Positions 1-64,000 of a DNA stretch of 64,000 nt are shown here, one piece after another (position 1 is the stretch's first letter; every line of letters starts with the position of its first letter). The DNA is from Caldilineaceae bacterium SB0661_bin_32 (lineage in GTDB: Bacteria > Chloroflexota > Anaerolineae > Caldilineales > Caldilineaceae): positions 1 through 64,000 of the forward strand of contig VXMH01000061.1 in the NCBI GenBank assembly GCA_009841235.1, read 5' to 3'. The notes beneath the pieces are model-generated. The model saw nothing but the letters and a program-made list of their open reading frames with translations. It did not search any database and was not told the DNA's origin. The position numbers and the translations under genes were made by a program.

Positions 1-231
1 GCCTGCGCGCGTCCCCCGCCGGCCCCCCTCGCGGCGGGGGGGCGGCCGGCGGCGGCCGCGCCGGAGGATGGGGATGCGCTGCTGGCCCTGTGGCGTGGGA
101 TGGGGAGAGAGGGGCGGGTCATTGGGCGCGTTTTGGCGGCGGAGGAGGGCGTTTACGGGTTGCGCGAGGGTCGGCGCGCGGCTCTGCCGCGGTTCAGTGC
201 GGATGAGATTGTGAAGTTGTGGGGGGAGTGA
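1..231 (+). CDS. 3' end of a CDS truncated by the window edge, unknown product
   Basis: Frame 1 is open from base 1 to TGA at 229-231; C-terminus reads ...GREGRVIGRVLAAEEGVYGLREGRRAALPRFSADEIVKLWGE. Confidence 0.45.
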   Translation, partial: ACARPPPAPLAAGGRPAAAAPEDGDALLALWRGMGREGRVIGRVLAAEEGVYGLREGRRAALPRFSADEIVKLWGE

Positions 232-348
232 GAGGCGGGGGCGGCTCGCGGTGGTGTAGTTGTGAGCGGTACGGGTCTAAAGAGGGCTTGGCGAACAGGA
301 CTTAAGAACCACTGTCTCTGCGAAAGGTAATCCAGTTCGGCCGTCAAC

Positions 349-843
349 TTAGAATTCAACTTTGGCGGGAAACTCTGGAACAAGAAGCGAACGCGCCAGT
401 TTACCTGTCCTGTTGTAGAAGCTCATTTCGCCTTCTTCGGTGCAAAGCCAGAACTCATGCGCTTCCTTTTCAAAAAGGAGCAGAGCCTTCTCTCGCATCT
501 CCTCCACTGTGTTGCTTGCAGAGAGGATTTCCACGCAGATCTCAGGGGCAATCGGCGCCTCGGTTTCGTGGCGAATTCGGGCGAATCGTTCGTAGGAAAC
601 CCAGGCGACGTCGGCCACTTTCGTGCCTTTGCGCGTGGCAATGGCGCATTCGGGCAATGCCAGGCCACCTTGCTTCAGCGTGCGCAGCAGATGTTCGATC
701 TCTCCCTGAAAGGCAGCGTGCAACACTTTGACAGGCGTCATCAGGATCTGCCCCGTTTCCGTCAGTTCAATTTTGAAGGGCAGGTCTTGCAATTCGGGCT
801 TCTCAATGATGTCTTGCCAGTTCATTTTGTCTCCCTGCCACAA
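349..843 (-). CDS. Uma2 family (DUF820) endonuclease-like protein
   Basis: 164-aa ORF with Uma2-type motifs (VADVAWVSYERF, EAPIAPEICVEILSASNTVEEMREKALLLFEKEAHEFW). Confidence 0.8.
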   Translation of the reverse strand: MWQGDKMNWQDIIEKPELQDLPFKIELTETGQILMTPVKVLHAAFQGEIEHLLRTLKQGGLALPECAIATRKGTKVADVAWVSYERFARIRHETEAPIAPEICVEILSASNTVEEMREKALLLFEKEAHEFWLCTEEGEMSFYNRTGKLARSLLVPEFPAKVEF

Positions 844-1059
844 GTAGCCTTTTCATAATAGGCGTTTTGGTCTGAAGGGCTTCTGATAATGTTCCACCAC
901 TGTGTTCTTCGATTACTTTTATGATTTCACCCATTTCATTTGTCACCGATCTTGAATTGCTCAAAACATGAGAAAGTATAATGCATTAACGTTAATTTGC
1001 AACTTGCGCTTACGTCAACCGTGGAATTTCCCCCTCCTGACCGGACAATTTCATGGCCC

Positions 1060-2172
1060 TCACAGCCCCTCTATTGTCTCGGCGGCGAGGTGGTCGACGA
1101 CAGCTTTAACGTCCCCTCCTGTTTTGTCGTAGACGCGCAGCTGGCGGTCGGCGCTGGTGCCGTTGGCGAGGATCTGTTCGATCGGCGCAATCTCCTTTTC
1201 GCTGCCCAGCTCGGCGATCTCTTCGCCGACGAGATCGACCAGTTCGCGCATCAGTGCGCGGGCGGGCAGCTCCGCCTGCTTGCCGAAGTCGATCATTTTG
1301 CCTTCAAGCCCGTAACGGGCGGCGCGCCATTTGTTCTCGTCGATCAGTTCCTTGGTGTAAACGCGGAAGGTGACGTTACGCTGGCGCAGCTTCCAGTGCC
1401 AGAGCACGAGGGCCTGGCAGAGCGCGGCGATGGCGATTGCCTCGTCGACGCGCGGGCAGAGATCACAGATGCGGAATTCCAGTGTTGGATAGAGATGATG
1501 GGGACGCATGTCCCACCAGATCTTGCTGGAGTCGGGGATGCAGCCGGTATTGGCCAGGGTCCGGATCAGCCCCTCATAGGCGGCGCGGTTGGGGAAGACG
1601 TCGGGTATTCCGCTGCGGGGGAAGTCTTCGAAAACGACGGCGCGGTAACTCTTGAGCCCGGTACGCTGACCCTGCCAAAAGGGGCTGCTGGCGCTCAGGG
1701 CGAGGAGATGGGGCAGCATGTAGCGGAGGACGTTCATGGTATCGATGGCAAAATCGGGATCCTCCAGGCCGACATGAATGTGCATGCCGAAGATCAGCAG
1801 GCGCTGGGCGAGCAACTGCATTTCCTCCAGCACGCCCTGATAGCGCGGGAACGGCGTCACCTCCTGTTCGGCCCAGCGGCTCATGGGATGCGTGGCCGCG
1901 GCGGCGATTGACAGCCCTCTTTCCTGGGCGAGGCGGCTTATGAAGTCCCGCTGGCGCAGGAGCTCCTCCTTCAGTTCGGCGGCTGTGGCACAGACCGGCG
2001 TGCCCAGCTCCACCATCGACTGGTGCAGCTCCGCTTTGATCTCCCTTTCCACCATCACAATCTTGCCATCTTCGATGAACTGGGTGATGAATGAGCGCAG
2101 CTCGCCGCTCTCGGGGTCGATGACCTGGTACTCTTCTTCGATGCCGAGCGTCAGCTGTGGTCGTTCAATCAT
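1060..2172 (-). CDS. Carboxylate-amine ligase, GCS2/YbdK family (paralog 1, canonical motifs)
   Basis: [26 protein letters not shown]..., [46 protein letters not shown]. Start reassigned to ATG at 2172, which overlaps the upstream stop (ATGA). Confidence 0.9.
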
Positions 2173-3377
2173 AGGCTCTGCTCCGTCTGTGAAACGAGAA
2201 AATCGACGACCGCCTTGCCGTCTTCGCCGCTCTGCCGCCAGACATGGCGCTGCTGCTCGGAACTGGCGCCGCGCTGCATGATGGTGTGGACGTGGGCGAC
2301 CTCCTCCCGGCAGTTGAGCCGGTCCAGGACGGGCTCGACCCGTTCGAGGAGCTCGTGCAACAGGTCGCCGATGGGGACCTCCTGTTCGATGCCGAAGTCG
2401 AGCAGTTTGCCTTTCAGACCGTAGCGCACGGCCCGCCACTTGTTCTCGGCGATGAGCGTGCGGTCGTAGAGGCGGAAGGACATGTTGCGATGGCGCAGGT
2501 CCACCATCCAGGCAACGGTGGCCTGGATCAGCGCGGCGACGGCGAGTACGTCATCGACGTCGGGCAGAGCGTCGCAGACCCGAATCTCCAGGGCGGGCCG
2601 GTCAGCTGGCGCATTCCCGGGCTGGGGGTTCTGTCCGTCTTGAGAGCGCGGGCGCGAGCGGTCCTGCTGATGGGAATGGGGGCGGATGTCCCACCAGATG
2701 GCTTCAGGATCGGGGATGCTGTTGGTTCTCAGGAGGGTATCGACATAGCTGAGATAGTCGTTGTGGCTGCGGAAGGCGTTGGGGATGCCGGTGCGGGGCA
2801 AGGCGTCCAGCAGGACGGAGCGGTAGCTGGCCAGCCCGGTATCGAGGCCCTGCCAGAAGGGAGAGGCGTTGGCGAGGCAGAGGATGTGGGGCAGCAGGTA
2901 GCGCATCGCGTTCATTACGTCAACTGCCAGATTGCTGTCGTCGATGCCGACGTGGACATACATGCCGAAGGCGAGCAGCCGGCGGGCGATAAATTGTGTG
3001 TCTTCGATCAGGGCGCGATAGCGGGGCGACTCCTCTTGTTCCCTCTCCCAGTGACTGAAGGGGTGGGCGCCGGCCGCCATCATTTTGAGGCCGTGGGACG
3101 CGGCCAACTCCCGCATATCGCGGCGGACGCGCAGCAGCTCCTGGCGGGCCTGCTTGACATCCCGGCAGATCGGAGTGCCCGCGACGGGAGCAGAGGCGCC
3201 GGACGGGTACCCTGTGGGAGACGCGACCTGTTCATCCTCTTTTCGCGGCCCGCGGGCGTCCAGGAGCGTGAGCCCCTGGGCGGTAGCAAACCCGCGCAGA
3301 TCCCGGCTGTGCGGGTCGATAAACTGATACTCCTCTTCGATGCTGACATTGAATGATGGTTGGCTGTACTCGGCCAT
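2169..3377 (-). CDS. GCS2/YbdK-like carboxylate-amine ligase (paralog 2, divergent)
   Basis: [28 protein letters not shown]..., [21 protein letters not shown]...LEIRVCD; overlaps the next gene by ATGA. Confidence 0.85.
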
Positions 3378-3403
3378 AGCTCGCTCTCTTCTTCCGGGAC
3401 CCG

Positions 3404-4819
3404 TTATGCGTCCTTTTCTTCGACCATGAATACCGGGACGATTGAGCCGCCGCCGGCGGTTACGTTGAGAAGTGTTTCGCTGCTCAGCCGGCAAAGGCAG
3501 CCGTGTACCCGTTCGCCTCGGAAGAGAAACGGGTCCGAGTCCACGAGACGAAGGTCGATCGACACGCCGCCATTTGCCGTCATTGCCGGGAACTCTTCGT
3601 AGGCGATCTGCACGCGCTCCTGGACGACCGCCGGTTCACTTACAGCAGCTGCCAAAGCCGCGTCCCATTCAGTCTGCTCCGTCTCCCAACCGATGAGCAC
3701 GCCCTTGCCGCCGTATTCGTCGTTCGGTTTGAGCACCAGCCCGTCCCGGTTTGCACTGGCCCATGGCAGGAGGTCGATTGGACTGCCGGCCGGGTCGAGA
3801 GTGGTACGCTCCTCCACAGTGCGGGTCCAGGGGATGTGCGCTTTCACCGCCTGCCGCTCGGCTGCGGACAGAAGATGGGCATTGCGCTCGTCGCTGGCAA
3901 CGGCGAGGCTGGCTTTTTTGTGGAGCAGCTTGCAACTGAAAGGGTTAACCAGGCAGATTGCGCGGGCTTGCAGCGCGTCGACGATCGGATGATTCAGGCC
4001 GTAGCGGAGCAGGAGCTCGCTGATCAGGACTCGCTTGTAGACGAAATCGACCGGCGCGCCGGCGGCGAACAGCTGCCCGTTCCTGAACTCCATCTCCTCC
4101 GGGTCGCAGATGACCGCGGTGATACCGTGTTCGGCGAAGTATTCGACGAAGAGGTCGAATTCGCTGGCGGTGGGGACGCCGCGCCAGTCGACGATGGCGA
4201 TATCGGGCAGTTTGCCGCGGTCGCCGCGCCATTCGCGGTAGACGCGCAGGAATTCGTCGAGAGCGGGCCTTCTGCTAGGCAGCGAGTGCACGGCGTGGCG
4301 CCGGCCGAACGCCTGCATGACCGGCATTTCCAGAAACAGGTCACTGAGAACGCCGGAGTAGGCCATGGAGGCCGGGCTCTCGCCGTTGAACTCGACAAAA
4401 CCGAGGCTGCGGCTGCCGTCCTCGTTGCGGGCGAAAAAGCTGTCCAGCCGGGCAGTGGGGATGGTTGTGCGGTAGCCGTGATCGATACGCAGGAGATGCT
4501 CTTCATCGGGTGTCGCGTGGATCTGCGCACGCAACTCGTCATCGTCCAGCATGAGGCGGGCCAGACGGTCGAAGAGGCGAAGAATCAGCTCTGTACGGTT
4601 GACCAGGTAGCTCCACTCTTGCGGCGAATAGAACAGGGGGCGCAGCACGGTGCAGAGGGGGCGGTCGCCGAAGACCATGTTGCGCTCCGCCATGCGCGCA
4701 GTGAGAAGATCCCAGCTGTCGCTGGCGAGACCGGGCCGGGTGAGGAGATCATGGTAGCGGGAGACGGCGGTCAGTGAGTTCATTGGGCCCAATGCCGTAC
4801 TGCGGTTCTCAGCGGCCAA
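3404..4819 (-). CDS. ATP-grasp-like (glutathionylspermidine synthase/circularly permuted ATP-grasp-type) protein
   Basis: 471-aa ORF with [54 protein letters not shown]; resembles ATP-grasp catalytic segments. Start may be internal (M13, [11 protein letters not shown]). Confidence 0.7.
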
Positions 4820-4878
4820 CAGTTCAGTTCAGTATACGTCGAATTTGCAGGGGTGCGCTAAGGGCTGAAATCAGGCAG

Positions 4879-5274
4879 CTAAGCGCTGCAGTTGAACCCG
4901 TAACCCGGTTCGCCGGCCTCGGGGTCACGGAAAGTCAACGTCAAGTCGAAGGCCTGATGGTCTACCAGCTGCGCGTCCTTGCTCAGCCCGACAGAGAGTG
5001 TTGCTTCCACTCTGTAGGTTTCGTCGGGGGCCACAGGGTCTTTCAGGTGAAGGGTATTGTTGAGACGGGTGTCGGTTTGGGCCAGGAGGACGAGGCTGTT
5101 GTTCTCGGTTCCATCGGGGTTGTAGACGGTCAGCTCGACATTGGGGGCGTCATCTTCCAAGCGGGCGGGCAGCCAGATGCGCACCCACAGGCGTCGCAGA
5201 TCGGGGTAGGGATAGATCAGGATTCGTTCGAATTGCAGCGGCGTATCTTGCTCGAAAAGATTGATTTGCGTCAT
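4879..5274 (-). CDS. Hypothetical protein, probable beta-sandwich
   Basis: ORF MTQINLFEQDTPLQFERILIYPYPDLRRLWVRIWLPARLEDDAPNVELTVYNPDGTENNS...; start chosen at the internal Met. Confidence 0.6.
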   Translation of the reverse strand: MTQINLFEQDTPLQFERILIYPYPDLRRLWVRIWLPARLEDDAPNVELTVYNPDGTENNSLVLLAQTDTRLNNTLHLKDPVAPDETYRVEATLSVGLSKDAQLVDHQAFDLTLTFRDPEAGEPGYGFNCSA

Positions 5275-5396
5275 GTTTCGGTGGCCGGGGGCCGCTTGCG
5301 CACTCACCTAAGCGAGATTATGCTTGAAAGCGTTCGTACGACGGCAGTTGACAGCGCGAATGCCGTTGCGCATTAAGTATAGCAGCATCTTATTGC

Positions 5397-6635
5397 ATGA
5401 GATACCTGAAAATTCTTGCAGACGATCTGACCGGTGCGGCGGATACTGCGGCCCGCTGCAGGCGGTTCGGGCTGCCTGCAACGATCTTTCTGGACAGTCC
5501 GGAAATGCCGCTCCCTCAGGGGGCGCTGGCCTTTACTTCAGACTCCCGCCATCTTACGGCGGATGCTGCCGCGAAGTCGGCGCGAAAGACAGCTGCGTCG
5601 CTGCCGGCTCTTGACGCACGGTGGTATAAGAAGATTGACTCGACCCTGCGGGGAAATGTCGGAAGCGAGCTGGACGCCCTGCTGGAGCTGGTAGACGCGC
5701 CCGCTGCCGTTGTCTGCCCTGCCTTTCCTGCACAGAGACGCTGGCTGCGCAACGGGATTCTCACGGCGCCCGATTTCGGGCCTCCCGCGATCCATTTGCC
5801 GTCATTGTTGCGTGAGCAGAGTCGTCACCCTGTGGTTGCGCTCTCTATCGAGGAGGTGCGCGGAGCAGCGCTGGCGACGAGATTGAAACGGTTGATGCGG
5901 ATGGGGGGCAGCTGCACGGGACAGGGACGGTTCGTCATCGCGGTCGACGCGATAACAGATGACGACCTGGACAGGTTGGTCATGGCGCAGGAGGAGGCGC
6001 TGCCTGACGCGCTGTTGTGCGGGAGCGCCGGACTGGTGGGTGCGCTTGTCCGACGGGAGGCGGCCAAGGAGACGTTTCCAGCGCTGCCTGTGGGGCGAAT
6101 TTGCACTGCGGGGCAGACAGTACTGCTGGTCGCGGGCAGCGGCAGCGAAGTTTCTCACCGGCAGATTGCCCACTTACTTCGTTGCGGGGACGATAATCCC
6201 CAGTTGGGCACCAGCCGGTTGATCGTTCTGCCAGAGACAGATTCTGCGGCTACAGCCTCTCTGAATCCGACTCGACCGATCTGGCTATTGCAGCAGCCCC
6301 AGCCACAACCGGACGCGGTCCTGGACGGCCCGGAAGCGCGTCGGCGGGCCGACCATCTGGCCCGCGGCGGCGCGGCCGCGCTGGCCCGGCGCCCAGCCGA
6401 CGTGCTGCTGCTCGTGGGTGGTGATACGGCGATGCTCTTTCTGAGGCACTTGGGGGCGGCGCGGCTCAAGGTCGAGGAGGAGCTGCTGCCGGGAATGCCG
6501 CTATGCAGCGGGGTCATCGACGGGCGGTCGACACTGATTGCAATTAAGCCAGGGCGTTTCGGGGGAGAAAGGACGCTGGTGGAGCTGCTTGGAAGGGTCG
6601 GTCTGAGTGAACATGGCGCCAGTGTAGCGGGATAG
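5397..6635 (+). CDS. Four-carbon acid sugar kinase family protein (DUF1537)
   Basis: MRYLKILADDLTGAADTAARCRRFGLPATIFL..., WYKKIDSTLRGNVGSELDAL, GSGSEVSHRQI, VGGDTA. Confidence 0.88.
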   Translation: MRYLKILADDLTGAADTAARCRRFGLPATIFLDSPEMPLPQGALAFTSDSRHLTADAAAKSARKTAASLPALDARWYKKIDSTLRGNVGSELDALLELVDAPAAVVCPAFPAQRRWLRNGILTAPDFGPPAIHLPSLLREQSRHPVVALSIEEVRGAALATRLKRLMRMGGSCTGQGRFVIAVDAITDDDLDRLVMAQEEALPDALLCGSAGLVGALVRREAAKETFPALPVGRICTAGQTVLLVAGSGSEVSHRQIAHLLRCGDDNPQLGTSRLIVLPETDSAATASLNPTRPIWLLQQPQPQPDAVLDGPEARRRADHLARGGAAALARRPADVLLLVGGDTAMLFLRHLGAARLKVEEELLPGMPLCSGVIDGRSTLIAIKPGRFGGERTLVELLGRVGLSEHGASVAG

Positions 6636-6645
6636 CGGTCAGTGG

Positions 6646-7833
6646 TCAGTGGAGGGATGCGATGTTTTCGCGGACTTTGAGGATGGCGTGGAGGATGTCG
6701 TCCATCTCGTGCAGTTCGGCCAGGAGGACGTTTTGGCTGATGGAGATGGTCTGCTGACAGAGTTGTTCGCTGTTGGGGCAGGGCGTGATGCGGCAGAAGG
6801 GTTCGACGAGCGGGGGCTGGTGGTAGAGGGGATAGGGATAGAGGGGGCCGACGGGGATGTTCTCGGCGCGAAGTGCGGAGATGAACTCCTGGCGGGGCAG
6901 GCCGCCGAAGGTATCGGCATCGTAGCGCATGAGAAATAGATGGTGGGCGTGGGCGCCGGCGCGTGGGTCCCAGCGCTGGGGCGTGAGGCCGTCGATTTCC
7001 TCAAGGAAGGTGTGCAAGCGGCGGGCGTTGCTCATGCGGCGTTCCAACTGGTCGTCGAGGCGGGTCAGACCGGCAGAGAGGACAGCAGCGTGCCAGCCGC
7101 TCAGGCGCAGGTTTGTGCCGAGATTGGGATGTTCGTAGCCCCGGCCGTCCGGGCTTCGTCCACAGTTAGCGATACTCCACATGCGCTCGGCCAGCTCGGC
7201 ATCGTTGGTCAGCAGCGCGCCGCCCTCGCCGGCGGTCAGGTTTTTGCTCGCTTGAAAGCTGAATGAACCGGCAACTCCCAGGGCGCCGACGGGCTGGCCG
7301 TTCCAGCTGCTGCCGTGGGCGTGGGCCGCGTCTTCGATGACGGAGAGATCGTGCCGTTGAGCGAGCGGCAGCAGGCTGTCGAAATCCACTGGCAGGCCGC
7401 CGAAGTGGACAGGAATGATGGCTTTGGTGCGTGCGCTGACGGCCGCTTCGACCGCAGGGATTGAGAGATTCCACGTATCCAGGTCGACGTCGGCGAAGAC
7501 GGGTGTGGCGCCGACGGTGCGCACGGCTGCGGCGGTGGCGACGAAAGTATAGGGAGGCACGATGACCTCATCGCCAGGGCCGATGTCCAAGGCGCGCAGG
7601 GCGGTCTCCAGGGTGGTCGTGCCGTTGACGGTGGTGACACAGAAGCGGGCGGCGTGACGGGCGGCGAAGGCTGTTTCGAATTCGGATACGGCCGTGTCGT
7701 AACCGCCCCATTCCCCTCTTTCGAGCACGGCCAGCAGGCCGGCGCGCTCGGTTTCGTCCCACTGCGGCCAACGCGGCCACGGTTTGGTACGCACCGGTTC
7801 ACCACCATGGACCGCGAGTGGAGATTCTTTCAT
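6646..7833 (-). CDS. DegT/DnrJ/EryC1/StrS family aminotransferase
   Basis: LAVHGGEPVRTKPWPRWPQWDE, VNGTTTLETALRALDIGPGDEVIVPPYTFVATAAAV, VIEDAAHAHGSSW, GSFSFQASKNLTAGEGGALLTND. Confidence 0.92.
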   Translation of the reverse strand: MKESPLAVHGGEPVRTKPWPRWPQWDETERAGLLAVLERGEWGGYDTAVSEFETAFAARHAARFCVTTVNGTTTLETALRALDIGPGDEVIVPPYTFVATAAAVRTVGATPVFADVDLDTWNLSIPAVEAAVSARTKAIIPVHFGGLPVDFDSLLPLAQRHDLSVIEDAAHAHGSSWNGQPVGALGVAGSFSFQASKNLTAGEGGALLTNDAELAERMWSIANCGRSPDGRGYEHPNLGTNLRLSGWHAAVLSAGLTRLDDQLERRMSNARRLHTFLEEIDGLTPQRWDPRAGAHAHHLFLMRYDADTFGGLPRQEFISALRAENIPVGPLYPYPLYHQPPLVEPFCRITPCPNSEQLCQQTISISQNVLLAELHEMDDILHAILKVRENIASLH

Positions 7834-8903
7834 GTTGTCCTCTGTCGATGCGGGTTTGCTGCGCGGCCACCGGTGATCATCTGCGTGCACAGTTTCAGAG
7901 CTTGCTTGAGCGCCTGCGGACTGGCTACGCCTTTCTCGACGATGTCGAAGGCGGTGCCGTGGGCCGGGGTCGTGATCGGTGTGGAGAGGCCGCCGTGAAC
8001 GGTGACGCCGCGTTCAAAGCCGAGCAGTTTCATGGCGATCTGGCCCTGATCGTGGTACATGGTGACCACACCATCGAATTCGCCGCGGCTTGCCCGCAGA
8101 AAGACGGTGTCCGGCGGGTATGGGCCGGAGGCGGCGATGTCCTCTTCCTGGGCGGCTTCAACTGCGGGACTGATGACATCGATCTCTTCGCTGCCGAATA
8201 GCCCGCTTTCGCCGGCGTGGGGATTGAGACCGGCCACGGCGAGGCGGGGGCTTGGCTGCCCGCTCTGGCGGATGGTGTTGTGAATGAGGCGAATGGCGGG
8301 CAGGATTTCGTCGACGGATATGTGTTCATACACGGCGCGCAGGGGGATATGGGAGGTTACGCGCGAGGTCCAGAGGCCGTCGAGCGTGTTGACTTCGCCG
8401 ACGTAGCCGCTGACGCCGAGGCGGTCGGCGAAGTAGCGGAGCTCGTCCTCGTGGGGGCTGCCGGCGGCGTGCATGGCTTGCTTGTTGAGCGAAGCGTAGG
8501 AAATGCCGTCGATGACATTGGCGCGGGCTAGGTCGGCGGCAAAGTTCAGCGTTTGCAGGACGTAGCGGCCGGCGGCCGGACTCATCCGCCCAGGGGTGTG
8601 CGCGTCAGGCGAGAAGGATGGGCCGGTCAGGAGCACGGGGCCTGGGGCCGAGAGCGGCAGGTCCCCCGGTGAGTTGTAGCGCGGCAGGTCAAGCGAGAGA
8701 TCTGCGCACTGGGCGCCCCAGTCCAGAATCCAGGGGTCGCCGATGACGATGATGTTTACACCGCCGTAACCGGCGGTCGTTTTGTGCGGACTTGCCCCTT
8801 CCGCGAGGACGCGGGCAACGATTTCGGGCCCAATGCCGCTGGGGTCGCCAAGGAGAAGGGCGAGGCGTGAGGAGCGCGTCGGTGCATCTGAGTTTGGAAC
8901 CAT
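7830..8903 (-). CDS. PdxA/PdxA2 family 4-phosphate dehydrogenase
   Basis: RLALLLGDPSGIGPEIVARVLAEG, GVVTMYHDQGQIAMKLLGFERGVTVHGGLSTPITTPAHGTAFDI; ATGA overlap with the downstream gene. Confidence 0.92.
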   Translation of the reverse strand: MVPNSDAPTRSSRLALLLGDPSGIGPEIVARVLAEGASPHKTTAGYGGVNIIVIGDPWILDWGAQCADLSLDLPRYNSPGDLPLSAPGPVLLTGPSFSPDAHTPGRMSPAAGRYVLQTLNFAADLARANVIDGISYASLNKQAMHAAGSPHEDELRYFADRLGVSGYVGEVNTLDGLWTSRVTSHIPLRAVYEHISVDEILPAIRLIHNTIRQSGQPSPRLAVAGLNPHAGESGLFGSEEIDVISPAVEAAQEEDIAASGPYPPDTVFLRASRGEFDGVVTMYHDQGQIAMKLLGFERGVTVHGGLSTPITTPAHGTAFDIVEKGVASPQALKQALKLCTQMITGGRAANPHRQRTT

Positions 8904-8985
8904 TTGAAGGGAGTGTGGTGGTGTTCAGTTTGGGCGCGGTGCGGCAGGACAAGAATCAGGGCTGCCGACGGGACCGTTCGCGCGT

Positions 8986-9022
8986 CGCCCGATGCTGACT
9001 CCGCTGCCGTCAGCATCGGGCG
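8986..9022 (-). terminator. 14-bp perfect inverted repeat, 9-nt loop; hairpin downstream of the LarA-like gene
   Basis: CGCCCGATGCTGAC-tccgctgcc-GTCAGCATCGGGCG; lies 3' of the 9041-10366 gene; no U-tract, so terminator function is uncertain. Confidence 0.45.
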
Positions 9023-9040
9023 AATTGACTATAAGGCGGA

Positions 9041-10366
9041 TCAGGCGTATTCCAGAATCGGCTCCAACTGCCACGGGGTCTGCATAACGCCGTTTGTGAA
9101 GGCAAGAGGCGTTTCACCGGTGATGGCAAGACGTGGATGGCTCTCGACTTCTGCTCGCAGGCTGGGGCTGACGTAGAAGTCCTCCAGGGTCAGGGTATCG
9201 CGGATGAAGACCATTTTGGCCGCGTCCTGGGGTTCGGCGCAGATGCGCAGCGCGACTTCGAGGGCGCGTTCATCGTCGGCGAAGGTAAGGGGCAGGTGGG
9301 AGCGGGTGGCGCTGAAGATGCCGGATGTGACGGCGTTCATGTAGGTGGCCTGCCAGTCGATCTTGCGGAAGACCCGCTCGGTGGTCACGTTGGCGAGGCC
9401 GAGGCCGGAGACATTGCCGTGGGTCTCTTCGGTCAGATCGAGGACGGTGATGATGGCGACGTCGACTTTGCCGAAGTTTTCGGGCTGGCGGGGGATGCTG
9501 AGGCGGCTGATGACGTTGGTGTCCATGCCGGTGCCGGAGATGTTTTTGCCCAGGTCGCGTACGACAAGTATATCCACGGCCTCAAAGGGGATTTGAGCCA
9601 GGTAGTCCTTGGCCTTGACCAGAAGGTCTGCCTCTTTCTTCGTGCCCACCTCGGCGGCGGTCAGGCCGGCGATGAGGGCGGTGTCTTCGTAGGCGTTTTC
9701 GACAGGGCAGATGGCGCCGCGGAAGTTGGTGTTCGTCTCGTAGACGCGGGCGGCCGGCTCCAGATACATCTGGAAATTCCTGCCGCCGCCGCTGTGCATC
9801 ATGGATGCGCCGTGTTGTTTGCCCCAGCCGATGACACACATTTTGGAGGGGCCGCTTTCAAGGTGGCTGCGGAAATCGGTGTGGGGTTTGATACGGCTGA
9901 CGAGGATGGCGTGGTCGGCGGTTATTGAGTCTTTGCCCTGGCAGACTGCCGGTCCGTTTGGGATATGGCCAATCTCGGCCACCTCCATGGTGGCTCTGAG
10001 CTCGACTCCCATGGCCTCAGCGGTAACGCCCATGCCGGCGAGGATCTCTTTCTGTCCTTCGACGGTTGCGCCGCCGTGGCTGCCCATGGCGGGGACGACG
10101 TATGGCTTCATGCCGGCGGCCTTGAGGTGGTCTACGGCGGCGCGCACGATGCGGGCGAGGTTGGCGATGCCGCGGCTGCCTGCGCCGACGGCGACGGAAT
10201 CGCCCGGCTGCATGGGCGCCATGATGCCGCTCTCGTTCAGGGCTTTGCCGACGGCGGCATGGATGTCATCAACCTGTGGTGTGTCGAAGGTCTGGTGGAC
10301 GGCAAGGAGGGTGTCGGGCAGATTGGCGGGGAACCGGATGTCCTGGATATCTTGAAGCAGGTTCAT
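9041..10366 (-). CDS. LarA-like / DUF2088 domain protein
   Basis: VAVGAGSRGIANLARIVRAAVDHLKAAGMKPYVVPAMGSHGGATVEGQ, NGPAVCQGKDSITADHAILVSRIKPHTDFRSHLESGPSKM. Confidence 0.85.
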   Translation of the reverse strand: MNLLQDIQDIRFPANLPDTLLAVHQTFDTPQVDDIHAAVGKALNESGIMAPMQPGDSVAVGAGSRGIANLARIVRAAVDHLKAAGMKPYVVPAMGSHGGATVEGQKEILAGMGVTAEAMGVELRATMEVAEIGHIPNGPAVCQGKDSITADHAILVSRIKPHTDFRSHLESGPSKMCVIGWGKQHGASMMHSGGGRNFQMYLEPAARVYETNTNFRGAICPVENAYEDTALIAGLTAAEVGTKKEADLLVKAKDYLAQIPFEAVDILVVRDLGKNISGTGMDTNVISRLSIPRQPENFGKVDVAIITVLDLTEETHGNVSGLGLANVTTERVFRKIDWQATYMNAVTSGIFSATRSHLPLTFADDERALEVALRICAEPQDAAKMVFIRDTLTLEDFYVSPSLRAEVESHPRLAITGETPLAFTNGVMQTPWQLEPILEYA

Positions 10367-10429
10367 AGTTCTTCTCCCTTCGATATGATATTGCTGGCAC
10401 GGCTCACAAGGTTGCTTAGCTTAGCCTCG

Positions 10430-11092
10430 TCAGTCTTCTGACTTACTCAGCCAGTGGGCTTTTATCTCCTCGAATCTACGTAACCGATCCCCAATTTTAG
10501 CGATTTCTTTGGGATAGAATTCAAGCATGACTTCACATAGTTGGAGCATCCACTGTTTGCGAGAATACTGGTGGTTTACCAAAATGTTGTTGGAGTTTGC
10601 AATTTGAATCTGACCCCAACCTAGGGCGCCGACAGTCAGACAATCCCAACTCAAAAACTCAATCGGCACGAAATAGACGCGGGAAAAGTCGGCGTCTGCT
10701 CCCTGAAGGTCGTACTGTACCATAAGGAGCACAAAGTAATTCATATCATCTTCGTACAATCGGGCCAGTCTCTCGACCGAAGTCAAATTCGGCATATTGA
10801 ATTTCGTACTCGTCCGGTGTGACTTGACATCAATGATGTAATAGTTGCCATCAATGTCCCTAAAGGCTAGATCGGCCATCGCCCGGCGAGCGAAATCGGT
10901 CGAATATTCAGACACCCAGTTCCCTAATATACTTTCAAATCTAAGGGCAAGAATATCCTGGATCGCGTCACCGGCCGCGCGGGTGCTTCCAAGTGTGTTG
11001 GGGGAAAGGAAGTCGGACTCCAATTTAAGAAGAGCAAGAGTTTCCCGCTCTATCGAAAAATATGCCTGACTGGAGAAAATTCTGCTCTTCAT
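10430..11092 (-). CDS. Probable type II restriction endonuclease (PD-(D/E)xK-like)
   Basis: 220-aa ORF from ATG at 11092 overlapping the methyltransferase stop (ATGA); MADLAFRDIDGNYYIIDVKSHRTSTKF resembles a D-x(n)-DxK nuclease core. Confidence 0.7.
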   Translation of the reverse strand: MKSRIFSSQAYFSIERETLALLKLESDFLSPNTLGSTRAAGDAIQDILALRFESILGNWVSEYSTDFARRAMADLAFRDIDGNYYIIDVKSHRTSTKFNMPNLTSVERLARLYEDDMNYFVLLMVQYDLQGADADFSRVYFVPIEFLSWDCLTVGALGWGQIQIANSNNILVNHQYSRKQWMLQLCEVMLEFYPKEIAKIGDRLRRFEEIKAHWLSKSED

Positions 11093-12099
11093 TGCTTGGC
11101 GTGTCCCCCGAAAAGCCGAGGTTGAGTTGCAGAAGAGGTCGCCGATTGTTGCTTCCTGATACTGTTGCCCTGTTCTGCCAGCGTGTTGCGTTCCCAGAAT
11201 ACACCATCGGCATAACCCTGTACCTTCGGGGATTCGACGGCCAGTTCCAAGCGTTTTTCGGCCAGGCAGCAATACTCCCGCTCAATCTCAATGCCCACAA
11301 AGTGGCGTCCCAACTTTTTGGCGACGACCGACGTTGTGCCGGAGCCGAGGAAGGGGTCAAAGACGACAGCGCCTTCGTGCGTGCTCGCCAGAATGACTTT
11401 GGCCAGCAGTTTTTCCGGTTTCTGGGTGGGGTGGTCGGTGTTCTCCGGCATCGACCAGAAGGGAACAGTCAAATCGGTCCACAGATTTGAAGGATGAGTA
11501 AGGCGAAAACGGCCGTTGTCGGCGCTCCGCCAGTCTCTAGGTACGCCATCCTCGTCGGTGTATGGGGCGAGTACACGGCGGGTAAGTTTGACGGCATCTA
11601 CGTTGAACACATATTTGTCGGAAAGCGTGCAGAACCAGATATCCTCGCTGGCGTTTTTCCAGTTGGCTTTTGCGCCTCGCCCCTTCTCCCGCTCCCACGT
11701 TATCCGATTCTGCACAATAAAATAGCGCTGAGCCAACCGGTGAATGGCGGCAGAGGAGCGCCAATCTCCGCACATATACAGCGAGCCGTTCGGTTTGAGT
11801 AGGCCCGCCAGCTGCGGCAGCCAACCAGCCAGCCACTCCTCATACGCCTCCAACGAGCGGGCAGAGAAGGTGTGGCCCCTGAACTGCTTGGAGATATTGT
11901 AGGGCGGATCAACGAAGATAAGGTCAGCGAACCGGGGCGGTAGAAAATCCAATATTCTCAGCGTATTCTGGTGGATGGTCCGATCCAGGATCGCGTCAAC
12001 CTGTACCGGTCCATCCAGTGATAAGAGGCGGCTGCCATAGAGTTCGCGCTCAGCATCACTCAATGAAATGGTACGGTTGCGGGGCGCTCTGGCATTCAT
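11089..12099 (-). CDS. Site-specific DNA methyltransferase, beta class (DPPY type)
   Basis: Motif IV DLIFVDPPYNISKQF precedes motif I VVFDPFLGSGTTSVVAKKLGRHFVGIEIEREY. Confidence 0.92.
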   Translation of the reverse strand: MNARAPRNRTISLSDAERELYGSRLLSLDGPVQVDAILDRTIHQNTLRILDFLPPRFADLIFVDPPYNISKQFRGHTFSARSLEAYEEWLAGWLPQLAGLLKPNGSLYMCGDWRSSAAIHRLAQRYFIVQNRITWEREKGRGAKANWKNASEDIWFCTLSDKYVFNVDAVKLTRRVLAPYTDEDGVPRDWRSADNGRFRLTHPSNLWTDLTVPFWSMPENTDHPTQKPEKLLAKVILASTHEGAVVFDPFLGSGTTSVVAKKLGRHFVGIEIEREYCCLAEKRLELAVESPKVQGYADGVFWERNTLAEQGNSIRKQQSATSSATQPRLFGGHAKQ

Positions 12100-12154
12100 A
12101 GTCTCTAACTGCAGTCAGTGGTGTTACCGGAAATTAGCCGCTGTCATTTGCAGT

Positions 12155-12829
12155 TTAACCTTTGACCTTCATCACTATTTCTCGAAGCAGACCTTCGAAA
12201 TCGTCGGTGGCGGCGGTGAAGGCGTCGGAAGCGATCACGAGGGGCGCGCCGAATACGACGATTTCGGCGCCCATTTCGAGCGTTTCGATGGCCTGTTCGA
12301 CGGTCAGCCCACCAACGGCCTGCACGGGGATGTCGACGGCGTCGAGGATGGGCGGCAGGTCGTCGAGGGGACTGAGGCCGGGGATCATGTTGCGTTCGTC
12401 GAAGCCGGTGTGAACGATGATGACATCGACGCCCATGTCCTGGGCCTCTTTGGCGCGACCGGCTTTGTCGGCGCAGAGCATCACATCGCACATGACTTTG
12501 CCGCTGCAGCGTTGTGCCATCTTCACCTGTTCGATGATGCTGGCATCGTGGGCCACACCCATGACGACGACGTAGTCGGCGCCGGCCTGGAACATCATCT
12601 CCGCTTCGAGGCCGGCGCCATCCATTGTTTTGAGGTCGGCGACGATGGGATGATCAGGAAAGGCTTGGCGCATGGCGCGGACGCTGTGCAGCCCCTCCGC
12701 AAGGATCAGCGGTGTGCCGGCCTCCAGCCAGTCTACGCCGGCGCGCACGGCTGCGCCGGCCATGTCCAGGGCCTCGTCGATGGAAGTTACGTCCAGTGAA
12801 ACCTGGATGATAGGTTCTTTTTTCGGCAA
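12155..12829 (-). CDS. 3-hexulose-6-phosphate synthase / OMP decarboxylase superfamily protein
   Basis: PIIQVSLDVTSIDEALDMAGAAVRAGVDWLEAGTPLI, IVADLKTMDGAGLEAEMMFQAGADYVVVMGVA. Confidence 0.88.
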   Translation of the reverse strand: MPKKEPIIQVSLDVTSIDEALDMAGAAVRAGVDWLEAGTPLILAEGLHSVRAMRQAFPDHPIVADLKTMDGAGLEAEMMFQAGADYVVVMGVAHDASIIEQVKMAQRCSGKVMCDVMLCADKAGRAKEAQDMGVDVIIVHTGFDERNMIPGLSPLDDLPPILDAVDIPVQAVGGLTVEQAIETLEMGAEIVVFGAPLVIASDAFTAATDDFEGLLREIVMKVKG

Positions 12830-12881
12830 AGGTACACTCCGCGGAAGATGGAAAACGGCAGTTTCAGACGCTCAGTCGCGT

Positions 12882-13496
12882 CTATCTACTTGCTTGCGAG
12901 AACAGGTCACTAACGGCGACCCTGAAGCCCTCCAGAAGTACTGATGACGCCGACTCGCCAGCGATGAACGCCCCATGAAGAGCGTATTCCCGTCCGCGTA
13001 AGGTGAGGACGGTGATGGACGCATCGGTGGGATCGACAATCCAGTATTCGGGGATGCCTGATTGTGCGTACTCGCGGCGTTTGGTCACCTTGTCCCTTTC
13101 GGGATCATTGGGGCTTACGATTTCCATGACGAGATCGGCGCCCTTCCAGAACTGTTCGCCCAGTCTGTCGGCGTGTTCGGCGGCCATAAAGACAAGGTCC
13201 GGCTCTCTGAATTTCCCTTGCCCAAGTTGAATTCGCAAGGGGGCAAACATGACGACACCCAGCCCACACTTTTCGACAAACCCCAAGAGCAACCGGTATA
13301 GGAAAGCAACGAGTCTTTGATGCGAAAAGGTAGGCAACGGGAGAACCTCCAACTGCCCTTGCGAGAATTCAATGAGATTATTGGTGTCCAGGGAGAGATA
13401 CTCCTCCTCGCTCCAGTGGCCCTGGGCGGGAAAGAGCTGGGCGATCTCCCAGGTCAGTTCGGCTGTTTTTTCCGGTGTTGCTGTGGGCAGGACCAT
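12882..13496 (-). CDS. Uma2 family endonuclease-like protein (tandem copy A)
   Basis: WSEEEYLSLDTNNLIEFSQGQLEVLPLPTFSHQ, ADLVMEIVSPNDPERDKVTKRREYAQSGIPEYWIVDP. Confidence 0.92.
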   Translation of the reverse strand: MVLPTATPEKTAELTWEIAQLFPAQGHWSEEEYLSLDTNNLIEFSQGQLEVLPLPTFSHQRLVAFLYRLLLGFVEKCGLGVVMFAPLRIQLGQGKFREPDLVFMAAEHADRLGEQFWKGADLVMEIVSPNDPERDKVTKRREYAQSGIPEYWIVDPTDASITVLTLRGREYALHGAFIAGESASSVLLEGFRVAVSDLFSQASR

Positions 13497-13505
13497 CGGT
13501 TTCTT

Positions 13506-14117
13506 TCAACCTACTTCAGAGAACACGGCGGCCACGTCTACCGTGAATCGATCCAGCAGTACGGAGGTCGCGATCTCGCCTGAGACGAACTTTCCATGAA
13601 GGGTATATTCCGAGCCGTGAAGGGTGAGGACGCTAATCGATGAATCAACCGGCTCGACGATCCAGTACTCGGGGATGCCGGCCTGCGCGTACTCGCGGCG
13701 TTTGGTCACTTTGTCCCTTTCGGCATCATGGGGGCTGACGACTTCCATGACGAGATCTGCGCCCTCCCAGAACTTGTCTGAACGACGGTCATCATGCTCA
13801 GTTCGCATGAACAGGATATCGGGCTCTCTGAATTTGCCTGGCCAGAGTTGGACCCGCATGGGAGCCAGTAGGACTGTGCCTAGTTTCCCTTCAAGGACAA
13901 AGTTACGCAGAAGCTCAAACAGGGCTATGACCAGCAGCTGATGCGACTGGGTGGGCATCGGCAGGACCTCCATCTGCCCGTGAGAGAATTCGATAAGGTG
14001 ATTGGTGTCCAGGGACAGATACTCCTCCTCGCTCCAGTGGCCCTGGGCGGGAAAGAGCTGGGCGATCTCCCAGGTCAGTTCGGTTGCGTCCTCGGGTTTC
14101 GTCATCGGGTAGGCCAT
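13506..14117 (-). CDS. Uma2 family endonuclease-like protein (tandem copy B)
   Basis: WSEEEYLSLDTNHLIEFSHGQMEVLPMPTQSHQ, ADLVMEVVSPHDAERDKVTKRREYAQAGIPEYWIVEP; start chosen at MAYPMTKPEDA. Confidence 0.92.
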   Translation of the reverse strand: MAYPMTKPEDATELTWEIAQLFPAQGHWSEEEYLSLDTNHLIEFSHGQMEVLPMPTQSHQLLVIALFELLRNFVLEGKLGTVLLAPMRVQLWPGKFREPDILFMRTEHDDRRSDKFWEGADLVMEVVSPHDAERDKVTKRREYAQAGIPEYWIVEPVDSSISVLTLHGSEYTLHGKFVSGEIATSVLLDRFTVDVAAVFSEVG

Positions 14118-14161
14118 TGTCTGCCTCGTTTCAGTCCCGAACAGATTCGATTTCTCTCGTG

Positions 14162-15202
14162 TCAAGCGTCCAGACGGAGGACGGATTTCACGTTGTCACC
14201 GTGCTCCATGCTTTCGAAGGCCTCTTCCCAATCTTCCAGCGGGTAGATGCCGCCGATGACCGGGGCCAGGTTTACCTGCCCGGTGGAAAGCAGTGTCAGG
14301 ACGCGCTCCCATGTGGGGTAGAGGTGGCTGAAAGTGCCCTGGAGTGTTACGGCTTTGCCCACCAGTGGATCGAGGCTGAAATCGAGTGGCTGCGGGCCCC
14401 AGCCGATCTTGGTAATGCGACCGTTAGGCCGCACCAATTCCAGTGACTGTTGCAGTGCTTTGCTGACGCCGGTGGCGTCGATGACCAGGTCGGCGCCGAA
14501 GCTGTCGCCCAGAGATTCAATAAGGGCCATGGGATCTTCGCGCTGGATGTTGAGCGTGTAGTCGGCGCCCAATTCGGCCGCTACTTCCATGCGCTTGGCG
14601 TCGGCGTCGGTTCCGAGGACGACGAGGGCGCCGGCGCCGCGGATACGGGCAATTTGGAGGGCCATGATGCCGATCGGGCCCGGGCCCTGGATGACGACCA
14701 GGTCACCGGGTTTCATGGCGGTCTTTTCGACGAGGGCGTTGTAGGCGACGCAGATCGGTTCGGTCAGGGCGGCGTGCTCGTCGGGTACGTTGTCCGGTAC
14801 GCGGTGGAGGATCTGCGGGCGGGCCGCCACGTAGCTTGTCATGGAGCCGTCGGCGAGGGCGCCGTAGCCGAGGCGGCTGGGACAGAGGTTGTAGTCGCCG
14901 CTGAGGCAGTAGACGCAGGCGTCACACACTTCGGCGGCGGTCTCTACAGCCACTCTGTCGCCGATTTCCCAACCGGATACGTCGTCGCCGACATCGACGA
15001 TTACGCCGGCGAATTCGTGGCCCAGGACGAGCGGCAGCGTGATCTCCCACGACTGCATATTGCGCCACATGTGGACGTCGGAGCCGCATACGCCGGTGGC
15101 TTTGACTTCGACCATCACCTGGCCGGGTCCCATTTGGGGTTCGGGGACGTCGCGTATTTCGACTTCTTTATCGCCGTAACCGTATTTGGCAACTGCTTTC
15201 AT
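14162..15202 (-). CDS. Zinc-dependent medium-chain alcohol dehydrogenase (sorbitol/threonine dehydrogenase-like)
   Basis: MKAVAKYGYGDKEVEIRDVPEP, GVCGSDVHMWRN, LVLGHEFAGVIVDVGDDV, CDACVYCLSGDYNLC, GPIGIMALQIARIRGA. Confidence 0.92.
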   Translation of the reverse strand: MKAVAKYGYGDKEVEIRDVPEPQMGPGQVMVEVKATGVCGSDVHMWRNMQSWEITLPLVLGHEFAGVIVDVGDDVSGWEIGDRVAVETAAEVCDACVYCLSGDYNLCPSRLGYGALADGSMTSYVAARPQILHRVPDNVPDEHAALTEPICVAYNALVEKTAMKPGDLVVIQGPGPIGIMALQIARIRGAGALVVLGTDADAKRMEVAAELGADYTLNIQREDPMALIESLGDSFGADLVIDATGVSKALQQSLELVRPNGRITKIGWGPQPLDFSLDPLVGKAVTLQGTFSHLYPTWERVLTLLSTGQVNLAPVIGGIYPLEDWEEAFESMEHGDNVKSVLRLDA

Positions 15203-15456
15203 TGGGGTGACTCGCTTTATTTTGAGCCGATATTGTGTGCACAACTGTCATGCTGCCCCGTTACGGTTCGGGGGCTTAGTTGCGATAGCTGATTATAACC
15301 GATCGGTGGGCGGGCGGGCGAACGCGATGGAATGATGGGGGGCATTCTGGACCAGGAGGACAGCGGCAATGAGTGGTTGTGCAGGGACGAGGAATAGAGG
15401 CTGAAAGTAGCTCGAAGGGTAGTAAGGTGTGACAAGCCTACGTGTTCCGTCTTACC

Positions 15457-16938
15457 CTATCGAACATGGATGTCGGCGAAGTCCATGTAGCGTTCCCAGT
15501 CGTAGGTTGTCACATCGTGCTTGCCGGTGCGAATGTGGTAGCCGATTGTGCTCCTGACGGGCTGGTTGACGGGCGGGAGCTCGTTGACGGCGATGCCTTC
15601 GGTGCCGAGGAGCTTGTAGACGGGGTCGGCGTGAAGTGCTCCCTGGAACTCGCCGTGAGGGTCGGCCCACAGGTCGGCGTCGGCGCTGACCACGTAGACG
15701 GGGCGGGGGGCGACGAGGGCGATGAGCATGTGCTGGTCTATGGGGAGCTCGTCTTCCTTGTCGTTGTAGCGTTTGAAGTTCTCGCAAAACCAGTGGGGGT
15801 AGGTGACGTTGGCATGGCGGGCGGTCTCGCCGAAGCGCCGGCGGAAGAGGGCGGTGCCGCCGCAGCCGGAGTTATTGGGGATGACGAGGGCGAAGCGTTC
15901 ATCCTGGGCACCGGCCCAGAGCGCGGTCTTGCCCAGGCGGGACTGTCCCATCACGGCGACGCGGGTGTGGTCGATGTCGTCGTCGGTCTCGAGATAGTCG
16001 AGCGCGCGGCGCAGGCCCCATGCCCAGGCGCCGATAGCCCCCCATTCGTTGGCGGCCGGTCTGGTCTGTCCGGCCTTGTAGTAGAGGGGGTGGACGCCGT
16101 TCTGGAAGCCGTCATCGTAGTCGGGGTCCAGGTCGCCGTAGTAGACGGTGGCGAGCGCGTAGCCGCGCTCGAGAATGCGCTCGACCGGCCAGCGCGAAAG
16201 TGCCGTTCCGCGGCTGGCCTCGGTGGCGCGGTGGTTGCGTATGCCGCGGTCAATGCGGTTGCGCATCCATTGCTGTGAGAGAGTTATGCCGGGGTCGCTA
16301 TGGATTGAATGGTTGCCCTGAAAGTTGGGGACGAGAAAGGAGGGCGCCGGTTTCGGCTGGCCGTTGGGCTGATAGATGAGAATGTCCATCCGGGGGTCGT
16401 CGCGACGGCCGGTGAAGTAGACTGAGATTTCTTTGCGCGTCGCCTGGCCGTTGAGGGCTTTGTTGTCGATCGAGGTGACTTCAAAGGTCATGGCTTCGGG
16501 CCGGCCGGGCGCCTTGCCGTAGACGTGCTCTTCGAAGAGACGGAGTAGCTCAGGGCGGCGCTCGTCCCTCCACGCAGCGGCATCTGTGACTGCGCGGCCG
16601 TCCGCGAATCGCAACGGATCGGGCAACTCGAACTCAGGTACGCGCGCTTCGTCGTAGTTGACATCCTCGCATTCCCGCACCTCGTTGTACCAGACGCTGG
16701 CCTGGGAACGCGTCGGGTCCAGCTTCAGCGCATATTCGAAGATTTCGGCGGCCAGCGGCTTGTTGTCCTGCAGCCCATAGGCGCGGCCGAGCACTTCGAA
16801 GGTAAAGGAGTGTTCGAGGAGTTCGGGATGGATGTCTACCAGGTGCGTCAGGCTGGAGATCACATATTCCGGCTTGTCCCAGGTTGCCATCTCTTCGAGC
16901 AGAAGGTTCAGTTGCTCAGATACCTTAGCCATTGACAT
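15457..16938 (-). CDS. CE15-like (glucuronoyl esterase-type) alpha/beta hydrolase with TPR-like N-terminal extension
   Basis: [68 protein letters not shown] nucleophile elbow; N-terminal ~85 aa helical and TPR-like. Confidence 0.75.
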
Positions 16939-16993
16939 TGCCTTGACTGGAGTGCGTGTAGCGTTGTGGTCGGTGCCGTGTCAGGAGGCAAGC

Positions 16994-17914
16994 TCAGACC
17001 TGGAGGACGTCTCGAAGGTAGTCCCGGCTCTGCCTGGCGCTTTCGACCGGTGACCAGCCTGGGTCTCGCTGTGAACGGCCTACCGAGTCCTGTTCGACGA
17101 TCATCCAACCCTGATAGCCTTGTGTACGCAGCACGTCGAAGAAGGCGGGAAAGTCGATGGCGCCTCGACCCAACTCGGCGAAGATGTCCATTGCCCAGGC
17201 CTGGCGCATGTGGATCCGTTCTCTTTTCACCTGTTCCAGTTTTTCCGGCCAGACGTCTTTGATATGGAGGTACCAGATGCGGTCGGCGTACTGCTTCGTT
17301 GCTTCGACGACGTCACCGCCGCCGTAGTGGTAGTGGCCGGTGTCGAGGCAGAGTCCGACCAGCTCCGGGTCGGTCATCTCCATGATGCGGGCAACCTCGG
17401 CGGGGGTCTCGACATAGGTGCCGGTGTGGTGATGGAAGACTGTTTTCAGGTTGAAGCGTTCTCTGCAGAGGGTGGCGACGGCCTCCAGCGTATTAGCGGC
17501 GCGCTGCCATTCTTCGTCGGTCCAGCCGTCGCTGCCGTCGGCGGCAACGGAGCCGGCGACCTCCAGGCGTTTTGGCGTAGTATCTCCGGCGATGATGATT
17601 TCCGAGACACTGAAATAGGCGAGCAAGGCGGCAACGCTTTGTACCCGTTCAAGCAAGGGTTCGAGCCCTCCTTCCTGCCCGAGGGGCAGGGCCACGTAGG
17701 AGGAGGCCGCCTTCAGGTTTCTTTGCTCCAGCTCGGTGCGCAACTGTTCTGCTTCGGCGGGAAAAAAGCCGTTCGTACTGATTTCCGTACCTTCGTATCC
17801 GGCCGCTGCGATTCCGTCCAGCATCTGGGCGAAGCTGAGGCCGCTGGTCTTGCTGCCGCCAAAGGAAAGGACGTCCCAACTGATGGGGGCGCTTCCAATC
17901 TTTACTTCGAACAT
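16994..17914 (-). CDS. Sugar phosphate isomerase/epimerase (AP endonuclease 2-type TIM barrel, IolE-like)
   Basis: MFEVKIGSAPISWDVLSFGGSK..., LKTVFHHHTGTYVETPAEVARIMEMTDPELVGLCLDTGHYHYGGGD, LHIKDVWPEKLEQV. Confidence 0.88.
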   Translation of the reverse strand: MFEVKIGSAPISWDVLSFGGSKTSGLSFAQMLDGIAAAGYEGTEISTNGFFPAEAEQLRTELEQRNLKAASSYVALPLGQEGGLEPLLERVQSVAALLAYFSVSEIIIAGDTTPKRLEVAGSVAADGSDGWTDEEWQRAANTLEAVATLCRERFNLKTVFHHHTGTYVETPAEVARIMEMTDPELVGLCLDTGHYHYGGGDVVEATKQYADRIWYLHIKDVWPEKLEQVKRERIHMRQAWAMDIFAELGRGAIDFPAFFDVLRTQGYQGWMIVEQDSVGRSQRDPGWSPVESARQSRDYLRDVLQV

Positions 17915-18037
17915 AGTTCCTCACTTCATGGGTTTTCGGTGGGTGCTCGGGAACCTGCAGGCGGACCGACTGGAGAATAGGCAAGTGTGAAGCGTTGCGC
18001 AGCCTTGCCTGGCGTAGGTCAGAATCCGCTCCCTGGC

Positions 18038-19120
18038 TCAGCGAATGGCTGCGCCGGTGTCGTCGTCGAAGAGATGAAAGCGGTTGAAGGAGAGGCTGAG
18101 GGTATCGCCCTCGCGCACTTGCGTCGCGGCCACATCCTTGACCTTGAGGAGGAGGCCCTCTTTCTCGATGTCAAGAATCGTCTCCGAGCCGAGCGGTTCC
18201 AGCAGGAAGACCCTGGCTTGATTGGCGCCGTCGTCGTCCATGGTGAAGCGGATCTCTTCGGGGCGGACTCCGAGGGTACAGACGCCGCTAGGACAGAGTT
18301 CGGCAGCGCGGTCGGCCATTTCAGCGCTGACCGGAATGACGAACTGATCGCTCTTATGGACTGTTTTGCCGTTCTCTTTTTGCAGTGCGCCGGGGATGAA
18401 GTTCATCGGGGTGGAGCCGACGAAGCGGGCGACGAAGTTATTGGCCGGCATATCGTAGATCTCGCTGGGCGTGCCCAGTTGTTGCAGGGTGCCCTGGTTC
18501 ATCACCGCGATCTGATCGGCCATTGTCATGCCTTCGACCTGATCATGGGTCACGTAGATCATTGTGGTGCCCAGTTCGTGCTGCAGCCGCTTGATCTCGG
18601 CGCGCATGTATACCCGAAGCAGGGCGTCGATGTTGGAGAGCGGTTCGTCCATCAGGAAAACTACGGGTTCACGGACAATTGCTCTACCGAGGGCAATGCG
18701 CTGCTGCTCGCCGCCGGAGCAGAGGCCTGGCGGCCGTTCCAGGGTATGCGTGATGCCCAGCATTTCGGCTACGTCGCGGACGCGGCGCTCGATCTCGTCT
18801 TTTGGCGTTTTGCGGAGGCGCAAAGGATAGGCGATGTTGTCGAAGGCAGTGAAATGGGGGTAGAGGGCATAGCTCTGGAAGACGAGGGCGACATCGCGTT
18901 CGCGCGGTTCGAGGTCGTTGACGCGCGTCTCGCCGATATAGATGTCGCCGTAGGTGGGGCGCTCCAGACCGGCTACGCAGCGCATCGTGGTGGTCTTACC
19001 GCAGCCGGAGGGGCCGAGGAGGACAACAAGGTCGCCATCGTTGACGACCAGGTTGAGTTGATTGACGGCGCAAGTGTCGCCGAAGTACTTTGTCAGGCCT
19101 TCTATTCTTACTTCCGCCAA
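18038..19120 (-). CDS. CUT1 sugar ABC transporter ATP-binding protein (UgpC/MsmX-like)
   Basis: Walker A GPSGCGKTT, signature LCSGGEQQRIALGRAI, Walker B VVFLMDEPLSNID, C-terminal TOBE-like region. Confidence 0.95.
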   Translation of the reverse strand: MAEVRIEGLTKYFGDTCAVNQLNLVVNDGDLVVLLGPSGCGKTTTMRCVAGLERPTYGDIYIGETRVNDLEPRERDVALVFQSYALYPHFTAFDNIAYPLRLRKTPKDEIERRVRDVAEMLGITHTLERPPGLCSGGEQQRIALGRAIVREPVVFLMDEPLSNIDALLRVYMRAEIKRLQHELGTTMIYVTHDQVEGMTMADQIAVMNQGTLQQLGTPSEIYDMPANNFVARFVGSTPMNFIPGALQKENGKTVHKSDQFVIPVSAEMADRAAELCPSGVCTLGVRPEEIRFTMDDDGANQARVFLLEPLGSETILDIEKEGLLLKVKDVAATQVREGDTLSLSFNRFHLFDDDTGAAIR

Positions 19121-19222
19121 AGTCTACTCTCCTTTTGCTCTCGGTAGCGAGCTTCCGCGAATCACTGGCGGTCCTGAGTCTAAAGCATCCCGCTGCAACG
19201 GATATCTGAGGTCATTGATTGC

Positions 19223-20137
19223 TCACTGGCCGCTGGCGACGCCAAAGGTCAGCCCGCGCACGAGGAATCTCTGTAGAGTGAAGGCTGCCACCAGAACCGG
19301 AAAGACAGCGATCGTTCCCGCGGCGCTGACGACGCCCCAGTCAAGCTCATGCTGCGGAATCTGCGCCTGGATGGCGATCGGGAGGGTCATGGTTTTCATG
19401 GAATTAACGAAGTAGAGGGCGATGATGTACTCGTTCCAGTTAAAGATAAACAGAAGAATTGCGATCGAAAAGAGGCTGGGAAAAATTAGAGGCAGCAGGA
19501 TGCGGCGCACGGCGCCGAAACGGGTATCTCCATCCATCAGGGCAGCTTCCTCCACGTCCATGGGGACGTCCATAAAGGTGCCGCGCAGGACCCAGACGGC
19601 GAAAGCTGTGTTGAGAACGGTATAGAGGATGATCAGGGTATATTTTTCGTCGATAATTCCAAGATCACTGCCGAGGAGGAAAAGGGGAATTGCTGAGGCG
19701 ATGGGGGGCAGGAGAGCGACGAGACCCATCAAACCGACGACGATTGCAACGAACTTGAAGGGCAGGCGCATCCTGGTGGCGGCGTAGGCGGCGGGGACTG
19801 AAATGATTAGGCAGATGATGGTTGCCAAGGTGGCAACGACGAGACTGTTGTATACGTTTTCGAGGATGCGGCGCTCAAAGATGGTCACCCAGGCGTCAAG
19901 ACGGGGATCTGTCGGGAAGAAACGGGGCGGGATGTGGGCGAGGTCGCGCAAAGATTTGATGGAAGAGATGGCGACCCAGTACATGGGGACGAGGGTCCAG
20001 AAAGCGGCGAGGTAGAGGACGATGACAACGAGCAGTTTTCGCAGGTTGAAACGGCGTTCCTGTACGGCCATTTCAACAGTTTGGGGCACGGTCTCGGTTG
20101 TTGCCGTCTCTCTCGCTTCGGTTTGTGCCATCAGCAT
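19223..20137 (-). CDS. Carbohydrate ABC transporter permease (CUT1, MalG-like)
   Basis: Multi-TM; EAALMDGDTRFGAVRRILLPLIFPSLFSIAILLFIFNWNEYI EAA-loop motif. Confidence 0.93.
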   Translation of the reverse strand: MLMAQTEARETATTETVPQTVEMAVQERRFNLRKLLVVIVLYLAAFWTLVPMYWVAISSIKSLRDLAHIPPRFFPTDPRLDAWVTIFERRILENVYNSLVVATLATIICLIISVPAAYAATRMRLPFKFVAIVVGLMGLVALLPPIASAIPLFLLGSDLGIIDEKYTLIILYTVLNTAFAVWVLRGTFMDVPMDVEEAALMDGDTRFGAVRRILLPLIFPSLFSIAILLFIFNWNEYIIALYFVNSMKTMTLPIAIQAQIPQHELDWGVVSAAGTIAVFPVLVAAFTLQRFLVRGLTFGVASGQ

Positions 20138-20165
20138 ATACTCCTTGGAATAACGACCGTCAAGC

Positions 20166-21245
20166 TCACCGGCTTCTGCGCTCCACCCACAGATATCTTA
20201 CGAAGATCGTGCCGGCGATGTAGGTCATCAGCAGCATGACGAGCACCGCCGCAGAGGCGTAGTGGGGCTTTAGCCGCTGGAAGGACATACCGTAGATGTA
20301 CCAGGACAGGTTCCAGGTAGCGCGACCCGGGCCGCCCTGGGTGGTGGCGGCGATGGTGCCGATGGTGCGGGTGGACCAGACAAAGACGAGGATGGTGGCG
20401 ATGGCGAACATCGGCCTGATATAGGGGAGGGTCATGTCCCAGAAGGCGCGCCAGCGGGTTGCGCCATCGACGGCGGCGGCCTCGTAGATGTCACGTGGGA
20501 CCTGGTTGAGGCCGGCGTAGAGAAGCAGGAATGCAAGGGGGCTGATGCGCCAGACCTCGACGACACAGAGGGCGATAAAGGCGGTATCGGCCTTTACGAG
20601 CCAGATTATCGGTTCAATGCCGAGTGCAGTGAGTGGAACGTTTACGAGTCCCAAGGTGGGGTGGTACATGATCTTCCACATCATACCGGCGACGATTTCT
20701 GAGACCATGAGTGGAATTATAAGGATGGAGATCCAGATAGCCTTGCGGCCGGCATAGTCGCTGTGCACAAGCAGGGCCAGCCCCAACCCTACGAGCAGGC
20801 ACATGGGAACGACCACGATGCCCATCTTGAGGCTGAAGATCAGCGCGCCGTGGAAGATGGTGTCCCTGGTGAGCCGGGAGAGGTTGGCCAAGCCGATCCA
20901 CTCACCTTTTTCGCTGGTGAGAATCAGCCAGAAGTTGTAAACGATGGGATAGAACTGGACCAGGATCAATGCCAGGAGGCTGGGCACGATCAGCATTACG
21001 CCGAGGCGGTTGTCGCGAAAGTTGAATAGCTCGGACCACATGCCCTGGGGAGGCGGAGGCTGGGTGTTCACGCTATTCGCGCTGCTCGCGCCCTGGCCAG
21101 GCAAGGGACTAACGGTCTGCTGTACGGTCAACGATGCCCTCCTTGGACCGGTAGGTATTGAAGGCGACCTTGAATGGGGATGTTCTGAAGTGTGCGCACA
21201 GGGAGAGAGGCGTGAGGGGGAATCTCGCCTCTCTCTGGAATGCAC
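20166..21245 (-). CDS. Sugar ABC transporter permease (CUT1, MalF-like)
   Basis: Multi-TM; EAAAVDGATRWRAFWDMTLPYIRP EAA loop. Start uncertain; an internal TTG (LTVQQTVSPLPG) near 21129 is a plausible alternative. Confidence 0.9.
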   Translation of the reverse strand: MHSRERRDSPSRLSPCAHTSEHPHSRSPSIPTGPRRASLTVQQTVSPLPGQGASSANSVNTQPPPPQGMWSELFNFRDNRLGVMLIVPSLLALILVQFYPIVYNFWLILTSEKGEWIGLANLSRLTRDTIFHGALIFSLKMGIVVVPMCLLVGLGLALLVHSDYAGRKAIWISILIIPLMVSEIVAGMMWKIMYHPTLGLVNVPLTALGIEPIIWLVKADTAFIALCVVEVWRISPLAFLLLYAGLNQVPRDIYEAAAVDGATRWRAFWDMTLPYIRPMFAIATILVFVWSTRTIGTIAATTQGGPGRATWNLSWYIYGMSFQRLKPHYASAAVLVMLLMTYIAGTIFVRYLWVERRSR

Positions 21246-21246
21246 G

Positions 21247-22590
21247 TTAGTTGGTAACGCCCTCCATTTCGAGACGGATTTCGGCGCCAGCCTGCTCGCA
21301 GGCTTCCTGGCCGGTTATGTCACCGGCGCCGACAGCGCTGAACGCCGGCCCAAGGATAGCGAGGCTGATTCCCGTGGCCTGGGTGCTGCGGGGCCGCCAC
21401 TTCGGCGGAACCATCAGGGCCTCAAACTGGGCCGGGAACCAAGGCTTTTCCAGGATCAGTTCAGGGTCGTTGAAGACGGACTTGCGGAAGGGGATGCCGC
21501 CGGCGTGGGCATAGGCCAACGCGTGCTCCTGGTTGTAGTGCATCCACTCCATATAGGTCCAGGCGGCGTCCTTGTGCTCGGAATGGGCATTGAGCACGAG
21601 GCCCCAGTGGCCCATCATGGAGACATGGGGAGCGCCGACCTCGGAGGCGGGCAGAGGCAGATAGAGCATCTTGCCGGCTACGTCGGAGTCGGTCTCGTCC
21701 TCAAAGGCGGCGTAGGCGTCGCCCGGCCAGCCGATGCCCATCATGGCGCGCCCGGAGACGACCTCGGCGACCATTTCGGTCGTGCCGTAGGTATTGCCGC
21801 CCGGCGGCAGGTACTTGCTCAGCTGCTCGTAGAGCGTGAGCGCGTCGCAGCCGGCCTCGTTATCGAGAATGACGTTGAACTCGTCGTCGAAGATGCCGCC
21901 GCCCATCGACCACAGCAGGGCCAGTGCGTCACTGCCGGCTGCGCCGCGCACGTTGTAACCGTAGAAGGGTGGGTCGCAATCGGGACAGTGGACTTGCTCA
22001 GCGATTGCCAGTACGTCATCCCAGGTTACAGGCGGATCGAGTCCGCGTTCGTCAAGGATGTCCTGGCGGATGTAGAACATGATTACGTTGCCCTGGATGG
22101 GCAGAGCGTGCAGGTCCGGGCGCTCACCGGTCTGGAAGTCCAAGGGGATGGGACCGTAGGGGGGAGGCCAGGAGAAGACGTCGTAGGAGACCTGGGGCAC
22201 GTCGTCGTCGCGGGTTGCGTCGTAGGCTTCGGTAAGATTGACGGACAACCCACCGTCAACGATGTTCGGCATCCAGGGATCGTCGGCGAAGATTACGTCG
22301 AATTCACCGGACTCGGTGCGGGCCAGCGAGATCACCTTTTCGAAGAATGTCGTCCAGGGGAAAGGCGCTACTTCGACCTTGATGCCCGGGTTTTCTTCTT
22401 CAAACTGCGGGATCAGTGCGACGAGGCCATCAGCCAGGGGGCCCTGGGCGGTAATGATACTGATGGTGACTTCCTCTTCCATCTCCTCTTCCATGGCCCC
22501 GGTCTCCGCCGGCGCCGCGGGCGCTGCGCAAGCCGACACCATGACCGCCATCACCAGGACGAAGATGGTGAACAGATAGAGCTTTCTCAT
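21247..22590 (-). CDS. Extracellular solute-binding lipoprotein (CUT1 family 1)
   Basis: Signal peptide and lipobox MRKLYLFTIFVLVMAVMVSACAAPAAPAE; SBP-like body. Confidence 0.93.
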   Translation of the reverse strand: MRKLYLFTIFVLVMAVMVSACAAPAAPAETGAMEEEMEEEVTISIITAQGPLADGLVALIPQFEEENPGIKVEVAPFPWTTFFEKVISLARTESGEFDVIFADDPWMPNIVDGGLSVNLTEAYDATRDDDVPQVSYDVFSWPPPYGPIPLDFQTGERPDLHALPIQGNVIMFYIRQDILDERGLDPPVTWDDVLAIAEQVHCPDCDPPFYGYNVRGAAGSDALALLWSMGGGIFDDEFNVILDNEAGCDALTLYEQLSKYLPPGGNTYGTTEMVAEVVSGRAMMGIGWPGDAYAAFEDETDSDVAGKMLYLPLPASEVGAPHVSMMGHWGLVLNAHSEHKDAAWTYMEWMHYNQEHALAYAHAGGIPFRKSVFNDPELILEKPWFPAQFEALMVPPKWRPRSTQATGISLAILGPAFSAVGAGDITGQEACEQAGAEIRLEMEGVTN

Positions 22591-22728
22591 GACTTTGCTT
22601 CCTCCTTACTGAAATAGATTTGGAGAGAACTGCACTGGAGTTCCACGGATTTGCGATACTTGCAGGCACTTGGCAAGGTCGAATGACAGGGGAGGATCTA
22701 TCCTGTTGAAAAGGTTTGGCTGGCAGGC

Positions 22729-22757
22729 ATTCTGGAAGAGATTGCAGACTTTGTCAA
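22729..22757 (-). promoter_or_regulatory. Possible sigma70 promoter of the 22.6-18 kb ABC operon
   Basis: On minus strand TTGACA (22752-22757) - 17 nt - CAGAAT (22729-22734). Confidence 0.4.
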
Positions 22758-22939
22758 GTACCCAAAATCGGGAACAGGCATGAGTAGACCCTTAGGTGAG
22801 GAGATACCGGTTTCGGGTCATACGGTAAAGAGCGTGCCGTTGTTGAGCTGGATCGTCGTAGGATAGCCGATGTGCCAGTACAGTCGATGGGCTGCCCTGG
22901 TGACGCTAGTGAACGATTTGACGCAGGTGGCTGGAGCGC

Positions 22940-23251
22940 TTACTTCTTTGGGGAGGAGGGGGGCGCGGGTTCCGTACGCCGCAACAGTTGTCTGAGCGTT
23001 GCCTGGGACCTCTCGGCTTTGCTCTGTGCCTGGATCACGGCTGACGTCACCTGTGCGGCCGTCTCTTCGGTCTTAGAGCGGGCCTTGCTGCTGGCGTTCT
23101 GCAGATTTTCAAGACCGGACTGAGCTCCGCCCAGCACCCATCTCATGCCCTGCACGGCCAGAAAGGCAATGGCCAACGGAATCAGGCAAAGTAGGAAGAT
23201 GTGGATCGAGATCCAGACGACGGACAGATTGCGCCAGAATTCAAGAGACAT
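22940..23251 (-). CDS. Small single-pass membrane protein with coiled-coil-like tail, unknown
   Basis: MSLEFWRNLSVVWISIHIFLLCLIPLAIAFLAVQGMRWVLGGAQSGLENLQNASSKARSKTEETAAQVTSAV... Confidence 0.6.
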   Translation of the reverse strand: MSLEFWRNLSVVWISIHIFLLCLIPLAIAFLAVQGMRWVLGGAQSGLENLQNASSKARSKTEETAAQVTSAVIQAQSKAERSQATLRQLLRRTEPAPPSSPKK

Positions 23252-23541
23252 GGAATTGAGGGAAAACGACCAGACAGAACGGATTGTCGCGGCCTGAAAA
23301 ATTGCCTGTTCTGACCGGAAGACAGGCTGCGCTGCAACCAAATTGTAACAAAGCACGACGGGCGCGTCCAGATTCGCCTGCCCTCTTCCCGAAAGCCAAC
23401 TGTTAGCGCTGGCATTCGCTTTCTGCTACACTGCCAACTGCAGTGACCAGCCGCAGAAGACCAACGGCTGGCGATACCACTTTTCCAACTGGGCACGGGG
23501 CACTGGCCACCCGTCTTCTTCTTCATTTTCGGAGTCTTGAC

Positions 23542-25731
23542 ATGACTGCACCCAGCAAATATCGACACGTATCCTACCTTTGGGATGAAGAAACTGCAGC
23601 CGGACTCGATCCGGTCGAACGTCTTGTGTACCGCTCCAATCTGCTGGGCCAGGACCAGCGAATCACCAACACGGGCGGCGGCAACACGTCCTCCAAATAT
23701 ATGGAGACCGATCCGCTTACGGGCGAATCGGTTGAGGTGCTGTGGGTCAAGGGGTCGGGCGGCGACCTGCGCACTTCGAAACGGGAGAACTTCTCCTCGC
23801 TCTACATGGACAAGATCCGGCAGCTGCGAGCCATTTACGACGCGGCCGACGAGAAAGGGCTCAAGACACCGATTGAAGACGAAATGGTGGGGAAGTATCT
23901 CCACTGTGTCTACGACCTCAACCCGCGCGCCTCTTCCATCGACACGCCGCTGCACGCTTTTATTCCCGCTCCCATTGTGGACCACACGCACCCAAACGCT
24001 GTCATCGCCATCGCCGCGGCCGAGGATGGTGAGGCGCTGACTGCCGAGATCTTCGGTGATCGGCTGGGCTGGGTGGAATGGCAGCGGCCCGGCTTTGATC
24101 TTGGGCTGGTGATGGGCGATATGGCGGCCGCGAGTCCGGCGATGGAAGGGATCATGATGGGCGGCCATGGGTTGATCAACTGGGCCGGGGACGACAAAGC
24201 CTGCTACGAGTCGAGCCTGGATATTATCGAGAAGGCTGCACTTTACATCGAGAGCCGGGACAAGGGGGCAAAGACCTTTGGCGGTCAGAAGTACGCGGCG
24301 CTTGCCGATGGCGAGCGGGAGACGCTGCTGGTGGAGCTGCTGCCGGCGCTGCGGGGCATGGTCAGCCAGGAAAATGTTTTCGTCGGCACGGTGCAGGCGG
24401 ACGAGGCGATTTTGCGCTTCGTCAACAGCAACGACGCGGCCCGGCTCGCGGAATTGGGCACGTCCTGTCCGGACCACTTCCTGCGCACCAAGATCAAGCC
24501 TCTCTATGTGGATTGGGATCCGAAGACGAAGGATGCAGGGGCGCTGCTGGCGAAGCTGGAGAGTGGGCTGGCCCAATACCGCCAGGACTACGCCGACTAC
24601 TACGACGCGCACAAACATCCCGATTCCCCGGCGATGCGCGACCCGAACCCGACGGTGATTCTGATTCCCGGGATTGGCATGATCGCGTGGGGGAAGAACA
24701 AGAGTGAGAGCCGGGTGACGGCGGAGTTCTACAACTGTGCGGTGGAGGTGATGCGCGGCGCGGAGACGGTCAGTCAATACGTGGCGCTGCCCAAGCAGGA
24801 GGCCTTCGATATCGAGTACTGGCTGCTGGAGGAGGCGAAGCTGCGGCGGATGCCGCCGGAACAGGAGCTGGCGCGCAACGTCGTGGTTGTGGTCGGCGCG
24901 GGCAGCGGCATCGGCAGGGCGATCGCGCACCGCGTGGCAAAGGAGGGCGCGCATGTGGTCTGCGCGGACCTGAACGCGGAGGCGGCGCAGGCGACTGCGG
25001 ATGAGTTGACCGGCATTTACGGGGTCGGTATCGGCGTCGCGGGTACGGGAATCTCGGCGTGCGGGCCGGCGATCGGGCTGGGCGTAGACGTGGGCGGCCG
25101 CGCGAGCGTGAGGGCGCTCTTCCAGGAGACGTTGCTGGCCTATGGCGGCATAGACCATCTGGTCATTACAGCCGGCTTCTACCACCCGCCCGATGCCAGC
25201 GGCCAGATTCCCGACGAGAAGTGGGGCACAACGTTCGACGTGAACGTCAAAGGGGCATATATCGTTGCGGACGAAGCGCGCAAGATCTGGCGGGCGCAGG
25301 GGCTGCCGGGCTCGCTGGTGATCGCGACCAGCGTCAACGGCGCGGTGGCCAAGAAGGGCTCGCTGGCCTATGACACGAGCAAGGCGGCGGCCAACCATCT
25401 TGTGCGGGAGCTGGCGATCGAACTGGCGCCGAATGTGCGCGTCAACGGACTGGCCCCGGCTACGGTAGTGACCGGCAGCTCGATGTTCCCGCGCGAGCGG
25501 GTCATATCGGGGTTGCAGAAGTACGGGCTGCCCTTCGACGAGGGGGAAGAGACGGAGGCGCTACGGGACCGTTTGGCGGCATTCTATGCCGAGCGCACGC
25601 TGACGAAGCAGGCGGTCCTGCCGGAAGATCAGGCCGAGGCCGCCTACCTGCTGCTGAGCGGGGCGCTTTCCAAGACGACGGGGCAGATACTCAACGTGGA
25701 CGGCGGGTTGGTGGAGGCTTTCCTGCGCTAA
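23542..25731 (+). CDS. Bifunctional rhamnulose-1-phosphate aldolase / short-chain alcohol dehydrogenase (RhaD/RhaE-type fusion)
   Basis: N-terminal class II aldolase (TNTGGGNTSSKY, DHTHPNAVIAIA) fused to SDR (VVVVGAGSGIGRAIAHRVAKEGAHVVCADL, YDTSKAAANHLVRELA). Confidence 0.92.
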   Translation: MTAPSKYRHVSYLWDEETAAGLDPVERLVYRSNLLGQDQRITNTGGGNTSSKYMETDPLTGESVEVLWVKGSGGDLRTSKRENFSSLYMDKIRQLRAIYDAADEKGLKTPIEDEMVGKYLHCVYDLNPRASSIDTPLHAFIPAPIVDHTHPNAVIAIAAAEDGEALTAEIFGDRLGWVEWQRPGFDLGLVMGDMAAASPAMEGIMMGGHGLINWAGDDKACYESSLDIIEKAALYIESRDKGAKTFGGQKYAALADGERETLLVELLPALRGMVSQENVFVGTVQADEAILRFVNSNDAARLAELGTSCPDHFLRTKIKPLYVDWDPKTKDAGALLAKLESGLAQYRQDYADYYDAHKHPDSPAMRDPNPTVILIPGIGMIAWGKNKSESRVTAEFYNCAVEVMRGAETVSQYVALPKQEAFDIEYWLLEEAKLRRMPPEQELARNVVVVVGAGSGIGRAIAHRVAKEGAHVVCADLNAEAAQATADELTGIYGVGIGVAGTGISACGPAIGLGVDVGGRASVRALFQETLLAYGGIDHLVITAGFYHPPDASGQIPDEKWGTTFDVNVKGAYIVADEARKIWRAQGLPGSLVIATSVNGAVAKKGSLAYDTSKAAANHLVRELAIELAPNVRVNGLAPATVVTGSSMFPRERVISGLQKYGLPFDEGEETEALRDRLAAFYAERTLTKQAVLPEDQAEAAYLLLSGALSKTTGQILNVDGGLVEAFLR

Positions 25732-25813
25732 CGAACAAGACGGTTCAGAATGGTTGAGCAAGTTGCAGCCGCGCCGGACTGCGACTGATTGTCTGACAAC
25801 GGAGACGAAACCG

Positions 25814-27109
25814 ATGTCCGGAACAGGAAATCCAGGCCCTGCCGCGCTGCGCAGCGGCGAAACCGATCTGGTTGCGCACGTCCAGGAGCTTTGCGCCCGC
25901 ATCGACGCCGAGGACCCACGCATCCAGGCGCTTCTGCCTGAGCCGGCGCGGCGGGAGCGGCTGACGCGCGAGGCCGAGGCCCTGCTGGACCGTTTCCCCG
26001 ACCCTGCGCAGCGCCCCCCTCTGTTCGGGCTGCTTGTGGGTGTGAAGGACTTTTTTCGCGTGGACGGTTTCCCCACTAGGGCGGGATCGAAACTGCCGGC
26101 CTCGTTGTTTGAAGGACCGGAGTCGGCAGTCGTGACGCGCCTCAAAGAGAACGGCGCGCTGATCGCAGGGAAGACGGTCACCACCGAGTTCGCTTACTTT
26201 CAGCCGGGGCCGACGCGGAACCCGCACAATCCCGAACATACACCCGGCGGCTCGAGCAGCGGTTCGGCCGCGGGTGTGGCAGCCGGCTTCTTTCCGCTGG
26301 CGCTGGGTACACAGACGATCGGCTCGGTCATCCGCCCGGCGGCTTTCTGCGGGATCATAGGGTTTAAGCCCAGCTATGATCGGATCGATACGGCCGGGAT
26401 GCTATTCTTCTCGAAATCCGTGGACCATGCGGGGCTTTTCAGCCAGGATGTAGCGACGATGCGGCTGGCATGCTCAGCGCTGTGCGGCGGTTGGGACGAC
26501 AGCGAGTGTGTGCCTATTGACGGTCTGCCGGCGCTGGCGGTCCCGGACGGCCCCTACCTTGAGGAGGCCGAGGAGGCTGGTTTGCAGCAGTTCGAGAAGA
26601 CGCTGGAAAGGTTGGCGGCTGCGGGATTCCGCATCGAACGCGTTCCGTTTTTCCCGAACTACGCCGATCTTAACGTGCGCCACCGCCGTCTGACTGCTGT
26701 CGAAGTGGCTGACGTGCATAAGGAGTGGTACGGGGCGTATTCGGACCGGTACAGTGTGCATATGCACGAGATCATGCGAACCGGGGCTACCGTTTCGGAC
26801 GAGGAGCGGGACGAGATACGCGCGGACCAGTTGCATCTGCGCCACAAGATGGAGGAGGCTCTTTTCTCTTGCGGCGCCGACCTGTGGATTACGCCGGCCG
26901 CGCCGGGCCCTGCCCCGCACGGCATCCATTCTACCGGCAACCCGATTATGAATCTTCCCTGGACCAACGCCGGCGTGCCCGCGCTGGCAATTCCCTCAGG
27001 CAGAGCAGCAAACGGTCTGCCGCTGGCGGCGCAGTTCTGCGCGCCGTTCGGCGCGGATGAGCGTCTGCTGGCGTGGGGTGAGGCGATCGAAGGGATCGTA
27101 AGGGGATAG
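25814..27109 (+). CDS. Amidase (GatA/amidase signature family)
   Basis: VGVKDFFRVDGFPTRAGSK, TPGGSSSGSAAGVAAGFFPLALGTQTIGSVIRPAAFCGIIGFKPS (Ser-cisSer-Lys region). Confidence 0.93.
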   Translation: MSGTGNPGPAALRSGETDLVAHVQELCARIDAEDPRIQALLPEPARRERLTREAEALLDRFPDPAQRPPLFGLLVGVKDFFRVDGFPTRAGSKLPASLFEGPESAVVTRLKENGALIAGKTVTTEFAYFQPGPTRNPHNPEHTPGGSSSGSAAGVAAGFFPLALGTQTIGSVIRPAAFCGIIGFKPSYDRIDTAGMLFFSKSVDHAGLFSQDVATMRLACSALCGGWDDSECVPIDGLPALAVPDGPYLEEAEEAGLQQFEKTLERLAAAGFRIERVPFFPNYADLNVRHRRLTAVEVADVHKEWYGAYSDRYSVHMHEIMRTGATVSDEERDEIRADQLHLRHKMEEALFSCGADLWITPAAPGPAPHGIHSTGNPIMNLPWTNAGVPALAIPSGRAANGLPLAAQFCAPFGADERLLAWGEAIEGIVRG

Positions 27110-27113
27110 GGCA

Positions 27114-28112
27114 ATGAACAGATTTACTTCTGCCGCGTTGTCTTTTTTGCAGGCGGGCGCGGCTGTTCTGCTTTTTGCGGCCTGTGCGGCCGGTCAGGTC
27201 TCCTTTCCGGAACAGGGGGAAGATGGTTCGACATCCCCTGAGCCAGCCGAGGCCGCCGGTGAATGGCAGACAGGCGCGGTGATGCCCACGGCCCGCTCGG
27301 AGATGCGTGTGGCGGTCGTGGACGGGATCTTCTATGTGCCAGGCGGTTTTGGCGGGCTGACAAGCTTCGAATCATACGATCCGGAGAGTGACAGCTGGAC
27401 GGAACTGTCGCCGATGCCGGAACCGGCCCACCACATGATGGTGACCAGCTATAGCGGAAAGGTCTACGTTTTTGGCGGAGGGCCCGATTTGAGCTGGCAG
27501 GCTACGGCATTGGTACTGGTCTACGATCCGGCGACCGACATGTGGACGGAGGCCGGTCTGATGCCGGAGCGGCGGATGAGCGGGGAAGCGGTGCTGCTCG
27601 GGGATTTCATCTATCTTGTGGGCGGCACGGGGGGTACGACGGCGCTGCTCAGGTTTGATCCGGCGGGGGAAACCTGGGCCGTACTGCCCGGTCCGGCGCA
27701 GCCGCGCGAGCACGTGGCGGCTGTGGCTTTCAACAGCGAGCTGTGGGTTATCGGTGGACGCTGGGGCGGGACGGGCGCGCTGGCGACGGTGGAGATATTT
27801 GATCCGGCCAGCGGGACGTGGCGCGACGGTCCGGAAATGAACGAAGCGCGCAGCGGATTCGGCGCGGCCGCGGTGGGCGGCCGCATCGTGGTTGCCGGCG
27901 GCGAGATTCTGGGTGCGCGCCCGTGGACGGCTTTGGCCAGCGCGGAGGTGTATGATCCGAACTCGGGCGAGTGGACGCTTTTGCCGGAGCTGCCGGCGGG
28001 CATTCATGGGATGCCTGTGGTTGGCATTGAGGGGATGGTGTTTGTTCTTGGTGGGTCGGACCGGGCTGGGGGGATCGATAATCGAGGACGGGTGCTGAAA
28101 TACAACCCGTAA
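27114..28112 (+). CDS. Kelch-repeat lipoprotein
   Basis: Lipobox VLLFAACAAG; repeated YDPxSDSWTELSPMP.../GKVYVFGG kelch units. Confidence 0.9.
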   Translation: MNRFTSAALSFLQAGAAVLLFAACAAGQVSFPEQGEDGSTSPEPAEAAGEWQTGAVMPTARSEMRVAVVDGIFYVPGGFGGLTSFESYDPESDSWTELSPMPEPAHHMMVTSYSGKVYVFGGGPDLSWQATALVLVYDPATDMWTEAGLMPERRMSGEAVLLGDFIYLVGGTGGTTALLRFDPAGETWAVLPGPAQPREHVAAVAFNSELWVIGGRWGGTGALATVEIFDPASGTWRDGPEMNEARSGFGAAAVGGRIVVAGGEILGARPWTALASAEVYDPNSGEWTLLPELPAGIHGMPVVGIEGMVFVLGGSDRAGGIDNRGRVLKYNP

Positions 28113-28214
28113 GGACGCAGCCAGAAGTCCGAAGAACGATTCTTGCCGCAACTGCGTGAATCGGCAAATTGGTACGACCTTCGCCTCCGGCTACATCCAA
28201 GGAGAACCACAGCC

Positions 28215-29270
28215 ATGTTCCCGGACCTGCAACCTGGTGACTACCAGCCCGTTCTGCCCTCTGACCTGCGCTATGGCATTGGCTTCGTCGGATGCGGCAA
28301 CATCGTCCTCAGATCGCAGATGCCCGCTTACAAGAGGGCGGGCTACCGCGTCGTCGCTTGCTGCGACAAAACGGAGGAGAAAGCACGCAGCGTGGCGGCC
28401 AATTTCGACAACCCGCTGGTTACAACCGACGTGGAAGAGCTACTTTCGTATCCTGAGGTACAGGTCGTTGATCTGGCAGTACACGCTTACCAACGCCTGC
28501 CCCTGGTCGAACAGATCGCGGCCGCAGGCAAGCACATCTTTTCGCAGAAGCCCTTGGCTCCCAGCTTGCGCGAGGCCGAGCGTATTGTTGAGATATGCCG
28601 CGAGGCCGGGGTAACGCTGATGGTCAATCATCAGGCGCGTTGGGCGCCTCCCCATCGGGCTCTCAGGCTCCTGGTCGAACGGGGCGTGTTGGGGCACGTC
28701 TACGCCATTACCCACATTCATCGGGCTTACCAGGACTATGGCTGGTACGCTGAGCATGAGAACTTCAACATTGTTGATCATGGTATCCACTATGTTGATT
28801 TGAGCCGTTACTTCAGCGGATACACGCCGCTGCGGGTGAAGGCGACAACTGCGATGGTGCCCGGCCAGAAGGCGGTCTCCCCTATGATCTATACAATCCT
28901 CTTTGAATACGAGGAGTCGTCCCAGATTATGACGACGCTGCATTTTAACAACATCGTTTCAGCGCCCGCTCTCCATGATCATCTGTGGTACTTGGATGGC
29001 ACGCGCGGGAGCGCGCTGCTCAGCAATCCCATGGGGACGGCCAAGTTAAGCCTGTCGTTGAAGGATTCCCCGGAACAGGTACAGACTTACGAAATCGCCG
29101 GCACCTGGGGATATGAGGGCTTCGCCGGTTCGATGGGAGAGATGTTGCGCGCTATGGAAGAAGGGCGCGAGCCGGAATGTTCAGGCCGCGACAACCTGGA
29201 GAGCATACGAATGGCGGTCGCGGCAGTTGAGAGTGCCAGCTCGGGCGAAAGTGTCGAACTGAGCCGGTAG
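28215..29270 (+). CDS. Gfo/Idh/MocA family oxidoreductase
   Basis: YGIGFVGCGNIVLRSQMPAYKRAGYRVVACCDKTEEKARSVAANF, HIFSQKPLAPSLREAERIV. Confidence 0.93.
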   Translation: MFPDLQPGDYQPVLPSDLRYGIGFVGCGNIVLRSQMPAYKRAGYRVVACCDKTEEKARSVAANFDNPLVTTDVEELLSYPEVQVVDLAVHAYQRLPLVEQIAAAGKHIFSQKPLAPSLREAERIVEICREAGVTLMVNHQARWAPPHRALRLLVERGVLGHVYAITHIHRAYQDYGWYAEHENFNIVDHGIHYVDLSRYFSGYTPLRVKATTAMVPGQKAVSPMIYTILFEYEESSQIMTTLHFNNIVSAPALHDHLWYLDGTRGSALLSNPMGTAKLSLSLKDSPEQVQTYEIAGTWGYEGFAGSMGEMLRAMEEGREPECSGRDNLESIRMAVAAVESASSGESVELSR

Positions 29271-29318
29271 GGAGCCCGGTACCGCAGCCGGTATCAAGGC
29301 CGACGGGAGCGTCATGCC

Positions 29319-30143
29319 ATGCGGATATGCAGTGGCTTTTATCGCTGGTCTCAACACTACGGCTGGCACTTTCTGACAGAGCGCATTGACGAGGTTGCAG
29401 CCGGCTTGGCCCAGGCAGGCTACGCCTACTTTGAGGGACTTCTCGATCCGTTAGAGAGAGAAGGGGACTGGGCAAGCCGCTGGCATACTGCCCTGGACAG
29501 GCATGGGGTGCGACTGGCGGGGGCATACGTGCATGCGTTGCTGCACGATACAAGCGTGCAGGCGCAGTCTATCGAAACAATTGTCGCAAGAGCACAGCTG
29601 CTGCGACCCATGGGAGCTGAATTTATCAATGCCAATCCTCAACCCATTGGCGCGCGCAAGACCGACGAGATGTTGACAGTCCAGGCCCAGGGTTTCGCCC
29701 GGCTGGGCGCTGCGCTGAGGAGAGAGGGTTTGCGTCTCGTCGTACATCATCATTTGCCCGAACTGGCCGAGAACGGTCGTGAGCTGCGCCACCTCCTGGA
29801 CCATACCGACGCTGGAGACGTGGGTCTGACAGTAGATGCCGACTGGATGTGCCGAGGGGGCCAGGATGCAAAGGCGTGGATTCGCGAGTTCGCGTCCAGG
29901 CTTGAAATCGTGGAACTGCGAAGTTCGCATGAGGGCATTTGGGATGAGACTTTGGGTGACGGCGACCCCGATTGCCGAGAGCTGGCTCAAGTGCTGGCCG
30001 GGGTGAGTTTTGACGGGTGGTTAATGGTCGAGTTGGCTCGCGAAAAAGGCACGCCTCACTCTCTTGATCTGGTCCAGGCCCACGCACACAGTCTGGGATA
30101 CGTGCGCGAAATCTTCGACGTGCACGGTCAGGATCTTGCCTGA
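29319..30143 (+). CDS. Sugar phosphate isomerase/epimerase (TIM barrel)
   Basis: RLVVHHHLPELAENGRELRHLLDHTDAGDVGLTVDADWMCRGGQDAKAWIREFASRLEIVELRSSHEGIWDE. Confidence 0.82.
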   Translation: MRICSGFYRWSQHYGWHFLTERIDEVAAGLAQAGYAYFEGLLDPLEREGDWASRWHTALDRHGVRLAGAYVHALLHDTSVQAQSIETIVARAQLLRPMGAEFINANPQPIGARKTDEMLTVQAQGFARLGAALRREGLRLVVHHHLPELAENGRELRHLLDHTDAGDVGLTVDADWMCRGGQDAKAWIREFASRLEIVELRSSHEGIWDETLGDGDPDCRELAQVLAGVSFDGWLMVELAREKGTPHSLDLVQAHAHSLGYVREIFDVHGQDLA

Positions 30144-30226
30144 CCATATCCACCTCAACAGAGACGCAGACCATTGTATCTTCTGCGAAACCTGTAAATC
30201 CTCTCAGTTGTCCAGAAAAAGTAAGG

Positions 30227-30258
30227 TTGCCAACCCCCTGATTTCCTATTATTATAAT
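30227..30258 (+). promoter_or_regulatory. AT-rich putative promoter for the Dpp-type importer
   Basis: TTGCCA (30227-30232) and TATAAT (30253-30258) in an AT-rich island; the 20-nt spacer is longer than ideal. Confidence 0.35.
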
Positions 30259-30500
30259 GACATATTTATGTCTCCCGGCCGTTGACCAAAGATGAGTCAC
30301 AGCGAAACCAGACAGAGCAGATCTTTTCTTTCCGGCATGAACAGACGAAGAAGCCGGTCTGGTGTCTCTGAATCATGCGAGTCTGTCGGGAGGTGGACTT
30401 ACAAAAGGAGGTGATAACCAGCCAAAACCAATGAGTACTCGGTACTAAACGTGTGTCGTACCTATCGCTCTCTATCTGTTCACAGAAAGGAGATCAGGAG

Positions 30501-32195
30501 ATGAACCCGTTTCGTGTACGAATTGGTAGCCGCCGTTCTCTGATTTTTGTGGCTGCACTGAGCATTGCAGCCCTGATGTTCGCTGCTTGCGTCCCTGTCG
30601 CCGCGCCGGCCGCCGACGCCCCGGCGGCGGCAGAAGCCGAAACTGATGAGGGGGGCACCCTCACGATTGGCTCCGTACAGGGCAGCGCTTCCATCCCCAC
30701 CTTCCTTCCCTGGAAAGCGCACAGCAGTGCGCAGTCATTCCACTGGAACCTCTTCATGAACTCACTGGTGATGCAGGAGCACAGCACGCTCGAGTGGGTT
30801 CCCGATCTGGCCGAGAGCTATGAGATCAGTGAAGACGGCCTGACTTACACCTTTCACCTGCGCGAAGGTGTGACGTGGCATGACGGCATGCCTTTTACTG
30901 CAAATGACGTCTCCTTCTCCTTCCACGCGGCCCTGCTGCCGGAAGGCGGGTCGACAGCGTCCGGCGGCCTGAAGGATGCGATCGTAGGCGCACTTGACTA
31001 CCAGGAAGGCAACGCCGAGAGTGCCGAGGGGATCAAGGTCCTTGACGACTATACGATCCAATTTGAGTTGACCCAACCGCAGGTAACGATCATAGAGCGA
31101 TTCGCTATGCGAATTGCCCCTGCCCACGTATTCGAAGGGCTTGAGCCGGAGGAGTGGCTGCAGACCGAGTTTGCCACGACGTTGCCATTCGGCACCGGTC
31201 CGTTCGTGTTCAAGGAATATATCCCCGATCAGCACACGATCTTTGAGCGCAACGACAGCTATTTCAAGGGTGCGCCTCTGCTCAAGAACGCCGTAATTCG
31301 ATTCTACGGTGACAACAGCGTGATGATCATCGCCCTGGAAAAGGGTGAGATAAACATGGTCGGATTCCTGAACCCGAGTGCTGACGAGTTCGACAAAGTC
31401 ACGAACCTGCCCGGCGTCGCCTGGGAATACCAGGACAAGTTCCCGGCCTACTTCTTCTCGATCACGTTCCAGGACGAGGCACTGGCGGACAAGCGGTTCC
31501 GGCAGGCGTTTCTGTACTCGATCGACCGTAAGGAGATTGCCACCCAACTCTGGGGCAATGCGGACTTGACGAAAGTGCAACCGGTGTCGCAGTGGGCGCC
31601 TCCTCCAGGTGTTGAGCTGGATATTGAGGAGTACGCTTACAACCCCGAAAAGTCCAAGATGTTGCTGGAAGACATGGGCTGGGACTTCGACCGCGTCGTC
31701 GAGATTGTCTGGTTTGGCACCGATATGCCGGATCAGCTGCCGATCCTCCAGCAGTTCATCGAAGGCGTTGGCATCAAGACCAAGCTGGTACAGACCGATG
31801 GGGCCAGGGGTCTGGAGGTCTTCTACGAGACCGGCGACTATGAGATCAGCTGGGTTGGCGGCTGGGGCCGGTCTTACTATCCTGACACGACCGTTGTCGG
31901 GTGCGACCGCGTCTATCCGAACGGCTACAACTCAAGCCGCTACTGTAACGAGGAACTGGATGCACTGTACAATGAGGCCCTCGCTACGGTTGACGACGAC
32001 GCACGCAATGAACTGTACACGCGTGCCACCGCCATCTGGAATGATGAACTTCCGTGGATACCTCTGTATGCGCCGCAGTCTCTGTTGCTGATACACGAGA
32101 ATGTCAAGGGATGGCGTGACAGCCTCATCGGGCCTGAAGGATCGGCCACAATTGGCGCTGTCACCGATCTCGAGAAGTGGTACATTGAGGAGTAG
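30501..32195 (+). CDS. Peptide/nickel-type ABC transporter substrate-binding lipoprotein (SBP family 5)
   Basis: Lipobox LMFAACVPVAAPAAD; LAESYEISEDGLTYTFHLREGVTWHDGMPFTANDVSFSF; SD-like aggagatcaggag before ATG. Confidence 0.95.
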   Translation: MNPFRVRIGSRRSLIFVAALSIAALMFAACVPVAAPAADAPAAAEAETDEGGTLTIGSVQGSASIPTFLPWKAHSSAQSFHWNLFMNSLVMQEHSTLEWVPDLAESYEISEDGLTYTFHLREGVTWHDGMPFTANDVSFSFHAALLPEGGSTASGGLKDAIVGALDYQEGNAESAEGIKVLDDYTIQFELTQPQVTIIERFAMRIAPAHVFEGLEPEEWLQTEFATTLPFGTGPFVFKEYIPDQHTIFERNDSYFKGAPLLKNAVIRFYGDNSVMIIALEKGEINMVGFLNPSADEFDKVTNLPGVAWEYQDKFPAYFFSITFQDEALADKRFRQAFLYSIDRKEIATQLWGNADLTKVQPVSQWAPPPGVELDIEEYAYNPEKSKMLLEDMGWDFDRVVEIVWFGTDMPDQLPILQQFIEGVGIKTKLVQTDGARGLEVFYETGDYEISWVGGWGRSYYPDTTVVGCDRVYPNGYNSSRYCNEELDALYNEALATVDDDARNELYTRATAIWNDELPWIPLYAPQSLLLIHENVKGWRDSLIGPEGSATIGAVTDLEKWYIEE

Positions 32196-32367
32196 CCAGT
32201 TTGTGACGCCGAGCTGAAGAAAGTCTGATCCCCGTGGCGTTGTGGGTCAGGACTCCGATGTTGGGCAAACTCTCCTGTGGGGAGCAACGGTGGTGGGGCC
32301 GGTTTGCGCCGACTCCGCCGCCTCCCTCCCGCCCTTCAAACCCTGGTTGAACCGAGGGGGAACCGCT

Positions 32368-33327
32368 TTGGGACGCTATATCTTACAGCGTATCTTGATA
32401 TCGTTCCCGGTATTGTTCGGCATCACGATCGTAACGTTCACTTTCGCCAACCTTGCGCCGGGCGATCCGGTTACGGCGATGATTGACCCCATGAGCGGGA
32501 TTGAACCTGGTGAGGTTGAGAAGCTCAAAGAGGCGCTGGGCATCAACAGGCCGATTCACGTTCGTTATGTCATCTGGCTGAAGGAGGTACTGGGCGGCAA
32601 CCTGGGTTACTCCTATGTCACGCACAGGCCGGTGGCCGTCATGATCGCTGAGCGACTGCCGCAGACGTTGCAACTGATGATGACGGCCCTGGGCATCAGC
32701 ATCCTTCTGGGCGTTTCGTTGGGCATCTACGCTGCTTTCAACCAGTACTCACTCCTGGACAATGTGTTCACGCTGTTGGTGTTCATTGGCATATCGGTGC
32801 CGGCTTTTTTCTTTGCCCTGCTGGCCATTTACATGTTCTCATTCAGGATACCTCTCTTTCCGACCTCTGGCATTAAGGAACCTCTGAGCACTCTCCCACC
32901 AATCGTCGACCGTCTCCATCACCTAGTGCTTCCGGCCACTGTTCTGGGGATTGAAGGGGTGGCAGGCTACCTGCGCTACACACGCTCCAGCGTTTTGGAA
33001 GTCATGCGCCAGGATTACGTAACCACTGCGCGGGCTAAAGGGCTGCGCGAACGCGCTGTCCGCATTGGTCACGTACTGCGCAATGCGCTGCTGCCGCTGG
33101 TGACGATTGTCGGTTTGAGTCTGCCAAGCTTGATAGGCGGGGCACTGTTCATCGAAGTCCTCTTCTCCTGGCCCGGCATGGCCCGCATGGCGATCGAGCA
33201 CACGCTGGGCCGGGATTACCCTGTAATCATGGGAATCGGTCTCGTCTCCGCGACCATGGTTCTGTTCAGCAACCTGGTTGCAGACATTGTTTATACAGTT
33301 GTGGACCCCAGAATCCGCTATGAATAG
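32368..33327 (+). CDS. Dipeptide/oligopeptide-type ABC permease (DppB-like)
   Basis: LGRYILQRILISFPVLFGITIVTFTFANLAPGDPVTAM; RAKGLRERAVRIGHVLRNALLPLVTIVGL. TTG start inferred after gaggggg; ORF extends to 32242. Confidence 0.93.
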   Translation: MGRYILQRILISFPVLFGITIVTFTFANLAPGDPVTAMIDPMSGIEPGEVEKLKEALGINRPIHVRYVIWLKEVLGGNLGYSYVTHRPVAVMIAERLPQTLQLMMTALGISILLGVSLGIYAAFNQYSLLDNVFTLLVFIGISVPAFFFALLAIYMFSFRIPLFPTSGIKEPLSTLPPIVDRLHHLVLPATVLGIEGVAGYLRYTRSSVLEVMRQDYVTTARAKGLRERAVRIGHVLRNALLPLVTIVGLSLPSLIGGALFIEVLFSWPGMARMAIEHTLGRDYPVIMGIGLVSATMVLFSNLVADIVYTVVDPRIRYE

Positions 33328-33396
33328 TTCGGTCCAGGCTGTACCTGGAGAGCGGAGAATCCGGCGGTAGACCCTCATTCCCGGATAGAGGAAGAA

Positions 33397-34332
33397 ATGG
33401 AAGGCGAGGCAAAAGAGACGGCGAAGCAGGGGTCACTTATCAGCGAAGACCTGCAACATATGGTGCGCGGCGGGGCAGTCGTCGGTCTGCGCGAGCTCAT
33501 CTGGCGCCGCTTCAGCCGGCACCGACTTGCGCTGGTATCGATTGCCATCATGTTTGTGCTGGCGCTCTCCGCCATCTTTGCCCCATTGCTGAGCCGCCCA
33601 AATGATCCTTACACGGCCGACCTGCAAAACCTGCGGGCGCCACCCAGTCAGGAGCATATTCTGGGGACCGACCGCTCCGGACGGGACATGCTTGCCCGTA
33701 TTCTCCACGGCGGCCGCGTTTCGCTTTCGGTGGGACTGATAGCGACCTCAATCTATATTTCTATCGGCACGATCCTGGGCGGAGTAAGCGGTTACCGGGG
33801 CGGCGTGACCGATTTTATCATTATGCGCATCACCGACATCGTGATGTGCTTTCCCAGTTTACTCATCATCCTGACTCTCGTTGCCGTCATAGGCCCTAGC
33901 ATCTTCAACATCATGATTATCCTCGGTCTATTGGGGTGGCCGAGTATCGCCCGCCTGGTGCGGGGAGAGTTCCTGTCGCTCAGCGAACGTGACTTCGTCA
34001 TGGCGGCGCGCTGTCTGGGCGCGACGGAGCGCGGTATCATCTTCCGCCACATTCTGCCGAACGTGGTGGGCCCCCTTGTGGTGGCGGCCACTTTCGGCAT
34101 TGCCGGGGCCATCATGGCGGAGGCAGGCCTGAGCTTCCTGGGACTCGGCGTGCAGGCGCCGCGGCCGAGTTGGGGCCAGATGTTGAGCGCGGCGACGTCG
34201 CTGACGACACTTGAGAGAAGGCCCTGGATCTGGATGCCGCCAGGCGCGATGATTGCCGTCACTGTGCTGAGCATCAATTTCATTGGCGACGGATTGCGCG
34301 ACGCGCTCGACCCGCGCACGATGCTGGACTGA
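33397..34332 (+). CDS. Dipeptide/oligopeptide-type ABC permease (DppC-like)
   Basis: EHILGTDRSGRDMLARILHGGRVSLSVGL; ARCLGATERGIIFRHILPNVVGPLVVAATFGIAGAIMAEAGLSFLGLGVQ. Confidence 0.95.
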   Translation: MEGEAKETAKQGSLISEDLQHMVRGGAVVGLRELIWRRFSRHRLALVSIAIMFVLALSAIFAPLLSRPNDPYTADLQNLRAPPSQEHILGTDRSGRDMLARILHGGRVSLSVGLIATSIYISIGTILGGVSGYRGGVTDFIIMRITDIVMCFPSLLIILTLVAVIGPSIFNIMIILGLLGWPSIARLVRGEFLSLSERDFVMAARCLGATERGIIFRHILPNVVGPLVVAATFGIAGAIMAEAGLSFLGLGVQAPRPSWGQMLSAATSLTTLERRPWIWMPPGAMIAVTVLSINFIGDGLRDALDPRTMLD

Positions 34333-34502
34333 AAGGCTGTGGATCGGTCGCGGCGGACGATAGAGAGCGGTAGCTGATCGGTTTATTCCGTATTGAGTAG
34401 AGGCAGACAAGGCAGCCGCGATTCCATTGCGTAACCCGCGCGGGAAGTCCTGGTGTCAAACGAGCTTCACATTCGATGCGCGTTTCTTACGGAGAGGGAA
34501 CA

Positions 34503-36188
34503 GTGGCAGAGGCCATTTACTTGACCGACATGTCAGTGTGTCTGCCTCAGAGTGCGCTGTCAACGACGCCGCAGAGGCACAAGTGGCAGGTTGTGGAGTA
34601 CACTGCCGAGGAAGGCCTGGCCGGCAAGATGGCCTTCGCCCACGCCCTGTACGAGACACCGCCCATAACATTGCCTCTGAACGTGGAGGGCTGGCATGCG
34701 TTCAGCATCGGCTTCTGGCCCGGCGTGGAGCAGGAACACACGAGCCTGGTCAAGTACAGGCTGTCCGGTGAGGCCGTGTACACGGTTGCGGAGCACTATG
34801 TACAGAGCCCGTCGCTGCCAGGGAATTTCTGGGACAGAACTGAACTCGTCGAGACGTTTCCCCGGTTTGCCGACCTGACAGGGCAGGACCTGCTCTTCAG
34901 TAAGCAGAATACCGCTCATCCTCAGACTCTGGCTTGTGTGGCCTACGTCAAGCTGGTGCCGCTCATGCAGTCTGAAGTGGAAGCAATACAGCGCGACAGG
35001 GAACAGCGGGAGACGCGCAGGGTCGTTGGCATGATTGACGGCGAAGGCCTGTTTCACCAGAAGTGTCCGGCGACGAAAGAGGAGCTCCAGGAGCAGATCG
35101 AGCCATTTCGGTACGCGGACGTGGGGAAGGTACTCTGGGGCGTCAATCTGAGCGATCTGACCTATTATCACTCCAAGGTAGGACGATTCTATGGGACTGA
35201 GGATGGCGTGTGTCCTGTGTTGCGCCACGAACACGCGCTAAAAAGCCACAAGGCGCTGGCAGAACAGGGTATAGTCCCTTTCGCGGCGGCAATGGAATAC
35301 GCGCATGAGCTGGATCTGGAGTTCCACACATACTACCGGCTGAGCATCGTAGATAAGGCTCAACCCTACTTCTTTTTCTCAACGGAAACCAGCTTTGTCC
35401 GGGACAATCCGGATTGCCGCATTGTGGCCAAGGACGGCTCGCCGCTGATGAAGGCCAGCTATGCCTTCCCGAAGGTGCGGAATTTCATGGTCTCTCTCAT
35501 GGAGGAGGCGATGGAGTACGACATCGACGGGGTACACCTCTGCTTCACGCGCGGGCCGGAGTATATCGGTTACGAGCAGCCGGTGCTGGACGAGTTCAGA
35601 CGGCTATATGGGGAAGACGCGCGGGACGCGGCTGATGACGACGAGCGGCTGTACAAAGTCAAAGCGAGCTATCTGACGGAGTTCCTGCGGGCTGTACGAG
35701 AGACGGCAGACGAGCACGGGAAAAAAAGAGGACGCAAAATGCAGGTGTCGGCGATTTTTGAGGGCGGCAAGGAGGACATGCGCTATTTTGCCTACGATGC
35801 CTACACCTGGGTAGAGGAAAAACTGGTCGACTTCATCATCACGAACCCTCCTTCGGACCTGGTCAGGCTGGCGAAAGAGAACGGATGCCAGGTGTACATG
35901 TTCTCTACGAAAGATGACAAGGTGCTGACGATGAAGCACGCGTACGCTGCCGGGATGGACGGGATGGCCATTTGGGACATCAACACGACGCGTCCTGAAA
36001 CGTGGACTATAGAGAGCCGGTTGGGTCATCGCGACGAAGTCATCGATCTGCCGAAACCTGAACGGTATCCGAAGATGAAGCGGACCAGACTGATCACGAT
36101 TCATGGACGGGATTTTTCGCAGACGGTAGACAAGAACGTTCCCTCGGGTTGGCCTCCAGAGCTGCTTGTCATCTACACCGGGGGATGA
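34503..36188 (+). CDS. Uncharacterized ~560-aa protein, possible TIM-barrel (GH10/DUF187-like) hydrolase, paralog 1
   Basis: GTG start inferred by alignment to paralog 2 (VAEAIYLTDM vs MCAERKAIYISDM); DLEFHTYYRL, MEYDIDGVHLCFTRGPEYIGYEQPVLDEFRRLYGED. Confidence 0.7.
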   Translation: MAEAIYLTDMSVCLPQSALSTTPQRHKWQVVEYTAEEGLAGKMAFAHALYETPPITLPLNVEGWHAFSIGFWPGVEQEHTSLVKYRLSGEAVYTVAEHYVQSPSLPGNFWDRTELVETFPRFADLTGQDLLFSKQNTAHPQTLACVAYVKLVPLMQSEVEAIQRDREQRETRRVVGMIDGEGLFHQKCPATKEELQEQIEPFRYADVGKVLWGVNLSDLTYYHSKVGRFYGTEDGVCPVLRHEHALKSHKALAEQGIVPFAAAMEYAHELDLEFHTYYRLSIVDKAQPYFFFSTETSFVRDNPDCRIVAKDGSPLMKASYAFPKVRNFMVSLMEEAMEYDIDGVHLCFTRGPEYIGYEQPVLDEFRRLYGEDARDAADDDERLYKVKASYLTEFLRAVRETADEHGKKRGRKMQVSAIFEGGKEDMRYFAYDAYTWVEEKLVDFIITNPPSDLVRLAKENGCQVYMFSTKDDKVLTMKHAYAAGMDGMAIWDINTTRPETWTIESRLGHRDEVIDLPKPERYPKMKRTRLITIHGRDFSQTVDKNVPSGWPPELLVIYTGG

Positions 36189-36210
36189 GAGAGGATTGAG
36201 GAGGGTTCCA

Positions 36211-37875
36211 ATGTGTGCAGAACGCAAGGCCATCTACATCTCCGATATGGGGCGATGTGAGCCTGGATCGGCCATTTCAGAGACGGCTGAGCATGGTCAC
36301 TGGCGGGCGATCCCTTACGAAGCGGAGGGCGTGTCAGGCACAATGATAACGGCCGGCATTGAGTGCAACGCGCCCACACTTACTCTTCCTTTGAATGTGC
36401 AAGGATGGTATGCCATCCACCTGGGTATCTGGACCAACTGGGTGGACAGGGTGACCCGGGTCAAGCTGACGGATGACCCTTGCTTCAGCACGGCGACGAC
36501 GCTGTATCCGGACATAAAGAAGACGAACTATTTCGCAAGTATCGGCGAGGTATTTTGGAAATGCGCTGATCTGACAGGGCAGTCGTTGCATATCGGCCAG
36601 CAAAGCGAGGGCACGCCCTGGGCTTCGGGAATTGCCTACGTAAAGCTGGAGCCTTTGAACCCTGAAGAGGTTGCTGCCATCAAAGAAGGTCGAGCCGGAA
36701 GCGATACGAAACGACTCGTCGCCTACAACGACGCCTGGAGCGTGTTCGGCGAACGGGCGCTGTATACCGAGCAAGATATCATCGAGGAGGTAGAGCCTTT
36801 TCGCGATACCGACTTCCAGAAGCTGTTGTGGGGAATCGGCGCGGGGAGCATGGTGCAGTATCTGTCCGAAGTGGGCGAACTCGCTGAAAAGAAGGGAATG
36901 AGCGACTTTTCGCGGTACTGCGATCGCCAGGCAGCAGAGAGTTTCCGAATGCTGAGGGAGAGGGGGATTGACCCTCTGAAGACGGTGATCGACCATGCCC
37001 ACGATCTGGGTATCGAACTGCATGGCACGTACCGGGTGGGCGGATGGGTTTTCCCGCCGCCGGATGATTTTGAAGACGGGCTTTACCGCCAGCATCCTGA
37101 ATGGCGCTGTGTGAACCGGGACGGCCGGCCCGTGGCCCGCCTGAGTTATGCATTTCCAGGCGTCAAGGATTTTGTGATCTCGCTTTTCCGCGAAGTGGCG
37201 GAGCGAGGGGCGGACGGCGTCAACATGGCCTTTATCCGCGGTCTGCCGTGTGTCCTGTACGAGCAGCCTATCGTCGAGGGTTTTCAGCAGCTGCACGGTC
37301 AGGATCCCCGACAGCTGCCGGAGGATGATCCCAGCTGGCTGTCCTACCGAGCGAGTTGGATGACGTCATTCATGCGGGAACTGCGCGAGGAGATGGACCG
37401 GGTGGGCGAACGGCAGGGGCGACGTATTCAGGTATCGGCTTACGTTATCGAAACGCTGGCGTACAATCTTCAGTATGGCCTGGATGTGGCGGCCTGGGGC
37501 AAGGAAGGCCTGGTTGATTTCATTATTCCCAACCCCTGGCACGGCGATATGGATGTTGATGTCGCCTCCTTCGTGGAGGTCACGCGCGGCACCGACTGCC
37601 AGGTTTACGCCGACATTTTGCCGCGACGGATGCCGACGGGCGAGTACCGGCAGCGGGCACTGGACTGCTACGCGGCAGGTGTCGACGGCCTGGCTTTCTG
37701 GGACACGAACAGCCGTTACCCATTCCTGAACGAATGGAGCATGATTAGGCGGTTGGGGCATGAAGAGGCGTTGAGCGAGTGGGCGGCTGACGAGTGGCCG
37801 GCGTACCGGCAGATCCCTTTGCACAGTTTGGGCGGCCACCATATGGACAGTTATTCGCCCTACTGGTCAGCCTGA
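36211..37875 (+). CDS. Uncharacterized ~554-aa protein, possible TIM-barrel (GH10/DUF187-like) hydrolase, paralog 2
   Basis: Paralogous to the preceding gene along its length; GIELHGTYRVGGW, ERGADGVNMAFIRGLPCVLYEQPIVEGFQQLHGQD; SD gaggaggg before ATG. Confidence 0.72.
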   Translation: MCAERKAIYISDMGRCEPGSAISETAEHGHWRAIPYEAEGVSGTMITAGIECNAPTLTLPLNVQGWYAIHLGIWTNWVDRVTRVKLTDDPCFSTATTLYPDIKKTNYFASIGEVFWKCADLTGQSLHIGQQSEGTPWASGIAYVKLEPLNPEEVAAIKEGRAGSDTKRLVAYNDAWSVFGERALYTEQDIIEEVEPFRDTDFQKLLWGIGAGSMVQYLSEVGELAEKKGMSDFSRYCDRQAAESFRMLRERGIDPLKTVIDHAHDLGIELHGTYRVGGWVFPPPDDFEDGLYRQHPEWRCVNRDGRPVARLSYAFPGVKDFVISLFREVAERGADGVNMAFIRGLPCVLYEQPIVEGFQQLHGQDPRQLPEDDPSWLSYRASWMTSFMRELREEMDRVGERQGRRIQVSAYVIETLAYNLQYGLDVAAWGKEGLVDFIIPNPWHGDMDVDVASFVEVTRGTDCQVYADILPRRMPTGEYRQRALDCYAAGVDGLAFWDTNSRYPFLNEWSMIRRLGHEEALSEWAADEWPAYRQIPLHSLGGHHMDSYSPYWSA

Positions 37876-38087
37876 GGCGTGCGGGCGCGTGCGAGCGCGG
37901 TCACTTTTTCCGGGCAACGGGAGCGCAATACGGCGCTCCCTCATTCAATAACCCTCTACATGAATGTAGTGACAGCGTTTTCGCGGCATCCGGCCAGGCC
38001 AGGCGGAGTCCTCATGGCGGGCCGCCACCTTTGGACCGCGCCCCAAACTGCAGTGGTCAGTGACGGGGGCAGAGAGGGGGGAGGGGC

Positions 38088-38984
38088 TCAGCCTTTGAGG
38101 CCGGTCAGGACAACACCCTCGATGATGAAGCGCTGGACGGCGATGAAGAGCGCGAGGATGGGGACGATGGCGAGGCTGGCTCCGGCCATGATGACGCCGT
38201 ACTGGTTCCAGAATTCGCCGACGAAAGTGGCGAGGCCGACGGTTATGACGTATTTGTCGTGGCTGGAGATGACGACGAGGGGCCAGAGGAAATCGTTCCA
38301 GTTCCACATGAAGTAGAAGGCGATCAGGGTGAAGAGGGCGGCGCGGGAGAGTGGGATGATGATGCGGTGGAAGATGTACCACTCGCCGGCGCCGTCGATG
38401 CGGGCGGCGTCGACCAGTTCGGTGGGGATGGTGTACATGAACTGGCGGAACATGAACATGGCGTAGACGGTGAAGATTTCGGGGACGATGAGGGCTGTAA
38501 AGGTGTCGGCCCAGCCGACCTGGACGGTCATGAGGTAGAGTGGGATCAGATAGACTTCAAAGGGGATGATCCAGGTGCTGAGCAGGATGTAGAAGATGAT
38601 GTCGCGGCCGCGGAAGACGAATTTGCCGAAGATGTAGCCGAGGAGCGCGCTGGTGTAGATATTGAAGACGGTCTTGATCACGCTAATGAAGGTTGTATTC
38701 CAGTAGAGGCGACCCATGTTGGCGCGGTCGAAGACATCGATATAGTTTGATACTGTGGGGTTGATGGGGAAGAGGCGGGGCGGGAAGGAGACTGTTTCGG
38801 CCTGGGGTTTGAAGGAGGTGCTGATCATCCAGATGAAGGGGACGATCATCAGTATGGCGCCGGCGCCCAGGATAAGATAGTTGAACAACAGACCCCGGCG
38901 CAGGCGCTGGAAATCGGTTGCGCCGCGGTTGAGAGCCCGCGTATCGACCTGGCTGGGTATGCCAACAAAGTCCTGGTTAGCCAT
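38088..38984 (-). CDS. Carbohydrate ABC transporter permease (CUT1, MalG-like)
   Basis: LVDAARIDGAGEWYIFHRIIIPLSRAALFTLIAFYFMWNWNDFLWPLVV EAA loop. Confidence 0.95.
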   Translation of the reverse strand: MANQDFVGIPSQVDTRALNRGATDFQRLRRGLLFNYLILGAGAILMIVPFIWMISTSFKPQAETVSFPPRLFPINPTVSNYIDVFDRANMGRLYWNTTFISVIKTVFNIYTSALLGYIFGKFVFRGRDIIFYILLSTWIIPFEVYLIPLYLMTVQVGWADTFTALIVPEIFTVYAMFMFRQFMYTIPTELVDAARIDGAGEWYIFHRIIIPLSRAALFTLIAFYFMWNWNDFLWPLVVISSHDKYVITVGLATFVGEFWNQYGVIMAGASLAIVPILALFIAVQRFIIEGVVLTGLKG

Positions 38985-39047
38985 GGGTTACTCCAGAAAG
39001 AGACCAGGTTAAACAAGGGGTATGACGGCGTTGGGTTTGAAAGTAGC

Positions 39048-39980
39048 TCATAGTTCCCAGTCGACCCGTTGCAGTTTGAACTGGACGAGAGTAAGGATGA
39101 GAACGATTGCGAAGAGGACGAAGGACATGCTGGATGCCTGGCCCATGAACATGCGCTGGAAGGCGTAATCGTAGATGTGGAGAGCCAGCACCCTGGTGGA
39201 GTCGAGCGGGCCGCCGCCGGTCATCATGTAGATGGCCTGGAAGCCGCCGCTGAAACCGCCGATGACGCCGGTGATTAGGACGAAGGAGACGACCGGTTTG
39301 AGCAGTGGCAGAGTAATCTTGAGGGCCAGTTGGATGCTGCTGGCGCCATCGATTTCGGCGGCTTCGTAGTAGTCTTTGGGGATCCCCTTCAGTCCGGCGA
39401 GATAGATGATGACGGTAAAGCCGATCCCGCCCCAGATTCCCATCACTATGATGCTGGGCATGGCCCAGGTGGTGGACTGGAGCCAGGGGACCGGCTGGAT
39501 GCCCACAAAGCTGAGGAGTTGATTGAGCAGTCCGAAACGGGTCTGCAACATCCATTTCCAGATGGTGGCGCTGGCGATAACCGAGGTCATTACGGGCAGG
39601 AAGTAGATCAGACGAAGGAGGATGCTGCCGCGCTTTATTGGGTTGAGGATAAGAGCGACGATGAGGGAACAGAATGCGCCGAGGAAGGTGCCGGCGAAGG
39701 TGCGGTACATGGTGTTCCACATGACCTTGTAGAAGAGCGAATCTTTGGCGAGCAGGACGTAGTTGTCGAGACCGACAAAGGGTGAGACGTTGCCGAAGAG
39801 GCTCCACTCGTGCATGCTGATGAAGAAGGCAAAGAAGATAGGGTAGAACTTGACGATCAGGTAGAAGAGGATGGTGGGAACGAGGGCGATGACGATGAAA
39901 CGGTGTTCGGCGGCGCGCAGCGTGGACCGGCTACCTGTAAATTTTTGTGTGATAGTTTGAATCATCACATCGCCTCCCAC
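39048..39980 (-). CDS. Sugar ABC transporter permease (CUT1, MalF-like)
   Basis: YYEAAEIDGASSIQLALKITLPLLKPVVSFVLITGVIGGF EAA loop; multi-TM. Confidence 0.95.
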   Translation of the reverse strand: MGGDVMIQTITQKFTGSRSTLRAAEHRFIVIALVPTILFYLIVKFYPIFFAFFISMHEWSLFGNVSPFVGLDNYVLLAKDSLFYKVMWNTMYRTFAGTFLGAFCSLIVALILNPIKRGSILLRLIYFLPVMTSVIASATIWKWMLQTRFGLLNQLLSFVGIQPVPWLQSTTWAMPSIIVMGIWGGIGFTVIIYLAGLKGIPKDYYEAAEIDGASSIQLALKITLPLLKPVVSFVLITGVIGGFSGGFQAIYMMTGGGPLDSTRVLALHIYDYAFQRMFMGQASSMSFVLFAIVLILTLVQFKLQRVDWEL

Positions 39981-40280
39981 GGGGCGTTTGCAGTGTTTTC
40001 GGCGGGTGCCGACGAACGGATTTTCAACAGCGGTACGGGTTGCGGCAGAGCAGATTTAAAAGCGGAGGCGGGCCGGCAGACCTGATAGCGATCCCGTCAA
40101 TACGAGCAAATGCCGGTGCGGATAACGGGCTTATTCGTGGTCGTATCGCCGACTCCCAGTAGCCAGCCAGACCGGATACCCGAAAACAATTTGAACGGGA
40201 AATGGCAACTCCCACGCCTCCTGCCGGCGTGGGAGTTGCACATTCGACGGTTCGCTTGCACTGCATGCCGGCTGTCCGGT

Positions 40281-41597
40281 CTAGACCCAATACTTTGCCA
40301 AGCCCTCGTCGATGAGCTTCTGAATCTCGGCGTCGCCGTACTCCAGGGCCTCGGCAACCGACCGTCCCTCATTGACGATCAGATACAGAACGTCGTTTTG
40401 AACGGCGCCGGCGCGCTCGGGCACGGCGGCGTAGTTGCGTTCATGGGGATTGACTTCAGAGGCCTCTTTAAGGCCCGGTGTTTCCAGCAGCCTGGGGTCG
40501 GACATAAGGTCGGCGCGCTCCGGCACGAGCGAGATCAGTTCGCACAGGGCCCAGTAGGCATCTTTGCCGCCATCCTTGTAGAGGAACTCCATGAACTCCC
40601 AGGTGTCGCCATCGTTTTCGGGGTGGCCGGTTACGGCAGAGATGGAGGTCACCGTGTCCTTGTAACCATAGAGCGGATCGGGTTCCCCTGTTGGGGTAGG
40701 CGGATGGGAGTAGCCTATGTGGGGGTACATATCGGGATAGGTGTTGACGTACTCACCGACAACCCAGGTCTGCTCCTCGGTCATGGCAGCGAGGCCGTTG
40801 CCAATGGAGTCGAAGTTGGGAAATCCGGAGTCCCAGACTTCGTGGACGAGGGACAGGTCGGTGATGTAGCTGAAGGCCTCATGGACTTCGGGGCTGGTCA
40901 TGAGAGAAATCTGTTCATCGCCGTTGTTTTGGATGACGTTGCCGCCCAGCTGATAGATCTGGCTCAACACGGGCCATTCGCCAGTGAGGGCGAAACCGGC
41001 GCGTGAAATGGCGCCTGTACCGTCCTTTTGTGTGAGTGCCTTGGCAGCGGTTGTGAAGTCGTCCCAGGTCTTGGGGGGCGACTCCGGATCGAGGCCGGCT
41101 TCTTCGAACATCTGCTTGTTGTACATCAGGAGGGTACAGGTTGTGCCGGTAGGAAGTACATAGCGCCCGTTGGTCTTGATGTCAAAGAGAGGGTAGGCCT
41201 CTTCGAACCAGCTGGGCGGGAAGATGTCCTCAGGAAACTCAAGGACGAGATTTTCTTCCCGCATCTGGTGCATGAAGGCAAGTGAGCGCATTTTGATCAT
41301 GTTCGGCCCCGTGCCGGCTGCGAGGGCGGCGTAGAGCTTCTCGACGTAGCCGCCGGCAATGGACTGGACGTCGACGGTGATTCTATCGTTTTGTTCTGCG
41401 AATTTGTCGGCTACGCTGCGGTAGAGATCCATGCGGATGTCCCACCAGCCCCACAGGGAGAGCTCGACCGGTTCTTCGTCGGCGGCCCCTTCCATACCGG
41501 GCGCCGCTGCGGGAACGCAGGCGGCCATGGTCAACCCGAGGCCGGTGAGACCGGCTGTTTTGAGAAACTGACGTCGACTTGAGTTTGGCATTTTCAT
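40281..41597 (-). CDS. Extracellular solute-binding lipoprotein with Tat-type signal
   Basis: MKMPNSSRRQFLKTAGLTGLGLTMAACVPAAAPG: SRRQFLK twin-arginine motif plus lipobox; SBP family 1-like body. Confidence 0.93.
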   Translation of the reverse strand: MKMPNSSRRQFLKTAGLTGLGLTMAACVPAAAPGMEGAADEEPVELSLWGWWDIRMDLYRSVADKFAEQNDRITVDVQSIAGGYVEKLYAALAAGTGPNMIKMRSLAFMHQMREENLVLEFPEDIFPPSWFEEAYPLFDIKTNGRYVLPTGTTCTLLMYNKQMFEEAGLDPESPPKTWDDFTTAAKALTQKDGTGAISRAGFALTGEWPVLSQIYQLGGNVIQNNGDEQISLMTSPEVHEAFSYITDLSLVHEVWDSGFPNFDSIGNGLAAMTEEQTWVVGEYVNTYPDMYPHIGYSHPPTPTGEPDPLYGYKDTVTSISAVTGHPENDGDTWEFMEFLYKDGGKDAYWALCELISLVPERADLMSDPRLLETPGLKEASEVNPHERNYAAVPERAGAVQNDVLYLIVNEGRSVAEALEYGDAEIQKLIDEGLAKYWV

Positions 41598-41896
41598 GCT
41601 TTTTTCTCCTGGAATTGGGCAAAAAGGATGTGTTGAGACAAGAGGACTGATCAGTTTACATTTCGGTTAAGTTTAGACTTGCGCGAGGAAGATCAATGTG
41701 GAGCACGTCGCTTGTCAAGCACTATATAGTTGTCACACGGCTGGCAACCATAAACTAACATACGCATTGGTCGTTGTCAATGATGCGTTTCGCAAAATGC
41801 ACGGTCGCCTGCAGCACAGTTTGTCCCTCAAACTCACGTCGGCCCAGCACCAGAATCCTCGCTCTCATGTGTACATGACAAGTCCAGCCCGGCTAG

Positions 41897-43288
41897 CTAA
41901 CGGGAATCAAGATTGACGCCTAGGCGCTGGGCGCGTGCTGCGACTGAGGCGGTGACAGCGCGGCTGATCTCCAGCTCGTCGACGCGGGTGGAGCGGCCGT
42001 CGCGGAGTACGACTTCGCCGTTGACCAGGACCGTATCGACGCTTCCGGTGCCCATCGTCAGAGCCAGGAGGTGAACGGGGTTGTTGGCTGGGTAGGCGCC
42101 GGCGGCGCGGGGGGAGCGGATCACAATGTCGGCGCGTTTGCCCGGTTCGAGGCTGCCGAGCTCGGCCTGAAGACCGGCCGCGGCGGCGGCGTTCAGGGTC
42201 TGCATTTCGAGCAGGTCGGAGGGGGATACAGGATCGTCGCCCACTCGTGCGGCGAGATGCGCGGCCAGCATGAGCTCGGCGGGCGTGCAGTCGAAGGCGC
42301 CGTCGACGCCGAGGGAAACGGGGACGCCGCGGCGGTGGCGCGCGGCCATCCTGAAGCCGGCTGTGCGGGCGATGCCGAGTGAGAAGAAGGAGATCGGGCA
42401 CCATACGATCTGGCAGCCGCTGGCCTGAATCGCGGCCTCCTCGTCATCGTCGAGGAGGTTGGCATGGACGATGACGGTGTTCTGGTCGAGGACGCCGAGT
42501 TCGTGCAGATGCACGATCTGGCTGACACCTGTTATTGAGCGGTAGATCTCGCCTTCGCCGGGGGCGTAGCCGGCGTGCAGGTGGAGGGGGACGTTGTTGG
42601 CGCGGGCGCAGGCGTGGGCGGCCTGCAGCAGTTCGGGCGAGGCGGTGCCGACGCCGTATACGAAGACAAAGCCGCGCACCAGCGCGTCGGGGTCCTGGTT
42701 TCTGTGCAGCTCCGCGTCGAGCAGTCCGAGCGCCCGGTCGCGGTCGACAGGGGCGCGGGCCATGAGGCGGGGGCTTTCGAGGCCGGGCATGGCGGCAAGC
42801 GTTTCGCGGCGGTCCCAGATGTAGGGCGGGGCGAAGAGCGCCCTCATGCCGACACGTTCGACTGCTCCGGCGGCGGCATCGGTTGCGAAGAGTGTGCCGG
42901 GCTCGATGAACATGGTGAAGCCGCTGCGCAGCATCTCGACTGCGGCCATGGCGGCCGCGTCCGCTTCATCGTGTTCGGTTACGTCGGCTTTCCAGTCGGC
43001 GAACTTGATTGTGGAAGCATCTACGTCGTGGATATTGCCGAAGACCCCGCGGCAGGTGGTGTGCACGATGTGATTGTGGGCGTCGATGAAGCCGGGATGG
43101 ACGATGGCGCCGGCGGCGTCGATTGTCTGGCCCGCATCGTATTTCCGGCGAAGTTCGTCGTCGGCGCCTGCGTCCACAATACGCGAGTCTGTGATGGCCA
43201 CGGCGCCGGGGGTGAAGATGGCGCCCGCCGCGTCCATGGTGACTATCTGCCCGTTGCTGATGAGTAGATCGCAGGCGTTCTTGCTCAT
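41897..43288 (-). CDS. Amidohydrolase family protein (SsnA/AtzA-like metal-dependent hydrolase)
   Basis: DLLISNGQIVTMDAAGA, IVHPGFIDAHNHIVHTTCRG, PLHLHAGYAPGE, VHANLLDDDE, SLGVDGAFD, LEPGKRADIVI. Confidence 0.92.
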   Translation of the reverse strand: MSKNACDLLISNGQIVTMDAAGAIFTPGAVAITDSRIVDAGADDELRRKYDAGQTIDAAGAIVHPGFIDAHNHIVHTTCRGVFGNIHDVDASTIKFADWKADVTEHDEADAAAMAAVEMLRSGFTMFIEPGTLFATDAAAGAVERVGMRALFAPPYIWDRRETLAAMPGLESPRLMARAPVDRDRALGLLDAELHRNQDPDALVRGFVFVYGVGTASPELLQAAHACARANNVPLHLHAGYAPGEGEIYRSITGVSQIVHLHELGVLDQNTVIVHANLLDDDEEAAIQASGCQIVWCPISFFSLGIARTAGFRMAARHRRGVPVSLGVDGAFDCTPAELMLAAHLAARVGDDPVSPSDLLEMQTLNAAAAAGLQAELGSLEPGKRADIVIRSPRAAGAYPANNPVHLLALTMGTGSVDTVLVNGEVVLRDGRSTRVDELEISRAVTASVAARAQRLGVNLDSR

Positions 43289-43292
43289 TTGA

Positions 43293-43973
43293 CTAGCCGG
43301 CCTTTCCCTGCCGCAGCGCCAGCCGCAACAGTTCGCTTTCGGTCAAGTAGGGCTGGATGCTGACGGCGAACTCGGCCACGGTCTCGGCCACCGTTGCGGT
43401 TGATGTGTCCAGTTTGAATTTCTGACGTATGAGCGAGTGATCGTACTCTTCCTGGAAGCGTTGGGTGATCTGCTCGACATCCCCTGCGGGCACGACGGGG
43501 TAGGGATGCGGGCTTTCCGCCATGCGCTTGCGGATCACGTCGGGCGCGGCCTCCACCAGGATGAGGACGGCGTCGGGCCTGAACTGGAGTATGCGCTGTT
43601 CGAGATTGCGGGAGATCACTGTGCGGTCGCCGTCCTGGCCGCGGCCGCCGTAGCCGTAGTACTTGGGGGCGTAGACCAGCTCCTCGAAATAGAGGCCGAT
43701 GCCCATGAAGTTTTCGTCGGAGCCGGAGGCCCAGGGCGTGTGATAGTAGAGGTTGTGCCGCTGGATCACCTCTGTCAGGCGGGGGCTGAGCTGCTGGAAT
43801 GCGGCGATGTCGTCGGGGGTAAGCTCGGGGCCGTGCGGCTTGGTATCGGGCAGCTTGTAATGATCGTGAATCAGTTTGAACTCGGTGCCCAGGGACGCTT
43901 TGGCCCATGCGTTGATGGCGTGGGCCAGGGTCGTGGTGCCCGCGTACTCGCAACCGATGAGAATCAGGTACAT
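43293..43973 (-). CDS. P-loop-like nucleotide-binding protein of unknown function
   Basis: N-terminal MYLILIGCEYAGTTTLAHAINAWA resembles a Walker A with the Lys replaced; DAVLILVEAAPDVIRKRM resembles a kinase LID-like segment. Confidence 0.6.
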   Translation of the reverse strand: MYLILIGCEYAGTTTLAHAINAWAKASLGTEFKLIHDHYKLPDTKPHGPELTPDDIAAFQQLSPRLTEVIQRHNLYYHTPWASGSDENFMGIGLYFEELVYAPKYYGYGGRGQDGDRTVISRNLEQRILQFRPDAVLILVEAAPDVIRKRMAESPHPYPVVPAGDVEQITQRFQEEYDHSLIRQKFKLDTSTATVAETVAEFAVSIQPYLTESELLRLALRQGKAG

Positions 43974-44032
43974 GGTCGATTCCTCCGAAAATGTCGTTGC
44001 CCAGACGGCTGGCAGAGTTGAACCTGGCAGGT

Positions 44033-45046
44033 CTAGTTTATCCCGAGTGTCTGAAAAAGCCCTCTGATATAGCCGGCGGCGTAAAGGAGGCCGTGGTAGA
44101 CGCGCTCACCATCATAGATGGTATGGGGGAAATGGCCTGGGATGAGGGCGCCGGAAAAACCCACATCTTTGAATGTTTTGAAAATCTCCAGAAAGTCACA
44201 ATCGGCCTCTTCGAGAAAGCATTCGCGGAAATCGGGGGCAGCGCCCTGGACACCCTGAACGTGGCCATAGACTATCTGCCCGCGGCTGCCGAAGCGGCGG
44301 ATGGCGGCGTGGATGTCGACGTTCATGGCAGTCCAGTTGCCGAGGCAGAAGTTGAGGCCGCTTGCCGGGCTGTCGGCGATGTCCATGGCGCGCTGAAAGC
44401 CGGCGGGATTGCAGAACAGTCGCGGGATGCCGCCCAGCTTTTCGACGGGCGGGTCGTCGGGATGGAGAGCCAGTCTGACACCGGCCTCCTCGGCCACCGG
44501 GACGATGGCATTGATGAAATATTCGTAGTTGCTCCACATCTCCTCGTGACTGTACTCACGATCGCGGAAGAGGGGGCCGCGATCGGCCGCGTCCTGTTCA
44601 AACCTGCTGACCTGGGCATTGCCGCGACCGGGCGTGGTGAGCGAGGTGCGCCAGGAGTTGCGGGTGACGCCCGGCTGATTCACCATCCAGTGGTAGCCGT
44701 AGACCGGAATGCCAGCCCGGCCCATGTTGCGAATGGTCTCGGCAACATTTTCGATCTGCTGGTCGCGGCCGTCCTGGCCGAGGACGATCTTTTCATAGCA
44801 CCAGTTGGGCAGGGGATTTTCTATGGAGACGACATTGAGGCCGGCGTCTTCGCACTGGGTGCGCGCCCACAGCAGGGTCTGGAAGTCCCAAAAGGCGCCC
44901 GGTTTGACGGCCGCTTCGTGTGAGAAACGTGTCCGGTGTTCGGGATGGCAGGTGGAACTGAGGGCTACGTCCAGGATGTCGTACTGTTTCAGAAAGCCGA
45001 GGAAGTTATCGTGGTCGGGCAGGGTTGCGTAAACGCAGATTCTCAT
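44033..45046 (-). CDS. Mannonate dehydratase family protein (UxuA-like)
   Basis: VSIENPLP, GYHWMVNQPGVTR, YEYFINAIVPVAEEAGVRLALHPDDPPVEKLGGIPRLFCN, LNFCLGNW. Confidence 0.9.
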   Translation of the reverse strand: MRICVYATLPDHDNFLGFLKQYDILDVALSSTCHPEHRTRFSHEAAVKPGAFWDFQTLLWARTQCEDAGLNVVSIENPLPNWCYEKIVLGQDGRDQQIENVAETIRNMGRAGIPVYGYHWMVNQPGVTRNSWRTSLTTPGRGNAQVSRFEQDAADRGPLFRDREYSHEEMWSNYEYFINAIVPVAEEAGVRLALHPDDPPVEKLGGIPRLFCNPAGFQRAMDIADSPASGLNFCLGNWTAMNVDIHAAIRRFGSRGQIVYGHVQGVQGAAPDFRECFLEEADCDFLEIFKTFKDVGFSGALIPGHFPHTIYDGERVYHGLLYAAGYIRGLFQTLGIN

Positions 45047-45155
45047 GTTCGGCTCCGGTATTATTCAGGCTGAGATATGTGAAGTCGGTTTTGAAAGGCG
45101 TTACACGACGAACTGGCGTCTGTTGGCGGGTGAGATAGGCGCTTCGATTAGGCTG

Positions 45156-46163
45156 CTAGGGTAGACGGTAGATCAGCTCTGGTTGCGCGGTCTGCATCCT
45201 GGTGGGCGGCAGGCCGGCCAGCATTGTCTCCAGGTCATCGACGACCATGCGCCCGATGCTGTGCATGTCCTGCCAGACGGAGCCGGCGCGATGGGCGGAG
45301 AGAATCGTGTTGGGGGCGGTGCGAATGGGATGATCGGCGGCCAGCGGTTCCTGCGGGAAGACGTCGATGGCGGCGCGGAAACGGCCCTGATGCAGAAGGT
45401 CGGTGAGCGCGTCAAAGTCGACCAGGTGGGAGCGGCTGATGAGGACCAGGACGGCGTCGGACCTGATCAGCGAGAGCAGCTCGCGATCGAGCATGGCCTT
45501 ATTCTCATTGGACGGAATGGCAAGCACGAAGATGACGCGTGATTCCGAAAGCAGGTCCTGGAGGCTGACAGGCGTGCAGCCGCGTTCGCTGATGAAGCTT
45601 GCCGGCAGCCAGGGATCGTAGACCTGAATCGGACAGCGGAAGGGGGCCAGCAGCGGCTTGAGAGATTGCGCCAGACCGCCAAAGCCGATAAAGCCGACGG
45701 GCTGGTCGTAGAGTGTGAAGGCGGTGTTGTTGCTGGGGTAGAGGTAGAGCTCCTCGCCGGCGGCGAAGTCGCGGTGTGCGCTGACGATGCCGCGGGCGGC
45801 GGCGATGGCCATGCCGAGCGCCATTTCGGCAACCATGGGGCCATAGGCGGGTGCGCAACTCAGGACGCGGATGCCGCGGGTGAAGCAGGTCTCATAGTCC
45901 AGCTGATTGGGGCTGGGATGGCGGCCGCCGGTCTCCATAATTGCGCGCAGGTTGGGCATGTCGTCCAGTGATCCGGCCGTCCAGGAGGTGGTTATGATGG
46001 CGTAGGCGTCCCTGCAGACGCGGGCGAACTCGGGCTCGGGAATGTTTTCGTCCTTGCCCCAGATTACGTCGACCAGATCGTGAAGCCGTTCCGCGTCCTG
46101 GCTGGACATAATCATATCAAGGGGACGGGGGAATGGATTCAGAATCACCTTTTGTTTGGGCAT
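45156..46163 (-). CDS. D-isomer specific 2-hydroxyacid dehydrogenase family protein
   Basis: QPVGFIGFGGLAQSLKPLLAPFRCPIQVYDPWLPASFISERG, LISRSHLVDFDALTDLLHQGRFRAAIDVFPQEPLAADHPIR. Confidence 0.9.
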   Translation of the reverse strand: MPKQKVILNPFPRPLDMIMSSQDAERLHDLVDVIWGKDENIPEPEFARVCRDAYAIITTSWTAGSLDDMPNLRAIMETGGRHPSPNQLDYETCFTRGIRVLSCAPAYGPMVAEMALGMAIAAARGIVSAHRDFAAGEELYLYPSNNTAFTLYDQPVGFIGFGGLAQSLKPLLAPFRCPIQVYDPWLPASFISERGCTPVSLQDLLSESRVIFVLAIPSNENKAMLDRELLSLIRSDAVLVLISRSHLVDFDALTDLLHQGRFRAAIDVFPQEPLAADHPIRTAPNTILSAHRAGSVWQDMHSIGRMVVDDLETMLAGLPPTRMQTAQPELIYRLP

Positions 46164-46393
46164 TGGGCGAAATTCTCCGAGGTGGAAATGTGGTGGGCCG
46201 CCAGTGTCCTATGGCGCGCCCTGCGCTGGCCTTTGCGCGAGAGATGGGAACTGCCGTAGACTAGCTAGAGTTTCGAAGCCGCTATTCTCCCTTTGGCGTC
46301 AAACCGGAGAACAGTCTCGTCGATGCGCTATTGGATGAGGCCGCGCCGGAAACAAAAAAGCTGTTGGGGATAGGAGGTTATCAGTAGACGCGT

Positions 46394-47149
46394 TCAGCCG
46401 CGACCGACGTATGGCATCTGATTGGCCATGACTGTCAGGGTAAGTACGTTGGTATCCAGAGGCAGACTGTCCATATAGAGGATCGTTTGGGCAACCCCGT
46501 CGGAGTCCATGTTCGGCTCGACCATGATGGAGCCGTTGGCCTGCGGAATGCCGGAACGCATGCGTGCGGTCATTTCGGTGGCGGCGTTACCGATATCGAT
46601 CTGGCCGCAGCAGATGTTGTAGGCGCGCCCGTCCAGAGATGTGGACTTGGTCAGACCGGTAATGGCGTGTTTGGTCGAAGTGTAAGGGGCGGAGTTGGGG
46701 CGGGGTGTATGCGCCGAAATCGAACCGTTGTTGATGATGCGGCCTCCCTGGGGCGTCTGATTTTTCATGATTCGAAAGGCGCGCTGCGAACAGAGGAAGA
46801 CGCCGGTCAGGTTCACGTCGACGACGGATTTCCAGTCTTCGTAGGAGATCTCGTCAAAATCGGCGCGCGGCGCGCCGCGGCCGGCATTGTTGAACAGGAG
46901 ATCGAGGCGGCCGAAGGCTTCGATGGTACGGTCGAACAGGTTGTCCACGGCGGCGGGATCGGTCACGTCAGTTTGGACGACCAAGGCCCGCTCGCCGGCG
47001 CCGGACTCTGCAGCCGCTTCTTCGAGGCGGTCGAGGCGGCGGCCGGCCAGGGCGACGGAGTATCCTTCGGCGAGCAGAAGCAGTGCAGTGCGTTTGCCGA
47101 TGCCGGAGCCGGCGCCGGTGATGATAGCGACTTTGCCGGAGGTGGTCAT
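46394..47149 (-). CDS. Short-chain dehydrogenase/reductase
   Basis: [59 protein letters not shown]. Confidence 0.93.
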
Positions 47150-47394
47150 ATTTGTGTGCTCCTTTGTGATCGTGGATAGTGGGTCACGGCCAGTGGATTT
47201 TGGAGGCAACGGCGACGTTCGCTTCGCTGCCCGCCTCAAGATGCCGTTGCGCACAGTCTATCACGGCTGTAACCCTTTTCCTACTCATTGAAAGGGGAAT
47301 AGCCCCGCTTGCGGGAAGACCATAACTGGAAGTAAGTACGACATAATCATATGCGGAATTCACACAACACCTTTTACAAGGAGGCGTATCAGCG

Positions 47395-48168
47395 ATGAAG
47401 ATTTTGCGCTACAGTGCGGAGGGTTCGACGGGGTATGGCATTCTGGAGGAGGACGGTACGATCCGCCAGTTGACGTCTTGTCCGTGGGAGAGCATGGAAG
47501 AGAGCGGCGAGACGACGCACGTGGACAATGTACGTGTGCTGGCGCCGGTCGGGAAGCCGCGGCTGATTGGAGTGGGGCTGAACTACCTTGCCCATGCCGA
47601 AGAGGGCGGACAAACGCCGCCGGACCAGCCGATGCTGTTCATGCTGCCTTCGACGGCTATTCTGGACCCGGAGGAGCCGATCGTCTACCCGAAGCAGGGG
47701 CAGAACGTCCACTATGAGGGCGAGCTGACGGTCGTCATCGGCAAGGAGGCGCGCCGGGTAGCGGAGGCGGAGGCGCTGGACTATGTTTTTGGGTACACCT
47801 GCGGCAATGATGTGAGCGAGCGGGTGATCCAGGCGAATGAGATGGCCAACGGCTGCATGCTGATCGGCAAAGGGTTCGACACGTTCAAACCGATTGGTCC
47901 GTACATCGCCACCGGGCTTGATTCGACGAATCTTGAGTTGACAACGCGTCTGAACGGAGAGGTCAAGCAGCACACGAACACGGACGATCTGATCTTTACG
48001 GTGGCGCAGCTGATCGCTTATATCAGCGAGGCGATTACCCTGCTGCCGGGTGACGTGATCATGACCGGTACGCCGTCGGGCGTGGGTCCGGTTCAGCCGG
48101 GCGATGTGGTCGAGATCGAGATTTCAGGGGTTGGCGTGCTGCGGAACCCCGTGGTGGCGGAGGGGTAA
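47395..48168 (+). CDS. Fumarylacetoacetate hydrolase (FAH) family protein
   Basis: RLIGVGLNYLAHAEE, VHYEGELTVVIGKEARRV, YTCGNDVSERVIQ, GDVIMTGTPSGVGPVQPGDVVEIEI; SD aaggaggcg. Confidence 0.95.
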   Translation: MKILRYSAEGSTGYGILEEDGTIRQLTSCPWESMEESGETTHVDNVRVLAPVGKPRLIGVGLNYLAHAEEGGQTPPDQPMLFMLPSTAILDPEEPIVYPKQGQNVHYEGELTVVIGKEARRVAEAEALDYVFGYTCGNDVSERVIQANEMANGCMLIGKGFDTFKPIGPYIATGLDSTNLELTTRLNGEVKQHTNTDDLIFTVAQLIAYISEAITLLPGDVIMTGTPSGVGPVQPGDVVEIEISGVGVLRNPVVAEG

Positions 48169-48183
48169 ACCGGGGCAGGTGTG

Positions 48184-48230
48184 TTGTGACGTCACCGGGC
48201 TTCCCAGTTTTGAGGAAGAGCGGGGAGCTT
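48184..48230. repeat. Direct repeat copy A; resembles the 3' end of the DUF402-like gene
   Basis: 37/47 identical by hand alignment to 48711-48757; minus-strand translation KLPALPQNWEAR* vs KLPVLPPNWDAP*. Confidence 0.6.
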
Positions 48231-48277
48231 CGGTGGCGTCACAGTCTGTTCCCCGTCTTCCTGCAACACCAAGAGGC

Positions 48278-48559
48278 CTATCTGCTCTGTCGGGCTACAT
48301 ACTCTTTGAGGATACTCCGGACCAGAGTCTGATAGGAGGCTCCTGACTCCTTTGCTTTGTTCTTGAAGAAAGCAGCTGTTTCCTTGTCAAGAGATACCGT
48401 GCCATATTCTGTCTCGGTGCCTCTAAAGACAAGCTCCTCTGGGCGCGGCAGGAACTCCTTGTCGACAATTTGCAGGTCTTCAATATCCGGTAGTTCAGGA
48501 CTATCAGTATATTCTACGGTTTCCCACGTCTGCTTCGGCGTGTCAGTTTTCCGGCTCAT
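48278..48559 (-). CDS. BrnA-like / ribbon-helix-helix antitoxin-type protein
   Basis: MSRKTDTPKQTWETVEYTDSPELPDIEDLQIVDKEF...VSLDKETAAFFKNKAKESGASYQTLVRSILKEYVARQSR; start ATG overlaps the BrnT-fragment stop (ATGA). Confidence 0.7.
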   Translation of the reverse strand: MSRKTDTPKQTWETVEYTDSPELPDIEDLQIVDKEFLPRPEELVFRGTETEYGTVSLDKETAAFFKNKAKESGASYQTLVRSILKEYVARQSR

Positions 48560-48717
48560 GCTGTCCCTTGTTCCAGATAAAGCGCTCGGTATTTCCTCCA
48601 ATACCCAGCTCCGAAGATTCTGATTTTGTTCGCTCTGTAGGTAAAGCGAACCGTAAGTATGCCGCTTTCCACTCTTCCGACACCCAAATACCTTGTCTCT
48701 TCACGGGTACTGTGACG
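48556..48717 (-). pseudogene. 5'-truncated BrnT-like toxin fragment
   Basis: Hand translation of a frame not in the ORF track: RHSTREETRYLGVGRVESGILTVRFTYRANKIRIFGAGYWRKYRALYLEQGTA*; open only back to the in-frame TGA at 48718-48720. Confidence 0.6.
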
Positions 48718-48757
48718 TCACGGGGCATCCCAATTTGGCGGGAGGACGGGAAGTTTC
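48711..48757. repeat. Direct repeat copy B; spans the 3' end of the DUF402-like gene
   Basis: Pairs with 48184-48230, same orientation. Confidence 0.6.
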
Positions 48758-49353
48758 CACTGTGACGGTGGACGCCAGGCGGCCCAGGCCTGGAGTTGCC
48801 GGCGGCGAGACGTTACACACTCACCGGCGACGCGCCGCGCTTCCTGGTGGATCCGTTCCCTTTCGGAAACTGTAAACAGGCCGAGTTCGACGGCGACGGC
48901 GAGCTCGTCTTCGTCCTTCAGCCGCCATGAACTGAGGTCGGCGCTTATGACCGCGTCGAGGACATGGTCGGTTGTGTCGAAGCCGACGGGGGTACGTTTG
49001 AGGGGTAGTTCCGGATTCACTTTCCAGCCAACGTGGGTCCAGTCCGGGGCAGACCAGATTGTCCAGATGGAGCAGGCTTCGCCCGGCACGGATGCCCAGA
49101 GGTGGTGTTGTCCGGTCCACTCGTAGAGTTTACATTCCCACGCGCCGCTTGCGGCGACTTGCAGATGCTCTTCGCGGGTGCAGACCGGTCCGGAAAACTT
49201 GGCGCCGGGAGCGATATAAAGTAACACCAGGTCGCTGCTGTCTTCGACAACGGTTGCGGGAATGGCGGCCCAGACTTTTCTCGCCCAGACCTGCCGAAAC
49301 TGGACGTGATCACCTGAGGACCAATGAAATGCGCATCTATTTGGGGACGTCAA
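48718..49353 (-). CDS. DUF402-like protein
   Basis: VWARKVWAAIPATVVEDSSDLVLLYIAPGAKF, GWKVNPELPLKRTPVGFDTTDHVLDAVISADLSSWRLKDEDELAVAVELGLF. Confidence 0.75.
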   Translation of the reverse strand: MTSPNRCAFHWSSGDHVQFRQVWARKVWAAIPATVVEDSSDLVLLYIAPGAKFSGPVCTREEHLQVAASGAWECKLYEWTGQHHLWASVPGEACSIWTIWSAPDWTHVGWKVNPELPLKRTPVGFDTTDHVLDAVISADLSSWRLKDEDELAVAVELGLFTVSERERIHQEARRVAGECVTSRRRQLQAWAAWRPPSQWKLPVLPPNWDAP

Positions 49354-49380
49354 GGGGCGCCGTCTTCCATCATTTCATGA

Positions 49381-50127
49381 TCATTCGTGCGCACCTGTCG
49401 AGCAGCTCAAACTGGCGAAAGAGACCAAGAGCAGCTGCGGAGAGGAAGCGAACTTTTCCATGGCCGCCTTCACCCGCTCCATATGGGCTTTCTGACCTCT
49501 AACCTGGTTTGCTTCAAAGAGGGGGGCACTCCCGAAGCAGAAAGAGCGTACAGCTGGAAATTCCGATAAGGACGCCAAGTAGTCGCTGCAGTTGGTTTCA
49601 CCTGCTGACGAGTCGTAATTCAGCGTTAAGCGGGCCGCCAGGTCGTGTATAACCGTCAGGTATGGAAACTGGACGCTTTCCAGGCCCTTTGCTTCGGCAG
49701 CATACGCCTCGACAAATTCCGTTACTTGCGTTCTATTCTCGATACACAGGCTTTCAGCGGTGGCAAAGGCGTTCATGTATATTGCGGCTATTTTGTGATC
49801 GTCCAAAGTCACGTCCGGGATTTCCCCTTTTTCCAGAGTCTTCCCTAAAGCCAGTGACCCATCATTTTCCATTGCAGTCATTGCCCAAAGTTGCAACCAC
49901 TGATCGTTTTTCATCTGCTCTGTGCCCAGCGCAGTGACGAGTTCGCCTTGCGCGTTGAAAAAGAGGGCGGGCACCTCGTCAAGATATTGTAACGAGTTGA
50001 GGTGTTGGGCGAAACGTGGTGGAATTTCAACTGGCTCAGTTACAGGAATGAGCGCAAGGGATCCCGGGTCCATGGCGCAACCCGACAGCAGAAGAATCAG
50101 ACCGCACAAGAGCAGTACTCGTTTCAT
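49381..50127 (-). CDS. Hypothetical lipoprotein
   Basis: MKRVLLLCGLILLLSGCAMDPGSL lipobox; no recognised domain; start chosen at internal Met. Confidence 0.7.
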   Translation of the reverse strand: MKRVLLLCGLILLLSGCAMDPGSLALIPVTEPVEIPPRFAQHLNSLQYLDEVPALFFNAQGELVTALGTEQMKNDQWLQLWAMTAMENDGSLALGKTLEKGEIPDVTLDDHKIAAIYMNAFATAESLCIENRTQVTEFVEAYAAEAKGLESVQFPYLTVIHDLAARLTLNYDSSAGETNCSDYLASLSEFPAVRSFCFGSAPLFEANQVRGQKAHMERVKAAMEKFASSPQLLLVSFASLSCSTGAHE

Positions 50128-50439
50128 CGTTACTCTCCTTTCTGTCTTCATATCCTCGACTTCCCGCCTCTGAAAACGCTGGCTTCACTGCGCTGGAGAT
50201 AGAGCAACCGGTAAGATGCAGCCCTTGAGTGAAAGAATAGAGCAGACAATGCCTGTTGGGAATGAATGTGTGTTAATTGTAACATGGATTGGGGGGTTCT
50301 ATCGAGAGAGGATAACAAATGAAGGCGAGAAGATCTGTCGCTGTTCATTATGCCCTCAGGCACGATCTACTATTGCATGATGCCGGTTGCGGCAGTCGGT
50401 AAGAATGCTCTGCAGTCAGCAGTTACGGAGGTCTGGAGG

Positions 50440-51144
50440 ATGCCCTTCACAGTCGACGGCGTCGTGCCCTGGGGGAGGACGATGGAGGAGTACTGCGGAA
50501 TGTTCGACCTGGGGGAGCGGGACCTGCGCGGGCGGATTCTTGGATGCGGGGACGGACCGGCCAGCTTCAATGCGGAGATGACGGCGCAAGGATACTCGGT
50601 CGTTTCGGTCGATCCGCTGTACGCGTTTGGGGCGGAGGTCATCGAAAAACGCGTCGAAGAGACTTATGACGTTATCCTGGAGCAGTTGGCGCGCAACCGG
50701 GATGACTTTGTCTGGACCTGCGTACCGTCGCTGCCGGCATTAGGTCAGCGACGGATGTGGGCAATGCGGACCTTTCTGGCCGACTTTGCACGGGGCATAC
50801 GTGAGGGACGCTACCTGGATGCCTCATTGCCCGACCTTCCCTTTGAGGACAACAGTTTTGACCTCGCGCTTTCTTCCCATTTTCTCTTCCTTTACAGCAA
50901 GGAGTTTGACCTGGACTTCCATGTACGGGCGCTGGAGGAGATGCTGCGGGTAGCCCCGGAGGCGCGGGCCTTTCCACTGTTGCAGGTTGGGGGCGCGCCA
51001 TCACCGCACGTCGAAGGTGTAATTGACACTTTCACAGCACAAGACATTCAGGCTAGAATAGAAGAGGTGCCATACGAGTTTCAGCGGGGCGGCAGACGAA
51101 TGTTACGGCTGCGGAGGCTGATTGCGGCGCAAACGGATGGTTAA
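50440..51144 (+). CDS. SAM-dependent methyltransferase-like protein
   Basis: RILGCGDGPASFNAEMTAQGYSVVSVDPLYAFG; LPDLPFEDNSFDLALSSHFLFLY. Confidence 0.78.
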   Translation: MPFTVDGVVPWGRTMEEYCGMFDLGERDLRGRILGCGDGPASFNAEMTAQGYSVVSVDPLYAFGAEVIEKRVEETYDVILEQLARNRDDFVWTCVPSLPALGQRRMWAMRTFLADFARGIREGRYLDASLPDLPFEDNSFDLALSSHFLFLYSKEFDLDFHVRALEEMLRVAPEARAFPLLQVGGAPSPHVEGVIDTFTAQDIQARIEEVPYEFQRGGRRMLRLRRLIAAQTDG

Positions 51145-51176
51145 TTGCCGGAATTCGGTAGAGGAATTATAACTCG

Positions 51177-51551
51177 ATGGCAGTTCTTCCACACTCTCAC
51201 GAAGATTACGACCCCATAAACACGCGCAGTAACATTCCCGGCGCACGCATTATTACGGGACGCACTTGCGGTGCAACGCAGATGGAGCTGTGGGAACAGT
51301 ACATGCCTCCCGGCGGCGTAATCCCGCTGCACTTCCACGACTGTGAGGAGAGCCTGACTTTTCTCAGCGGTGAAGTCGAAGTCACCCTGGGCGAGGAACG
51401 CCACCGGGTCGGCGCCGATACAACGGTGTTTGTCCCGGAAGGCGAGCTGCACGGGGTCCGCAATGTGGGAGAGGTTCCGGTGCGTCTGATCGCCGTCTTC
51501 GCCCGTGCCGCGCCGGCCATCCTCTATCCAGCCACCGGTGTGACCGAGTAG
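51177..51551 (+). CDS. Cupin domain protein
   Basis: MPPGGVIPLHFHDCEESLTFLSGEVEVTLGEERHRVGADTTVFVPEGELHGVRNVGEVPVRLIAVFA. Confidence 0.88.
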   Translation: MAVLPHSHEDYDPINTRSNIPGARIITGRTCGATQMELWEQYMPPGGVIPLHFHDCEESLTFLSGEVEVTLGEERHRVGADTTVFVPEGELHGVRNVGEVPVRLIAVFARAAPAILYPATGVTE

Positions 51552-51701
51552 AAACAGTTTTAGAGCACTATTTGAATTATTGGAATGGTGCTATAATCGG
51601 GACAGTCTGCCATCACGTTGGCGATTGTGCGCAATGCGGCGGCAATGCGTATGGCGGACAGTCCCCAAAAAGCGCACTGGCAACGCGCTACTGAGTAAAG
51701 G

Positions 51702-52838
51702 ATGAACACTCGCTTATATTTGGCCAAACTGATCGACTTGTTGCTGCCGGTGCTGGCGATGGTGATCGCGCTGGTGGTAGGCGTATTGCTGCTGTTCCTG
51801 TTAGGCACCGACCCCTTTGAGGCCTACAGCGCACTGATTCGGGGCGCGCTGGGCAACATAAGCGGCATCACGCAGACCCTGACCAAGGCCACACCACTGC
51901 TGTTGGTCGGCCTCGGCATTTGCATCGCCTTTCGGGGCGGCGTGATCAACATCGGCGGTGAAGGGCAGATTGTCGTCGGGGCGCTGGCCGCCACTGCATT
52001 TGGGGTGGGGTTCGGGAATTTGCCGGCCCTGATCCTGCTTCCGCTGACCCTGATTAGCGGCGCGGCAGCAGGGCTCATATGGGGCGGCATTCCCGGTCTG
52101 CTGAAGGCGCGTCTGGGCGTCAATGAGATTCTCACTACGGTGATGATGAACCAGATCGCCTTGCGTCTGATGAACTTTCTGCTGCGCGGGCCGATGCTGG
52201 ATCCGGAGCATGTCGCGGCGGGCACGAGCATTCCCCAAAGCGCGACGCTGCCAGAGTCGATTTGGCTGACGCGGCTGGTGCCGCGCACACTTTTCCACAG
52301 CGGCGCCATTCTGGCCGTTCTTCTGGCCCTCGCAGTTTATTTCCTGCTTTGGCGTACGACGATAGGCTACCGCATCCGTGCGGTGGGCTTGAACCCCCAC
52401 GCGTCAAGATATGCGGGCATTCCCGTCGCCAAGTACGTTACGTTGTCGCTGGCGCTGAGCGGAATGCTGTGCGGATTGGCCGGCGCAGTGGAGGTTTTGG
52501 GCGTTCACCATCGTATGCTTGAAGGGCTTAGCGGCGGCTACGGTTTCAGCGGGATTGTGGCTGCGCTCTTTGGAAAACTGCACCCGTTGGGGGCGATTCC
52601 GGCCTCGGCGCTGTTCGGCGCCCTGCTCGTTGGCGCGGACAAGATGCAGAGGGCGGTGCAGGTTCCCAGTGCACTGGCCATCGCCCTGCAAGGCCTCGTT
52701 GTCCTCTTCGTCGTTTCCAGCGACCTGTACGTGAGACGGCGCACGCGGCGGCGAGTTGGCGATGACGGGTCCGGCGGACCTGACAACGGGCCGCCGGCGG
52801 CGGAAGGCGAGAAGCGAGAAGCGATTGCTGAGGTGTGA
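51702..52838 (+). CDS. ABC transporter permease (nucleoside/BMP type, YufP-like)
   Basis: Multi-TM; ISGITQTLTKATPLLLVGLGICIAFRGGVINIGGEGQIVVGALAAT; LGVNEILTTVMMN. Confidence 0.92.
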   Translation: MNTRLYLAKLIDLLLPVLAMVIALVVGVLLLFLLGTDPFEAYSALIRGALGNISGITQTLTKATPLLLVGLGICIAFRGGVINIGGEGQIVVGALAATAFGVGFGNLPALILLPLTLISGAAAGLIWGGIPGLLKARLGVNEILTTVMMNQIALRLMNFLLRGPMLDPEHVAAGTSIPQSATLPESIWLTRLVPRTLFHSGAILAVLLALAVYFLLWRTTIGYRIRAVGLNPHASRYAGIPVAKYVTLSLALSGMLCGLAGAVEVLGVHHRMLEGLSGGYGFSGIVAALFGKLHPLGAIPASALFGALLVGADKMQRAVQVPSALAIALQGLVVLFVVSSDLYVRRRTRRRVGDDGSGGPDNGPPAAEGEKREAIAEV

Positions 52839-52924
52839 AGGGAACTCCAGAAAGGGCGCTATGCCGGGCCGCACGGCTGGCGTGGTATGGGCAAGCGCCG
52901 AATCTTTCACCGTAAATTGCCGAA

Positions 52925-53857
52925 ATGATAGACGAACTGTTTACGATTTCCACACTTATCGGAATCCTGCATAGTTGCGTGCGGTTGGCAACTCCCTATC
53001 TGTTTGCCTCATTGGGGGAGACATTCGGCCAGCGTTCCGGCGTCTTGAATTTGGGCGTGGACGGCATCATGCTGATGGGGGCCTTCTTCGCCTTTTATGC
53101 CGTGTTCGAGGGGCACAATCTGTGGGTGGGCGTGCTGGTTGCGATTGCAGTTGGCATCTTGATGGGGCTGCTGAAAGCTTTCGTCAGCGTGACGATGCAG
53201 TCGCTGCAAGGCATCAGCGGCATCGGCCTCTATCTTTTTGGACTCGGACTGAGCAGCCTGCTCTTCAAAACGCTGATCGGTTCGGTGGAAGGGGTCAGCG
53301 GCTTCAGACAGTTGGCGATTCCGCTGCTGTCCGACATTCCGGGCCTCGGACATATTCTGTTCAATCATAACGCGCTGGTCTACCTCGCCTATATAATGGT
53401 GCCGGTTTCCTGGTTCGTAATCAACCGAACGACATTGGGTCTGAAGATCCGCGCGGTCGGGCACAATCCGGAGGCAGCCGACACCTTGGGCGTCAGTGTC
53501 AACGGTGTGCGCTACACAACCCTGATGATCGGCGGCGCCCTGGCTGCAGTGGCGGGGGCTTCACTCAGTATAGGTCTGCAAAACGTGTTCCAGGAGAATA
53601 TGACAAACGGTCTTGGTTTTATCGCGGTCGCACTGGTCTATTTTGGGAGTTGGCGCACAGTGGGCGTGCTGGGGGGATCGCTGCTGTTCAGCCTGGTCAA
53701 CGCCCTGCAGCTATGGGTCCAGGCGCTGGACATTCCTGTCCCATCAGAGGTAGCCGTAATGATGCCTTATATTATGACAATCGTTGTGCTCGCATTCACT
53801 GCACGGCAGATTCAGAAGCCGGCAGCTCTGGCCAGATCGTACGAGCGGGGCGAGTAA
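52925..53857 (+). CDS. ABC transporter permease (nucleoside/BMP type, YufQ-like)
   Basis: PYLFASLGETFGQRSGVLNLGVDGIMLMGAFFAF; IRAVGHNPEAADTLGVSVNGVRY. Confidence 0.93.
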   Translation: MIDELFTISTLIGILHSCVRLATPYLFASLGETFGQRSGVLNLGVDGIMLMGAFFAFYAVFEGHNLWVGVLVAIAVGILMGLLKAFVSVTMQSLQGISGIGLYLFGLGLSSLLFKTLIGSVEGVSGFRQLAIPLLSDIPGLGHILFNHNALVYLAYIMVPVSWFVINRTTLGLKIRAVGHNPEAADTLGVSVNGVRYTTLMIGGALAAVAGASLSIGLQNVFQENMTNGLGFIAVALVYFGSWRTVGVLGGSLLFSLVNALQLWVQALDIPVPSEVAVMMPYIMTIVVLAFTARQIQKPAALARSYERGE

Positions 53858-53905
53858 GACGAAAAGACTGCAACGTTATTGATTTATAGTTCTAAAGAGA
53901 GAATC

Positions 53906-54934
53906 ATGCTAAGACGTATCAGAGTATTCACATTGATCTTCTTGCTGCTTCTCGCTGGCTGCGGTAGAGGGGACGACAATGGCGACGGAGAGGCGATCGA
54001 CGCAGAAGGTCAGCCCTTTCGCATTGCGATCGTAATGCCCAGCAGCACGACGGATATCGCCTGGAGCCAGTCGATGTTCGATTCACTGGTGGCTGTTCAA
54101 ACTGAAATGGGTGGAGAGGACGCGCTGAAGATCGCGTATTCGGAGGGGATGTTCCGAGTGACAGACGCGTCTGCGGCGATTCGAGATTATGCGTCGGAGG
54201 GATTCGACCTGGTGATTGCCCACGGCGCGCAGTACGGGAATTCTGTGTTTGAGGTGGCCGCCGATTTTACGGAAACCAGTTTCGCCTGGGGCACTTCTTC
54301 GGATACGGGGGCAGACCGGGGAATCGAGAATGTATTTGCGTACGGGGCGGTCGCGAACGAGGGTGGATATGTCAACGGTGTCGTGGCCGCGATGCTCTCG
54401 CAGAATGATGTAATCGGTGTCATCGGCCCGGTGGCCGGCGACGCCAAACTTTACATTGACGGTTTCGTTAGAGGCGTTACAGAAGTCAAACCGGACGCAC
54501 AGGTTAACATCAGCTATACAGGCTCATTCAGCGACACGACGCTGGCAGCTGAGGCTGCCCACGTGCATATTCAGGCCGGCGCCGACGTGTTGACCGGGTC
54601 GGCGCAGCAGGTGGTCGGGGCGATCGGCGTCGCCAATGAGAACGGTGTCGCCTGGCTGGGTACGCAGAGCGATCAGATATCCCTGGGCCCGGACGTCGTC
54701 GTTACCAATCAGATTTACAATTGGGCCAACGTCGTTGCCGATATGATCTCCAAGATCGAAAAAGGCGAACTGGGCGGCACGGCATACAGACTTACATTTG
54801 CCAACGACGGGTTACGACTGGAATTCAACGAAAACATTGAGATTGCCGACGAAGTTAAGGAGGCGGCCCGCACCGCGATCGAGGACATCAAGAGCGGGGC
54901 CGTGGACCCGGTATTGTTGGAGGAAGACGAGTGA
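53906..54934 (+). CDS. BMP family (Med/PnrA-like) substrate-binding lipoprotein
   Basis: LIFLLLLAGCGRGDD lipobox; FRIAIVMPSSTTDIAWSQSMFDSL; GYVNGVVAAMLSQNDVIGVIGPVAGD. Confidence 0.93.
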   Translation: MLRRIRVFTLIFLLLLAGCGRGDDNGDGEAIDAEGQPFRIAIVMPSSTTDIAWSQSMFDSLVAVQTEMGGEDALKIAYSEGMFRVTDASAAIRDYASEGFDLVIAHGAQYGNSVFEVAADFTETSFAWGTSSDTGADRGIENVFAYGAVANEGGYVNGVVAAMLSQNDVIGVIGPVAGDAKLYIDGFVRGVTEVKPDAQVNISYTGSFSDTTLAAEAAHVHIQAGADVLTGSAQQVVGAIGVANENGVAWLGTQSDQISLGPDVVVTNQIYNWANVVADMISKIEKGELGGTAYRLTFANDGLRLEFNENIEIADEVKEAARTAIEDIKSGAVDPVLLEEDE

Positions 54935-54983
54935 GAGAGGCAGCCCTTTGCCGAAGAGTTCTTTGATGTAAGGATAGTTTCAC

Positions 54984-56594
54984 ATGGGTACCGGCCAACG
55001 CAGGTTTGAAGATCGGATCGTCTACGGGATTGCCAGCCCCACGGGGGGCCATCGCGCGGTAAACTTCCGCCTGAACGCGCCCTATGTGCAGATGTACGGA
55101 ATCGTCAAGCGGTTTCCCGGCGTACTGGCCTGCGATCACGTGGACTTTGACGTACGCCGGGGTGAGCTGCATGCGTTGTTGGGGGAAAACGGCGCTGGCA
55201 AATCCACACTGATGAGGATTCTATACGGTCTCTATCAGCCTGAAGAGGGGCGGATCCTGCGCGACGGCGCCGAGGTGACGATCCATTCGCCTACTGACGC
55301 GATCCGCCAGGGCATTGGGATGATCCATCAACACTTTATGCTGGTGGATACGCTCACTGTCACTGAGAATGTGGCATTGGGCCTGAAGTCCAGCAGGGAG
55401 CCGCTTCTCGATCTGGGCAGGGTAGAGGCGGGCATCCGCGAGTTAAGCGAGGCGTACGGCCTGCAGATCGACCCGCGGGCGCCGGTCTGGACGCTTTCGG
55501 TCGGGGAACGGCAGCGGGTCGAGATCATGAAAGCCTTATACCGGGGGGCGGCCATGTTGATTCTGGATGAGCCGACCGCCGTTCTGACGCCCCAGGAGGT
55601 CGATGAGCTGTTCGTCACGCTGGGTTACATGAAAGAGAACGGATACAGCCTCGTTTTGATCAGCCATAAGCTGCAGGAAGTCCTGGCCATCAGCGATCGA
55701 ATCACGGTTCTGCGGGAAGGACGCCTTGTCGGGACGGTTCCCACCGAAGAGATGACCCGTCACGAGCTGGCGCGCATGATGGTAGGGCGCGACGTCATGC
55801 TCGAAAGGACTCGAGACGATGAGATTGACGTGGGAGATGTAAAACTGCGTCTGAAGGATGTTCGCGCGCACGACGTCACGGGACAACCGGCGCTTCGCGG
55901 CGTTTCCCTTTCAGTTCAGTCCAGCGAGATTCTGGGGGTGGCCGGCATCAGCGGCAATGGGCAGAGAGAGCTTGCCGAAGTCATTGCGGGTTTGCGCCCG
56001 CTCAGCGGTGGAAGCGTGGAGATGGATGGCATGCCGATCACCGATTGGACGACCGCGCGCCGTACAGAGAGCGGGCTGGCATACATACCGGAAGAGAGGA
56101 TGCACGACGGGATCGTGCGCGATTTTGCCGTATCAGAGAATCTTGTGTTGCAAGAGCATACCAGTGAGAAGTTCAGCAACGGCATCTTTTTGGCATTTGA
56201 TTATATTGCCCGTTACAGCCGGCAGATGATCCAGGATTTCTATATCAAGACGCCCGATATACGCACGATGACCAGGAATCTGTCGGGAGGCAACATCCAA
56301 CGATTGATCTTGGCACGGGAACTCTCCCGGCAGCCCAAAGTGCTGGTTGCCGCCCAACCCACACGCGGGATCGACATAGGCGCGATCGAGTACATTTATC
56401 AGCAGCTGCTGGAGCAACGGGACAAAGGTATGGCCACGCTGCTCATTTCGGAAGATCTGGATGAGCTGCTGGCGCTGTGCGACCGGATTGCCGTGATTTT
56501 CGAAGGGCAGATCATGGATATCCTGGACCGGGACGAAACAACTGCCGAAGGGCTGGGGCTGCTGATGGCCGGTGTACATCCGGAAAAGCAGTAG
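54984..56594 (+). CDS. ABC transporter ATP-binding protein with two NBDs (YufO/RbsA-like)
   Basis: GENGAGKSTLMRILYGLYQPEEG, LSVGERQRVEIMKALYRGAAMLILDEPTAVLTPQEV; second NBD GISGNGQRELAEVIAG, LSGGNIQRLILARELSRQPKVLVAAQPTRGID. Confidence 0.95.
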   Translation: MGTGQRRFEDRIVYGIASPTGGHRAVNFRLNAPYVQMYGIVKRFPGVLACDHVDFDVRRGELHALLGENGAGKSTLMRILYGLYQPEEGRILRDGAEVTIHSPTDAIRQGIGMIHQHFMLVDTLTVTENVALGLKSSREPLLDLGRVEAGIRELSEAYGLQIDPRAPVWTLSVGERQRVEIMKALYRGAAMLILDEPTAVLTPQEVDELFVTLGYMKENGYSLVLISHKLQEVLAISDRITVLREGRLVGTVPTEEMTRHELARMMVGRDVMLERTRDDEIDVGDVKLRLKDVRAHDVTGQPALRGVSLSVQSSEILGVAGISGNGQRELAEVIAGLRPLSGGSVEMDGMPITDWTTARRTESGLAYIPEERMHDGIVRDFAVSENLVLQEHTSEKFSNGIFLAFDYIARYSRQMIQDFYIKTPDIRTMTRNLSGGNIQRLILARELSRQPKVLVAAQPTRGIDIGAIEYIYQQLLEQRDKGMATLLISEDLDELLALCDRIAVIFEGQIMDILDRDETTAEGLGLLMAGVHPEKQ

Positions 56595-56613
56595 GGATTG
56601 AAGAAGGAAAGAG

Positions 56614-56641
56614 AAGCCCCGCCGGCCGGCGGGGCTTTTTT
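56614..56641 (+). terminator. Rho-independent terminator of the BMP importer operon
   Basis: aa-GCCCCGCCGGCCGGCGGGGC-TTTTTT; 20-nt perfect palindrome followed by T6. Confidence 0.88.
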
Positions 56642-56647
56642 GATTTG

Positions 56648-56720
56648 AGCCGTTGGTCGGACTCGAACCGACGACCTACGCTTTACGAGAGCGTCGCTCT
56701 ACCGACTGAGCTACAACGGC
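56648..56720 (-). tRNA. tRNA-Thr (anticodon CGT)
   Basis: GCCGTTG/CAACGGC acceptor stem, GCTC..GAGC D stem, ACGCT-CTCGTAA-AGCGT anticodon arm, GTCGG-TTCGAGT-CCGAC T arm; no encoded CCA. Confidence 0.93.
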
Positions 56721-56789
56721 AAATCGTCTCCACACTATAGCGCATCGTCCACCAGAGCGGCAAATCTTGAGGCAAGGACATTCCGCCCT

Positions 56790-57350
56790 TCATTGCACAC
56801 GTGTAACGTAGCGGCCATCGCGTGTGTCGATGCGAACCGTGTCGCCTTCCTTGACAAACATGGGCACGTTCAGCCGAAAACCGGTCTCCACCTCCACTTC
56901 TTTGGTCGGACTGTTGGCAGTATCCCCGGCGACAGCCATTTCTGCCCACACAACGTCAAGATCGATTGTGGTGGGCAGGTTGACACTGATCGGCTCGCCT
57001 TCGAATGATTCCAGTTCCACGACGGTATTGTCTTTCAGGAACTGAACGACTCCTTCCAGTGCGTCCTTAGCCAAAGCGACCTGTTCGAAAGTCTCGGTAT
57101 CCATGAAGTGGAAAAGGTCGCCATCCGTATACAGGTACTCGACATCGCGTGAATCGAGACGAATGTCATCGACCCGTGCGCCGCTGTTGTAGGTCTTTTC
57201 GATGGTCGCGCCCGTGCGGAGGTTGCGTACTTTGAGCCGGATGGTTGCGCCGCCGCGGGCCATTTTGATGTGCTGGTAGTCGAGCACCCGCCACAGCTGA
57301 CTGTCTTCTTCGTAGATGTTGCCCCTGCGTAACTGCTGAACTTCAGCCAT
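56790..57350 (-). CDS. efp: Elongation factor P
   Basis: RRGNIYEEDSQLWRVLDYQHIKMARGGATIRLKVRNLRTGATIEKTYNSGARVDD...YLYTDGDLFHFMDTETFEQ...LPTTIDLDVV. Confidence 0.95.
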   Translation of the reverse strand: MAEVQQLRRGNIYEEDSQLWRVLDYQHIKMARGGATIRLKVRNLRTGATIEKTYNSGARVDDIRLDSRDVEYLYTDGDLFHFMDTETFEQVALAKDALEGVVQFLKDNTVVELESFEGEPISVNLPTTIDLDVVWAEMAVAGDTANSPTKEVEVETGFRLNVPMFVKEGDTVRIDTRDGRYVTRVQ

Positions 57351-57398
57351 CTCTTTTATCTTTCCCGTTTCGATGATTTCAGTACAGAATCGCGACCG

Positions 57399-57427
57399 AT
57401 TATAGAAGAGAAAATCAGGGGTGTCAA
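57399..57427 (-). promoter_or_regulatory. Consensus sigma70 promoter upstream of efp
   Basis: On minus strand TTGACA (57422-57427) - 17 nt - TATAAT (57399-57404). Confidence 0.75.
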
Positions 57428-57501
57428 AACCGCGGCACTACGCGGCGGCTGCAAATGTTCTGACAAACGCACGCCGCCGCAGGGACAGTTGGGCGAAAAA
57501 A

Positions 57502-58092
57502 CTATTCGCCGAACTGAATCAGCGCCGTTCTCAGCCGGTCCTCAACGCTGGTGACATCGGCAGGGATCTGCTGCAGGGCGCGCTGCGCTTCGACGACGCT
57601 GTACCCCAGGCCCGTAAGCGCTTCCATCACCTCCGCATCGGCATCGAGCGCGATGGCAAGTCCGGCCAGTTCGCCCTCTACCGGTTCCAGTTTGTCTTTG
57701 AGCTCGACAACCACTTTCTCGGCTGTGCGCTTGCCGATGCCCGGTACACGCGCGACGACGCCCGGCTCCTCGTTGGCAACGGCAAGGCGCAACGCGTCCG
57801 GTGTCAAGGCGCTCAGTGCAGCGAGGGCGACCTTTGGACCGATGCCGGATACCCCCAGAAGCAGTTCAAAGATGACGAGCTCGTCGAGTTCTTCAAAGCC
57901 ATACAGACTCAGGTCGTTCTCTCTCACCTGCAGATAGGTATGCAGAGAAAGAATGTCTCCGGCCTGGAAGCGTGCGGAGATGGGGTCCGGGGTGAAGACG
58001 CGGAGGCCGATGCCGGCGGCTGCATGGCCCACTTCGATGATCAGAAAGTTGGCGCCCACGGCCGTAACAGTACCGCGTACCTGGCGAATCAT
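57502..58092 (-). CDS. ruvA: Holliday junction branch migration protein RuvA
   Basis: MIRQVRGTVTAVGANFLIIEVGHAAAGIGLRV, LLLGVSGIGPKVALAALSAL, VPGIGKRTAEKVVVELKDKL. Confidence 0.95.
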   Translation of the reverse strand: MIRQVRGTVTAVGANFLIIEVGHAAAGIGLRVFTPDPISARFQAGDILSLHTYLQVRENDLSLYGFEELDELVIFELLLGVSGIGPKVALAALSALTPDALRLAVANEEPGVVARVPGIGKRTAEKVVVELKDKLEPVEGELAGLAIALDADAEVMEALTGLGYSVVEAQRALQQIPADVTSVEDRLRTALIQFGE

Positions 58093-58132
58093 GTTTTGTC
58101 CTCTTGCGGAATGAGTAGTCGGCTGCGGGCGG

Positions 58133-58678
58133 TTACGCGTCAGCGACAAGCGCGTGGAAACGTCCCGTTTGCAGATGACAGAGGGCAATAGCGACGCCGT
58201 CAGCCGCGTCGTCCGGGTGGGGCGTTTCCTCCAGGTCAAGTAGATGGCGGACCATGGCCTGCATCTGATATTTGTCGGCGTTGCCGTAACCTGTGAGCGC
58301 CTGTTTGATGGTCGCAGGCGTATATTCGATCAAAGGCAGATCGGCCAGGGCGGCAGCCAGCAGGGCTGCGCCGCGGGCCTGGCCGACAGTGATGGCAGTT
58401 GTTACATTTCGCCCAAAGAAAAGCTCTTCAACGGCAACTTCGTGCGGCTGGAACCTGTGAATGAGCTCTTGGATGTCCAGGAAAATCTTGCGCAGACGCA
58501 GGTGCATCGGCTGCCCCGGTGATGTATGGATTACGCCGCAGGTAAGCAGTTCATAGTCGCCGGTTACGGTTTCGAGGACGACACCGTAACCGGTTGAAGC
58601 GGTACCCGGGTCGATTCCGAGGACGCGCCGCTCGCGGTCGGGTTCGCCTGTATGGCGGCGTGCGCTGCGCGCTGTCAT
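58133..58678 (-). CDS. ruvC: Crossover junction endodeoxyribonuclease RuvC
   Basis: RVLGIDPGTASTGYGVV, VAVEELFFGRNVTTAITVGQARG, TPATIKQALTGYGNADKYQMQAMVR, HPDDAADGVAIALCH. Confidence 0.95.
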   Translation of the reverse strand: MTARSARRHTGEPDRERRVLGIDPGTASTGYGVVLETVTGDYELLTCGVIHTSPGQPMHLRLRKIFLDIQELIHRFQPHEVAVEELFFGRNVTTAITVGQARGAALLAAALADLPLIEYTPATIKQALTGYGNADKYQMQAMVRHLLDLEETPHPDDAADGVAIALCHLQTGRFHALVADA

Positions 58679-58753
58679 GTTGGGGCTGCCAAACGAATTT
58701 CGGTCGGTGTGGGAGACTGGTCTTTTCTGCCCGCCGCAGCTATACGTCCTGAG

Positions 58754-59524
58754 CTATGCGACTTGAGCAACCAGCTCGTCGGTCAGTTCCAGATTGTGGT
58801 GGACCCTGTTGACATCGTCAAGCTCTTCGAGAGATTCGAGCAGCTGCAGGACGGTCAGACCGGCGCGTGTATCAAGAGAGAGCGTCTGATTGGGCTGCTT
58901 GATCAACTCCGAAGCATCCGGCTGAATGCCCGCTTTACGCAGAGTTTTGTCTACCTGGGCGAGGTCGGTCCTTTCGGTGAAGATTTCGACGGCATCGTCG
59001 CTGACTTCGACGTCTTCGGCGCCCGCATCCAGGGCCTCCATAAAGATCTCTTCGGGATCCAGTTCGGTGGGGTTGCCGTCGCCATCCTGGAGGTGTATCG
59101 CCACATAACCTTTGGTCGTAAACTGCCAGGCCACGGACCCCGGCTCGCTGAGGTTGCCGTTTGCCTGCGTAAAACAGCGCCGCACTTGGGCGATGGTGCG
59201 GTTGCGGTTATCGGTCAGACATTCAAGCAGAACGGCGACGCCGTGCGGCGCGTAGCCTTCGTAAAGGATTTCCTCGATATCGGCGGCATCTTTGTCCAGG
59301 CCTGCACCGCGGCGTATTGCCGACTCGATGCGGTCCTTGGGCATATTCTCGGCGCGCGCTTTTTCGATAGCGAGCCGCAGGCGCACATTGGCGTCACTGT
59401 CCGGACCGCCTTCGCGGGCGGCTACCTGAAGCTCGCGGGCCAGCTTGGTAAAGAGCTTGCCGCGGGCGTTGTCATTGGCGCCTTTTTTTCGCTTGATCGT
59501 AGACCATTTGGAATGACCAGACAT
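58754..59524 (-). CDS. YebC/PmpR family transcriptional/translational regulator
   Basis: MSGHSKWSTIKRKKGANDNARGKLFTKLARELQVAAREGGPDSDANVRLRLAIEKARAENMPKDRIE. Confidence 0.95.
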   Translation of the reverse strand: MSGHSKWSTIKRKKGANDNARGKLFTKLARELQVAAREGGPDSDANVRLRLAIEKARAENMPKDRIESAIRRGAGLDKDAADIEEILYEGYAPHGVAVLLECLTDNRNRTIAQVRRCFTQANGNLSEPGSVAWQFTTKGYVAIHLQDGDGNPTELDPEEIFMEALDAGAEDVEVSDDAVEIFTERTDLAQVDKTLRKAGIQPDASELIKQPNQTLSLDTRAGLTVLQLLESLEELDDVNRVHHNLELTDELVAQVA

Positions 59525-59644
59525 TTTTGCTCCTATTCTGATCCAATTCGCATTTGCATCGGGAACGGGACTCAACTGCACTGAATATGAGAGGATGGCG
59601 TCTTCACCGCCCAGTTGGGCAAGCCGCGCCCAAGGTCCCCCGTA

Positions 59645-61381
<1,737 letters not shown>

Positions 61382-61481
61382 TTATTTGCCCGGCTGATCC
61401 GAACTCCGGTCCTTCAGGCAGTTCACAGGACTGTGACGCCGGCAAGCGAGCAGTAGTTCCAACGTAGAGAAAGACTTCAAA

Positions 61482-61510
61482 ATCGTAACACGGCGTCATC
61501 GCGGTGTCAA
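61482..61510 (-). promoter_or_regulatory. Putative sigma70 promoter of pyrG
   Basis: On minus strand TTGACA (61505-61510) - 17 nt - TACGAT (61482-61487). Confidence 0.6.
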
Positions 61511-61593
61511 AGGAATTCAGAAGGCGGAGCCGCCCGGAACGTAACCGAAGACGGAATGACGCGAGAATTTCAGCGAGATGCAGGGGCTTGCGC

Positions 61594-61986
61594 CTACTCT
61601 CCCAGAGCAACTACAAAAGCAACGGCCCGCTCGTCGTCGTGGCTCAGGCTTACGGACCACTGGCTCAGACCCAGGGACCGGGCGCGGCGTGCGGCTGCGC
61701 CATGGAGCTGGACGGAGGGCGCGCCGCGTGCGTCGGAAACGACTTCCAGGTCGATCCAACGGATTCCGTCCCGCCAGGCGCCGGTTCCCAAGGCTTTGGC
61801 GATCGCCTCTTTGGCAGCGAAACGGGCAGCGAGGGATTCAACGCGATCACGGCAGTGGCCCAGCTCGGCCTCAGTGTAAAGGCGCTTCAGAAACCTCATG
61901 CGCGCCGGCGGGGCGCCCTCGTAACGCGAGACGGCCCGGCGAATGCGCTCGATTTCTACAATGTCAACACCTGTGCGCAGGATCAT
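61594..61986 (-). CDS. acpS: Holo-[acyl-carrier-protein] synthase
   Basis: GVDIVEIERIRRAVSRY, ARFAAKEAIAKALGTG, WSVSLSHDDERAVAFVVA. Confidence 0.95.
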   Translation of the reverse strand: MILRTGVDIVEIERIRRAVSRYEGAPPARMRFLKRLYTEAELGHCRDRVESLAARFAAKEAIAKALGTGAWRDGIRWIDLEVVSDARGAPSVQLHGAAARRARSLGLSQWSVSLSHDDERAVAFVVALGE

Positions 61987-62082
61987 TCTTCAGTAGGCAT
62001 ACTTGCGGCCGAATTCAGATTGCATCGCGGTGTGCTTCTTTCAGGCCTTTGACGTGCGGCGTTCGCTCGGACCGGTTTGCAG

Positions 62083-63171
62083 TCATGGCGGGTCGCGGGG
62101 ATCATCGAGATCGTCAAAGCCATACAGTTTGGAGACGACATAGAGCGGGCGGGCCTTGACGTCATCGTAGATGCGGGCAAGATACTCGCCGATGATTCCC
62201 AGAAAGATGAGTTGAATTCCTCCCAGGAAGAGTACGGCAACCAAGGTGGAGGCCTGGCCCAGGAAGGCGTTGTTGCCGGAGAGACGCAGGACCGTCGTCA
62301 CGATAGTTCCCAGCAGACTTACAAAGGCCAGAAAAAAGCCAAAGTAGGTGCTGAGCCGCAGGGGAATGTAGCTGAAACTGGTGATCGCGTCCAGTGTCAG
62401 GCGGAGCATTTTGCCGAGCGGATACTTGGTGTCACCGGCAAAGCGCTCCGCCCGCTGGTATTCGATGCCAATCTGGCGGTAGCCGACCCAACTGCTGAGG
62501 CCGCGCATGAAGCGATGCTGCTCGCGTAAACGGCGCATTGTCAGGAGGACCTGGCGGTCGATCAGGCGAAAGTCACCCGTGTTCACGGGGATTTCCACAT
62601 CGGTAATGCGGCGAAGAAGCCGGTAGAAAGCGCTGGCCGTCCAGAGTTTGAACCGGGACTCGCCGCGTCTCTGGGCGCGCACGGCGTAGACAACCTCATA
62701 GCCTTCGCGCCATTTGTCGAACATTTCATTGATCAGCTCAGGCGGATCCTGCAGGTCGGCGTCTATGATCGCGATCGCGTCCCCCAGCGCATAGTCCATG
62801 CCGGCAGTAATGGCGAGCTGGTGGCCGAAGTTCCGAGAGAAGTTGATGATTTTAACGCGCGGGTCCTGCTCGCGCAGAGAAAGTAGCATCGAGAGAGATT
62901 CATCGCGGCTGCCGTCATTGACGCAGAGCAGTTCCCACGGTTGACCGATGTCGCCCAGAACGGCGGCCATGCGCCGGTAGAGTTCGGAAATCACCTCTTC
63001 TTCGTTGAAGATGGGCACGATAACGGAGATGACCGGGCGCCAGCTGAGGTCCTGGGAATCGGCACAGTTCTGATGCGGGGCGTGCTCCGGTTTCGGGTCG
63101 TCCGGCGGGTTGGGCGCGCTGGGGGACCGTTGACCTGTCCGGGGCGGCACGGTCTCAGTTGGAGGGTTCAT
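62083..63171 (-). CDS. Glycosyltransferase family 2 (GtrB/DPM1-like, C-terminal TM pair)
   Basis: [49 protein letters not shown], then TM segments. Confidence 0.95.
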
Positions 63172-63538
63172 TTCGGTTCCTGCTTAGGTCAACTTTCCGC
63201 CATCGCGATTCGCTCTTCGAGCACAACCAGGGGGACGAACATTATGGAGGAATCTCCGCCGCCGGTCGGCCCTGCGCTGGATTGGGTTTCAGACGACGTC
63301 AGCGGATTCAATCGTACTGAATTCCAAAAGGTTGGTCAAGCGATAGACCGGGTAGAGTGCATCCCGGATTTTTTGCGGTGATCACGCAAACGGTGGTGGT
63401 TTCAGCCCCGGCAACAGTTCGATCCCACTTGATGAACAATAATATAAAACATATTTTTTACTCTTTCTCATCTCCGCCGCCGCACCGCGGACCCCCCCCT
63501 CAGCCATCGCCAGGATGAACTGGGGGCCCCAAAAAACT

Positions 63539-63760
63539 TGACAAAACCTGTCCAAACCTGACAACATCCTTCAGCGCATTCACCGGCGAGCCGTTGAGAA
63601 AAAAGGGGGGGGTCCCCCCCAAAAACATGACAAAACCTGCCAAACACGACAAATCCTGCCAAAATCCTTCAGAGCATTAACGATTGAGCCGTTGAATCGA
63701 ACGGGGGAGTCCCCCAAAAAAACCTGACAAAACCTGTAAAAGTCCTTCAACGCTCCTCAC
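63539..63760. repeat. Imperfect noncoding tandem repeat (about 2.3 units) with G-run/C-run palindromes
   Basis: TGACAAAACCTG..CCTTCA..GCATT..GAGCCGTTGA..GGGGG-GTCCCCC-AAAAA starting at 63539, 63628 and 63725 (89- and 97-nt spacing). Confidence 0.7.
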
Positions 63761-64000
63761 GCCTCTCCACTCTCTCCTCGCCTTTTGTCCTGATTCAGAC
63801 AACGACCTCACAAAAATCTGGGATGCACCCTGCGTCTTTCGGGTAAGTCTGGGGGAATGGGTTGATAGTGAGCTTAACCGGGTATCCCGAGTTCGGGGAG
63901 CCAGGCAGCCAAGGCGCTGCCATGGGCGCAGACTGCGGAAACGGTCCCGGTTGCGTGTTCGGAGGAAATCGGCTACGCTTGCGGCGAAAGGTCAGTTCAC

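Follow-up and report, generated by a model that had tools for sequence, protein, structure and literature searches.

A conserved tandem of glycosidase-like genes related to GH156 beside a Dpp-type importer in Caldilineaceae (Chloroflexota)

The window is the whole stretch of DNA that was analysed: 64,000 nucleotides, positions 1-64,000 of the forward strand of contig VXMH01000061.1 from Caldilineaceae bacterium SB0661_bin_32 (Chloroflexota). Two paralogous genes, q1 (34503..36188, + strand, 561 aa) and q2 (36211..37875, + strand, 554 aa), lie head to tail in it; both ORFs are intact and 22 bases separate them. Each encodes an N-terminal domain (about residues 1-170) followed by a TIM barrel of GH156/GHL10 type. 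q1 starts at GTG 34503, preceded by GGAG, and stops at 36188; q2 starts at ATG 36211, preceded by GAGGAGG, and stops at 37875. q1 has a further in-frame ATG ahead of it, at 34476; the start at 34503 is favoured because the open frame of the orthologs L011-L013 begins only about 11 codons ahead of the matched q1 start.

The two proteins are 33-35% identical over their full length and match each other with E = 5e-90 in a whole-genome search, far past chance. dN/dS against orthologs is 0.07-0.13 for q1 and q2 alike (Nei-Gojobori), so both genes are considered real and constrained. q2 is nearer the consensus of their family (hereafter the q family); q1 is a divergent branch that departs from many family-invariant positions. 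These figures bear out the preliminary description of this DNA, which reported tandem paralogs of about 560 aa beside a Dpp-type importer, and the motifs that it quoted are present in q1 and q2. The C-terminal DGxAxWDxN that it gave as a shared motif holds in part: W-D is found in 57-58 of the 59 distinct q-family members over which all conservation counts were made, N in just 14 of 59.

The genes ahead of the pair are likewise on the + strand. A Kelch-repeat lipoprotein, weakly NanM-like (27114..28112; Pfam NANM hit), is followed by a Gfo/Idh/MocA oxidoreductase (28143..29270; Pfam, the best NCBIfam hit being a weak inositol dehydrogenase match), a xylose-isomerase-like TIM barrel, weakly IolE-like (29319..30143; Pfam, NCBIfam), a family 5 solute-binding lipoprotein (SBP, SBP_bac_5; 30453..32195; Pfam, NCBIfam) and two permeases, one of DppB/OppB type (32242..33327; Pfam, NCBIfam) and one of DppC/OppC type (33397..34332; above the Opp4C cut-off). 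A search of public genomes for q1 returned 11 loci, all in Caldilineaceae MAGs, with q1 89-94% identical. q2 follows q1 in 11/11 of these loci and SBP-DppB-DppC precedes the pair; the block order in Caldilineaceae is that given above, from the Kelch lipoprotein to q2. Two further q copies lie on another contig (C93) of the window genome, in the order q paralog, DppB, DHDPS-family aldolase, SBP, DppC, q paralog, sulfatase. The importer reported just upstream of the pair is thus confirmed by Pfam and kept in the 11 MAGs, and the proposed link between pair and importer is strengthened by its recurrence on C93.

Several variants and nearby genes were recorded. In 10/11 relatives (e.g. L007:11506-12681) q2 is followed by another Gfo/Idh/MocA gene, which shares 77-82% identity with the one upstream; the window genome and L009 lack it. 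The q2 ortholog at L010:5230-7007 is split into two reading frames (frameshift in the MAG or assembly error), and an unrelated 496-aa ORF, perhaps a mobile element, lies between DppC and q1 at L013:6109-7599 (- strand). Elsewhere in the window are found acid-sugar kinase-, DegT-type aminotransferase- and PdxA-type dehydrogenase-like genes (5397-8903, judged by start sequences), a class II aldolase and short-chain dehydrogenase fusion (23443-25731; cf. rhamnulose-phosphate aldolase/dehydrogenase fusions) and a mannonate-dehydratase-like gene (UxuA; 44033-45046, - strand), which scores under its NCBIfam cut-off and has a second sugar ABC transporter (38088-41597) in its vicinity.

The q family is scattered among Chloroflexota. 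In an even draw of 301 genomes of this phylum, 22 carry a match, and these belong to five families including that of the window, Caldilineaceae. The window genome has four copies: q1, q2 and the two on C93. One 3.4-Mb Chloroflexota genome (G010) has 12 full-length copies, six of them in three tandem pairs; many members of the family stand singly. G010 also holds 17 DHDPS-family genes. A SAR202 label for such multi-copy genomes was considered and is not claimed: G010 counts 21 enolase-superfamily members vs 80 in group I isolates (PMC10444878). Plasmid records gave only distant 'family 10 glycosylhydrolase' matches, and viral contigs gave no q-family match.

Outside Caldilineaceae the q-family neighbourhoods are heterogeneous. 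The genes next to q-family members in general are mostly enzymes of sugar-acid metabolism rather than CAZymes. At distances of up to some 6 kb from q-family genes, DHDPS-family genes occur in 5 cases, where a crude uniform model predicts 0.6; this excess is suggestive only, since the DHDPS family was picked after being seen there. The highest-scoring models for these DHDPS-family neighbours are of KdgD type.

GH156, a small family of sialidases with an odd structure, is known chiefly through a single enzyme, EnvSia156. Both q proteins match Pfam GHL10 (PF02638) with scores of 43 and 47.7 bits vs a curated cut-off of 27.9, and nine of the ten members of the q-family alignment A2 match it at E up to 1; no NCBIfam model matched q1 or q2. 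Against PDB, EnvSia156 is the best hit of q2 as a single sequence (phmmer, E 9e-6, 92 residues matched) and the first hit of a 10-sequence q-family profile (E 6e-23), with Cwp19 second. The AlphaFold2 models of the two proteins rest on shallow alignments and their mean pLDDT is low (54.6 and 57.4); the best-scored stretches lie in the barrel, whereas a large part of the N-terminal domain cannot be relied on. With both models Foldseek ranks three GH156 structures 1-3 (best E 1.1e-17 and 5.1e-12), non-glycosidase barrels appearing only lower in the PDB lists. Aligned by hhalign, the q family and Chloroflexota GH156-like proteins match at 99.9% probability over 303 columns. The N-terminal region of about 165 residues, searched alone in five genomes, matched only q-family members, so the two-domain design is regarded as a trait of the family. 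In a maximum-likelihood tree of the barrel, EnvSia156 groups with the Chloroflexota GH156-like proteins (99/96), outside the q family; long branches (EnvSia156, q1) leave the finer placement unsure.

As judged from these alignments and the tree, the q family, itself uncharacterised, is here called a sister of GH156 and not a member of it: two of the residues that define GH156 (His134, Asn346) are not retained. The idea of an undescribed glycoside hydrolase or lyase family accordingly survives for its first half: a glycoside hydrolase barrel with no characterised close family is supported (GHL10 above cut-off, glycosidases by Foldseek, no NCBIfam match), and the lyase option is unsupported. The TIM barrel predicted earlier also stands; its likeness is not a loose one to GH10/DUF187 but specifically one to the inverting GH156 sialidase (profile, Foldseek).

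The active site of EnvSia156 comprises Asp14 (base), His134 (acid) and, around the carboxylate, Arg129, Arg202 and Asn346 (PMC6811678). Its residues were mapped to q2 by HMMER and hhalign alignments, with an additional EnvSia156 fragment for beta1; the q1 equivalents were taken from alignment. Three residues are invariant (59/59): Asp174 in beta1 (36730..36732), equivalent to the base Asp14; Arg275 in beta3 (37033..37035), equivalent to Arg129; and Arg343 in beta4 (37237..37239), equivalent to Arg202. Their q1 counterparts are at 35037..35039, 35337..35339 and 35550..35552. Glu351, in the YE motif of the beta4 loop (37261..37263; q1, 35574..35576), is Glu in 56/59 and Asp in 3/59. Asp498 of beta8 (FWD; 37702..37704; q1, 35976..35978) occupies the place of the third carboxylate ligand, Asn346, which is thus not kept: Asp is found in 57/59. 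All these codons are on the + strand. The acid His134 is not kept either: q2 has Val280, and the family has H in 19/59, otherwise D, V, T, Q, R and others. Other near-invariant residues of q2 are Glu269, His271, Tyr350, Glu/Asp351, Arg367 and Asp373. q1 and q2 share the same mapped active-site residues and differ in the flanking loops; the pair may, as first suggested, act on two linkages of one substrate.

By this mapping, the q-family pocket is GH156-like for the base and for carboxylate reading, with the acid moved. It departs from the pair of acidic residues that had been anticipated: the conserved pocket is one Asp with two Arg, not a classical Glu/Glu pair. Glu/Asp351 is probably the general acid, by its conservation and place, and would differ in this from His134 of GH156. 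It may instead be structural, because its loop also occurs in a GHL10-like family without the second Arg.

The reading preferred here is that q1 and q2 are cytoplasmic hydrolases that take a terminal carboxylate-bearing sugar off a glycan imported by the Dpp/Opp system, with Asp174, Arg275 and Arg343 forming the pocket; it is rated a little better than an even chance. The SBP-DppB-DppC importer would bring in a small glycan or glycoside. q1 and q2, on which no signal peptide is apparent by eye, unlike the lipoprotein-type SBP, would cleave off a terminal carboxylate sugar, for instance an ulosonic or uronic acid, in the cytoplasm. Arg275 and Arg343 (q2) would hold the carboxylate as Arg129 and Arg202 do in EnvSia156, Asp174 would activate the attacking water as Asp14 does, and Glu/Asp351 would presumably protonate the leaving group, the course being an inverting one. 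The dehydrogenase and isomerase encoded next to the pair may then feed the freed acid sugar into a non-phosphorylative catabolism of keto-deoxy-acid type. q1 and q2 probably divide specificity or form a heterodimer. Several features count against this scheme: the GH156 acid His134 is not kept; Asp498, in place of Asn346, would be awkward close to the carboxylate of a ligand if it is neither protonated nor paired anew; the models have low pLDDT; the loop of Glu351 is shared with a family that has no second Arg; and the neighbourhoods outside Caldilineaceae are heterogeneous.

A canonical sialic acid is doubtful as the sugar released. That q1 and q2 are true sialidases, divergent GH156 enzymes acting on imported sialosides to free Neu5Ac, KDN or a like sugar, would suit EnvSia156 being the closest solved relative and the retention of the base Asp and of both carboxylate Arg; sialic acid-linked residues and sialidase genes have moreover been reported from sponge mesohyl and sponge Caldilineae (PMC6306507, PMC8163846). 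This is nevertheless unlikely: neither His134 nor Asn346 is conserved, and a distinct GH156-like protein carrying the motif RVNDHH is encoded in the same genome. The Kelch protein, through its NANM Pfam hit, and the DHDPS/NAL neighbours had pointed to a sialic acid operon, an idea weakened by three results. NanE has no match in the window genome (98.7% complete), and the control search finds NanE in E. coli. A genome-wide NANM search does not recover the Kelch protein, which scores far under the NCBIfam NanM cut-offs. Against models of N-acetylneuraminate lyase, whose cut-offs are 281 and 382 bits, the aldolases beside q-family genes at L048 and L055 score no more than 34 bits, so no NanA was recognised there, and the DHDPS-family scores are KdgD-like. 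An acidic sugar is therefore favoured as the substrate and ordinary sialic acid catabolism is not, given the KdgD-like aldolases, the missing NanE and a Kelch protein that is no clear NanM.

The division of work between the copies could be stricter: q2 might carry out the catalysis, with q1 as a diverged partner or as a subunit that sets specificity in a heterodimer, the family tandems then reflecting obligate pairing. EnvSia156 is a homodimer in which a groove joins both active sites (PMC6811678), tandem pairs recur (in Caldilineaceae and as the three pairs among 12 copies in G010), and q1 differs at many family-invariant positions. This reading is still improbable, as q1 retains the Asp, Arg, Arg, Glu and Asp, purifying selection acts on it as on q2, and many family members are unpaired. 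More doubtful again is that the barrel is no hydrolase and reuses a GH156-like pocket for a different reaction on sugar acids, as an isomerase, epimerase or dehydratase; the sugar-acid metabolism of most neighbours and the missing GH156 general acid would agree with such an enzyme, but the best structural relatives in PDB are glycosidases.

A wider proposal, made tentatively and with the balance somewhat against it, is that the q family is a new CAZy family whose carboxylate-reading pocket is a re-engineered GH156 pocket (a carboxylate acid replacing His), expanded in some Chloroflexota and cutting an unrecognised acidic sugar of sponge or marine glycans. The source organism is guessed, from its relatives, to be sponge-dwelling. 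Uronic acid and glycosaminoglycan use has been predicted for Caldilineae among sponge Chloroflexi (PMC6306507); a cultured SAR202 group I strain has few known glycoside hydrolases (PMC10444878), and a SAR202 group II genome has GH156 and GH179 annotations (PMC11994032). The tandem itself is real, under constraint and conserved; its glycosidase-like family, which is uncharacterised, stands beside GH156 and has had part of the pocket rewired. A sister family that keeps the carboxylate-reading Arg with a changed acid would show the GH156 fold being retuned to other acidic sugars. q1 and q2 are testable candidates for glycan use by uncultured Chloroflexota, and their probable cleavage of acidic sugars from imported molecules would add modestly but usefully to knowledge of glycan feeding by marine bacteria.

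Among known systems, Cwp19 of Clostridioides difficile (5OQ2, GHL10) shares with the q family the TIM barrel and the beta3 E-x-H motif. Its proposed active-site residues are Asp195, Asp196 and Arg132 (PMC5765458); with chain numbering converted to that of the publication via Trp127 and Arg132, the two Asp fall on q2 Ala340/Phe341 and the Arg on Gly278. That q1 and q2 are GHL10-type cleavers of peptidoglycan or glucosaminoglycan with the Cwp19 site is very improbable, despite the Pfam GHL10 match and the second rank of Cwp19 in PDB, given these substitutions and the export signal not seen by eye. The Pfam GHL10 label is not transferable to the mechanism of q1 and q2, because the Cwp19 site residues are absent.

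GHL10-like Chloroflexota proteins of 360-396 aa (L005, L059) have the beta4 loop YE-x4-F-x3-HG ... LP-x-DDP-x-WL-x-(F/Y)RA as in the q family; they differ from it in having neither the Arg343 equivalent nor the N-terminal domain, and lie far away in the tree. GH109, GH177 and GH179 are NAD-dependent glycosidases of Gfo/Idh/MocA fold; this fold differs from that of q1 and q2 and is shared by the gene at 28143-29270, so that a NAD-dependent glycoside step next to the pair is possible. The separate GH156-like protein of the window genome (P0001; G000:C74:29768-31306, - strand; L006/L068) carries RVNDHH, the R129-D132-H134 pattern, and by its sequence is a more canonical sialidase candidate than q1 or q2. 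EnvSia156 itself (PDB 6RZD/6S00/6S04) has a C-terminal beta-sandwich, whereas the q family has an additional domain at its N-terminus (about 165 aa), Asp498 at the place of Asn346 and an extra beta4 loop with Glu351 in a pocket without a conserved His134. The TIM barrel, the beta1 Asp, the beta3 Arg and the beta4 Arg are common to both.
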